A stretch of 34,069 bases of DNA from positions 1-34,069 of the IMG/VR virus record IMGVR_UViG_3300042090_001193; one strand, given 5' to 3'. The translations under genes were made by a program, and so were the position numbers. Below are positions 1 to 34,069 of this stretch, one piece after another. A model generated the notes under the pieces. It worked only from the letters and a program-made list of their open reading frames with translations, was not told the origin of the DNA and made no database searches. How positions within the stretch are numbered: position 1 is the first letter of the stretch; every line of letters starts with the position of its first letter. The DNA comes from a virus.

Positions 1-116
1 GGGGTTTGCGAGCGGTAGAACGTGCCGTTGACCTCGATCGAGGTCAGCCGCTCGCTGGCATAGGCCAGTTCCTTACTGTGCGGCAGCCCCTTCGGATAGA
101 AGATGCCGGCCTGTTT
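1..116 (-). pseudogene. DUF72 family gene fragment (host gene cut by the prophage)
   Basis: Read on the minus strand, this stretch gives a continuous peptide with the segments AGIFYPKGLPHSKELAYASE and IEVNGTFYRSQTP. These match the FYPKGLP...EL.YAS...T.EINGTFY block near the start of DUF72 (YecE-like) proteins. A TAA at 131-129 lies in frame just upstream, and no start codon or N-terminal (I)GTSGW-type segment precedes the block. The first ~15-20 residues are therefore missing. The gene continues off the left edge. Being next to the integrase module, the truncation is best explained as phage insertion into the gene. The family match is from memory. Confidence 0.6.
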
Positions 117-131
117 TGAATCAGATGCTTA
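100..131. other. putative left attachment site / host-prophage junction
   Basis: Homology to the DUF72 family stops between about 105 and 116, and phage-like sequence begins by 129. The crossover core should lie within this interval. The right end of the prophage is outside the window, so the direct repeat that would prove it cannot be seen. Confidence 0.4.
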
Positions 132-314
132 GTCACTGTCTGATGTCTGCTCCCCGTCTTTTCCCCACGCATACTCGATGTATCGAGCGAGCCCGGCAGG
201 GTCATTGGTTTTCGCGTAAAATTGCTCGGCGGCTGCAAAATTCGCTCGTGCCGCTCGGCGCATCTCGGCGCGGGCCTTTTCTGGATCGCTGAAAGTGCAA
301 ATGAGAATACCCAT
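129..314 (-). CDS. small hypothetical phage protein (61 aa)
   Basis: This is the outermost leftward phage ORF, starting directly after the stop of the DUF551-like gene with no gap. The product is charged and probably helical, with MRRAARANFAAAEQFYAKTN in the middle and an acidic end. I do not recognise a family. Its TAA stop is in the same frame as the downstream DUF72 remnant, so phage and host frames abut at the junction. It belongs to the integration module transcript by position. Confidence 0.5.
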   Translation of the reverse strand: MGILICTFSDPEKARAEMRRAARANFAAAEQFYAKTNDPAGLARYIEYAWGKDGEQTSDSD

Positions 315-587
315 TTATTTCGGCGGCTCCGGCAGAGGCATCCAGTGCGTCGGGTTGATCAGCGGATGAACGATGTAGTCGCCGCTCGATTCATAGCCTT
401 CGATTTCCGCAAGATCACAAACCCAATAGCCGGCCCTATTGCCGCCGATCACGTTGCCGTCCCAAACGCCCACGACGATGTAGGGAAGATTTCGCGGCCG
501 CTGCCAATCGTTGATCCCCGGCACGTAGAGCAGTGCGGCAAAGCCATCTTTGATTGGCGCCGTCTCGATGGGTTGCCACTCGCTCAT
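315..587 (-). CDS. DUF551-like phage protein
   Basis: The 90-aa product starts MSEWQPIETAP and ends THWMPLPEPPK. These are the hallmark termini of the DUF551-type family of small phage proteins (W.PIETAP.DG...VG.W...HW.PLPEPP). Function is unknown. The start at 587 is preferred over an upstream ATG because it has a good ribosome-binding site (GAAGGTGAAGGC before ATG) and forms an ATGA overlap with the integrase stop. It is therefore probably translated by coupling to the integrase. Confidence 0.75.
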   Translation of the reverse strand: MSEWQPIETAPIKDGFAALLYVPGINDWQRPRNLPYIVVGVWDGNVIGGNRAGYWVCDLAEIEGYESSGDYIVHPLINPTHWMPLPEPPK

Positions 588-1624
588 GCCTTCACCTTCA
601 TTGTTGGTAACCTCTCGACGTGATCCCATTCATCGCGCGCAACGGCGTGAGCATAGCGCGATGCGGCTTTCTCGCTGCGCCAGTTGCCGGTCGCGACCAG
701 ACCTTTGACGTCGACGCCAGTATGACGCATCCATGTCGCCCAGGTATGGCGCCAGATGTGGAAGGTCACCCACTTAAGACGGTTCGGCGGCTGCCGCCAT
801 CCGATTGGTGGCCGCACAGGGCACGGCAGACCAAGATAGGCGAGCTTGGCGCGCACGAGCAGGTGCGCCAAATGCGCGCCGTAGTGCCAGCGAAATACGC
901 GATGACGCTCGTCGCTCGCCAATAGTTTTCTGATGCGTTCGCACAGATCCGCGCGCAGCCGAATGTCCATGTGCGGCTGGCCCTTTTGATTGCGCGCCCA
1001 GGCGCGTTCTTCATCGAGCCGGAAATCCTCGCGCTGCTGGCTGAGCGCGGCGCTGATCCGCGGCCCGGTATAAAGCAGGAAGCACAGCAGCGTCCCGAAT
1101 TCGACATCGAAGGTGTCGGCGCCGGCGATGATGCCGAAGGCGTCATCGGGCACCAGCCAGTCAGTGATCGTTCGTCCCTGGAATCCCTTTGGGCGGCGAA
1201 CCGGCCGCTTGTCGCCGGCGTGGTGCAGGATCGCCGAAACGGGCGTGTAAACGTAAGCCGTGCGCGTTACCGGCGTGCCGTTCGGGACGATGGCGAAAGC
1301 CGCAGCATCGATCGCCGCCTGATCGATCTCGCCAAGCGGCGTCTCCCCGAAATGCTTGATAAGCTTCGCGACGTAACGCGACGGTCGGCCAGCTTGCATG
1401 TAAGCAACGGCGGCGCTCAGGAAGGTCGGCTGCTCACCAGGCGCGGCTTGCGGTCGATTGTATTCGCCTCGCTCGATTTCGCCCTCGATCCGCTTGCGCA
1501 TTGCGATAGCGATTGATCGCCGGTCAGTTTTGCAGCTGCGGTCAACAGCGACGCCGAGGTATGAGCCCCGGATATAGAGGTTCTTCGTCTTTTTGTTGCG
1601 CCCGGCGACGATCCTAAACGGCAT
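584..1624 (-). CDS. int: tyrosine-type site-specific integrase
   Basis: This 346-aa phage integrase would catalyse recombination between attP and attB. Catalytic residues of the tyrosine recombinase fold are visible: R189 in TGPRIS, K214 in NQKGQP, H289-x-x-R292 in HIWRHTW, W315 in GNWRSE (where many relatives have H), and nucleophile Y324 in SRYAHA. The N-terminal ~150 residues hold the arm-binding and SAM-like core-binding parts. The start at ATG 1624 gives a family-typical length; the frame is open further upstream but there it is antisense-like and arginine-rich. It sits next to the putative att site, as expected for a lambda-like integration module. Confidence 0.9.
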   Translation of the reverse strand: MPFRIVAGRNKKTKNLYIRGSYLGVAVDRSCKTDRRSIAIAMRKRIEGEIERGEYNRPQAAPGEQPTFLSAAVAYMQAGRPSRYVAKLIKHFGETPLGEIDQAAIDAAAFAIVPNGTPVTRTAYVYTPVSAILHHAGDKRPVRRPKGFQGRTITDWLVPDDAFGIIAGADTFDVEFGTLLCFLLYTGPRISAALSQQREDFRLDEERAWARNQKGQPHMDIRLRADLCERIRKLLASDERHRVFRWHYGAHLAHLLVRAKLAYLGLPCPVRPPIGWRQPPNRLKWVTFHIWRHTWATWMRHTGVDVKGLVATGNWRSEKAASRYAHAVARDEWDHVERLPTMKVKA

Positions 1625-1803
1625 GTCATGGCCTCGATCAGCAGTTCGACGTGCCGGTCGGTAAAGAGCAGCGTCCGGCCGGCGCTGGCGTAGAGCGGAC
1701 GCCCGGCCGGGTCGGCAGGGTGCCCGCCAAGCCATTCTCGCAGCCAGCGGCGGCTCTTGTGAAGCCGCTTCGCCACCTGTTCCAGTGTATAAACCGGCGT
1801 CAC
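1417..1803 (-). CDS. helix-turn-helix (excisionase-like) protein
   Basis: The first ~60 residues (TLEQVAKRLHKSRRWLREWL...GRTLLFTDRHVELLIEAM) look like a MerR/HTH_17-type winged helix, as in phage excisionases and recombination directionality factors. The start is GTG at 1803, in a GTGA overlap with the preceding HNH gene. The remaining ~67 residues overlap the integrase N-terminus in another frame and are low-complexity. The functional protein may be only the N-terminal domain, or a shift into the integrase frame could exist. A role in excision is inferred from position. Confidence 0.6.
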   Translation of the reverse strand: MTPVYTLEQVAKRLHKSRRWLREWLGGHPADPAGRPLYASAGRTLLFTDRHVELLIEAMTCRLGSSPGATKRRRTSISGAHTSASLLTAAAKLTGDQSLSQCASGSRAKSSEANTIDRKPRLVSSRPS

Positions 1804-2240
1804 GTCTGCCGCTCCGCGATCGCCAGCAACACGATGGCGCGCATCCGAACGAGATCGCCCTTGGCGGCGTAGAGCTTCGATGCGACCAGGAGCGGGTCGA
1901 TGCCCAAGAGCGTCCAGAACACCAATTCACCGACGCGATGCAAAGCGCCGCGATCTTCGCGATGACATGACCCGCACGGCGGCGCGGTGAATCTGTCGGA
2001 AGGTTTCTTGCCGAGCCCGTTATGCTTGCCGTGCGCACCGGAATTATAACGGATGTGTGCGGCCTCGCCGCTCGGGTCCATGCCGCAGCAAAGGCACGGC
2101 AGCTGGCGAATCTGATCGAGATAAGCGGCGTCCTTGCCGTCGTCGCGCTGCGGCGTGGTGCGCACGATGCCGACCGCGCGGCGCAGCAACGTGCCGGGCG
2201 GCGCGATGCGGGCGAGGCGCTGCGGGAAATCGGGGCGCAT
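1800..2240 (-). CDS. DUF968/HNH-type zinc-binding phage protein
   Basis: This 146-aa protein has PCLCCG, EAAHIRY and CGSCHRED, a Cys/His layout typical of treble-clef HNH folds. It continues ELVFWTLLGIDPLLVASKLYA, as in DUF968-type phage proteins often placed in recombination modules. It probably binds zinc and DNA; nuclease activity is not shown. Both ends overlap neighbours (TGATG at the start, GTGA at the end), so it is part of the coupled leftward operon. Confidence 0.7.
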   Translation of the reverse strand: MRPDFPQRLARIAPPGTLLRRAVGIVRTTPQRDDGKDAAYLDQIRQLPCLCCGMDPSGEAAHIRYNSGAHGKHNGLGKKPSDRFTAPPCGSCHREDRGALHRVGELVFWTLLGIDPLLVASKLYAAKGDLVRMRAIVLLAIAERQT

Positions 2241-2407
2241 CAGTTCTTCGCGTCAGGCGCGCGAATGGTGGCGGCGATTAGTTTGCACGCCTCCATTGCA
2301 AGCGGCACGCTCGCCATCATGACCTTTTTGGGAAGGTCCTCCGCGATCCTGGCACAACGCTCGCGTTCGTCGGCGCGGGCCGCTTCAATTTCGGTTTGCT
2401 CAGTCAT
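2240..2407 (-). CDS. small hypothetical protein (55 aa)
   Basis: Begins MTEQTEIEAARADERERCAR and ends ATIRAPDAKN. The N-terminal half is a charged helix and the C-terminal half is more hydrophobic. The stop overlaps the next start as TGATG, so translation is coupled to the HNH gene. The form resembles small phage ORFs of unknown role. Confidence 0.55.
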   Translation of the reverse strand: MTEQTEIEAARADERERCARIAEDLPKKVMMASVPLAMEACKLIAATIRAPDAKN

Positions 2408-2426
2408 GATTGCTCCTTTCGCCGCG

Positions 2427-2648
2427 TCAGTGCGGCATTCCTTCGATCATGTAGCGGACCATCGTTTCGGCCTGCGTGGCATCGAAAAGGTTGGTGCCGC
2501 TAGGCATCGGGTAAAATTCCGGCACACCGTTCCCAGATGATGGTTTTGTGTGTCGTGCAAAACTAATACCCGCGTCTGGACTAAAACTTTCTGGCAGCTT
2601 CCAGCCGAGGAAGCGGTCAACCATGTGCTTGATCTGAGCGTCCGTCAT
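2427..2648 (-). CDS. conserved small phage protein (73 aa)
   Basis: The sequence contains MVDRFLGWKLPESFSPDAGI, SGTNLFDATQAETMVRYMIEG and MPH. This pattern recurs in many proteobacterial prophages as an uncharacterised protein near the integrase or recombination genes. No known activity. It is followed by the 55-aa gene after a short gap. Confidence 0.75.
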   Translation of the reverse strand: MTDAQIKHMVDRFLGWKLPESFSPDAGISFARHTKPSSGNGVPEFYPMPSGTNLFDATQAETMVRYMIEGMPH

Positions 2649-2787
2649 GTTTCATCTCCACCAGTTTGATGGCCTCCTTTGCTTCGCTCTCAGCGACCCG
2701 CCGCAACCGATTATGCAGCGAGTTAGGATCGCGCTCGGCCTGAGCGCGGCGATTATGTTCCCTTATCGAAATTGGTCGCTTCGGCAT
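2617..2787 (-). CDS. small basic hypothetical protein (56 aa)
   Basis: Reads MPKRPISIREHNRRAQAERD and is predicted helical and basic, possibly nucleic-acid binding. It has a strong ribosome-binding site (GAGGAAAAA directly before ATG). It overlaps the start of the 73-aa gene by 32 bases, implying translational coupling. Confidence 0.55.
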   Translation of the reverse strand: MPKRPISIREHNRRAQAERDPNSLHNRLRRVAESEAKEAIKLVEMKHDGRSDQAHG

Positions 2788-2898
2788 TTTTTCCTCACTG
2801 ACGGCGCAGAAGGAGCGTGTGGTTCGTCCCCGCGCGCTTGCGCCCGTGTCGCGCGCGGCGCTGCTTCCGCTTTTGCCTGCATCGACCGGCCTTCGTGC

Positions 2899-3123
2899 TC
2901 ACGGCATAGCCTCCGCTTCGGACTTCGCGCGCAACGGGTGTGATTTCGTCTTGACCGGCCCGCACGTCATGCAAGTGAAATTGAGCAATTCGAGATCGGG
3001 ACGGCTCGGGTGCGGCTCGATGGTCGAAACGCTGATCGGCTTAAAGCATCGCGGGCACGTCGATCTGACTGGAAACTCCACGGCACTCTCGTTGCTGCGC
3101 CGGCGCATCGCCGACTGGTTCAT
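2899..3123 (-). CDS. small zinc-ribbon-like protein (74 aa)
   Basis: Two Cys pairs, CPRC and CMTC, are separated by ~27 residues, giving a probable zinc ribbon. The core is STCPRCFKPISVSTIEPHP. Similar short CPRC proteins are common in Rhizobiales prophages; function unknown. The start at 3123 (MNQSAMRRR) is chosen because everything upstream in frame is R/P/A-rich antisense-like sequence. The true start is uncertain and could be further in. Confidence 0.5.
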   Translation of the reverse strand: MNQSAMRRRSNESAVEFPVRSTCPRCFKPISVSTIEPHPSRPDLELLNFTCMTCGPVKTKSHPLRAKSEAEAMP

Positions 3124-3149
3124 TTCCGAACGCGGACGCAACAAACAAA

Positions 3150-3329
3150 TCACAGACCTGTCAGGAACCGGACGACTGCAAGATTGAGCCCGCGCAGCGC
3201 GGCGGCGAGAACAAAAATGCCGATGATAACGGCGATGATGGCGGGCCAGACCGGCAGCAGGGGCGGCTCGAAGCGCGGCCGCAGCGGATCGAGCGGCGTG
3301 CGTGCGTGGATCTGGCGGCGATAGGTCAC
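3150..3329 (-). CDS. small single-pass membrane protein (59 aa)
   Basis: Starts with GTG (VTYRRQIHART) and has one strong hydrophobic segment, WPAIIAVIIGIFVLAAAL, at about residues 32-49. The start overlaps the preceding stop as GTGA. No family recognised; a membrane-anchored accessory protein is the most that can be said. Confidence 0.5.
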   Translation of the reverse strand: MTYRRQIHARTPLDPLRPRFEPPLLPVWPAIIAVIIGIFVLAAALRGLNLAVVRFLTGL

Positions 3330-3529
3330 GCGGCTCTCCCGGCGGAGAGCGCGATGCCGGCGGCGGCGTCTTCATTTTCACCGCCGCCGATCCCGCTCCC
3401 CGTTAAGGCGGTCTCGCCCGCTCTCAGGGGGCTAGGAGGGATTGAGATATGACCGAGAGCGGGCGAGTAGCCCGCGTCGCCGCAGCGGGCGCGGGTCGGA
3501 AAAGGGAACCGGCCGGCGAGATCAGTCAT
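3326..3529 (-). CDS. uncertain leader ORF (67 aa)
   Basis: Open frame placed directly after the left operator cluster and overlapping the next gene's GTG start (GTGA), which supports translation. The peptide (SIPPSPLRAGETALTG...) is low-complexity and has no visible ribosome-binding site. It also contains a 13-bp inverted repeat (3413-3425/3455-3467). It could be a transcribed leader rather than a protein. Confidence 0.3.
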   Translation of the reverse strand: MTDLAGRFPFPTRARCGDAGYSPALGHISIPPSPLRAGETALTGSGIGGGENEDAAAGIALSAGRAA

Positions 3530-3541
3530 AAACGACCGCTA

Positions 3542-3631
3542 ATCCAAATTTTCTGGATTTGCAAGCGGCCAATCAAAATAATTTGGATCATCCCGACGGG
3601 TCCGGGCGGTCGAAATCCAAAATCTGTGGAT
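3542..3631. promoter_or_regulatory. left operator cluster (three 17-bp operators)
   Basis: Three near-palindromes fit ATCCAA-N5-TTGGAT: 3542-3558, 3572-3588 and 3615-3631. They lie just upstream of the leftward integration operon and at the 3' end of the lipoprotein gene. The same motif recurs at the repressor/Cro intergenic region, so these are the expected lambda-type left operators bound by the XRE repressor and/or the Cro-like protein. Binding is inferred. Confidence 0.7.
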
Positions 3632-3936
3632 TAGTATTGCGGCTTGGCGGCGGTCAGGAGATAGCCGTGCTGCGCCATGCAGCCCTTCACGACGTCGCCC
3701 GCTTGGGCGTCCTGGTTCGATGCTGCGATGCCATCCGTGATCGGATTGCCTGTGTCGTGCGACGTTGCTGCCATCTTGGCCTTCTGCATTTCGCCCATGC
3801 AGGCCGTGGCGTCGAGTTCGAGCTGCGAGGGATCGGTCGGCTTGCCGTCTGCCCGCGCCCAGGTCATCGCTGGCTGCGCCGAAGCGCAGCTGGCGAGCAA
3901 GAGCGCCACCAGCGGCCAGGTGCGATAGCGCCTCAT
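3631..3936 (-). CDS. small phage lipoprotein (101 aa)
   Basis: N-terminus MRRYRTWPLVALLLASCASA is a signal peptide with lipobox LASC (Cys17). The mature part is hydrophilic with two further Cys residues. It starts 1 base after the repressor stop, with GGAGGG nearby, so it is co-transcribed with the repressor and expressed in the lysogen. Such lysogenic-conversion lipoproteins can act in superinfection exclusion; that role here is inference. Confidence 0.65.
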   Translation of the reverse strand: MRRYRTWPLVALLLASCASAQPAMTWARADGKPTDPSQLELDATACMGEMQKAKMAATSHDTGNPITDGIAASNQDAQAGDVVKGCMAQHGYLLTAAKPQY

Positions 3937-3937
3937 C

Positions 3938-4267
3938 CTAGGCCCTCCGTTCGCGCCCGCGCGGCCGTTGCCGGGGCGGCGCATCTGACCCCGGCAATTC
4001 GCCGAGCCGCCGCGCCATATCAATCGAAAGACCGGCGGGATCGCCATCGAACAGATAGCTCCGCGTGAGCCCCTTGATCTTCGAGAGCACAATATCGGCC
4101 AGCTGCCGGCTCAAAGGATGGCCGTTCTCGACATTGTCCCAACGATTTTCGGTAATCCCCAACTTTGTGGCGAAGGCGCGCTTGGTCTCGTAGCCGAGTT
4201 TCTCGCGCAAGCCGCGCAGGCGCTGCGCCAGTTCGGAATTCCTGCCCTCGGGGTCGCGGCCAGCCAT
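3938..4267 (-). CDS. XRE-family phage repressor (CI-like)
   Basis: This 109-aa protein has a lambda-repressor-like HTH in the first ~75 residues (LAQRLRGLREKLGYETKRAF...LGITENRWDNVENG). A basic tail PRQRPRGRERRA follows. It has no S24 autopeptidase domain, so it is shorter than lambda CI. Start ATG 4267 is chosen because upstream starts would run into the operator. It is divergent from the Cro-like gene across operators at 4304-4345, and a further cluster lies at 3542-3631. Expected role: maintenance of lysogeny. Confidence 0.75.
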   Translation of the reverse strand: MAGRDPEGRNSELAQRLRGLREKLGYETKRAFATKLGITENRWDNVENGHPLSRQLADIVLSKIKGLTRSYLFDGDPAGLSIDMARRLGELPGSDAPPRQRPRGRERRA

Positions 4268-4303
4268 CGGCAAAAAGGCTGACTCGACGAGCACTTGTCC
4301 GCT

Positions 4304-4345
4304 ATCAAAACAATTTGGCATCTTGGCAATCCAAGGAATTTGGAT
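4304..4345. promoter_or_regulatory. right operator cluster (two 17-bp operators)
   Basis: 4329-4345 is a perfect ATCCAA-GGAAT-TTGGAT palindrome. 4304-4320 is a degenerate copy whose left part matches the 3572 site. Both lie between the divergent repressor and Cro-like starts. Divergent promoters must be here, but I cannot place -35/-10 boxes with confidence. Confidence 0.75.
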
Positions 4346-4359
4346 TATTTGGTGATTCG

Positions 4360-4590
4360 ATGAAGGATGCCCTGACAACCTCCGCCGACGTGATCGACGT
4401 CCTCGATGGACTCGATGGCGTGCGGCTGCTCACCGGCTGCAAGAGCACCAAGGTCGTGCACAACTGGAAAGCCGCCGGCGTCTTTCCCGCGCGCACCTAC
4501 GTTGTCATGACGTGGGCGCTGCAAAAGAAACGCAAGTCGGCGCCGGCCGCGCTGTGGGGAATGATCCCCATTCCAGCGGAGGCCGCATGA
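4360..4590 (+). CDS. Cro-like small DNA-binding protein (76 aa)
   Basis: The central part LTGCKSTKVVHNWKAAGVFPARTYVVM is the HTH pattern of small Cro-like regulators in Rhizobiales phages (...V.NW...G.FP..TY.VM...L). It ends APAALWGM, also typical. It is divergent from the repressor and has operator sites in its upstream region, so it probably controls the lytic/lysogenic choice. Confidence 0.7.
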   Translation: MKDALTTSADVIDVLDGLDGVRLLTGCKSTKVVHNWKAAGVFPARTYVVMTWALQKKRKSAPAALWGMIPIPAEAA

Positions 4591-4595
4591 CGCGG

Positions 4596-4979
4596 TCAAT
4601 GCAGGAGCGCGAGCGCCGCCTCGATCGGGTTCGCCGCGATCAATTGCGCGGACAGCCACCGGTCGAAATCTCCGCCCGGCGTCACCGAGCCGCGGGGTCG
4701 CGCGATGACGTGAGCGAGTACCTTTTCGCGCACCAGCAACGCGCCATCGCTCCGCACCGGGCGCCAGCGGAAATAGCAGGTCAGAAATGTCTCGCCGAGA
4801 TTGACCAGACCGAGCAGGCCGTGAACCGCAACCGGTTCCATGCAGCCGATATCGATGAGCAGCTGCTCTTCGTGAATCAACAAATAGCTTCCATTTGCGG
4901 CCTCCGTTTCGCGGCTTGGTGCCACGCGGGTACGACTCGGCCATCGCAACCTCTGCGATGGCTGAGCAAGATTGCTCAT
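4596..4979 (-). CDS. hypothetical protein on the opposite strand (127 aa)
   Basis: This minus-strand ORF is convergent with the Cro-like gene. Its interior (MEPVAVHGLLGLVNLGETFLTCYFRW) reads as an ordinary folded protein. The overlapping plus-strand frame is arginine-rich and looks like antisense, so minus is preferred. There is no clear ribosome-binding site at ATG 4979; an internal start near residue 47 is possible. Family unknown. Confidence 0.5.
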   Translation of the reverse strand: MSNLAQPSQRLRWPSRTRVAPSRETEAANGSYLLIHEEQLLIDIGCMEPVAVHGLLGLVNLGETFLTCYFRWRPVRSDGALLVREKVLAHVIARPRGSVTPGGDFDRWLSAQLIAANPIEAALALLH

Positions 4980-5029
4980 AATGGCAATAGCGCCGTTGCC
5001 CAGTGTGGATATCGGGGTGCAGTGGGCAA
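4940..5029. repeat. cluster of three inverted repeats upstream of the 85-aa regulator
   Basis: Three inverted repeats are visible: GCCATCGCA/TGCGATGGC (4940-4948 and 4954-4962, 5-nt loop), TGAGCAA/TTGCTCA (4963-4969 and 4972-4978), and TTGCCCA/TGGGCAA (4996-5002 and 5023-5029). They cover the divergent 5' region between two genes, so operator sites or a bidirectional control region are likely. Confidence 0.5.
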
Positions 5030-5089
5030 AGCATGTGTAATTCCGCCGCTATCCGAGCGGCGGCGGTGTGTCCGGGTAGGAGTTGCGTC

Positions 5090-5347
5090 ATGTCCGAATC
5101 GTTGCGTGAGTTTTCCACAGCGTCGCTCAAAATCGACGGAAGATTTTCGACCAACACGGAAGAAAACTTCCGGCCTGAGCTTTTTGGCGCCGTCGCTCGG
5201 ATTGTCTGGCCCGAAAAGCCTGACGTCCGCATCGCCATCATCGCCGGATGTTCGCCGCGCGCGGCGCGGGAATACCTCAACGGCAAGGTCGCGCCGCCGG
5301 CGATTGTCATCGCGGCAATGTTTTTGGAAATCACCAAGCGGCATTGA
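5090..5347 (+). CDS. HTH-like early regulator (85 aa)
   Basis: The core RIVWPEKPDVRIAIIAGCSP followed by RAAREYLNGKVAPPAIVIAA matches small lambda-repressor-like phage proteins (WP.K....A..AG.S.RAA...L.G...P.....A). Start ATG 5090 has a clean AGGAG site nine bases upstream. It is the first gene before the DGR and follows the inverted-repeat cluster. DNA-binding function is inferred. Confidence 0.6.
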   Translation: MSESLREFSTASLKIDGRFSTNTEENFRPELFGAVARIVWPEKPDVRIAIIAGCSPRAAREYLNGKVAPPAIVIAAMFLEITKRH

Positions 5348-5371
5348 ATTCAACCGAGGGAGTTTCGGGCT

Positions 5372-6286
5372 ATGAACCGGCATGTGAAGATAAAGAGAAA
5401 GAAAGCAACCGCCATTCTGGTCAAGAAAGACGCGGGGGAACCCGCGCTCTTGGTCGTAGGCGCAAGCGCCATTGCGATCTGCGCCGGTACGATCATCACG
5501 GGTCGCAAGTTCGCCAAGAATACTCCGGTCAAGTTGCCCGAGGGTGGCCTCGAGATCGGCTGCGATTATGGCGTCGTGGTCGCCGCAGTCGGTGCGCCGA
5601 CGGCGGAAAAGCTGACCGGCATTCCGATCGCTCCTCAATTCATCGGCGGCTTTCATTTTGCGCCAGGCGGCAACGCGACCTCGCGCGCCGGCGGCGATGC
5701 CAAGCCGGCGATCAATCCCCGTTCGGTTTGGGATCTCAATTTCCGGCCGGCCTGTCCCGATCCACGCGGTATGGTGCTGGTCGAAGGCCCGCGGGGCCCG
5801 TTCTGGTGCGACATCTATCTGCTCGGCGTCAATCATGTTGCCGACGGCACCACCAGCCGCCATGGTGCGACGATCGCCGACGGCAATGATCCCCCGGCAA
5901 AACCCGATGGCGGTCATTTCGGCAAGCTTGATTACGAGACTGCCGTCGCCGTCATGAAGCATCACCAGAAACAGTTGCTGGCGCTCGATGAGTTCTTCGC
6001 CGCCGCCTATGGCGTGGCGGAAAAGACGGCACATGATGGCGATCCGCGAACGACTGGCCTTGATGCGCCGCGGACCAGCAAATTCGGTCTGATGCAGGCG
6101 ACGGGCAACATGTGGGTATGGGGCCACGACGGCGATCCCGATACTCCGCGCGCTTCCATCTTCGGCGGTTCCTGGATCGGCGGCGGCGGCGCGGGCTCGC
6201 GCTACGCGGACGTCGGCGGCTGGCCCGGGGACTCGTACGGCAGCTTGGGCGCTCGCGGCCGCAGTGACCACCTGCAACTTGATTAG
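5372..6286 (+). CDS. DGR variable (target) protein
   Basis: This 304-aa protein is diversified by the adjacent retroelement. Its C-terminal half has the C-type-lectin/FGE-like pattern of DGR targets: ACPDPRGMVLV, FWCDIYLLGVNHVADGT, LLALDEFFAAAYGVAE, SKFGLMQATGNMWVWGHD, FGGSW...AGSRY...GARGRSDH. VR spans residues ~259-300 and carries the ligand-binding surface in this fold. The N-terminal ~120 residues are probably the attachment or trimerisation part. GAGGGAG precedes ATG 5372. Diversified phage proteins of this type usually act in host recognition; here the gene is far from the tail genes, so its location in the virion is unproven. Confidence 0.9.
   Translation: MNRHVKIKRKKATAILVKKDAGEPALLVVGASAIAICAGTIITGRKFAKNTPVKLPEGGLEIGCDYGVVVAAVGAPTAEKLTGIPIAPQFIGGFHFAPGGNATSRAGGDAKPAINPRSVWDLNFRPACPDPRGMVLVEGPRGPFWCDIYLLGVNHVADGTTSRHGATIADGNDPPAKPDGGHFGKLDYETAVAVMKHHQKQLLALDEFFAAAYGVAEKTAHDGDPRTTGLDAPRTSKFGLMQATGNMWVWGHDGDPDTPRASIFGGSWIGGGGAGSRYADVGGWPGDSYGSLGARGRSDHLQLD
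6146..6272 (+). repeat. DGR variable repeat (VR)
   Basis: 127 bp, colinear with TR at an offset of 572 bases. It differs from TR at 16 positions and every one is an adenine in TR (14 A to G, one A to T, one A to C). No other base differs. The 3' part (from TTGGGCGCTCGC onward) is GC-rich and invariant up to the final AAC/CAC, as expected for the initiation-of-mutagenic-homing (IMH) segment. VR and TR diverge abruptly after GACNACC. Confidence 0.97.
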
Positions 6287-6305
6287 CCGGCGCGACAGCG
6301 CCGGC
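6286..6305 (+). promoter_or_regulatory. DGR target-recognition hairpin
   Basis: A perfect 8-bp stem GCCGGCGC/GCGCCGGC with a GACA loop begins at the last base of the target-gene stop codon, 13 bases after VR. In the Bordetella phage BPP-1 DGR, a short stem with a GRNA tetraloop just downstream of VR is needed for efficient retrohoming. This hairpin meets that description in stem length, loop and place. Confidence 0.85.
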
Positions 6306-6313
6306 GCTCAACG

Positions 6314-6712
6314 ATGATCGTTAGAGACGACAATCTGCAAACCGACGTGCTGGCGATCGTCGAAAAATATGAGGTCTTCGTGAATTATCTCTACCCGATT
6401 CTACAGCGCAGCCCACGCCAGCACGGCGTCATTCGCGACAAGGTGCTGGCCGCGCTGTTCGAGCCGATCGGCGATCTCTATCACGCCGCGAAGTCGCGGC
6501 AGGTGTCGCGGCTCCATGTCGTCGATGCCCGCTTCGCGACGCTGCGGTCGTATCTGCGCTTCCTCGTCAGGAACACCGTCAAGATCATAACGCCTGCTCA
6601 GCACAGGACCGCACTCGCGCTCATTGCTGAGCCCGGCGCGATGCTCGGCGCCTGGCAGCGGAAGCTTATCGGTTCCGGCGCGGCGACGCGCCGGATAGGG
6701 CAGGTGGGGTAA
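6314..6712 (+). CDS. avd: accessory variability determinant (Avd)
   Basis: The 132-aa protein is almost entirely alpha-helical, with VEKYEVFVNYLYPILQR, VIRDKVLAALFEPIGDLYHA, SRLHVVDARFATLRSYLRFL and a basic C-terminus. This is the four-helix-bundle Avd (bAvd/S23-like) pattern. Avd forms a pentameric basic barrel that binds the RT and template RNA. It sits between VR and TR, the usual order. No strong ribosome-binding site is visible at ATG 6314. Confidence 0.88.
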   Translation: MIVRDDNLQTDVLAIVEKYEVFVNYLYPILQRSPRQHGVIRDKVLAALFEPIGDLYHAAKSRQVSRLHVVDARFATLRSYLRFLVRNTVKIITPAQHRTALALIAEPGAMLGAWQRKLIGSGAATRRIGQVG

Positions 6713-7020
6713 CGATGCCGCGCGCTTCCATCTTCGGCGGTTCCTGGATCAACGACGACAACGCGGGCTCGCGCTACGCGAACGTCGACAACTGGCCCGA
6801 GAACTCGAACGACAACTTGGGCGCTCGCGGCCGCAGTGACAACCGGTTTTCGGCTCGGCGGCGATCACGGTCCCGCCGGCCGGCCACATTAGATCAAGGT
6901 CGGTGGTCAGCCCGCGTGTCCTGCTTCGGCGAATACGTTTCGCGGTCCGGCAGAGCGGGGCGTAGCGGGGCGTTCCCGTCGAGACCCGCGGCCGGCACCT
7001 TCTCAGTCAGTGAGCGCGTC
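6713..7020 (+). ncRNA. DGR template RNA region (TR plus spacer)
   Basis: This ~300-base interval between avd and the RT start holds TR and a 176-base GC-rich spacer with no separate gene. In characterised DGRs the template RNA includes TR and the downstream spacer, which primes and folds for cDNA synthesis. The boundaries here are inferred from gene ends. The frame is open throughout (see the RT entry). Confidence 0.7.
6718..6844 (+). repeat. DGR template repeat (TR)
   Basis: This is the source copy of VR, containing 26 adenines, many in AAC and GAC codons positioned to be diversified. 16 are replaced in the current VR. It lies between avd and the RT. TR is expected to be transcribed as part of a template RNA extending on both sides and copied into mutagenised cDNA. 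Confidence 0.97.
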
Positions 7021-8001
7021 ATGGGGAAGCGTTACCGAAATCTCATCGGCAAGATCACGTCGCCTACGACGATGGCAGAGGCCTACCGTCTGACAGCGCG
7101 CGGCAAGCGGCTCACCGGCGGTTATCTCGGCTTTAAGGAATTCGACGCGCTCAATCTGGCCGAGCTCGGCCGCGACATGGCGCTCGGCACTTATCTGCCC
7201 GGGCAACCGACCGAGTTCTTTGTGCTCGATCCGAAACGACGCCTGATTTCGGCGCTGCCGTTTCGCGATCGGATCGCGCAGCAAGCGCTGTGCCTGGTCA
7301 TAGGCCCGATCTTCGATCGCGCGCTTCTGCCGCGCAGCTTCGCCTGCCGACCCGGCAAGGGAACGCACGCCGGCGCGATTGCGCTGCAGGCCGATTTGCG
7401 CCGGCTCTCTAAACGAGGACCGGTCTATTTTCTCAAGACGGATTTCTCGGGCTACTTCGCGTCGATCGAGCACGGCGCGTTGTGGAAATTGATCGACGCC
7501 AAGATTAGCTGCCGCGCCACGCGAAGACTTATCGAGACGATGGTGCCGCGTCATGGCATCGGGCTTCCGATCGGCAGCCTCACATCGCAAATCTTCGCCA
7601 ACGTTTATGCCGGCGCGCTCGACCGGCACTTGCAACAGACGCTCGGCGAGGATTTCTGGTTTCGCTACATGGACGATCTTGTTGTTCTGGGCGATAGCTC
7701 CCGGCATCTGCGCGCGGTCAAGGAGAGCATCGAAGATTTTTCCCGGTGCGTTCTCGGACTGCGTTTCTCGAAATGGTCGCTCGCGCCGGCCCATCGCGGC
7801 GTGAATTTTCTCGGCTATCGGATCTGGCCGACGCATAAGCTTTTGCGTCGTGACAACGTTACGCGCGCCCGGCGGAAGATCGCCGGCTTCCGCGCCGGCG
7901 GCGACCACCGTCGGCTCGAAATGTTTGTGGCGTCATGGTTGGGGCACGCGCGTTTCGCGGACGCCGCCAATCTGATTCGAAGTCTCGACATCGCCGCGTA
8001 G
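7021..8001 (+). CDS. DGR reverse transcriptase
   Basis: The 326-aa RT shows motifs in order: KTDFSGYF with catalytic D141, GLPIGSLTSQIFANVY (the SQ form in place of QG that marks DGR RTs) at residues 181-196, FRYMDDLVVLG with YMDD at 216-219, and NFLGYRIWP near the thumb. It makes adenine-mutagenised cDNA from TR with Avd. Start ATG 7021 gives MGKRYRNLIGKI, a usual DGR-RT beginning. An in-frame ATG at 6715 would add 102 residues and translate TR itself; I consider that less likely. Confidence 0.92.
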   Translation: MGKRYRNLIGKITSPTTMAEAYRLTARGKRLTGGYLGFKEFDALNLAELGRDMALGTYLPGQPTEFFVLDPKRRLISALPFRDRIAQQALCLVIGPIFDRALLPRSFACRPGKGTHAGAIALQADLRRLSKRGPVYFLKTDFSGYFASIEHGALWKLIDAKISCRATRRLIETMVPRHGIGLPIGSLTSQIFANVYAGALDRHLQQTLGEDFWFRYMDDLVVLGDSSRHLRAVKESIEDFSRCVLGLRFSKWSLAPAHRGVNFLGYRIWPTHKLLRRDNVTRARRKIAGFRAGGDHRRLEMFVASWLGHARFADAANLIRSLDIAA

Positions 8002-8063
8002 TCTTTACCGCGTCAGTTCCGCGTCAGTGCGTCTTGCGTCTCCTCCGATCACGCGAGCAGGCA

Positions 8064-8195
8064 ATGATTCACCACGCGAGCGACGCCGAGATCGCATTTA
8101 TCGCCACCATCATCGCGATGGGCTTCATCCTGATTGGCGGCGTCGCCGGCGTCATCATCTTCGAGACCAAGCGACGCATCCGGAGCGGCCTGTGA
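8064..8195 (+). CDS. small membrane protein (43 aa)
   Basis: Reads MIHHASDAEIAFIATIIAMG and continues hydrophobic to IIFETKRR, giving one transmembrane helix followed by basic residues. A GAGCAGG motif precedes ATG. The stop overlaps the next GTG start (GTGA), which supports real translation. Function unknown. Confidence 0.55.
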   Translation: MIHHASDAEIAFIATIIAMGFILIGGVAGVIIFETKRRIRSGL

Positions 8196-8362
8196 AGCCT
8201 TCATTCAATCTCGACGGTTGGCGGCAAGCCGGCGCTGTGCGTCTGCGAACCACCTGGCTTGGCTTCGCCGTTCTTGAGGAACTATGGGAATCTGAAGACG
8301 GCCGCAAGGAATGGCGGCGCGCATCGTCTCATCAGCTCGTCCAGTTTTCGGAGCGGCCATGA
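8192..8362 (+). CDS. small hypothetical protein (56 aa)
   Basis: GTG start overlapping the preceding stop, and stop overlapping the next ATG (ATGA), so it is coupled on both sides. The peptide VKPSFNLDGWRQAGAVRLRT is soluble with several Trp residues. No family recognised. Confidence 0.5.
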   Translation: MKPSFNLDGWRQAGAVRLRTTWLGFAVLEELWESEDGRKEWRRASSHQLVQFSERP

Positions 8363-8988
8363 AGCAATCCCGCGCCATGTCGCTCGTCGAGTCGATCATC
8401 AACATCGCGGTCGGCTTCGGCATTTCGCTTTTGGCGCAGTGGTATTTCCTGCCGATGCTCGGCGTGGCGATCGACTTCAAGCAAAATCTTTTCTTCGCCC
8501 TCATCATGACGGCCGTCTCGATCTGTCGGCAATTCATTCTGCGGCGCGTATTCGAGGCGCTTCACATCCGCCGCCCGCTCTCACCCTTCATGCGCGCCGT
8601 CATCGCCGAACGCTTCCGGCAGATTGAGGGCGAGGGCTGGGACGCGGCGCACGACGATCAGCACAAGATCGGCGAAATCGCCCGAGCCGGTGCCGCCTAT
8701 GCAGTGCAGGCAGAGATATGGGAGCTTTTTCCGAGCAGCGCGGCGACGCATCCGCCTTTCGCTCCCGCGTGGTGGCCGTGGTCGCGCTCATGGTGGAAAC
8801 CGCAAGGGTTTCGCCGCGATCTCGTGCGCGCGGCCGCGCTGGTCGTTGCCGAGGGCGAGAAATTTGATCGCAATCGAAAACCGAAGCGGTTGATCCAGGG
8901 CGGCTATCAGCCTGTCGATGGACCGCGGCCACCGCTGCCGACGACTGGCAGCGGCGTGCAATCGAAGTTCGAGCGGTTCGGAACATGA
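8359..8988 (+). CDS. DUF7220-like membrane domain fused to a conserved phage domain
   Basis: Two parts are visible in 209 aa. Residues 1-70 (MKQSRAMSLVESIINIAVGF...ALIMTAVSICRQFILRRVFEAL) are a two-helix membrane domain like small phage DUF7220-type proteins. Residues ~80-175 (ERFRQIEGEGWDAAHDDQH...WWPWSRSWWKPQGFRRDLVRAAALVVAE) match a common phage protein normally encoded alone. The fusion is seen directly; function of both halves is unknown. It lies inside the coupled early operon. Confidence 0.7.
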   Translation: MKQSRAMSLVESIINIAVGFGISLLAQWYFLPMLGVAIDFKQNLFFALIMTAVSICRQFILRRVFEALHIRRPLSPFMRAVIAERFRQIEGEGWDAAHDDQHKIGEIARAGAAYAVQAEIWELFPSSAATHPPFAPAWWPWSRSWWKPQGFRRDLVRAAALVVAEGEKFDRNRKPKRLIQGGYQPVDGPRPPLPTTGSGVQSKFERFGT

Positions 8989-9122
8989 CCCTCATCCTCG
9001 CCTTCCTCGACGCAATCGAAACCGGCTTGGCCGACGCCTATATCGCGTTCGTCTCGATGGTCACGGCGGCGTTTCTCGGGCTCATGGTCTACGCCGTCGC
9101 TTCATTGGGAGCGCGGCGCTGA
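8985..9122 (+). CDS. small membrane protein (45 aa)
   Basis: ATG in ATGA overlap with the previous stop, and its own stop is shared with the next start (TGATG). It has two short hydrophobic stretches, LILAFLDAIETGLADAYIAF and TAAFLGLMVYAVASLG. Family unknown. Confidence 0.5.
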   Translation: MTLILAFLDAIETGLADAYIAFVSMVTAAFLGLMVYAVASLGARR

Positions 9123-10330
9123 TGACGCTTCGCCCGATCGATCCGAATCCGTTTGTCAAAGCCGCTGGCACTCTGCCTCCGCTCGATGTCGGCAAGCAAC
9201 CGTTCCTGCAATGGATCGACGTCAAGCAGCTCGTCGTCGATGGCAGCTATCAGCGCGACATTGGCGCCGCGGGTAAAAAGAACATCATCCGCATCGCCCG
9301 CGAATTCGATTGGGCGCGGTTCGCGACCGTGGTCGTCGCGTCGGCCGACAAAGGAAAATTCGTTATCGTTGACGGTCAGCATCGCGTGACGGCGGCTGCG
9401 CTGCGCGGCCTTCCAAAGGTGCCTTGCCAGATCATTGTCGGCGACACGCCCAAACAGGCGCTCGCCTTCGCCGCGATCAACGCCAACGTCACCAAGATGA
9501 GCACGATGCAGTTGCACGCCGCGCGCGTGGCTGCAAACGATCCCGAGGCCGTGCGTCTGAAAAAGGTCTGCGAAGCCGGCGGCGTTACGCTTCTTCGTTA
9601 CCCGCTCGATGCGAGCAAGCAGAAGGTCGGCGACTCGATGGCCGTGGTGCAGCTGCGCCAGGCGCTGGATCGCTACGGCGAAAAGGCGCTTCGTCTGGCG
9701 CTTCTTTGTATCACCCGCCACGGCAATGTCGGCATGGTCCGCGGTCTTCTGGTACAAGCGTTATGCGGTGCAATCGAGAGCGAGCAGACGTGGCTCAATC
9801 ATCCGCGGCTCGTGGCGGCGTTCGAAAATTTCGATTTCAAGGAAACCTTCGCTGCCGCGGGCCGCAGTGTCGGCGGCTATAGCCGATCAGCGGTTCTCGC
9901 CGCGTTGGCTGGCCTGATTTCAAAGCATCTGGCTTTTGCGCTCGATGGCAAGACGGCTGCGGCTGATAAATCGTCGGCGATCGCCAAGCCCGTCGTTGCG
10001 GCGTCAACGGCACGCGCTCCCGAAATGGCGGGCGTAACGAACGCTGGGATCGACGTTGATATCGAGTCGGGCCGCATCACGTTCCGCCGTCAGGCAATTC
10101 GCCTGCCGCAATGGGATGCGCTATTGGTCGCGTTGCTCGCACGCGCAACGCCTAATCCTGTCGGCTATGATTTTCTGGCGAAGCGCGTATGGGCCAAGCA
10201 GCGCGTGCCCGACGAATATGAAAGCGCGCTGGATCAGAAGGCGCGTGTCTGCGCTGTACCACTCAGATCCATTGGCCTCGAAGTCGTCATTGCCAAGAAC
10301 GTCGGCATCGCCGTGCGGGAGATCGCATGA
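9122..10330 (+). CDS. ParB/Srx-fold nuclease-like protein with C-terminal extension
   Basis: Of 402 aa, residues ~30-130 have the ParB N-terminal fold signature: VDGSYQRD, FVIVDGQHRVTAAALRGLPK, VPCQIIVGD. This resembles the DUF6551-type phage ParB-like family. The C-terminal ~90 residues (ITFRRQAIRLPQWDALLVAL...GYDFLAKRVW) look like a winged helix. A DNA-binding regulatory role is probable; enzymatic activity is not established. It is one of four ParB-like proteins in the window. Confidence 0.75.
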   Translation: MTLRPIDPNPFVKAAGTLPPLDVGKQPFLQWIDVKQLVVDGSYQRDIGAAGKKNIIRIAREFDWARFATVVVASADKGKFVIVDGQHRVTAAALRGLPKVPCQIIVGDTPKQALAFAAINANVTKMSTMQLHAARVAANDPEAVRLKKVCEAGGVTLLRYPLDASKQKVGDSMAVVQLRQALDRYGEKALRLALLCITRHGNVGMVRGLLVQALCGAIESEQTWLNHPRLVAAFENFDFKETFAAAGRSVGGYSRSAVLAALAGLISKHLAFALDGKTAAADKSSAIAKPVVAASTARAPEMAGVTNAGIDVDIESGRITFRRQAIRLPQWDALLVALLARATPNPVGYDFLAKRVWAKQRVPDEYESALDQKARVCAVPLRSIGLEVVIAKNVGIAVREIA

Positions 10331-10545
10331 GCGCCCGCTCCGACGACATCCGCGAGGCCGCGATCAATTGCCACGCCTGCGATTTCTGCGCCGCCGTCCA
10401 TATCGATCTGTTCGACGAGAACGGCGTGAAGTTTGCGACGGCGAGCTTGCCCGCGCAGAATTGGCAGCCGTTCATCGAACGCTTCCGCAATTGCATGATG
10501 GAAATCCGCAAGCGGCCGCATCCCGCGCCGGCGAGGTGTCAATGA
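10327..10545 (+). CDS. small hypothetical protein (72 aa)
   Basis: CHACDFC near residue 16 is a CxxCxxC cluster that could bind metal; a fourth Cys lies at CMMEIRKR. ATGA overlaps occur at both ends. Unknown function. Confidence 0.6.
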   Translation: MSARSDDIREAAINCHACDFCAAVHIDLFDENGVKFATASLPAQNWQPFIERFRNCMMEIRKRPHPAPARCQ

Positions 10546-11198
10546 CCCGCGCAGCGAAGAAACCCGCAGCACGTCCGCTCTATGACACGCTCGGCGTGAG
10601 CGCCGCCGCATCGAGCGACGAGATCAAGCACGCGTTCCGCTCAAAGGCCAAGTCGGCGCATCCCGACAAGGGCGGCGATGCCGCGGCCTTCCGCGCGATC
10701 ACGCACGCCTATGCCGTGCTGGGCAGTCCCGATCGTCGCGCGCGCTACGATGCGCATGGCGACGATGCCGACAATCCCGACAACGCTTTCGCTGCCGCAT
10801 TCTCGCTCGTGCAACAGGCGATCGATTCCATCATCGATCAGATGCTGGCGAAGGACGACGATCCCTGCCAGCTCGACGTCATGGCAATCCTGAAGGCCAA
10901 TTTCGACAAGAACGCGTCAGACATCGCGAACGAGATCGCGCGCATCGAAGCGCGGCTCGCCATGCTTACGAAGATCGCCAAGCGGTTCCGCGTCAAGCGC
11001 GGGCGGCCGAATTTCATGCGCCGCTCGACCGAATCGAAGATGCAGGCGGCCCGCGCCGATATCGCCACCGGCAAGGACGCCCTCAAGAACATGCTCGCCG
11101 GGCGGGCGCTGCTCGATGATTACGAATTCGAGTTCGACGCGCCGCCGCCCACGCTCCACCCGATGACGCAATTCAGTTTCGTGGTGCGACGCGCATGA
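10542..11198 (+). CDS. DnaJ-domain (J-protein) co-chaperone-like protein
   Basis: A J domain lies at residues ~12-70: LYDTLGVSAAASSDEIKHAF, HPDKGGD (HPD at 40-42), and AYAVLGSPDRRARYDAHG. It should stimulate host DnaK, as lambda P-type replication or assembly needs chaperones. The C-terminal 150 aa are a charged helical domain of unknown partner (ANEIARIEARLAMLTKIAKR). There is no G/F region or zinc domain, so it is not a full DnaJ. Confidence 0.88.
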   Translation: MTRAAKKPAARPLYDTLGVSAAASSDEIKHAFRSKAKSAHPDKGGDAAAFRAITHAYAVLGSPDRRARYDAHGDDADNPDNAFAAAFSLVQQAIDSIIDQMLAKDDDPCQLDVMAILKANFDKNASDIANEIARIEARLAMLTKIAKRFRVKRGRPNFMRRSTESKMQAARADIATGKDALKNMLAGRALLDDYEFEFDAPPPTLHPMTQFSFVVRRA

Positions 11199-11422
11199 CC
11201 ATCCTGGACCGCGATCCGGATATGGACGTGTGCGAGCCGCTCGCCCAAAAGGTGACGGACGTCTGCCGCGGATTTCAGGGCATCGACGTCATTATCACCG
11301 TCACCGGCGTGCTGACCGTCGCGCTGATCGAATCATCGCCCGATTTGGAAGTCGCACTGCGCAACGTCGATATCCTCGCCGCGCGCATCAAAAATTCGCT
11401 GCGCGTGCAGATGGGACACTAA
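11195..11422 (+). CDS. small hypothetical protein (75 aa)
   Basis: Coupled to the J-protein by ATGA. The compact alpha/beta-looking sequence includes DVIITVTGVLTVALIESSPD. No family recognised. Confidence 0.55.
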   Translation: MTILDRDPDMDVCEPLAQKVTDVCRGFQGIDVIITVTGVLTVALIESSPDLEVALRNVDILAARIKNSLRVQMGH

Positions 11423-11433
11423 CGGAGGAACCA

Positions 11434-12120
11434 ATGTCAAGAAAACCACGCCCTAACGTCGGGCCTTCCCGCGAGCTGAAGGATTTCGTCGACCGCATCG
11501 TTGCGCGCGAGATCGAGCTTAAGCAAACGACCGCGGAACTGAAAGAGGACATCGCTTCCATCTACGAGGAAGCCGACGGCAAGGGCTATGACGCGAAGGC
11601 GCTCAAGATCGCTGTGCGCCGGCGGCATGAATCGGCCGAAGCCAGAGCGAAGCGCCAGGAGACCGAGGCGCTGGCCGATCTCTATTCGGCGGCAATCGGC
11701 GATTTGTTCGGCAAGCCGCTCGACGACCTGACGCGGCGTCGTCTCGACGAGCAAATGAAAAAGCCGCAGGCGCAAAACGGCGATGGCGCGGCGACAACCG
11801 AAGAACCGCATCCCGATCTGCCCGAGGAGGCGACGGAGCGTGAGCCCGACGAAACCGCGGACCAGGCCAAAGACAAGGGCAAGCAGGCGCGCAAGGACGG
11901 ACTGCGCATCGTCGATAATCCGTATCACTCCTCGAGCCCGCTCCGCGCGGCGTGGGATGAGGGCTGGTGCGAGGAAGACGGCAGCGACGGCATGGAGGTC
12001 CCGCCAGCATGGAAGCGGACCAAGCCCCCGGAGGAAAAGAAACCGGGTGACGAAAATTCCGGCGATGCGCCGCCGCCGCCCGGCAATGGCGCGGATCATC
12101 CGGCGCAGCCCGGAGCGTAG
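11434..12120 (+). CDS. GapR (DUF2312)-like domain fused to an RMF-like domain
   Basis: Residues ~8-75 (ELKDFVDRIVAREIELKQTT...KGYDAKALKIAVRRR) match the GapR/DUF2312 nucleoid protein of Alphaproteobacteria, which binds overtwisted DNA ahead of replication and transcription. Residues ~147-178 (GKQARKDGL...NPYHSSSPLRAAWDEGW) match the ribosome-modulation-factor/CrpP-like motif common in phage proteins. An acidic, proline-rich linker and tail surround it. Start ATG 11434 has an ideal GGAGGAA site. It may adapt DNA topology or translation during infection. Confidence 0.8.
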   Translation: MSRKPRPNVGPSRELKDFVDRIVAREIELKQTTAELKEDIASIYEEADGKGYDAKALKIAVRRRHESAEARAKRQETEALADLYSAAIGDLFGKPLDDLTRRRLDEQMKKPQAQNGDGAATTEEPHPDLPEEATEREPDETADQAKDKGKQARKDGLRIVDNPYHSSSPLRAAWDEGWCEEDGSDGMEVPPAWKRTKPPEEKKPGDENSGDAPPPPGNGADHPAQPGA

Positions 12121-12122
12121 CC

Positions 12123-13091
12123 GTGCAGCGTCGCAAGCCACTTCGTTTCAAGCCCGGCACCGCGGAGCCGATCGAGGACACGCCGTCGGAGCTTGAGCAG
12201 GATGCGTCAGGCGACGCACTGGCGCGCAAGCTCGGCGCGATGGCGGACGTCCGCATGCCGCGCGACGCGGAAGAGCCGATCCTCGCGCCGCGCGTGCGAG
12301 CGGTCATGCAGGAGTGGATGACAGAGATCCGTGCCGTCGAGGAATTGACCGCGGCCAATATTCCTCTGCGCCATACCGCAGCTCTGTACGGTCCGCCCGG
12401 TTGCGGCAAAACCACGTTGGCGCATCATTTGGCTGCTCGCCTCGGGATGCCCCTTGTCATCATGGAAGCGGCAGCGGTTGCGTCGAGCTTCATGAACAAG
12501 ACGGCCAATCAGCTTTTGGAATTCTTTGAGGCCGTGCGCCAGCACGATTCGCCAGTCGTGGTGCTGCTCGACGAAATCGATTCCATCGGCCACAAACGCA
12601 GCGATCATACCGACAGCGCGACAATGAGCGCCAATCTGGCGATCAACACGCTGCTCACGCAAATCGAAAAATTCGATGGCCTTCTGCTCGCGGCGACAAA
12701 CCGGCAGGACACGCTCGATCCGGCGCTATGGCGTCGGTTCGCGATGCAGATTTCGGTCGATCTGCCTGGGCCGGATGAGGCGTTCGCCATCCTCAAGCGT
12801 TATAGCCTGCCTTTCCAGTTTGCCGACGACGTGATCGACGTGCTGGTCAGAGTGACGCGCGGCGCGCCGCCGTCGCTGATGCGGCAGCTCATGGAGGGCA
12901 TCAAGCGATCAATCGTGCTGGCGCCAAAGCTGAGGCGACAGGCGGATGATCCGGTCGCGCTCGTTGCGACCGTCGCGGCGAGCGTCGCGCCGCATCCCGA
13001 TTACGATCCGCGGCCGCCGCTGTGGACCAATCCCGAAATCGTCAAGCATCTGCGCGGGCTGCCCTGGCCTCCAACGCTGGAGGGCAAGTGA
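12123..13091 (+). CDS. AAA+ ATPase
   Basis: The 322-aa protein has Walker A GPPGCGKTT (90-98), Walker B VVVLLDEID (145-153), sensor-1 N193 in ATNRQ, and an arginine pair in ALWRRF. It is closest in style to FtsH/spastin-like classical AAA modules. It starts with GTG two bases after the upstream stop. In this replication-type operon it may act as a helicase loader or remodeller; that is inference. Confidence 0.85.
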   Translation: MQRRKPLRFKPGTAEPIEDTPSELEQDASGDALARKLGAMADVRMPRDAEEPILAPRVRAVMQEWMTEIRAVEELTAANIPLRHTAALYGPPGCGKTTLAHHLAARLGMPLVIMEAAAVASSFMNKTANQLLEFFEAVRQHDSPVVVLLDEIDSIGHKRSDHTDSATMSANLAINTLLTQIEKFDGLLLAATNRQDTLDPALWRRFAMQISVDLPGPDEAFAILKRYSLPFQFADDVIDVLVRVTRGAPPSLMRQLMEGIKRSIVLAPKLRRQADDPVALVATVAASVAPHPDYDPRPPLWTNPEIVKHLRGLPWPPTLEGK

Positions 13092-13510
13092 CCGACAAGC
13101 CTATCCTTCCTGCCGAGTTTTCTAATTGGAGCGGATATTACGCGGATCGTGATAGGCGTGATCTTGAACGCTTGCGGTCGCTGTCGAAGACAGAATGGAT
13201 TGCAGAAGCGCGGCAAAAAGCGACGTTTGGCGAACCTGAGCGTTGTGAAATTTGTCAACGCTTTTCCGAGATCGCCCAGGCGCATCACGTCATACCGCTC
13301 GGCGAGCAATATGATCGCGGCTTTGTTAGGCCGAACCAAAGACACGTTTGGCTTTGCCCTAATCACCATGCGCTGATCTTTTTCTGCGTCGAGGATATAC
13401 CGCGGCGTGACCGCTTGGCTCTCCTCGCGAGCATTCATTCGCTCGAAAAAGACGAGGTCGAGCGAATGGCAAAGCTCATCCAACGCGCGCACGAGGGCCG
13501 AACGAAGTGA
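13088..13510 (+). CDS. HNH-like zinc-binding protein
   Basis: In 140 aa it has CEICQ, AQAHHVIPLGEQYDRG and WLCPNHHALIFF, a treble-clef HNH arrangement with four metal-binding positions. GTG start overlapping the ATPase stop. Nuclease activity is probable but some HNH-like early phage proteins only bind DNA. GTGA coupling at both ends ties it to the ATPase and the methyltransferase. Confidence 0.72.
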   Translation: MTDKPILPAEFSNWSGYYADRDRRDLERLRSLSKTEWIAEARQKATFGEPERCEICQRFSEIAQAHHVIPLGEQYDRGFVRPNQRHVWLCPNHHALIFFCVEDIPRRDRLALLASIHSLEKDEVERMAKLIQRAHEGRTK

Positions 13511-14595
13511 CGGCGCTTATCAAATATGATGCAGCCTGCCGGGCGCTTGCGGATGCCAAGACATTCGACGCGGTTCACGCCATTCGCGAGGAAATGGAGC
13601 ACGTCAAGCTCTACGGCCGCCAGATCAATGACCGCCGATTGATTGCCGAGGCGACGGAAGTCCAGGCCCGCGCCGAACGGCGTCTCGGCGAGCTGCTCAT
13701 CGAGGCGAAGACCAACGGCTGGATCAGGGAAGGCCGTCGCACGGCAACTGTTCCCACCCCGGAACAGTTTACGCTCGAAGAAGCCGGCATTGATCGAAAG
13801 CTGTCGGCGTCGTCGCAAAAGCTTGCGGCGATCCCGGCTGATGAGTTTGAGACCGGCATTCGCTCGGTTCGCGATCGGATCATCTCTGGCGACGCGACGA
13901 TCATCAACGGCGCGCGCGCCATCATGGCCTCGCGGCAAGAGCCTGACGGTCTTGATTATTTTCCGACACCGCCGTGGGCGACGCGCGCGCTGATCGAGCG
14001 GATATTCCCGCATCTTGGAACGAAATTTGGCGGCATCATCCCCAAGCCCGGCGACAAATGCTCGATCTGGGAACCAGCGTGTGGCGAGGGACACATCTCG
14101 GAGGTGTTGCGCGAATACTTCGCCGACGTCACGGCGAGCGACGTTCACGATCACCATAGCTACCCCGATTTCTTGATAGATTTTTTGAACGCCGAGCAAC
14201 CCGATGATCGCATCGAGGGCGCCGACTGGATCATCACAAATCCGCCGTTCGAGGAAAAGGCGCTCGCTTTCGTTGAGCGCGCAAGGGACCGTGCGCCGAA
14301 CGTCGCGATGTTCTTTCGTTCGCAATGGGCCGTCGAAGGCATCGAGCGGTACGAGCGGCTGTTCCGCGATGCACAGCCGACGCTCAATGCGTTCTTTGTC
14401 GAGCGCGTCAACCTGTGCAAGAGCCGTTGGGACCCGAAGGGAACGACGGCGACAGCCTATTGCTGGCTGATCTGGATCAAGGGCGGCAAGCCGATCGCGC
14501 CATTCTACATTCCGCCAGGCTGCCGCGAAACGCTATCGAAGCCCGACGACGCCGAACGCTTCACCACGCATCCGGTCACGCGGAGAGCGGCATGA
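13507..14595 (+). CDS. class I DNA methyltransferase (N6-adenine type) with ParB-like regulator N-terminus
   Basis: Residues 188-197 WEPACGEGHI form the SAM-binding motif I and 245-248 NPPF is the catalytic motif IV of N6-adenine (or N4-cytosine) DNA methyltransferases. The first ~140 residues (AEATEVQARAERRLGELLIEA..., REGRRTATVP) resemble the helical domain found in phage ParB/MT-A70-like genes. An orphan phage methyltransferase would protect phage DNA from host restriction or regulate genes; no cognate nuclease is beside it apart from the HNH protein. GTG start. Confidence 0.82.
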   Translation: MTALIKYDAACRALADAKTFDAVHAIREEMEHVKLYGRQINDRRLIAEATEVQARAERRLGELLIEAKTNGWIREGRRTATVPTPEQFTLEEAGIDRKLSASSQKLAAIPADEFETGIRSVRDRIISGDATIINGARAIMASRQEPDGLDYFPTPPWATRALIERIFPHLGTKFGGIIPKPGDKCSIWEPACGEGHISEVLREYFADVTASDVHDHHSYPDFLIDFLNAEQPDDRIEGADWIITNPPFEEKALAFVERARDRAPNVAMFFRSQWAVEGIERYERLFRDAQPTLNAFFVERVNLCKSRWDPKGTTATAYCWLIWIKGGKPIAPFYIPPGCRETLSKPDDAERFTTHPVTRRAA

Positions 14596-15014
14596 CGGCA
14601 ATAACCGACATCCACAAGCGACCGCTTCCGACATTCGTGCAATGGCTTGAAAAGCACGCCCACGGTTTTCAATCGGACGGCTTCGACGATTTTGCCGACT
14701 TGGCACGACGCACGCAGGAGCAATCGCTCGATCATCTGAAACCGCATCAAGCGTCGTTCGGTCGCATGTGGATGGGCGCATGCATCGCGGCTGTCGAGCT
14801 CTGCAATATGGAAGCAAAGAAACACGGTCGCCCGCTGGATGAGATCGCGGCGAATCTTTCGCGCGTGTTCGCGACGGCGACGATGTTTGCAATTGCTTCG
14901 ATTGTCGAGCGCGACGCGCCATTTCGTTCGATAGCCAAAGTCGTTACCGAAGAATTCAGAGCGGCGGCAAAAGTCGCTGCGGATACTCTGACGGACCAGG
15001 CGGGCCAGCGATGA
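14592..15014 (+). CDS. hypothetical protein (140 aa)
   Basis: ATGA-coupled to the methyltransferase. Helical, soluble, with SFGRMWMGACIAAVELCNME in the middle. I do not recognise a family. Confidence 0.6.
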   Translation: MTAITDIHKRPLPTFVQWLEKHAHGFQSDGFDDFADLARRTQEQSLDHLKPHQASFGRMWMGACIAAVELCNMEAKKHGRPLDEIAANLSRVFATATMFAIASIVERDAPFRSIAKVVTEEFRAAAKVAADTLTDQAGQR

Positions 15015-15355
15015 TCGCGCCCGCCGAATTCGTCATCCGCCCCTCCGGGCGCATCGAGGTTATGCTCGGCCAGCACCTGGTCGGCGCCATCGAGCCGTGG
15101 CACGGCGCGCCAAAGATAGAAGCCTATTTCTGGATCACGCTGCCGGTTGACGGCGGCGCAAGCCCGAAATGTCCAGCGACGTCGGTCGCGCTGGCGCGGC
15201 GATTGATCCTGTTGCGGCTCGCGCACTGGTTCGAGGCCGCGGGTCCGTTCTTTCACGCCGTCGGCGAGACGCTGGCGATGCAATCGGAAGAAGAACGCAG
15301 TGCGCTCGAAGCGCCGTCGCTGTTTCCACGAAAAGCAAGAGCACCGGCACGATGA
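15011..15355 (+). CDS. hypothetical protein (114 aa)
   Basis: ATGA-coupled on both sides. Begins MIAPAEFVIRPSGRIEVMLG, probably beta-rich, then an amphipathic helix ARRLILLRLAHWFEAAG. No family recognised. Confidence 0.6.
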   Translation: MIAPAEFVIRPSGRIEVMLGQHLVGAIEPWHGAPKIEAYFWITLPVDGGASPKCPATSVALARRLILLRLAHWFEAAGPFFHAVGETLAMQSEEERSALEAPSLFPRKARAPAR

Positions 15356-15432
15356 CACGCTATCGAATCGGCGTCCTGCCGTCCCGCATGTTGTCCTGTC
15401 AAGCCCCGTTGTCCACAGGGCTGCCGTCATGA
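15352..15432 (+). CDS. possible 26-aa coupled ORF
   Basis: MTRYRIGVLPSRMLSCQAPL is open between two ATGA junctions. Its only support is the overlap at both ends. It may be translated simply to keep ribosomes coupled, or may be spacer. Confidence 0.25.
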   Translation: MTRYRIGVLPSRMLSCQAPLSTGLPS

Positions 15433-15743
15433 CTTGGGGCGAGGGCAAACCATGGACCGCCGACGAACTGCGCCGCGCGAGAACGTGGCGCGCGCGCGGT
15501 TACAGCTTTAGCGCGATAGACCGCAAGCTTGACCGCACCGTCGGCTCGACGCGCCAGAAATTCAATCAGGTCGCGACGAGCAATCCAAGCGAGCGCCTCG
15601 TCGGTTCGATGCGCGCTCCGCCCGACGTTCTCGAGGAGCGCGACCGGCGCGCGGCGGCGGCTGAGCTGCGAACGCAGACGCAAGAATTCTTTGGTGATCC
15701 GCCGCCTGGCTACTCGGCCCTCGATAGGGCGCGCCGGCGATGA
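15429..15743 (+). CDS. SANT/Myb-like or GcrA-like small DNA-binding protein (104 aa)
   Basis: Residues 3-50 (WGEGKPWTADELRRARTWRA, then GYSFSAIDRKLDRTVGSTRQKF) read as a Trp-containing three-helix HTH like SANT/GcrA modules that begin W(T/S)...L...W..G.S...IA. A transcriptional role is inferred. ATGA-linked to the next gene. Confidence 0.6.
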   Translation: MTWGEGKPWTADELRRARTWRARGYSFSAIDRKLDRTVGSTRQKFNQVATSNPSERLVGSMRAPPDVLEERDRRAAAAELRTQTQEFFGDPPPGYSALDRARRR

Positions 15744-16000
15744 CGGGAAAAGCTCGCCACCACAAATGGGATCATGCCGGCGAGCGGCGCATCGCGGGCG
15801 TCGATACGCCCGACGGCAACGCGCGCAACGAACGCGACTGTGTGCTGTGCGGCATCACGCGGATCACCGTTCTCACGCCCGAATTTCCGCCGCGCGCCTG
15901 GCACGAGTGGCGCACCAAAAACGGCAACGTCTATGTCGGCGAAGCGACGCCGCCGTGCATCGGCACGCCGGCGCCGCCCGAACTTTCCGAGGCCAAATGA
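15740..16000 (+). CDS. small conserved phage protein with CVLC motif (86 aa)
   Basis: HHKWDHAGERRI, RDCVLCGITRI and WRTKNG are visible; a single CxxC pair and a late Cys may bind zinc. Similar short proteins sit before replication genes in Rhizobiales phages. Function unknown. Confidence 0.6.
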   Translation: MTGKARHHKWDHAGERRIAGVDTPDGNARNERDCVLCGITRITVLTPEFPPRAWHEWRTKNGNVYVGEATPPCIGTPAPPELSEAK

Positions 16001-17334
16001 GCGCCGAGAAGAAACGCAAACGCCGCACGGCGTCCGACGAGGCGCACGCGTGGGCGCGCAACCTGCGGCTTGGCAATCCTTACGCCAAGAGCATCTTGCG
16101 CGCGCTGGCGCTTTACGTGGACGAGGCGGGCCGCTGCTTCGTCGGCATCGGCGAGCCCGGGGAGGGCGGCTTGGTCGATGACTGCGATCTGTCGGTCAAT
16201 ACCGTGCGCAACCGTCTGACCTGGCTCGAAACGATCGGCGCCATCGTGCGGCTGCCAGCATGGATCGACGAGAACGGCGTGCGCACCACGCAGCCGAGCC
16301 GCGGCGGCAGGCGCACCACCGACGAGATCCGTTTGCTGACCGATCCGGCGCTGGTGGACGAGATCGAGGCGCGTGCGCGTGGCGAAAGCGACGGCGAGAA
16401 TGCGGAACCAATTAGCCCCTCACCGCAGAAGGGGCTAAGCGAAAAAAGCCCCGAACCGTCCGCTAACTCCCTGACAGGACTCAGTTCTTCGGCATCCGAT
16501 GTTAGCCCCTCACCGCAAGAGGGGCTAAGCGACGGGCAGCCAGTCAGTAGCCCATTAACAGCCCCGCGCCAGCCCTCCCACTCGCGGGAGGGCCTAATCT
16601 CTGAACCTGAACCTTTAACCGTAGATTCCCCCCCTACCCCCCCTTCGGGTGGGAGTGACGCTGTCGCTAATGATTGGAAAGATTTCGAGCGCGACTGGCA
16701 GGAGCCGATCCTGCGTCAATCGCTGGCGCAGCAAGTCTGGTCGGCTTTCTCGCCCGACGAAAAGCAGCTGGCGAGAAAAGCGGCGCGCGGCTACGTCGCC
16801 TGGCGTAGACGCCAGCGCAAGCCGCCGAACGTCATCAACGCGCATACGTTTTTGAAAGAGACGGATGCGTGGGCCGGCTTTGCCGCGCTGGCGGCGAATG
16901 TTCCGCCGCAAAAAACACGCACGATGATCGCGGCCGAGAGCGCCGAATTCGCCGCGCTGTCGCTGTGCTGCGCGATCGCTGGCGCGCCAGCTCCAGAGCC
17001 CCTGCATGGGCATTTGCAATTCGTCGGCGATGTGCCTGCAGGTGCCGCGGCGATGGCGGCGCTGCCGCATGATCGGGCGCAATGGATCATCGTCGAAAAG
17101 GAAACGCCGCTGTTCATGGCGTGGTGCACCCGCGTGCAGGAGTGGACGGGACGCTGGCCCGAACCGCGCCGCATCTGGCTCGATCAATTTGATCGCATCG
17201 TGCCGTCGGCGCGTGAAGCGTATTGCGAGCCTGGACGTCTGCCGCGCTGCAAGAACGGTCTGCTCGTGCCGCCGACGCCTACGGGTTTTCCGCCAGCGAA
17301 GAAAGCAACTGGACCGCCGAGCGAAGCGGCGTGA
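15997..17334 (+). CDS. replication-initiator-like HTH protein
   Basis: In 445 aa, residues ~15-110 (AWARNLRLGNPYAKSILRAL, LSVNTVRNRLTWLETIGAIV) are a winged helix like phage O/DnaA-N-like initiators. Residues ~125-225 are an S/P-rich linker. The C-terminal ~220 residues include LAQQVWSAFSPDEKQLARKA and WCTRVQEWTGRWPEPRRIWL. Ending the early operon, the layout is like lambda O, with repeats inside the coding linker (16412-16592) resembling an origin. Initiator function is inferred from architecture. Confidence 0.6.
   Translation: MSAEKKRKRRTASDEAHAWARNLRLGNPYAKSILRALALYVDEAGRCFVGIGEPGEGGLVDDCDLSVNTVRNRLTWLETIGAIVRLPAWIDENGVRTTQPSRGGRRTTDEIRLLTDPALVDEIEARARGESDGENAEPISPSPQKGLSEKSPEPSANSLTGLSSSASDVSPSPQEGLSDGQPVSSPLTAPRQPSHSREGLISEPEPLTVDSPPTPPSGGSDAVANDWKDFERDWQEPILRQSLAQQVWSAFSPDEKQLARKAARGYVAWRRRQRKPPNVINAHTFLKETDAWAGFAALAANVPPQKTRTMIAAESAEFAALSLCCAIAGAPAPEPLHGHLQFVGDVPAGAAAMAALPHDRAQWIIVEKETPLFMAWCTRVQEWTGRWPEPRRIWLDQFDRIVPSAREAYCEPGRLPRCKNGLLVPPTPTGFPPAKKATGPPSEAA
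16412..16592. repeat. inverted repeats inside the initiator gene (candidate origin)
   Basis: TTAGCCCCTC-N7-GAGGGGCTAA at 16502-16528 is a perfect 10-bp inverted repeat. A near-identical copy lies at 16412-16438 (9-bp arms), exactly 90 bases earlier. A third stem, GCCCTCCC/GGGAGGGC, spans 16572-16593. A C-rich tract follows at 16627-16641. They encode repeated SPSPQ(K/E)GLS peptides in a disordered linker. Placement within an O-like gene resembles lambdoid origins. Confidence 0.5.
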
Positions 17335-17382
17335 GCGCGTAAGGAGGAGCAAACAAGACCCGCCATCAACGAGTGACCCGCC

Positions 17383-18000
17383 ATGAACGCCCAAATGAAA
17401 CTCGATCAGCATCCCGGCTTCCGCGAGCTCATCACCTTCGGCAACGGGTTGAATTTCAGGGAGCCGCGGGTATGGCGGGCACTGACGGCGCGGCCATCGA
17501 AAGAACAGAAGGCCGCCGATTGGCTGAAACTCCGGAGCCTTCACGCCTATTGGCCGAATTACAGCAAGGAAATCCGCGCGGCGGGCTTGGCAAACGGCAC
17601 ACATCGGCGCCGCACCGTTTTTTGCTCGATCATTCCCGGCTACCTCTTCATGGCGACGCGCGATGAAGCCAATGAGCCATCATTGCAGGCGTTGGTTGAA
17701 CAGGTGCCAGGCCTGATCGGCTTTGTTCGCGACGGCAGCGGCAATGCGGCGAGCCTGACCAATGACGATATCGAGATCATCCGGCGGATCGAATCCAATG
17801 AAAACCTGCCGCCGGCAAAGAGCCATGTTCACAGGTTCAAGACCGGTGACGACGTCCGCTTTGCCGATGATCTGTTGGGCCGATGGCCGAACGGCAAGAT
17901 CGCCGAACTTGCTGCCGACGGCCGAATCGTGATTGAGGTCGCCTTGTTGGGGCGGATGGTCCCGGTGCGGGCACTCCCGTTTCAGATCGAGGCGATGTAG
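17383..18000 (+). CDS. NusG-family transcription factor (phage paralogue)
   Basis: In 205 aa the NGN domain spans ~25-125 (WRALTARPSKEQKAADWLKL...FCSIIPGYLFMATR, PGLIGFVRDG) and the KOW domain ~150-205 (KTGDDVRF, GKIAELAADGRIVIEVALLG). NusG paralogues bind RNA polymerase and suppress or change termination. An AGGAGG lies 40 bases upstream of ATG 17383, too far to serve it, so the start is not certain. Directly downstream is a structured RNA with a terminator that recurs before terL, which suggests a dedicated antitermination role. Confidence 0.85.
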   Translation: MNAQMKLDQHPGFRELITFGNGLNFREPRVWRALTARPSKEQKAADWLKLRSLHAYWPNYSKEIRAAGLANGTHRRRTVFCSIIPGYLFMATRDEANEPSLQALVEQVPGLIGFVRDGSGNAASLTNDDIEIIRRIESNENLPPAKSHVHRFKTGDDVRFADDLLGRWPNGKIAELAADGRIVIEVALLGRMVPVRALPFQIEAM

Positions 18001-18124
18001 GCAAGGCGTCCAGTTCGATTACCTGCCGGGCGTTCCTCGACGGCGAGCCAAGCGGTTCGCTACATGGCGATGGTGATCGCCTCTTGTGCAGCGTGGGCCG
18101 GGGCCGCAAGCCTCGGCTTTTTTA
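17998..18124 (+). ncRNA. structured RNA element, copy A (3' of the nusG-like gene)
   Basis: Starts at the nusG-like stop codon. Visible helices: GGCAAGG (18000-18006) with CCTGCC (18022-18027) with one bulged A; GCGAGCC/GGTTCGC (18043-18060); GGCGAT/ATCGCC (18066-18081); and terminal GCCGGGGC/GCCTCGGC plus six U (18097-18123). The same set recurs in copy B with near-identical sequence in unpaired and paired parts. No convincing ORF fits both copies. Confidence 0.75.
18097..18123 (+). terminator. intrinsic terminator ending RNA copy A
   Basis: 8-bp GC-rich stem (one G-U pair), 5-nt loop, then TTTTTT. Strong rho-independent form, placed after the nusG-like gene. Confidence 0.85.
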
Positions 18125-18222
18125 TTTGCTGATGATGTAAGCCTATGTCGAACGCGGCCGATCAACCGCCAACGGAGGCTCATCATGCGCTAATGTAAAC
18201 GCCGCAGATCGCGTCACACATC

Positions 18223-18257
18223 GGGCCGTCCGAACGCATGTCGGGCGGCCCTTTTGT
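18223..18257 (+). terminator. second intrinsic terminator before the HNH gene
   Basis: GGGCCGTCCGA (18223-18233) pairs with TCGGGCGGCCC (18241-18251), with one G-U pair, 7-nt loop and TTTTGTT. It is only four bases before the HNH ATG, so the HNH gene must be expressed by readthrough/antitermination or from within. Confidence 0.8.
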
Positions 18258-18260
18258 TAG

Positions 18261-18590
18261 ATGCCAATGAAGCCGCCGACGCACCGCCCACCCAATATGG
18301 GTCAGCGCGTAATCAGAGGACCGCAGAGCGACGATCCCTATTACCATTCGCGCGCCTGGCGTGATCTGCGCGAGGCCTGTCTCAAGCGCGACGGCTATCG
18401 CTGCACCGCTGTCGGCTGCGATACGCCCTATAGGGGACACGGTGGCAGACTGATCGCTGACCATATCGTAGATCGCAGGGCGGGCGGCGCTGATGCGCTC
18501 TTTAACCTGCGCACTCTCTGCATCACTTGCCACGGGAAACGCCATGGGGCGCCCCACCGCTCGCTGATGACACCCCCACGGGGGGATTAA
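18261..18590 (+). CDS. HNH endonuclease (packaging-module type)
   Basis: In 109 aa: YYHSRAWRDLREACLKRDGY, two Cys (CTAVGC), LIADHIVDRRAGG and TLCITCHGKRHG give a canonical HNH with CxxxxC...DH...N...CxxCH. In HK97-like phages this HNH is encoded next to TerS/TerL and assists genome packaging. Here TerS lies 9.7 kb downstream, separated by an island. The start is uncertain: ATG at 18261, 18267 or 18297; none has a good ribosome-binding site because a terminator precedes it. Confidence 0.8.
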   Translation: MPMKPPTHRPPNMGQRVIRGPQSDDPYYHSRAWRDLREACLKRDGYRCTAVGCDTPYRGHGGRLIADHIVDRRAGGADALFNLRTLCITCHGKRHGAPHRSLMTPPRGD

Positions 18591-18672
18591 ATCCTCCCAT
18601 GAGGCGGCCAGTAAGCGCCGGTCCCCCTCCCGCGCATTTTCGCGAAATTCCCAAAACTTTTTTTGCACCCTC

Positions 18673-19257
18673 ATGCCACGCACCGCCAAAACAGCCAACG
18701 CCAAGCCCGCGCTGCCGACCTACAAGGTCGACACGTGGCCGATCAGGCGTCTCAAACGCTATGAGCGCAACGCGCGCACGCATTCCGACAAGCAGGTCGA
18801 GCAGCTGCGCGGATCGTTTCGCAAGTTCGGCCAGGTGTGGCCGATCCTCGTTCGCGAGGACGGCACGATCATCGCGGGGCACGGCCGGCTCGAGGCCGCG
18901 AAAGCCGAGAAGCTCAAGACGGTGCAGGTCATCGTCGCGCATGACTGGACCGAGGAGCAGTGCCGCGCGTTCGGCTTGCTCGACAACAAGGTGGCGCTGA
19001 ATTCGGGATGGGATGAGGAATTGCTGACCGCGGAACTGGTCGGGCTCAAGAAGCTCGGCAGCGATCTCTCTCCGCTCGGGTTCTCGGAGAAGGAGCTCGA
19101 CCGCCTATTGCCGATCGGCGAAGGCGGCAGCGATCCCGATCTCAAGCTGCAGGCGGCGTTCCAGATTCTGATCGAATGCAAGAGCGAGGTCGAGCAGGTC
19201 GAGCTCCTGACGAAATTCCAGAAGGACGGCATCGTGTGCCGGGCGCTGATCGTATGA
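18673..19257 (+). CDS. ParB-like nuclease-fold protein (194 aa)
   Basis: KVDTWPIRRLKRYERNARTH, GQVWPILVREDGTIIAGHGR and LEAAKAEKLKTVQVIVAHDW form a ParB/Srx N-terminal domain of the phage class usually found with DNA-modifying enzymes. The rest is helical (EEQCRAFGLLDNKVALNSGW). It overlaps the next gene by ATGA, so both are made together. Preceded by an AT-rich 60-base stretch including TTTTCGCGAAA, a possible promoter/operator. Confidence 0.8.
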   Translation: MPRTAKTANAKPALPTYKVDTWPIRRLKRYERNARTHSDKQVEQLRGSFRKFGQVWPILVREDGTIIAGHGRLEAAKAEKLKTVQVIVAHDWTEEQCRAFGLLDNKVALNSGWDEELLTAELVGLKKLGSDLSPLGFSEKELDRLLPIGEGGSDPDLKLQAAFQILIECKSEVEQVELLTKFQKDGIVCRALIV

Positions 19258-20378
19258 AGATCGAGATCGAACGCGTCTCCACCATCGTTCGTTCGCCGCG
19301 CGTCATGCAGCTCGACGGCATGTTCGACACGCAGCCGGTTGACCGCGTGGATCTGAAATGGTCGGTCGATCTGCCGATCGAGGAGAAGGACTGGAACGTC
19401 GGGCTGATCGTCGGGCCGTCCGGCTGCGGCAAGTCCACCATCGCGCGGGAGCTTTTCCCCGATGCGTATATCAAAGGGTACGACTGGCCGCTCGACCGTT
19501 CGATCATCGACGGCTTCCCGGCGGAGATGTCCATCAAGGACGTCACGCTGCTGCTGTCGTCGGTTGGGTTCTCCTCGCCGCCGTCCTGGGTGCGGCCGTT
19601 CGGCGTGCTGAGCAACGGGGAGCAATTCCGCGCGACGCTCGCGCGCGCGCTCGCCGAGAAATCCGATCTGTGCGTGTTCGACGAATTCACGTCGGTCGTT
19701 GACCGCACGGTCGGCAAGATCGGCAGCGCCGCGGTCGCCAAGACCGTGCGCCGGCGCAATCAGAAGTTCATCGCGGTCACCTGCCACGACGACGTGATCG
19801 AGTGGCTCGATCCCGATTGGGTCTATTCGCCGGCGGAAAACTCTTTTCAATGGAGGTTGGTTCGGCGACGGCCTCCGATCGAGCTTCAAATCTGCCGCGT
19901 CCATCATTCGGCCTGGCGACTCTTCGCCCACCATCACTATCTGACCGCCTCGCTGTCGAAGTCGGCGTTTTGCTTCTGCGCCTTCATCGACGGCAAGCCC
20001 GTCGCGTTCGACGCCTGGCTGCCGTTCTACGGCAGGTCGCACGGCAAGATCAGGCGCGGCCATCGCACCGTCTGCCTGCCCGACTTTCAGGGCGTCGGTA
20101 TCGGCAACGCGTTGTTCACGCGCATCGCCAGCATGTGGACCGGTTTGGGATTTCGCGCCGCGAGCGGTACCGGGCACCCGGCCGAGATCGCGCATCGCGC
20201 GCGCTCGCCGGACTGGCGGATGACGTCGGCGCCGAAACGCCATCGCCGCGGCAATCACGGTTCGGATCGCACCCGCGCGATTAACCGGCTCGTCGCGTCC
20301 TTCGAGTACCGCGGTCCGAAGATGAATCGCGCCGAAGCCGAGAGGCAGCTGGAAGCATGGGCGATTGCGAACGCATAG
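19254..20378 (+). CDS. ABC-type ATPase fused to a GNAT (Mom-like?) domain
   Basis: In 374 aa the N-terminal ABC ATPase has Walker A GPSGCGKST (54-62), signature-like LSNGE (119-123), Walker B LCVFDE (139-144) and H-loop H178. It has no membrane segments. From ~210 a GNAT fold follows (HHHYLTASLSKSAFCFCAFI, LPDFQGVGIGNALF with the acyl-CoA loop QGVGIG). Phage Mu Mom is a GNAT-like DNA-modifying enzyme, and ParB/ABC/GNAT combinations are known in phages. A DNA-modification role is therefore plausible but inferred. Confidence 0.8.
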   Translation: MKIEIERVSTIVRSPRVMQLDGMFDTQPVDRVDLKWSVDLPIEEKDWNVGLIVGPSGCGKSTIARELFPDAYIKGYDWPLDRSIIDGFPAEMSIKDVTLLLSSVGFSSPPSWVRPFGVLSNGEQFRATLARALAEKSDLCVFDEFTSVVDRTVGKIGSAAVAKTVRRRNQKFIAVTCHDDVIEWLDPDWVYSPAENSFQWRLVRRRPPIELQICRVHHSAWRLFAHHHYLTASLSKSAFCFCAFIDGKPVAFDAWLPFYGRSHGKIRRGHRTVCLPDFQGVGIGNALFTRIASMWTGLGFRAASGTGHPAEIAHRARSPDWRMTSAPKRHRRGNHGSDRTRAINRLVASFEYRGPKMNRAEAERQLEAWAIANA

Positions 20379-20863
20379 GATTTTGCGCGGCGATCTTCGA
20401 CGTGCCGCTGGCCGACTACGGCGTGTCGAGCCGCGGCCGCGGCTTGCTGATCGGTTCGGGCGCCGGCGTCCTGATGGCGGTCATGGATGTCGCGCCGAAG
20501 TTTCGTTTCGCTGTCGATCTGGATCAATGCAGGGGAAGGGAAGACCGGCTGCGCGATTTCGTGCGCGCGCTCGATGGCAACGGACTGGTCGATCTGATCG
20601 CCGTTTGCGGCTGGTTCTCGATCTCCGATCCGAAAGAGATTGCCGGCGCGCTCGCCGGTTTGAGCGCGCCGGTTCTCGTATACGCGGGTGCGGGTTTAGG
20701 ACGAGAGGTATTCGCGAAGCAGATTGTCGTCGATACGCTGGAGGAGTTCCTGCGGCGCGTTAGCCAGCCCCTGGCTGCCGCGCCACGGCACGAAGGGAAC
20801 GGCGCGCCTGTCCCGCAGCACGAGCGCGAACGGCCCCTCGAACCATTTGCTCGGATACTCTGA
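20357..20863 (+). CDS. hypothetical protein following the ABC-GNAT gene (168 aa)
   Basis: Starts 22 bases inside the preceding gene with GGAAGC before ATG. The first ~130 residues look like a genuine alpha/beta protein (GVSSRGRGLLIGSGAGVLMA, DLIAVCGWFSISDPKEIAGA). The last ~45 residues lie antisense to the convergent ASCH gene and are less protein-like. Family unknown; co-expression with ParB/ABC-GNAT is likely. Confidence 0.5.
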   Translation: MGDCERIGFCAAIFDVPLADYGVSSRGRGLLIGSGAGVLMAVMDVAPKFRFAVDLDQCRGREDRLRDFVRALDGNGLVDLIAVCGWFSISDPKEIAGALAGLSAPVLVYAGAGLGREVFAKQIVVDTLEEFLRRVSQPLAAAPRHEGNGAPVPQHERERPLEPFARIL

Positions 20864-21085
20864 GACGCAATCGATGATCTCGGCAGCGCCGATGACGCCG
20901 CCGAAGCGCATCGTCCACGTCTTAGCGAACGCGGGCAGTTCCGCGCTGCTCATCTTTAGCCCGGCGAGAATGAGAACGGGGCCGCGATAGCGCCATCGCT
21001 GGCTTCGATTCTCCACGTCCTTGCTGTCGAACACGATTGCGTGCGCCCAGGGTTGCCGGACGGTCAGTAGCTTGACGATCTTCAT
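20696..21085 (-). CDS. ASCH-domain protein
   Basis: In 129 aa, LLTVRQPWAHAIVFDSKDVE, NRSQRWRYRGPVLILAGLKM and GGVIGAAEIIDC are the classical ASCH (PUA-like) pattern. ASCH domains are proposed RNA-binding or RNA-processing modules. It is the last gene of the leftward accessory operon and overlaps the convergent gene by 168 bases at its 3' end. Confidence 0.85.
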   Translation of the reverse strand: MKIVKLLTVRQPWAHAIVFDSKDVENRSQRWRYRGPVLILAGLKMSSAELPAFAKTWTMRFGGVIGAAEIIDCVSEYPSKWFEGPFALVLRDRRAVPFVPWRGSQGLANAPQELLQRIDDNLLREYLSS

Positions 21086-21956
21086 GCTGGTCTCTTTTGA
21101 ATTCGAGTTTGATCTCTGACTGGGTGGCTACGCAACGCAGATCGTGCTCCATCTGCAAGATATGGGCACGCACAAGAGAAAGTTTATCCGCCGCCAGCTT
21201 CACGCGATCGGGCGACACGCGAAGCGCCGCGACGCATTCGCCGTCCTTGAAGCCCGCCGCCACCATCGAGACGATCGCCGCGATCTTGCTTTCGAGACGC
21301 GTCATCGTCGCGAGGTCTTTCTTCGACGCGACCGGCGCCGTAGCGAAGGCGTCGAGTTGCGCGACGGCGTCGCGAAGCGCGATGCCGGCGTGGCGGACCT
21401 GCTCGACGGTCCGCAGTTTGCCGCTCGCAATGTCCCGCACGATGCGCGTCTGATGCTCGCGCGGCGCAAGCCGCACGGCCCAGCCCATCGAGACAGGAAG
21501 CGTTCCGGCAGCGACCAGGCGCTGCACGTCCGGGGCGAGGTCGAGGAGATCGATGCGATTCTGCACGATCTGCGGCCCGCTCAGTTCGAGCTCCTCGACG
21601 ATGCGCGCGATGCTGTAGTCCCGGTCGATCAGCGAACGATAGGCGTGCGCCTCCTCGATCGGGTTCATGTCGCGCCGTTGCAGATTCTCGACGATGGCTC
21701 GCAACTGCATTTCGGCCTCGTCGATCTCGACGATCTCGGCGCGGATGCTTTTCGCGCCGAGCAGCTGGTGCGCGCGGAAGCGGCACTCGCCCGCGACGAT
21801 CATATAGCGACCGTCCTCGAGCGGCCGAAGCGTGATCGCCTGGATGAGCCCGCGCCGTTTGATCGATGCCGCCAGCCGCTTGATGTAGTCCTCGGGGAAC
21901 GTCTCGCGCGGCTGCTTGGGATTGCGGACGATCTTGTCGAGCGGGATCATCGGCAT
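20922..21956 (-). CDS. ParB/KorB-type DNA-binding protein (344 aa)
   Basis: Residues 1-100 are a full ParB N-terminal domain (IPLDKIVRNPKQPRETFPED, GRYMIVAGECRFRAHQLLGA, IVENLQRRDMNPIEEAHAYR). An HTH follows (YSIARIVEELELSGPQIVQN). Compared with chromosomal ParB the C-terminus is different and helical. The last ~55 residues overlap the ASCH gene in another frame, an unusually long overlap (164 bases); the real C-terminus could be affected by a sequence error. It probably binds specific sites in partition or regulation. Confidence 0.82.
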   Translation of the reverse strand: MPMIPLDKIVRNPKQPRETFPEDYIKRLAASIKRRGLIQAITLRPLEDGRYMIVAGECRFRAHQLLGAKSIRAEIVEIDEAEMQLRAIVENLQRRDMNPIEEAHAYRSLIDRDYSIARIVEELELSGPQIVQNRIDLLDLAPDVQRLVAAGTLPVSMGWAVRLAPREHQTRIVRDIASGKLRTVEQVRHAGIALRDAVAQLDAFATAPVASKKDLATMTRLESKIAAIVSMVAAGFKDGECVAALRVSPDRVKLAADKLSLVRAHILQMEHDLRCVATQSEIKLEFKRDQHEDRQATDRPATLGARNRVRQQGRGESKPAMALSRPRSHSRRAKDEQRGTARVR

Positions 21957-22201
21957 GGCGATGACCCCGCAAGAGCGCGCGCGACGGCGTCGTGGCTCCA
22001 AAGCGCGAACTGGCCTTTGAGCGTGGACCCGAAACCCGCGAGCTCCTCGACGATGACTGGCGCACGCGCATCGTCGCCGAACACGCGATACACGCGAAGC
22101 GGCCGTCCGGCAAAGTGGAACACGGCGCCGGCGGGGATCGTCGCGCGGCGCTCGATGGCGGGAACCGAGAAAAGATCGTGAGGGTGATAGGGCACTCTCA
22201 T
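21947..22201 (-). CDS. hypothetical protein (84 aa)
   Basis: GAVFHFAGRPLRVYRVFGDD and APVIVEELAGFGSTLKGQFA read as a small beta-rich domain. It overlaps the ParB start by 10 bases and begins in an ATGA overlap with the 73-aa gene. No family recognised. Confidence 0.6.
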   Translation of the reverse strand: MRVPYHPHDLFSVPAIERRATIPAGAVFHFAGRPLRVYRVFGDDARAPVIVEELAGFGSTLKGQFALWSHDAVARALAGSSPCR

Positions 22202-22419
22202 GACTCGTCTCCCGCCTTGCGCAGATCGCGCAGCACCACGTCGATGGAAAGCCAGCCGGTTTCTTCCCAGCGGACGGTCGCGGTCGAACTGTGGTGAATG
22301 GCTTCGAGCCGCCCGATATGGCGTTCGTCGGCGACGTCATAGACGCGATCGCCGAGACGTGCGCGCCGCCAGTAATTCTCCGGCAATGCGCGTTCGCGTA
22401 TCTCCGCGCCGGTTTTCAT
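22198..22419 (-). CDS. hypothetical protein (73 aa)
   Basis: Start ATG 22419 has an ideal CACAAGGAGATCATC leader, the same ribosome-binding context as the other hairpin-linked genes. LGDRVYDVADERHIGRLEAI and ATVRWEETGWLSIDV suggest a small SH3-like beta-barrel. Unknown function. Confidence 0.65.
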   Translation of the reverse strand: MKTGAEIRERALPENYWRRARLGDRVYDVADERHIGRLEAIHHSSTATVRWEETGWLSIDVVLRDLRKAGDES

Positions 22420-22679
22420 GATGATCTCCTTGTGGTAGGGTTCGGTTGCCGACACGTGCCGCACTTCCTTGTGGGTGCGGCGCGCGACGGCCACGGGGCG
22501 GGACCTGCAAGTCGCCGCCCCACTTCATTTGCGGCCGAGAGAAAGAACGCGTCCGGCAAGCTCTCAGCGAACGCGATCAGTTCGCGCAGCGAAAACGACG
22601 TGCGTCCCGTCTGCGCGATGAAGCGTTGCATGAGGGAGCGCGTCCAGAACGGGTCGATGGCGAGTTCGCGGCGGGTCAT
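22416..22679 (-). CDS. hypothetical protein (87 aa)
   Basis: The N-terminal 55 residues (MTRRELAIDPFWTRSLMQRF, TSFSLRELIAFAESLPDAFF) read as a real helical domain. The remainder is P/R-rich and contains a UUGCAG stem-loop (copy 5) within its coding region. It overlaps the 73-aa gene by ATGA. Confidence 0.5.
   Translation of the reverse strand: MTRRELAIDPFWTRSLMQRFIAQTGRTSFSLRELIAFAESLPDAFFLSAANEVGRRLAGPAPWPSRAAPTRKCGTCRQPNPTTRRSS
22496..22520 (-). promoter_or_regulatory. UUGCAG-loop hairpin, copy 5
   Basis: Plus-strand GGGCGGGAC (22496-22504), loop CTGCAA (22505-22510), then GTC-G-CCGCCC (22511-22520). The pairing is 9 bp with one bulge. On the mRNA the loop is UUGCAG. It lies inside the 87-aa gene, ~100 bases before the 73-aa gene, with CACAAGGA motifs following. 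It is the weakest of the five copies. Confidence 0.5.
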
Positions 22680-22795
22680 AGCGACACCACGAGCGAGACA
22701 ACGCCAAGCACGGCGATGATGCACGCCGTCAACACGATCACCACGGCGTCGATCAGATAGGGTGAGTAGGCTCGCAAGATTCGGTAGCGAAACAT
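22676..22795 (-). CDS. small membrane protein (39 aa)
   Basis: MFRYRILRAYSPYLIDAVVI continues hydrophobic through LTACIIAVLGVVSLVVSL, one long transmembrane helix. A very good CACACAAGGAGATCGACC leader precedes ATG, and it is headed by hairpin copy 4. It overlaps the 87-aa gene by ATGA. Function unknown. Confidence 0.7.
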   Translation of the reverse strand: MFRYRILRAYSPYLIDAVVIVLTACIIAVLGVVSLVVSL

Positions 22796-22825
22796 GGTCG
22801 ATCTCCTTGTGTGTGAAAAAGACGA

Positions 22826-22849
22826 AGCCCGCCGCTGCAACGGCGGGCT
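22826..22849 (-). promoter_or_regulatory. UUGCAG-loop hairpin, copy 4
   Basis: Plus-strand AGCCCGCCG (22826-22834), loop CTGCAA, CGGCGGGCT (22841-22849): a perfect 9-bp stem. On the mRNA it is followed by TTCGTCTTTTT, so it could also terminate or attenuate after the ParB gene, and then by CACACAAGGAG and the ATG of the 39-aa gene. Confidence 0.8.
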
Positions 22850-22871
22850 CCGTTTCAGATACGCGTGACGT

Positions 22872-24546
22872 TTAACGCTTGCTCTTGCCCTTAGACTTGC
22901 TCTTGCCCTTCGCGCCGGGGCCGTCATAGGCCGTGACGCGAAGCTCTTTCGGCAGCCAGCCCTTCGACGCGACGTTGGCAATCGCGAACTTGGCGATCTC
23001 GGGACGCTTCTTGTCCCGAAGCTTGCGCGCCTCGTCGGCATTGACCGCGGCCGCGATGGCCTCAAGCGTGAGACCCTTCGGCGCGCGGGTGAAATAACCC
23101 TTCGCGTCGAATACCGCCCGGAGCGCGGCGTTCATCACCTTCGGCGAGATCGCATTGGCGATCGTGTCGTAGGCTTTCATGATCGTGTCGGGCGCGGAAC
23201 TATATTTGCTCTCCCAACGGATCTGAGACGCCACGATGCGGGCGAGCAGCGAGGAAAGGCCGGACAGCTTTTCCGTGGTGAGCGCCGTCTTGATCGCCTT
23301 GTGGTACTGCACGCGAAGATCGTCGCGCAGCGCGTTGGTGAGCGTCATGCCGCCCGACTTTTTTGCCGCGGCGCTTTTCTTCTTGACGATCTTGCCGGTG
23401 TCCTCGTCGATCTGGCGAGTCTTGCCTTGCTCGATCGGCATGGTGCGACCCCGATCAATAAAGATCGTACCATCGTGGGCCAGGCGCACGAAGCATCCAG
23501 CCTTCGCCTTTTGCTTCGGGGTTACGGAGCGCGCAAGAATGGCGGCCTTGAGCGCGTCATGTTCCTCGGACGCATTCTCGCTCTGATCGTAATCGATCTC
23601 CTCGTCCTCGACGATGACCCTGAGCTCCTTGAGCCGCTTGATCTCCGCCGGCGTCGGTTTGAACTGCGCCTGCAGCTGACCGTAGCGCCATTGGTCGTTC
23701 GGGATTTCCGCGGTCGCCCACGCCCATCCCTCGTCCTTCACCAGTCTGTCGCAGGTTTCGATAAGCTTCTCCTGCCACATCGTGGCGAGCAAAGCCTCGT
23801 CGGAAACGATGTGATCGCTGCCGAAAAGGTCGCGCGTCACCTTGCCGCCGCGGGCTTCATACGCCTCGATGCCGACGGCATTGAGCGTCTTGCCAGCATC
23901 GCTGACCTTGAGCGCCTCCTTCACGTCGTCGGTGGAGATGCGCCCGCCATTGTAGGCGCTCTTTTTCAGCTTGGCATAGAGCTTCGCCTGGTCCTTCTTG
24001 ACGGGACAGAGCGTGAAGGCTTGCGCCGTCTCCGCTTTGATCTCGCCTTCGAGCCATGCGTCGAGGATCGCGTCGTCGAGGTCGCCGAGTGCAAGCACCT
24101 GGCGTGCGGCTTTTTCAGCGATGCCGAAATGTTCGGCGATCGCCGTCACGTCGAGTGGGGCTTCCTTGTCGGCGTGCAGCTGCGCGAAGGCGCGGTACTG
24201 ATCGACCGGGTGCATGTCCTCGCGGATGACATTGAGCGCGAGGCTGCGTTCGCGGGCTTGCGCGTCGGTCGCGTCGATTACCTTGACGGGGATCGGCGCG
24301 TTCGCGGCCCACTCGCCCGCTTTGACGAGCGCCTGGGCGGCTTCAAGACGCTTGCCGCCGTCGGTGACGGCGAAGCCCTTGCCGTTCGGCCGCACGATCA
24401 AGCGGCTGTTGAATGCCGATGCTTCTGATCGAGGCGACGAACGCGGCCGTCGCGCCGCGACCGGTGCGGCGGACGTTGACCTTGCCGTCGATATGAAGCT
24501 GGTCGAGCGGCAGTGTCGTGGTTGACATGAGTTCTGACTTAGACAT
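22872..24546 (-). pseudogene. large ParB-like protein gene with an apparent frameshift
   Basis: The N-terminus (MSKSELMSTTTLPLDQLHID, ATAAFVASIRSIGIQQPL) lies in one frame. The continuation (IVRPNGKGFAVTDGGKRLEA and ~500 more residues) lies in another. One extra base near 24400-24401 (AA on plus, TT on mRNA) explains the break; removing it gives one 557-aa protein with a ParB fold, an HTH (VTAIAEHFGIAEKAARQVLA) and a basic repeat tail KGKSKSKGKSKR. It could be a real inactivating mutation, a sequence error, or, less likely, a programmed shift. Preceded by hairpin copy 3. Confidence 0.75.
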
Positions 24547-24568
24547 TTGGAAAGTCTCCGTTGTGTGA

Positions 24569-24588
24569 ATCGCGTCTGCAAACGCGAT
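24569..24588 (-). promoter_or_regulatory. UUGCAG-loop hairpin, copy 3
   Basis: Plus-strand ATCGCGT (24569-24575), loop CTGCAA (24576-24581), ACGCGAT (24582-24588): a perfect 7-bp stem. On the mRNA it is followed after one base by CACACAACGGAGA and the ParB ATG. The stem sequence differs wholly from other copies while the loop is identical. Confidence 0.85.
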
Positions 24589-24641
24589 GGGGCGGCGCCC
24601 CGTTGCGCGGCCCCTGTAGGGCCGCGCCGTCGGGAGGTCGC

Positions 24642-24875
24642 TTAGAGCGCGTGAACGTAGAAGCCGTCCGCGCGCTCGACGAGTTCGAGAAGGCGAAACG
24701 CAATGCCGCTTTGAATGGCGGCGTCAATGCGCTGTCGCGTCCAGCCGTAGGGATCAACGCCCGGCCTGCCGCCCATCTGATGAAGCAGCGTGCCGTATTT
24801 CATCGACTCGGTGGCGTCCCATACAATGCAGCGCCGGCGAACTGCATTCGCGTCGGTCGTGTCGAGCGTCGTCAT
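24642..24875 (-). CDS. hypothetical protein (77 aa)
   Basis: ATGA-coupled to the SANT-like gene. RRRCIVWDATESMKYGTLLH and GYGWTRQRI-like text (PYGWTRQRIDAAIQSGIAFR) are visible. The family is not recognised. Confidence 0.6.
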   Translation of the reverse strand: MTTLDTTDANAVRRRCIVWDATESMKYGTLLHQMGGRPGVDPYGWTRQRIDAAIQSGIAFRLLELVERADGFYVHAL

Positions 24876-25702
24876 GTCGAAAGAGCTTCGCCGGCGATGA
24901 TCTGCACGAACGCAAACTTGTCGACCTTGCGAAGATCGATGCGTTCCAGATGATCGAGCAGATAGCGGCGAAGGTCCGCCGGCGTGATCGACCAGTGATC
25001 GCCGCCTTGCTGCGGCAGTCGTTTGGTCTTTCGCTTGGTCGCCTTGAGATCGCCCTGGATGATCTCGCGCGTGACGGTCTTGCTGTCCACGCCGAGAATC
25101 TTCGAGATTGCGGTCGCGCTCAATGTCTCCCGATAGCGCCGGGAGAGATCGAGGCGCTTGGCGCGAACCATGATGGCGGTCGGCGATCGCGAGAAACCGT
25201 GCTCGCGAAATATCTCCGCACATTTATCCACGTCGTGAAGCGGGACCTTCTTCATCAACTCGTTCTCGGCCGCGGTCCACGGCGGTTCCTTCTTGTGCGG
25301 GATCACAAGCCCGAGCGCGATGGCCCGCTTGGTCACCCACCAGCGCGGCACCTTCAATCGATCGGCGAAGGCGTTGCATTCGCCTTTCTTCTTGCCATCG
25401 CCGTTCTGATAGAATTCCCGTAGCGCATCGTCGAAACCTTCCGGCCGCGGGATTTTCTTTCTGCTCAACGTCGAGGTAAGCCCAAGCTTGCCGGCCTGGA
25501 CATAGACGCCGCTCGGCGTGCGATGCTCCGGCAGATGCGCAAGACAGGCGTCCGCGCCGCCATCCGGATAATAGGTCTTGATGACTTCGATCTCGGCGTC
25601 GGTCCAGAACCGTTCGTGACGCACGCCGGGAACGTACGGCGTCGAGAGCCGCGGGTGATGTTCGCGGCGCTTTTTGAAAGATACAGCTGCAAGCCCGCTC
25701 AT
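24872..25702 (-). CDS. SANT/Myb-like DNA-binding protein (276 aa)
   Basis: HERFWTDAEIEVIKTYYPDG and PWTAAENELMKKVPLHDVDK are two SANT/Myb-like Trp-containing HTH repeats. Each is followed by a short R-rich helix. A third HTH follows (LSATAISKILGVDSKTVTRE) with ITPADLRRYLLDHLERIDLR at the end. Probably a sequence-specific DNA-binding protein. The ATG overlaps the HerA stop (25699-25702). Confidence 0.7.
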   Translation of the reverse strand: MSGLAAVSFKKRREHHPRLSTPYVPGVRHERFWTDAEIEVIKTYYPDGGADACLAHLPEHRTPSGVYVQAGKLGLTSTLSRKKIPRPEGFDDALREFYQNGDGKKKGECNAFADRLKVPRWWVTKRAIALGLVIPHKKEPPWTAAENELMKKVPLHDVDKCAEIFREHGFSRSPTAIMVRAKRLDLSRRYRETLSATAISKILGVDSKTVTREIIQGDLKATKRKTKRLPQQGGDHWSITPADLRRYLLDHLERIDLRKVDKFAFVQIIAGEALST

Positions 25703-26964
25703 GACTGCATTCCTTTCTCGATGCGCACGGCGCGCTTGTCGCCGTCGCCGGAGAATTCGAGAACGCCGTATTGATCGAGCAGCGCGAGCGCGGCGGCGAT
25801 CTCGCTCTTGGTGCGGTTCAGATGCTTGCCGAGATCGTCAACGCGCGCGCCCTCCGGAGCGAGCTTGGCGAGCGCGCCCCATATCCGGCCCGCATCGGCA
25901 AACCCCGGCTCGCGGATGAACTGCCGAATCTGACGAAGCGCGAGCGGCCGGGTGTTGTCGGCCATCGTTTGCTGATCCGCCGCGGTCGCGGCAAGGAGCG
26001 CGTCGAGATCGAGCAGACGCGCGGCGTCGCCCGGCGCACGTGCCGCCGGCGCTTTCAATTCCGGTGCGGCGCCGACGTGAAACGTCTCGACGGGTCCCAC
26101 TTTGAGAACGGCGGGGCTGGTCGAGAACGCGGGACCAACCACGACGAAATCTCCCGGCGCGAGCATGGGCAGGCGATCGAAGCCCTTGCGCGCGTCCCAA
26201 CCGATGGTCTCGGCCGCGCGGCGAATGTCGAGATCGAGCGTGTTGAGCCCGACCATAAAATTGAGCGCCTCGGAAACGACGGACTTCGCCAGCCGCGCGA
26301 GCCGCTGTGTCGCAAGAATGCCCGCGAGTCCGCGTTTTCTGCCGCGGCTCATGAGATCGGTGACCGTGGCGATCGACGCCTTGCGCACGGAGGTCGCTTC
26401 GGTGTAGCCGCCGAACGGCGCGAACAGATGCGCTTCGTCGATGGCGACGATGGTCGGGTGCCAATGCTCGCGCGGTGCCGCGATCAGTGCCGAGACGAAA
26501 GAGGTCATCGCCTTCATCTGATCGTCGCGGTCGAGCTCGGAAAGATCGAGAACGACGGATGCGCGATGCTCGCGCGCCCGGCCGGCGGCAAGGGCGAGCG
26601 TCGCCATGTCGAGGCGGTGGCCCTCGAGGTGAAGCAAGCCCAGCTTGTCGGCGAGTTGCTTAAACTCGCCTTCGGGATCGATCACGATCTGCTGCACTTG
26701 ATCGTGCGTCTGTTCGATCAGCCGGCGCAATGTCCACGACTTGCCCGCGCCGGATGCTCCCTGAATGAGCATGCGACCCTCGATCAGCTTGCCGAGATCG
26801 ATGCCGATCTGCATGCCGCTCTCGGCGGTGCCGATATGAACGTCGCTGGCGCGAATGCCGGGGAACTTGACGACGGTCTGCACCGCACTCTTGGCGGCGC
26901 CGGCGAAGCGGCGATCACCCAGGCTGGCAGCCATGCGATCTTCCGGTGAAAGTGGCTTTCTCAT
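25699..26964 (-). CDS. HerA/FtsK-like (DUF87) ATPase
   Basis: In 421 aa: Walker A GASGAGKS (69-76), VIDPEGEF soon after, Walker B TIVAIDEAHLF (171-181), and sensor-like ILATQRLARLAKSV. This is the HerA/DUF87 DNA translocase pattern. The C-terminal 100 residues contain a winged helix (LGKHLNRTKSEIAAALALLD). HerA-type pumps translocate dsDNA and occur in repair, conjugation and antiphage systems. Start ATG 26964 has GAGGAGA upstream and hairpin copy 2 ahead of that. Confidence 0.82.
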   Translation of the reverse strand: MRKPLSPEDRMAASLGDRRFAGAAKSAVQTVVKFPGIRASDVHIGTAESGMQIGIDLGKLIEGRMLIQGASGAGKSWTLRRLIEQTHDQVQQIVIDPEGEFKQLADKLGLLHLEGHRLDMATLALAAGRAREHRASVVLDLSELDRDDQMKAMTSFVSALIAAPREHWHPTIVAIDEAHLFAPFGGYTEATSVRKASIATVTDLMSRGRKRGLAGILATQRLARLAKSVVSEALNFMVGLNTLDLDIRRAAETIGWDARKGFDRLPMLAPGDFVVVGPAFSTSPAVLKVGPVETFHVGAAPELKAPAARAPGDAARLLDLDALLAATAADQQTMADNTRPLALRQIRQFIREPGFADAGRIWGALAKLAPEGARVDDLGKHLNRTKSEIAAALALLDQYGVLEFSGDGDKRAVRIEKGMQS

Positions 26965-26983
26965 TTTCAGTCTCCTCGTGTTG

Positions 26984-26999
26984 TGCGGCTGCAACCGCA
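26984..26999 (-). promoter_or_regulatory. UUGCAG-loop hairpin, copy 2
   Basis: Plus-strand TGCGG (26984-26988), loop CTGCAA (26989-26994), CCGCA (26995-26999). On the mRNA it is followed by CAACACGAGGAGACTG and the HerA ATG. This is the shortest stem of the set. Confidence 0.8.
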
Positions 27000-27055
27000 T
27001 TGTGAACTGAGTCGGATCAGATAAGTTTGTTTGGTCGAATTGTTCACCAAACAAT

Positions 27056-27658
27056 TCACGCGTAGCTGCTCCAATATCGCTCGCCGCTGCCAAGCCAGGC
27101 ATTGCGGACGCTATCAATGCGCACGCTGCCATCGGCGCGCGCTCGACGGACGATTGCGACTCCGGTTTCGTCGCCGTCGTAACGCGGCGAAAGATATTTT
27201 CCGGGGATCGGCTTGCATTTGCCGCTCATGAATCCGGTTTCGCTCCGCTCTTGCGCAAGTTCGCGGAGCTCGACGGTGTGCGGGCCGACGATGCGCGTCA
27301 CCTCGAAATATTCCACGTTGGTCTGATCGTAGCCCCACGAGGTGTGCAGGATCGCGCCGATGACAAGCGGATGCGGCGCGCTGCGCTCGGTTTTCTTTTT
27401 GGCGCGGTACTCGGCATGTGATCGCCGCCGTGCGAGAAATTCCGCGATGCAGGCGGCGCGGCGTTCCTCGGTCTTGAAGGTGTAGTTCCAGTCGGGCTTG
27501 TTCGCCTTGCCGTGAAAGGCAATTGCGCCAAGCGCGCGCTGGCCGTTGAGCTTTAGCCCCGGCACGTCATAGAGAAAGACGGCGGCGTCGGTATCGCCGC
27601 AGTCAAATGGTGTGGCATTCTTCGGGACATAAAAGTCGCGCGGGAAAGTGTGACGCAT
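27056..27658 (-). CDS. hypothetical protein (200 aa), first gene of the leftward accessory operon
   Basis: MRHTFPRDFYVPKNATPFDC, FKTEERRAACIAEFLARRRS and HPLVIGAILHTSWGYDQTNV are visible. The C-terminal half looks beta-rich (TSWGYDQTNVEYFEVTRIVG resembles small phage domains of the DUF-type 'WGYEQTN' kind). Start ATG 27658 has CACACAAGGAGAACGAA upstream. Frame extension further upstream is basic and unlikely to be coding. Function unknown. Confidence 0.65.
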   Translation of the reverse strand: MRHTFPRDFYVPKNATPFDCGDTDAAVFLYDVPGLKLNGQRALGAIAFHGKANKPDWNYTFKTEERRAACIAEFLARRRSHAEYRAKKKTERSAPHPLVIGAILHTSWGYDQTNVEYFEVTRIVGPHTVELRELAQERSETGFMSGKCKPIPGKYLSPRYDGDETGVAIVRRARADGSVRIDSVRNAWLGSGERYWSSYA

Positions 27659-27676
27659 TTCGTTCTCCTTGTGTGT

Positions 27677-27696
27677 TTGCTCGCTGCAATGAGCAA
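27677..27696 (-). promoter_or_regulatory. UUGCAG-loop hairpin, copy 1
   Basis: Plus-strand TTGCTC (27677-27682), loop GCTGCAAT, GAGCAA (27691-27696). On the mRNA the 6-nt UUGCAG core sits in an 8-nt loop. It is followed by ACACACAAGGAGA and the ATG of the 200-aa gene. Confidence 0.8.
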
Positions 27697-28265
27697 GGTG
27701 CAGGATCGCACCCCTGCGCCGCGGCTCTGACTTCGCGGCGCTAGGCTGAGATCCTTCCCGAACTGTTCGCGGCATCGGTGACTGCGGCTTGCGTTTGTCT
27801 CTGTGACTGCGTGCAGGCGTGTCGGTTGCGGCGAGAGTTCGGGCTCTCAGAATGAAGAATCCGGTTGCCTTCTTCGGTTCGATCTGTCGGACAGCGTTCG
27901 CGGTCTCGCTACTGCGGCCGGGATTATGTTCGCGTTCGGACGGCGCACTCGCAAGCGCGCGGGTCTTATTTGCTTCTGTCTGAGACCGGGGCGGGTGCGG
28001 CTGTAGGTTCGTGAACTTTCGCCGCTGAGTATCTTCGCTCCGTTCGGGCTTTTTTCGGATTCGATTTTCAAACAGCGGATCGCTTTGCGATCTTTTTTTC
28101 TTGATGGACGTTCTGCTTCTCAGCGCATGTCGGCGTCGGGGAGAAACGAGTCGATCTTTTTGCAACGTCGCTTGATCGATTGATGCTGATTCTAAGGAAT
28201 TCGGGGCGGAAGCCTATGGGGACTAAATTCCCCTGCCCCAAAAGCAGCTTCGGGAGTGCTCGAAA
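27697..28265. other. gene-poor region between the divergent accessory operon and terS
   Basis: About 570 bases without a convincing ORF on either strand; open frames here are R/S/P-rich. It should contain the promoter of the leftward operon and perhaps one for terS. GAAGAA/TTCTTC (10-nt loop) near 27853 and the terminator-like hairpin at 28078 are the only clear structures. A small RNA ending at 28099 is possible. Confidence 0.4.
28078..28099 (+). terminator. intrinsic terminator-like hairpin
   Basis: GATCGC-TTT-GCGATC followed by seven T. Short stem but a clear U-run. A rightward transcript would have to start inside the 27.7-28.0 kb gap or come from antisense transcription of the accessory operon. 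Confidence 0.5.
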
Positions 28266-28874
28266 ATGACGCGCGGGAGACGCGCTTTACCTGACGCGGT
28301 AAAGGCGCTGAAGGGCAATCCGGGGAAACGTCGTCTAGCACTCGAAAAGACGACGGGCGCGCGTAGCGCGCGCGTAGCGCCCCCAAAAGCATTCACCGCG
28401 GAGCCCCCGGACTATCTGACTCAGGAGGGCGAGAAAGCCGCGTTCGTCGAGATACTCAAAGCGATGCCGCTCAATGTCGCGCGCAAGAGCGACATTCACG
28501 CCATCGCACGCTGGGCGGCCTGGCTCTACATCTGGATCGATGCCAAGAAGCGCCTCGACGGTCACGTGCATTACTACGAGAACAAGTCGAAGCACGGCAC
28601 GTTCCTGCGCGAGCATCCGATCTCGAAACGCATGCACCAGGCGGAGGCGCATCTGATCTCGCTGGAAGATCGTCTCGGGCTTAACATCGTGGCGCGCAAC
28701 AATATCGTGCACCGGCTGTTCAACATGCCCGGACCGCCGCCGCGGCTGTTCGATGATCCGGAGCCGGAGGACGGCAAGCCACTTCCGATCGACGACGCGC
28801 CCGAGCCCGAGGAGCTGTCGTCGCCGCTCAATTTTCTGAGCGACGCCAGCAAGCCCGCGAGCAAGCCGAATTGA
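28266..28874 (+). CDS. terS: terminase small subunit, P27 family
   Basis: In 202 aa the N-terminal ALKGNPGKRRL is the start motif of P27-type TerS. The core is helical (VARKSDIHAIARWAAWLYIW). C-terminal EDRLGLNIVARNNIVHRLFN is also typical. The acidic, proline-rich tail EPEDGKPLPIDDAPEPEELS probably contacts TerL. It recognises phage DNA for packaging. GGGAG lies 10 bases before ATG. Confidence 0.85.
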   Translation: MTRGRRALPDAVKALKGNPGKRRLALEKTTGARSARVAPPKAFTAEPPDYLTQEGEKAAFVEILKAMPLNVARKSDIHAIARWAAWLYIWIDAKKRLDGHVHYYENKSKHGTFLREHPISKRMHQAEAHLISLEDRLGLNIVARNNIVHRLFNMPGPPPRLFDDPEPEDGKPLPIDDAPEPEELSSPLNFLSDASKPASKPN

Positions 28875-28892
28875 CAGCGGCCCGCGAATCAT

Positions 28893-28964
28893 ATCGAGGT
28901 CGCCGCGTTGGGGCGGGTGATGACGGTGGTGAGAGTTCTCCCCGTTTCAGATCGGGCGATCTAG
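28893..28964 (+). pseudogene. relic of a NusG C-terminal (KOW) coding end
   Basis: This frame reads IEVAALGRVMTVVRVLPVSD and stops in TAG, matching the last residues of the phage NusG paralogue (IEVALLGRMVPVRALPFQIE). DNA is likewise alignable over the last ~80 bases. No upstream NGN or start is present because terS ends at 28874. It is therefore a fragment carried along with RNA copy B. Confidence 0.65.
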
Positions 28965-29090
28965 GCAAGGCGTCCTTCGGATTACCTGCCGAAAGTCTCT
29001 CGACGGCGAACCGCAACGGTTCGTTACAAATGGCGATCGATGATCGCCTGTAGTGCGGCGTGAGCCGGGGCGGGAGCCTCGGCTTTTTTG
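28962..29090 (+). ncRNA. structured RNA element, copy B (between terS and terL)
   Basis: Same order of elements as copy A: GGCAAGG/CCTGCC (28964-28970, 28985-28990), CGAACCG/CGGTTCG (29007-29023), GGCGATC/GATCGCC (29032-29048) and terminal GCCGGGGC/GCCTCGGC plus six U (29064-29089). Changes between copies keep the helices: a G-U in copy A is A-U here, and the second hairpin gains a pair. It ends 14 bases before the TerL ATG. Confidence 0.78.
29064..29089 (+). terminator. intrinsic terminator upstream of terL
   Basis: 8-bp stem with GGGA loop and TTTTTT, directly in front of terL. If active it would stop most transcription from terS into the late genes unless suppressed. Confidence 0.8.
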
Positions 29091-29103
29091 TTGCCTAGAG
29101 GTA

Positions 29104-30675
29104 ATGGCGTCCCCGTATTATTTCGACAAGCGCGTCGCCGATGCCGCTGTCGAGTTCTTTCCCCGCTATCTGTGCTTCGTCGATGGCGAGTGGGCCGGCA
29201 AGCCCTTTCATCTGTCGAAGTGGCAGGCGCATCACGTCCGGCAGATTTTCGGCTGGCGCAAACGCGCGAACGGTTTTCGCCGCTATCGCTTCGTGCGCGG
29301 CTGGGTGCCGCGCAAGAACGGCAAATCGGAATTGTGCGCGGGGCTCGGTCATCTACTCTGCATCGGCGACGGCGAACCTGGCGCGCAGGTCTATTGCCAC
29401 GCATTGGTCGGCGACCAGGCCGAGGTCGTCTATGATAAGGCGGCGCGCATGGTCGCGCTGTCGCAGCCGCTCTCGCAGCTCTACGAGGTCACCAAGACTG
29501 GCATGCTCTGCTCGGCGTCGATGGCGTGCTATCGCGCGCTGTCCGGCGAAGCCTACGGGAAGCACGGTCTGTCGCCGCACGCCAATATCGGCGACGAAGC
29601 CCACGCCTGGAAGAACGGCAATCTTCACACCTTCCTGATCCAGGGCATGGGCGCCCGGCGCCAGCCGATGGACATCACGATCTCGACCGCCGGCGAGATC
29701 AAGACCTACGGTCACGAACTTTATCTCCAGTCGAAGGCGATCCTCGACGATCCGAGCCTCGATCCCGAAACTTATGTTTTCATCTACGAGGCGGACAAGG
29801 ACGACGATTGGACCGACCGCAGGGTCTGGAAGAAAGCCAATCCGAATCTCGGCATCTCGCTGAAGCGGGAATTCCTCGAAGCCGAATGCCGGCGCGCGCA
29901 GACGACGCCGCGGCTCGAAAACGATTTCAAGCGGTATCATCTCAATCTGTGGGTCGAGCAGGCGAAGCGCTGGTTTCCGATGCGGCGCTGGGCCGACAAC
30001 ACGACGCGGCCAGGCGACAAGGATTACTGGCGCCGGCTGCCCGGCGAGATGCTCGGCCGCAAATGCTTCGGCGGTCTCGACCTCGGATCGACCAACGACA
30101 TCACCTGCAAGATTTTGGTGTTTCCGCCCGAGGCGGAAGGCCAGCGCACCGTGCTCATGCCGGAGTTCTGGGTGCCGGAGGAAACGGTCGATGCGCGCGA
30201 CTCGCCGCGCACGCCGTATCGCAAGTGGGTGGACGAGGGCGCACTCCTCACCACTCCCGGCAACGTGACGGATTATGATTTCATCGAACAGCGCGTGATC
30301 GAGGACGCGCCCAAATATCAGATCCAGAAGCTCGGCTACGATCCGTGGAATGCGACGCAGGTTGCGCTCCATCTGCAGGACGAAGGTTGCCCGATGGTCG
30401 AGTTTCGCCAGGGCTTCAATTCGATGGCGGCGCCGTCGAAGGAAATGGAGCGGCTGTTTCTCGCGGGGCTCCTCGAGCACGGCAATCATCCGATCCTCGA
30501 ATGGATGTTCGGCAACGCGACCTACCGCAAGGACCCCGCCGGCAACATCAAGCCCGACAAGGAACGCGCGGCCGAGAAGATCGACGGCGTTGTCGCCTCC
30601 ATCATGGGCGTCGGGCTCGTCAACGCGGAGCCAGCCAACAGCGGTCCCCGAATTATTCTGCTCGACAGCGTGTGA
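29104..30675 (+). CDS. terL: terminase large subunit, HK97-like
   Basis: In 523 aa the ATPase has Walker A PRKNGKSE (69-76) and Walker B NIGDEAHAW (161-169). The nuclease domain begins LDLGSTNDIT at 325-334. It pumps DNA into the prohead and cuts concatemers with TerS and the HNH protein. Length and motifs are standard for the Terminase_1 family. Confidence 0.95.
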   Translation: MASPYYFDKRVADAAVEFFPRYLCFVDGEWAGKPFHLSKWQAHHVRQIFGWRKRANGFRRYRFVRGWVPRKNGKSELCAGLGHLLCIGDGEPGAQVYCHALVGDQAEVVYDKAARMVALSQPLSQLYEVTKTGMLCSASMACYRALSGEAYGKHGLSPHANIGDEAHAWKNGNLHTFLIQGMGARRQPMDITISTAGEIKTYGHELYLQSKAILDDPSLDPETYVFIYEADKDDDWTDRRVWKKANPNLGISLKREFLEAECRRAQTTPRLENDFKRYHLNLWVEQAKRWFPMRRWADNTTRPGDKDYWRRLPGEMLGRKCFGGLDLGSTNDITCKILVFPPEAEGQRTVLMPEFWVPEETVDARDSPRTPYRKWVDEGALLTTPGNVTDYDFIEQRVIEDAPKYQIQKLGYDPWNATQVALHLQDEGCPMVEFRQGFNSMAAPSKEMERLFLAGLLEHGNHPILEWMFGNATYRKDPAGNIKPDKERAAEKIDGVVASIMGVGLVNAEPANSGPRIILLDSV

Positions 30676-30683
30676 GGCCTGAC

Positions 30684-30887
30684 ATGAAAAAACTGGCGAG
30701 CGGACTCTTCGTGGCGATCGGCGCGGTATCGCGCGGCGTGCCAACGGTACTCCGCGATGGCGCGGGCCTGGCTGGCGCGGCGGCGATTGCTTACGGCCTC
30801 TATATGATCTCGCCGCCTTACGGCTATATCGGCGGCGGCATCCTCTTGTTGGCTGGCGCGACGCTAACGGCACTGCCGAAAAGCTAA
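30684..30887 (+). CDS. small membrane protein (67 aa)
   Basis: Two hydrophobic segments, AGLAGAAAIAYGLYMI and YIGGGILLLAGATLTAL, in a small protein between terL and portal. Such proteins are frequent at this place in HK97-like phages; function unknown. TGAGG is the nearest ribosome-binding sequence. Confidence 0.65.
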   Translation: MKKLASGLFVAIGAVSRGVPTVLRDGAGLAGAAAIAYGLYMISPPYGYIGGGILLLAGATLTALPKS

Positions 30888-30892
30888 CGCCC

Positions 30893-32278
30893 GTGGCGGG
30901 ACTGTTCGGCGCAATAGCGCAGGGAGGCGCGCGGCTCACCCGCTCGACCGACACCACGGCCGATGCGCTGCTGTGGGGCGATCAGCTGTGGTCGGTGCCA
31001 TCGGCGGCTGGCGTCGAGATCAACCAGCAGACCGCGCTCGGTGCGGCGGCCGTCATGGCGTGCGTGATGATGTTGGCGGAGGACGTCGCCAAGCTGCCGG
31101 TGTGGCTGGCGACTAAAACCGCCAGCGACAAGATCACGAGGGTCACTAATCATCCGCTTGCCTGTTTGTTCGAGGAACCGAACGAATGGCAGGACTGGAT
31201 GGAATTCTGCGAGATGCTGCAGGTCGGGCTCGTCCTGCGCGGCAATGGCATCGCGGTCATCATTCGCGATTATCGCGGCAAGCCGGTCAAGCTCGTTCCG
31301 GTCAATCCAGACCGCGTCGCGCTGTGGGAAGCGCAGAGCGGCGAACTGTTCTACCGGATCACCCCGTTCGGCCTGCACGAAATGGCGCAGCTGAAGGACG
31401 AGCCGTTCCTCATTCCGGCCGAGGATGTCTTTCATCTGCGCGGCGCATCGGTGAACGGTCTCATGGGCGCATCGCGCATCGCGCTGGCGCGAGACGCGAT
31501 CGGTCTGACAATCGCCCAGGAGCGCGTCGCCGCGCAGTGGATCGGTGCCGGCTCGAAGCCAAGCGGCGCGCTGGTCGCGGATGAAAAACTCGACACGCCC
31601 ACCATCGAGCGCCTCAAGGCGAACTGGAAGGAATTGAACAGCGGGCTTGCGAACGCGGGTCGGGCCGCGATCCTCGAAGCCGGATTGAAATGGGTGCCGT
31701 TCGCGATCTCGGCGCAGGAACTGGAATTCATCGCGTCGCGGCAATTCCAGCTGCAGGAGATCGCGCGCATCTTCCGCATCCCGCCGCACATGATCGGCGA
31801 GCTGTCGCGCTCGACCAACAACAACATCGTCCAGCAGTCGCAGGAATACATCAACTATACCCTTTCCGGTTACACCAGCCGGTGGAAGGGAAAGCTGCGC
31901 AAGACCTTCGGGCTGGCGAAGGAGAATATCTACGTCGTTCACGATTTCTCCGAGATCGGCCGCGGCGACATTCTCTCGCGCTACAATGCCTACCGCATCG
32001 GCATCATGTCCGGCTTCCTCAAGCCGAACGAAGCGCGCGTTGATGATGATCGCGATCCCGATCCGGAAGGCGATCATCTGTTGCAGCCGATGAACATGGC
32101 CGAGATGGGTAGCCAGTCGGGCGGCACGTCGGAAGGCGGGCGTCCGGAGGACGGCACGATCAAGGCCAAGCTTTCCGAGATCGAGGGTCGCGTCACCAAG
32201 CTCGAAAGCATTCCACAACGCTTCCTGCCGGCGCGGCATCGCTTCACGCGCGGCGGCTTGATGGTGCCGGCCGCATGA
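30893..32278 (+). CDS. portal protein, HK97 family
   Basis: In 461 aa, AAVMACVMMLAEDVAKLPVW, LACLFEEPNEWQDWMEF, IFRIPPHMIGELSRSTNNNI and QQSQEYINYTLSGYTSRWKG are the HK97-type portal blocks. It forms the dodecameric ring through which DNA enters the head. GTG start at 30893, five bases after the previous stop. Confidence 0.95.
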   Translation: MAGLFGAIAQGGARLTRSTDTTADALLWGDQLWSVPSAAGVEINQQTALGAAAVMACVMMLAEDVAKLPVWLATKTASDKITRVTNHPLACLFEEPNEWQDWMEFCEMLQVGLVLRGNGIAVIIRDYRGKPVKLVPVNPDRVALWEAQSGELFYRITPFGLHEMAQLKDEPFLIPAEDVFHLRGASVNGLMGASRIALARDAIGLTIAQERVAAQWIGAGSKPSGALVADEKLDTPTIERLKANWKELNSGLANAGRAAILEAGLKWVPFAISAQELEFIASRQFQLQEIARIFRIPPHMIGELSRSTNNNIVQQSQEYINYTLSGYTSRWKGKLRKTFGLAKENIYVVHDFSEIGRGDILSRYNAYRIGIMSGFLKPNEARVDDDRDPDPEGDHLLQPMNMAEMGSQSGGTSEGGRPEDGTIKAKLSEIEGRVTKLESIPQRFLPARHRFTRGGLMVPAA

Positions 32279-32517
32279 CGCTTGCCGCCGATGTCGCAAC
32301 ACGCCGGAGCCGGAGCGCCAAACAGCGTTGGGCGCGCATGACGCCAGCGCAGCGCAAGACGCAATGCGCGGCGATCAGACAGGGTGTCACGAGGGCTTAT
32401 GCGCAAGGCCGCGGCCGCAAGCTGCCGTTGACCGACGAGGAGCGTAAATTTTACCTGAAGCTCCGCCGTGAACTTGGCACGGAAGCGGCTCACGCGTATT
32501 TGGCGACGAAGCGATGA
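32275..32517 (+). CDS. small basic protein (80 aa)
   Basis: ATGA-coupled to portal. SAKQRWARMTPAQRKTQCAA resembles NUMOD-like DNA-binding helices, followed by LPLTDEERKFYLKLRRELGT. It could be a short DNA-binding or head-assembly factor. No clear family. Confidence 0.55.
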   Translation: MTLAADVATRRSRSAKQRWARMTPAQRKTQCAAIRQGVTRAYAQGRGRKLPLTDEERKFYLKLRRELGTEAAHAYLATKR

Positions 32518-34069
32518 GCGCCGGTCATCGTCACGGCGACGAGAAAGCCGCATCGGCAGTCGCCGACAAATATTACGACAGCGCCGCGGCGCTGGTCGCG
32601 GCCTGCACGATCAACGACAGCTTCGACATTCCGTGGCTCGCCAATCGCTCGACCGACGGCAAGACGGTCTATCGCGATCGCCGCGTTCCGAAAATTCTCG
32701 ACTGCGGAATCGATACCGATCTGTCGCTGGCCTGGCATGAGCTGCCGGAATGGGAAGCGATGAACGACGGGCTGCCCTACGACACGGGCACGCCGAGCGC
32801 GCACGTCGATGTCGCCACGCCGCTGGAGCGACGCGAGGTCGAGCGGCAGAAGCCGGACGATCTGGACATCTGGTCGAAATATTCCGACGAGATGGACGGC
32901 TACATCCGCGAAGTCGATGACGAGACCATCGCGCGCGTGCCGGCGGACATCGATCTGCGGCCGTTCGAGGATGACGATCAAAAATTGCTCAAAGAGATCA
33001 TCGCCGCCGGCGCCGAGGCTTCGGCGCGGTTCATGAGGGGACTATCGATGCCAAAGATCGTTACGCCCGCCGAATTGCTTGCGCGCCTGCAGGCCAATCG
33101 CGATCTCGATTCGAAGGCGCTGTTCTGCGACGACAAGGGTGCGCGCATCGCCAAGGCGATCGGCATCCAGGCCTCCGCGGCAATGGGCGAGGCGGATCGG
33201 TCCGTCGATTTCGTCATCTCGACCGGGTCGCTCGACCGCTACAATTCGACAATCGAGCCGAAGGGCTGGCAAACCGACAACTTCAACAAAAATCCGGTCG
33301 TGCTGTGGGCACACGATGACAGTATTCCCGCGATTGGCCGCGCCGAGCTAACCGCGATCAAGGATGGCGTGCTGAAATCCAGCGCCGTCTTTGCCACGCG
33401 CGACGTGCATCCGCTCGCTGATACGGTTTTCAGTCTCATCAAGGGCAAGTTCATTCAGGCCGCATCGGTCGGCTGGATTCCGCTCAAGTGGCAATATGTC
33501 GATGAGGAAGGCCGCGGCTTCGGCATCGATTATCTCGAACAGGAATTGCTCGAATGGTCGGTCGTCAATATTCCGGCCAATCCCGAATGCCTGGTCGGCG
33601 CTCGCTCGATGGGCATCGACACCAAGCCGCTCCTGCAATGGGCCGAGCATGCGCTCGATAGCGGCGGCATGCTGATGATCCCGCGCAAGGAGCTGGAGCA
33701 GCTGCGCAAGGCCGCGGGCGCCGGCACGTCGGTCGGCGTGTCGCGGATCGAATTCCATGTCGATGGCATCGAGGCTCTCACCGATGCGGTCGATGCGCTC
33801 AAGCGGAAGGGTCGCGTCGTCTCGAAGAAAAACGAGGACGCGCTGCGCAAGGCGCACGAGCACATGCAGGCCTCGCGCGATCATTGCCAGGCGGCGTGCG
33901 ACCACGTCAAAGGCGTTCTCGATCAGATCGATGAGGACAAGGGCGATGGCGACAGGCCGGAGCCCGATGATGGCGATGGTAACGACGATCCTGAGCAGGC
34001 GTCGGTGACGACGCAACGTCAGCGCGCTCGCGCGCTCACGTTAGGACAGCCGGCGGCGGCGCTCGTTCC
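32514..34069 (+). CDS. HK97-type prohead serine protease with N-terminal extension (partial)
   Basis: Open from ATG 32514 to the window end (at least 518 aa). Residues ~210-370 are the protease of peptidase family S78 (SVDFVISTGSLDRYNSTIEP, VVLWAHDDS with H267, FIQAASVGWIPL with S318, LEWSVVNIPANPECLVGARS). Residues 1-178 are a separate domain (IPWLANRSTDGKTVYRDRRV, DEMDGYIREVDDETIARVPA), which I believe is often a separate gene in other phages. An in-frame ATG at 33048 has GAGGGGA upstream, so a short form may be made. The acidic C-terminus is probably scaffold-like. The capsid gene should follow beyond the edge. Confidence 0.88.
   Translation, partial: MSAGHRHGDEKAASAVADKYYDSAAALVAACTINDSFDIPWLANRSTDGKTVYRDRRVPKILDCGIDTDLSLAWHELPEWEAMNDGLPYDTGTPSAHVDVATPLERREVERQKPDDLDIWSKYSDEMDGYIREVDDETIARVPADIDLRPFEDDDQKLLKEIIAAGAEASARFMRGLSMPKIVTPAELLARLQANRDLDSKALFCDDKGARIAKAIGIQASAAMGEADRSVDFVISTGSLDRYNSTIEPKGWQTDNFNKNPVVLWAHDDSIPAIGRAELTAIKDGVLKSSAVFATRDVHPLADTVFSLIKGKFIQAASVGWIPLKWQYVDEEGRGFGIDYLEQELLEWSVVNIPANPECLVGARSMGIDTKPLLQWAEHALDSGGMLMIPRKELEQLRKAAGAGTSVGVSRIEFHVDGIEALTDAVDALKRKGRVVSKKNEDALRKAHEHMQASRDHCQAACDHVKGVLDQIDEDKGDGDRPEPDDGDGNDDPEQASVTTQRQRARALTLGQPAAALV

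Follow-up and report, generated by a model that had tools for sequence, protein, structure and literature searches.

The window, the whole stretch of DNA that was analysed, is a single viral contig of 34,069 bases. A nusG-like gene is followed by an HNH gene, a ParB-like gene and a minus-strand block, and from position 28266 the plus strand carries terS, terL and a portal gene. One copy of a repeat lies at the end of the nusG-like gene, and the other fills most of the interval between terS and terL (Table 1). Several other features of the window were recorded. An open reading frame at 19176-20378, which adjoins the ParB-like gene, has ABC-type ATPase motifs followed by a GNAT acetyltransferase-like domain. 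A diversity-generating retroelement (DGR) at 5372-8001 comprises an Mtd-like target gene and a reverse transcriptase ending at 8001; its repeats are located at 6146-6272 (in the Mtd-like target) and 6718-6844 (87%), and the Phage_DGR RNA of Rfam was found at 6853-6996. A terminator-like hairpin with a long T run is present on the plus strand at 28077-28093, approximately 170 nt ahead of terS, with no evident plus-strand gene end nearby.

Table 1. Positions of the features discussed (in the window, except for the last row).
Feature	Position	Strand	Remarks
nusG-like gene, 205 aa	17383..18000	+	NGN domain and KOW end; probable phage antiterminator
Copy 1, coding part	17923..17997	+	last ~25 codons of the nusG-like gene; from alignment
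Copy 1, RNA part	17998..18126	+	possible H1 18000-18006/18022-18027
Copy 1, H2	18042-18049/18054-18061	+	
Copy 1, H3	18066-18071/18076-18081	+	terminator next
Copy 1, intrinsic terminator	18095..18119	+	stem-loop, then T-run; fold z −2.53
Second terminator-like hairpin	18223..18251	+	3′ of copy 1, ahead of the HNH gene
terS	28266..28874	+	P27-type small terminase
Inserted segment	28875..29103	+	terS stop to terL start; missing from nearest relatives
Copy 2, nusG-like tail remnant	28883..28961	+	no start, TAG stop still in frame; from alignment
Copy 2, RNA part	28962..29092	+	possible H1 28964-28970/28985-28990
Copy 2, H2	29005-29013/29017-29025	+	
Copy 2, H3	29032-29038/29042-29048	+	terminator next
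Copy 2, intrinsic terminator	29062..29085	+	fold z −3.77
terL	29104..30675	+	first gene past the copy 2 terminator; start placed by alignment with relatives
Leader copies in L093	3405-3474, 5147-5219, 5550-5616, 6399-6469, 6711-6775	−	TerL relative, separate contig

The product of the nusG-like gene matched Pfam NusG PF02357 (34.7 bits, cut-off 22.2) and PHROG 6386, transcription antiterminator (2.5e-10), and aligned with residues 55-178 of E. coli NusG, through the KOW. With its NGN domain and KOW end, it belongs to the NusG family in the broad sense. It remained under the NCBIfam cut-offs for NusG, RfaH, UpxY, and LoaP, scoring 18.3 bits against a cut-off of 125 on the LoaP model NF033641 and 28.6 against 144.5 bits on the RfaH model.

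Extent, folding and divergence of the repeat

The preliminary description placed a duplicated structured RNA at 17998-18124 and 28962-29090. The duplication is present there, and its similarity is far above chance: the full local alignment (17902-18126 versus 28865-29092) scored 194, whereas 100 dinucleotide-shuffled pairs reached no more than 36, and blastn with one copy recovered the other at an E value of about 4e-39. The first ~20 columns of this alignment overlap the end of terS and may represent a short chance match, and the safe extent of the two copies is ~205 nt (17923-18126 versus 28883-29092). The repeat begins not at the RNA, as originally proposed, but ~75 nt upstream, within the nusG-like coding sequence. 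Its unit consists of the last ~25 nusG-like codons, an RNA of ~95 nt that forms two robust hairpins, and a strong intrinsic terminator. In copy 2 the nusG tail no longer codes; it reads IEVAALGRVMTVVRVLPVSDRAI-stop there and IEVALLGRMVPVRALPFQIEAM-stop in the gene itself (copy 1). Within the RNA part the net effect of the indels is a frame shift, in agreement with the earlier statement that the copies share no peptide. The overall identity of the copies was 79%; single-stranded blocks such as TAGGCAAGGCGTCC were unchanged, and the identical strings first listed were all found in both copies. Gaps aside, the identity was 88% in the RNA part and 82% in the nusG tail, a difference that was not significant (p=0.29). 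The repeat fits the description of a duplicated 3′ portion of the nusG-like transcription unit (gene tail, 3′ UTR, and terminator) better than that of a stand-alone RNA gene; the earlier reading was thus partly supported, with the duplication and the conserved hairpins upheld.

H2, H3, and the terminator were present in the minimum-energy folds of both copies. The remaining one of the four helices initially described as shared, H1 (GGC-A-AGG/CCTGCC), was missing from that of copy 1. The terminators alone folded better than their shuffles (z of −2.53 for copy 1 and −3.77 for copy 2), and the RNA minus the terminator had no convincing folding excess over shuffles (−0.42 and −1.58, respectively). 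In the aligned copies, 3 of 59 paired positions were changed, whereas 18 of 72 unpaired positions were (p=0.0018), and when the 21 substitutions were placed at random, all pairs stayed intact with a probability of 0.001 with H1 and 0.005 without it; these values apply to helices that were partly picked after conservation had been seen. All three changes within pairs were one-sided (GC/GU, GU/AU, and GU/AU) and none broke a pair, one terminator pair was lost through a gap, and there were no two-sided pair changes between the two copies. The assertion that the differences preserve pairing thus holds, but thinly. These results support the structure modestly and the terminator well.

Homologue searches and the terS-terL interval in relatives

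In Rfam 15, no family reached the gathering threshold in either copy, which bears out the statement that no known family was recognised; permissive scans gave at best 18.5 versus 48 bits, and the only family found in a scan of the window, RF03022, lay elsewhere than the copies. No homologue of the cassette was detected in phages, plasmids, or viral contigs, the last of these searched with three specific patterns and via TerL and NusG. A covariance model found no copy of the cassette in any of the TerL relatives and no homologue in 686 alphaproteobacterial genomes. The best match of the model in these two sets (27 bits) was within a coding gene, the next (22.6 bits) was a terminator beside a sigma-factor gene, and the examined matches of 15-27 bits were coding genes or unrelated terminators. 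The exact 14-mer TAGGCAAGGCGTCC had 77 matches in viral contigs, none extending into the remaining repeat, and these were taken as chance. The pattern GGCAAGGCGTCC..CCTGCC had 32 matches with nothing past the pattern except for two weak ones (L207 and L198), for which the search itself introduces a bias; zero matches in viral contigs were obtained with patterns based on H2/H3 and on the stretch between H3 and the terminator. A HEARO/omega RNA upstream of the HNH gene was also considered and rejected: there was no Rfam match, and relatives carry HNH without the RNA. Relatives of the nusG-like gene in phages (L145-L153 and L221-L226) and in genomes had no copy of the cassette, and those examined in genomes (L169-L171) had no phage neighbours in the stretch read.

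Related phage modules (L083 and L149/G003) likewise have HNH upstream of related terS and terL genes, and in G003 a nusG-like gene is directly ahead of HNH; unlike the window, these modules are without the RNA, the terminator, and a second copy. The spacing between terS and terL was about 7 nt (L080 and L083) and 55 nt (L082) in the closest TerL relatives, and its median was 55 nt in the 58 relatives with both genes. The larger gaps of L086 and L119 hold small ORFs, not RNA. Among 26 relatives checked, a five-T run in this gap was found only in L119 and L137. Because terS and terL are 7-55 nt apart in the nearest relatives and none of these has the cassette, copy 2 is most simply explained as a derived insertion in this phage lineage.

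Repeats of other kinds were observed in TerL relatives. L093 (IMGVR_UViG_3300005529_000093) has five copies of a ~75-nt leader just 5′ of minus-strand start codons. Each is laid out as GAGCGCAGCACAGA, a stem, TCGATGGTGCGC..GCACC, and a Shine-Dalgarno-like ACAAGGAGAC, and the stem varies in sequence among the copies yet pairs, with 4 pairs showing two-sided changes. This leader, which had no Rfam match and was absent from the window and the other loci, looks like a shared translational control leader. L091/L154 contain a 132-nt pair (4125-4256 and 4681-4812) that is 90% identical, 556 nt apart, and spaced similarly to the DGR repeats of the window; L154 comes from the MAG of an alphaproteobacterium. 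In L142, repeats of ~40 nt are dispersed in either orientation (1573-1611, 6292-6331, and 15172-15210, inverted near 15938 and 19808).

The repeat is a genuine, unusual, and testable candidate from one genome, without covariation, and is best recorded as a copied cassette of a nusG 3′ end and a terminator with a possible regulatory RNA rather than as a new RNA family.

Possible roles of the copy between terS and terL

The terminator of copy 2 has a canonical form and is the sole plus-strand terminator-like site among those listed in 29000-34069. Its U-run ends about 12 nt 5′ of the terL start, and therefore terL transcripts started upstream must read through it. There is no space for a promoter between this terminator and terL, and a scan of 29000-34069 gave no sigma70-like promoter. 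Promoters of alphaproteobacterial phages may, however, deviate from the sigma70 consensus, and one inside terL is possible. Late transcripts must pass the copy 2 terminator if terL contains no internal promoter and no promoter of another type is present.

Our leading reading, held tentatively, is that copy 2 is a conditional attenuator of the late operon, which the NusG-like protein of the phage might open by a LoaP-like logic. Transcripts started upstream of terS would make terS and mostly halt at the copy 2 terminator. The NusG-like protein, when present, would join the polymerase during elongation, possibly through recognition of the hairpin RNA in the manner of LoaP, and transcription would then continue past the terminator to terL, portal, and the structural genes. 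The copy 1 cassette at the end of nusG could provide autoregulation or simply terminate the unit. A LoaP-like logic is the most economical reading because LoaP, a NusG paralogue, passes intrinsic terminators via a leader hairpin, which it requires ahead of them (PMC12691694). In favor of such an attenuator, the same phage encodes a NusG-family protein whose gene ends in the same RNA and terminator, a canonical terminator stands before terL, the insert is missing in the nearest relatives, and the paired positions are spared. Against it, no homologue was found and there is no covariation, the RNA part is no better conserved than the nusG tail, and the fold is ordinary without the terminator.

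The LoaP system with its dfn/mln leader hairpins in Bacillus velezensis likewise combines a NusG-family protein, a hairpin 5′ of an intrinsic terminator, and a long operon (PMC12691694), whereas here one RNA copy belongs to the 3′ UTR of the gene for the factor itself and the other lies between the two terminase genes. Intrinsic terminators are present behind the RNA at both copies and may be read through when the factor is present. The UNCG hairpin is not common to the copies: CTTCGG occurs at 28975 in copy 2 only, with GTTCGA in copy 1, and its frequency in the window is near chance. With the protein far under the cut-off as well, the cassette is by these tests not a LoaP system. RfaH is also a specialised NusG paralogue governing chosen operons (PMC7819879), but its signal is a DNA element, ops, and it acts inefficiently at intrinsic terminators; the window has 31 ops-like sites versus 32 expected, no excess, and by this comparison the cassette is not RfaH/ops. 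Phage HK022 has two put RNAs of ~70 nt with two stem-loops ahead of terminators, and thus, as here, two related hairpin RNAs per phage linked to terminators (PMC9378689). In contrast to the NusG-dependent opening considered here, put works without a phage protein; it lies downstream of early promoters, and no sequence relation to it was found. In its action the cassette may resemble LoaP or a put RNA while being a member of neither class.

Almost as probable as the NusG-gated attenuator is a fixed one that recombination left behind. In this explanation, also held tentatively, recombination moved a gene tail and its terminator into the terS-terL gap, either between phages or at the short GCCGAA-TTG shared by the terS end and nusG; terL would then be lowered by a fixed amount relative to terS with no dedicated factor, and the hairpins would be passengers. 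It fits a ~205-nt repeat that has diverged about evenly, the now non-coding nusG tail included, that starts near the short match at the terS stop, whose RNA upstream of the terminator folds no better than shuffles, and that no relative has kept. It accounts less well for substitutions that avoid paired positions and break none, and for single-stranded blocks such as TAGGCAAGGCGTCC that are identical despite the overall divergence. That both copies are small RNA genes, each releasing a stable 3′-UTR-derived sRNA that ends at the terminator and acts in trans on host or phage mRNAs, is improbable: the compact hairpins with a terminator, the conserved single-stranded stretches, and the presence of two copies would suit it, but no promoter was found directly ahead of either copy, there is no Rfam sRNA match, and candidate targets are not in evidence. 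More improbable still is a protein-free antitermination RNA whose two hairpins act directly on RNA polymerase against the adjacent terminator, like HK022 put, since two adjacent hairpins just 5′ of a terminator in two copies per phage are set against put's position downstream of early promoters, ordinary folding outside the terminator, and the lack of a sequence relation.

A bolder form of the NusG-gated reading is possible but doubtful: in an alphaproteobacterial phage, a NusG paralogue would have its own RNA-terminator signal, once after its own gene and again in the terS-terL gap, and the packaging and structural genes would be switched on by processive antitermination. If true, it would connect a NusG paralogue carried by a phage with a defined RNA target and with the switching of late genes, and the targets of phage NusG-like proteins would become directly testable by a simple reporter. 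If copy 2 is merely a copied terminator, it would be a small example of phage regulatory parts moving.

Follow-up and report, generated by a model that had tools for sequence, protein, structure and literature searches.

We have identified a family of five RNA hairpins in a phage genome that share the loop UUGCAG and differ throughout their stems. The element is real, belongs to the RNA level and is lineage-specific; its function we infer. Most likely, the hairpins are a shared switch for making the proteins of one non-structural operon that encodes ParB-like and HerA-like products. Start-associated repeats have been described in actinobacteriophages since 2011, where their function is not known and RNA pairing was judged unlikely. 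The clear RNA signature found here opens a direct way to ask what reads such repeats, since a short hairpin can be used as bait. The case also suggests that structured start leaders whose sequences turn over between relatives occur more widely among tailed phages that have ParB/HerA operons. Small RNA tags and binding proteins might be drawn from such leaders.

The phage genome and its leftward operon

The DNA analyzed, hereafter the window, spans an entire IMG/VR virus record (34,069 bases); it derives from a phage and has the completeness label 'linear' or no label. It encodes a terminase, a portal and other head proteins, and further rightward accessory genes are also present. It contains a diversity-generating retroelement made up of an Mtd-like tail protein gene (5372-6286), a Phage_DGR RNA (6853-6996) and a reverse transcriptase gene (7021-8001). 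The Phage_DGR RNA was the sole match in an Rfam search of the window at curated gathering thresholds, and no match fell at the hairpins. Genes were predicted with a simple codon model, and the 60 bases upstream of 50 start positions were listed.

The leftward non-structural (ParB/HerA) operon runs on the minus strand from 27658 to 20922. Its first gene (27056..27658) codes for 200 amino acids and belongs to phrog_37844, with no function assigned. It is followed by a HerA-like ATPase gene (25699..26964), two genes joined by overlapping stops and starts, the ParB-like gene E (22872..24546), whose reading frame is broken near 24400 in the assembly, and small genes. Small gene I and the ParB gene J form the operon end (20922..22201). 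Upstream of the first gene is a leader block, GGATCTCAGCCTAGCGCCGC...GGGGTGCGATCCTGCACC (27697..27754, minus strand), in which two mutually exclusive pairings are possible.

Five hairpins with one loop

All five hairpins listed in the initial annotation were present at the positions claimed, on the minus strand and with the loop UUGCAG. Copy 1 (TTGCTC-a-TTGCAG-c-GAGCAA; 27677..27696, loop at 27684-27689) lies upstream of the 200-amino-acid gene (start 27658), and its stem has 6 bp beyond an A.C mismatch adjoining the loop. Copy 2 (TGCGG-TTGCAG-CCGCA; 26984..26999) has a perfect 5-bp stem and precedes the HerA-like ATPase gene (start 26964), while copy 3 (ATCGCGT-TTGCAG-ACGCGAT; 24569..24588), with a perfect stem of 7 bp, precedes gene E (start 24546). 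In copy 4 (22826..22849), a perfect, G+C-rich 9-bp stem with the TTGCAG loop is followed by TCGTCTTTTT and then by a start at 22795. Copy 5 (GGGGCGG-c-GAC-TTGCAG-GTC-CCGCCCC; 22495..22521) comprises 3 bp, one bulged C and 7 bp more, and is located within a predicted small ORF (22416-22679). Copies 1 and 2 are only weakly unusual if stem energy alone is considered (z of -1.3 and -1.1), so the evidence is carried by the shared loop and by covariation. When copy 1 was folded in a longer context, the predicted minimum-energy structure did not include its hairpin.

The window contains 24 occurrences of the hexamer TTGCAG, where 16.0 ± 4.1 would be expected. A flanking helix is found at exactly the five claimed copies, and the other 19 occurrences, which serve as an internal control, have 0-1 pair. 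Sixty shuffles of the window yielded no TTGCAG hairpin of at least 5 bp. In a second shuffle test, confined to start regions and allowing any loop of 6-8 nt, the same hexaloop was shared by four start regions in the window, whereas 400 shuffles of all start regions gave one (390 shuffles) or two (10 shuffles).

The claim that the stems diverge around an invariant loop was confirmed by alignment. When the copies were aligned on the loop, the six loop bases were the only invariant columns, and both sides had changed between copies at 7/7 stem pairs. Paired cells made up 82.9% of the stem alignment, compared to 44.4 ± 7.3 with partners shuffled. The covariation score was 1.029 versus 0.260 for shuffled partners, none of 500 shuffles scored as high, and sliding the partner strand by one base destroyed the signal. 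This test covers a small number of sequences (n = 5), copies from separate sites whose stems show no similarity that can be detected apart from pairing. The hairpins form one family of RNA elements, have been under selection as RNA and are not a product of chance, since helices occur at only the claimed TTGCAG sites, the stems covary and the copies are placed at operon starts. The earlier proposal had left selection open between an RNA and a DNA cruciform. Covariation supports the RNA, and a cruciform is less favored because the helix is kept without its sequence and always lies on the sense strand before starts.

Placement at translation starts

The helix with its constant loop marks each operon start that does not overlap a preceding gene and is absent from all other predicted starts. 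Copies 1-4 adjoin the Shine-Dalgarno sequence on its upstream side at all four such starts (27658, 26964, 24546 and 22795), and the remaining operon starts overlap the preceding gene. The idea of one hairpin per coupled gene block thus holds for the separately translated blocks of the operon. Neither the rightward genes nor the leftward group at 129-4925 has a hairpin at a predicted start, and the starts of structural genes have neither hairpin nor CACACAAGGAG site.

As had been noted from the sequence, copies 1-4 are each followed by an extended ribosome-binding site and an ATG, with the CACACAAGGAGA-like site beginning within ~1-14 nt. These sites, all on the minus strand, are CACACAAGGAGA for copy 1 (27664..27675), CAACACGAGGAGA for copy 2 (26971..26983), CACACAACGGAGA for copy 3 (24555..24567) and again CACACAAGGAGA for copy 4 (22802..22813). 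The distance from stem end to ATG is 18-22 nt in copies 1-3 and 30 nt in copy 4, and spacing between hairpin and Shine-Dalgarno sequence is nearly constant in copies 1-3. Copy 5 is the exception, as it sits inside an ORF and the nearest CACAAGGAG start (ATG 22419) is ~60 nt further on, with a CACAAGGAGA site (22425..22434, minus strand) upstream of that small gene. In isolated leaders the Shine-Dalgarno sequence is mostly unpaired, with the hairpin beside it and not over it. Simple masking is therefore not the mechanism.

Distribution among relatives

A pattern scan of 2.9 million IMG/VR contigs for TTGCAG..CACACAAGGAG returned 72 stretches, none with a convincing start hairpin, and the element was found in none of 385 alphaproteobacterial genomes scanned. 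Relatives were sought through several genes: the first gene gave 80 loci, TerL gave 64, and HerA gave 1 and later 58 viral and 80 genomic loci with an alignment; E and J were also used. No TTGCAG leader was found in any relative recovered by these genes. The ~4.2 Mb around the relatives' genes held ~3 TTGCAG hairpins of at least 5 pairs, versus 3 perfect ones in 34 kb here, and none of those ~3 was upstream of a CACACAAGGAG site. Given these scans and the relatives' DNA, the element in its exact form seems limited to this phage, or to close kin outside the collections.

The closest relative found was IMGVR_UViG_3300005529_000093 (L308), with identities of 60% for TerL, 49% for E, 63% for J and 61-63% for I. 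Among the relatives found, it alone shares the E-I-J part of the operon, with counterparts of both I and J. Its leftward operon contains five copies of a different, longer leader, laid out as GAGCGCAGCACAGA, a variable hairpin, TCGATGGTGCGC..GCACC, ACAAGGAGAC and the start codon. One copy stands before E, which corresponds to window copy 3, and one before I, which corresponds to the stretch of copies 4-5. These leaders fold far better than shuffles (z of -3.4 to -6.0), with a conserved basal helix and a variable top. The 3' strand has an alternative pairing with the GCACC by the Shine-Dalgarno sequence that is ~6-10 kcal/mol less favorable. A pattern written for the Shine-Dalgarno-proximal hairpin of this leader type matched no other IMG/VR record. 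Loss of loop identity in relatives, which the initial annotation held would count against it, is thus seen across phages; identity within this phage stands.

A covariance model built from window copies 1-4 recovers those four in the window. In 1.33 Mb of relatives it gave 13 hits, of which four were L308 leader regions, and its top two were the L308 leaders before E (E 0.013) and before the first gene (E 0.086). We take the match as a hint of kinship and not as proof, because it depends largely on the ribosome-binding site and spacing. The leader block of the first gene is also common to both phages (GGATCTCAGCCT(A/T)GCGCCGC), being mismatch-free in these two only among the loci compared, and the first 20 bases of the window block are shared with L308 (7348). 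Two other candidates were rejected: a supposed leader family (L277) is a 9-bp tandem repeat, and a model match before the first-gene copy of another locus (L008) is an unrelated terminator-like hairpin.

Repeated leaders were also found in Rhizobiaceae prophages with a related HerA gene (L160 and L161, and also L158). In several copies an AGAGG loop is kept while the stems beneath it differ, and some copies lack the loop. The leaders adjoin CCGCCCGTC(A/G)NGGAG, a pattern present in 7/394 genomes of the family. These leaders appear to be an independent parallel with the same kind of design, for which the evidence is weaker than for the window, as much of the between-genome variation lies between orthologous copies.

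Proposed mechanism and alternatives

We consider it probable that the hairpins are phage-specific structured mRNA leaders whose loop is read by one trans-acting factor, which would set translation initiation of all operon blocks together. Each unit would comprise a hairpin in which stem pairing and the UUGCAG loop are kept, followed by a brief A/C-rich linker without pairing and then by a strong ribosome-binding site. The helix would present the loop at the upstream border of the 30S binding region. The reader may be an RNA-binding protein of phage or host, or, less likely, a small RNA. Genes lacking a hairpin of their own would follow through overlapping stop and start codons. By the example of the MS2 operator and boxB, a loop-reading RNA-binding factor is suggested by the kept helix, the free stem letters, the fixed loop, the sense strand and the similar distance from the start. 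Control of translation initiation is the simplest reading, because the sites accompany translation starts and their downstream genes are coupled. That translation is what is controlled, that a factor exists and which way it acts we infer alike; a factor sitting on the upstream border of the 30S site could block or recruit, giving repression or activation.

As to the factor, the product of the first gene belongs to no NCBIfam or Pfam family and has no clear fold match. Its structure was predicted with good confidence (pLDDT 95), and the model had no match in the PDB at E ≤ 0.001, so that it neither supports nor excludes this protein as the factor. Its homologues are numerous in phages that lack these hairpins, which disfavors the protein.

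Polycistronic mRNAs often carry hairpins at the ends of their segments. The copies could accordingly be general-purpose hairpins, at 5' ends or between genes, that shield or insulate mRNA segments and so serve processing or stability, with the common loop a relic of shared descent. The gaps do hold other hairpins without the UUGCAG loop (for example GCGCGGCCCCTACAGGGGCCGCGC-like before copy 3 and TTGTTTGGT..ACCAAACAA before copy 2). However, shared descent would have left the stems closer to one another, whereas no stem pair has escaped divergence and the loop has not changed at all, and stability requires no fixed loop. We regard this explanation as unlikely, although it fares best among the alternatives.

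RNA-RNA contact, in which the loops pair mutually or with a small RNA carrying CUGCAA, is less credible still. Pairing partners would fix the loop letters and free the stem, and UUGCAG is nearly palindromic, being self-complementary with two G.U pairs. Selection for kissing would more likely have given UUGCAA, however, and no partner RNA was found, the DGR RNA being the only Rfam match in the window.

The hairpins could also be intrinsic terminators or attenuators between genes, as the initial annotation had raised for copy 4. The terminator-like tail of that copy is real, its G+C-rich stem being followed by a U run, and the copy also stands at a start. Yet it alone in the set has both features: no U run was found after copies 1, 2, 3 or 5, and termination requires no fixed loop sequence, which makes this role for the family very improbable. 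Sites that act as DNA, be they operators, promoters or cruciforms of the sort suggested for the ESAS of Cluster K phages, are the least plausible of all, for although ESAS are the nearest described kind by position and have been read as promoter or operator sites (PMC3203893, PMC11373665), the stems here share nothing except pairing, no sigma-70-like promoter pattern, the only type sought, was found at the leaders, and the hairpins keep a single orientation, always sense and before starts.

The reading of the hairpins as factor-read leaders can be extended, tentatively, to a phage-encoded regulator that would recognize UUGCAG on any stem and control the whole ParB/HerA operon. Related alphaproteobacterial phages and prophages would then carry fast-changing leader codes of their own, such as the basal helix of L308 and the AGAGG loop of the Rhizobiaceae; we hold this wider scheme possible but doubtful.

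Comparison with known systems

A literature search on repeated hairpins before phage starts, or on UUGCAG, found nothing relevant. The MS2 coat-protein operator and the T4 gp43 operator are hairpins read by phage proteins that control translation initiation. The window hairpins resemble them in that the recognition letters are in or near the loop and stem pairing matters more than sequence. Those operators, however, cover the Shine-Dalgarno sequence or the start and serve one gene, whereas here the hairpins overlap neither, with the stem ending 18-30 nt before the ATG, and stand upstream of an open Shine-Dalgarno sequence at 4-5 sites. The likeness to coat-protein or RegA control drawn by the initial annotation is limited in the same way, as Shine-Dalgarno sequence and start codon lie outside the hairpin. 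The boxB of the lambda nut sites is likewise a short hairpin whose loop is constant and is recognized by a small phage protein of the N type, and it acts with boxA in antitermination near the early promoter. The sites here are instead at the ribosome-binding site of each block, a position that argues against boxB.

SAS and ESAS of Cluster K mycobacteriophages are repeated, start-associated, lineage-specific elements of non-structural genes whose function is not known (PMC3203893), and a similar start-associated set occurs in Cluster EF Microbacterium phages (PMC7302621). According to the authors, differences between ESAS repeats do not support RNA pairing (PMC3203893), and later work read promoter-like hexamers in them (PMC11373665). 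The window elements are similar in being repeated with an extended ribosome-binding site before non-structural genes, mostly in larger intergenic gaps, and with a group-specific consensus. The SAS/ESAS restriction to non-structural starts with gaps is matched here (4/4 non-overlapping starts of the leftward operon). The 13-bp SAS, GGGATAGGAGCCC, lies at the ribosome-binding site, whereas the sites here are CACACAAGGAGA-like and share no consensus with it. ESAS are 17-bp imperfect inverted repeats with promoter-like hexamers and no RNA compensation, whereas the window stems show strong compensation and have no promoter-like site. By these defining features the window elements are not ESAS, though they occupy a like position, because ESAS lack RNA pairing and here both pairing and loop are kept.

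The leaders of L308 and of the Rhizobiaceae prophages (L158, L160 and L161) are similar to those of the window in being structured repeats before the starts of related ParB operons. What is conserved differs: in L308 the basal helix is kept along with internal loops while the top varies, whereas the window keeps the loop, and the Rhizobiaceae type has CCGCCCGTC by the Shine-Dalgarno sequence, a sequence other than that of the window.

Results

Five copies of a structured leader are carried on the minus strand (3401-7300) of L308, the closest relative found, in the operon corresponding to that of the window. Their basal helix and internal loops are conserved and the top stem is variable, and an alternative pairing adjoining the Shine-Dalgarno sequence is possible. 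A pattern search found this leader in no other IMG/VR record. The first-gene leaders of the window (27697-27754, minus strand) and of L308 (7348, minus strand) have in common a block, GGATCTCAGCCT(A/T)GCGCCGC, for which two mutually exclusive pairings are possible in the window.

The ParB-like gene E (22872-24546, minus strand) is divided between two frames near 24400, with its main ORF out of frame with the start at 24546 and its leader; the split is either genuine or due to misassembly.

Further hairpins occur in the window operon. Strong ones lacking the UUGCAG loop lie in the gaps preceding copies 3 and 2 (24590-24641 and 27020-27060, minus strand), near the ends of the upstream genes. A 7-bp hairpin (GCCGCAC..GTGCGGC; 22449-22473, minus strand), with a second CACAAGGA in its loop, lies downstream of copy 5 and upstream of the 22419 start.

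Elsewhere in the window, a diversity-generating retroelement occupies 5372-8001 on the plus strand and comprises, within that interval, an Mtd-like tail protein gene and a small gene, together with a Phage_DGR template RNA (6853-6996) and a reverse transcriptase gene (7021-8001), both on the plus strand.

Comparison with other loci

L277, a locus that superficially resembles a leader family, instead has at 6172-6650 (plus strand) a long run of 9-bp units, GCGAGGGAC / GCGATGGCC. Repeated start leaders are found in three Rhizobiaceae prophage loci, L160 (+729, +2097, +4295 and +6075), L161 (+736, +2099 and +6075) and L158 (near +6540); in several of these copies, though not in all, an AGAGG loop is retained on stems that differ, adjoining CCGCCCGTC(A/G)NGGAG.
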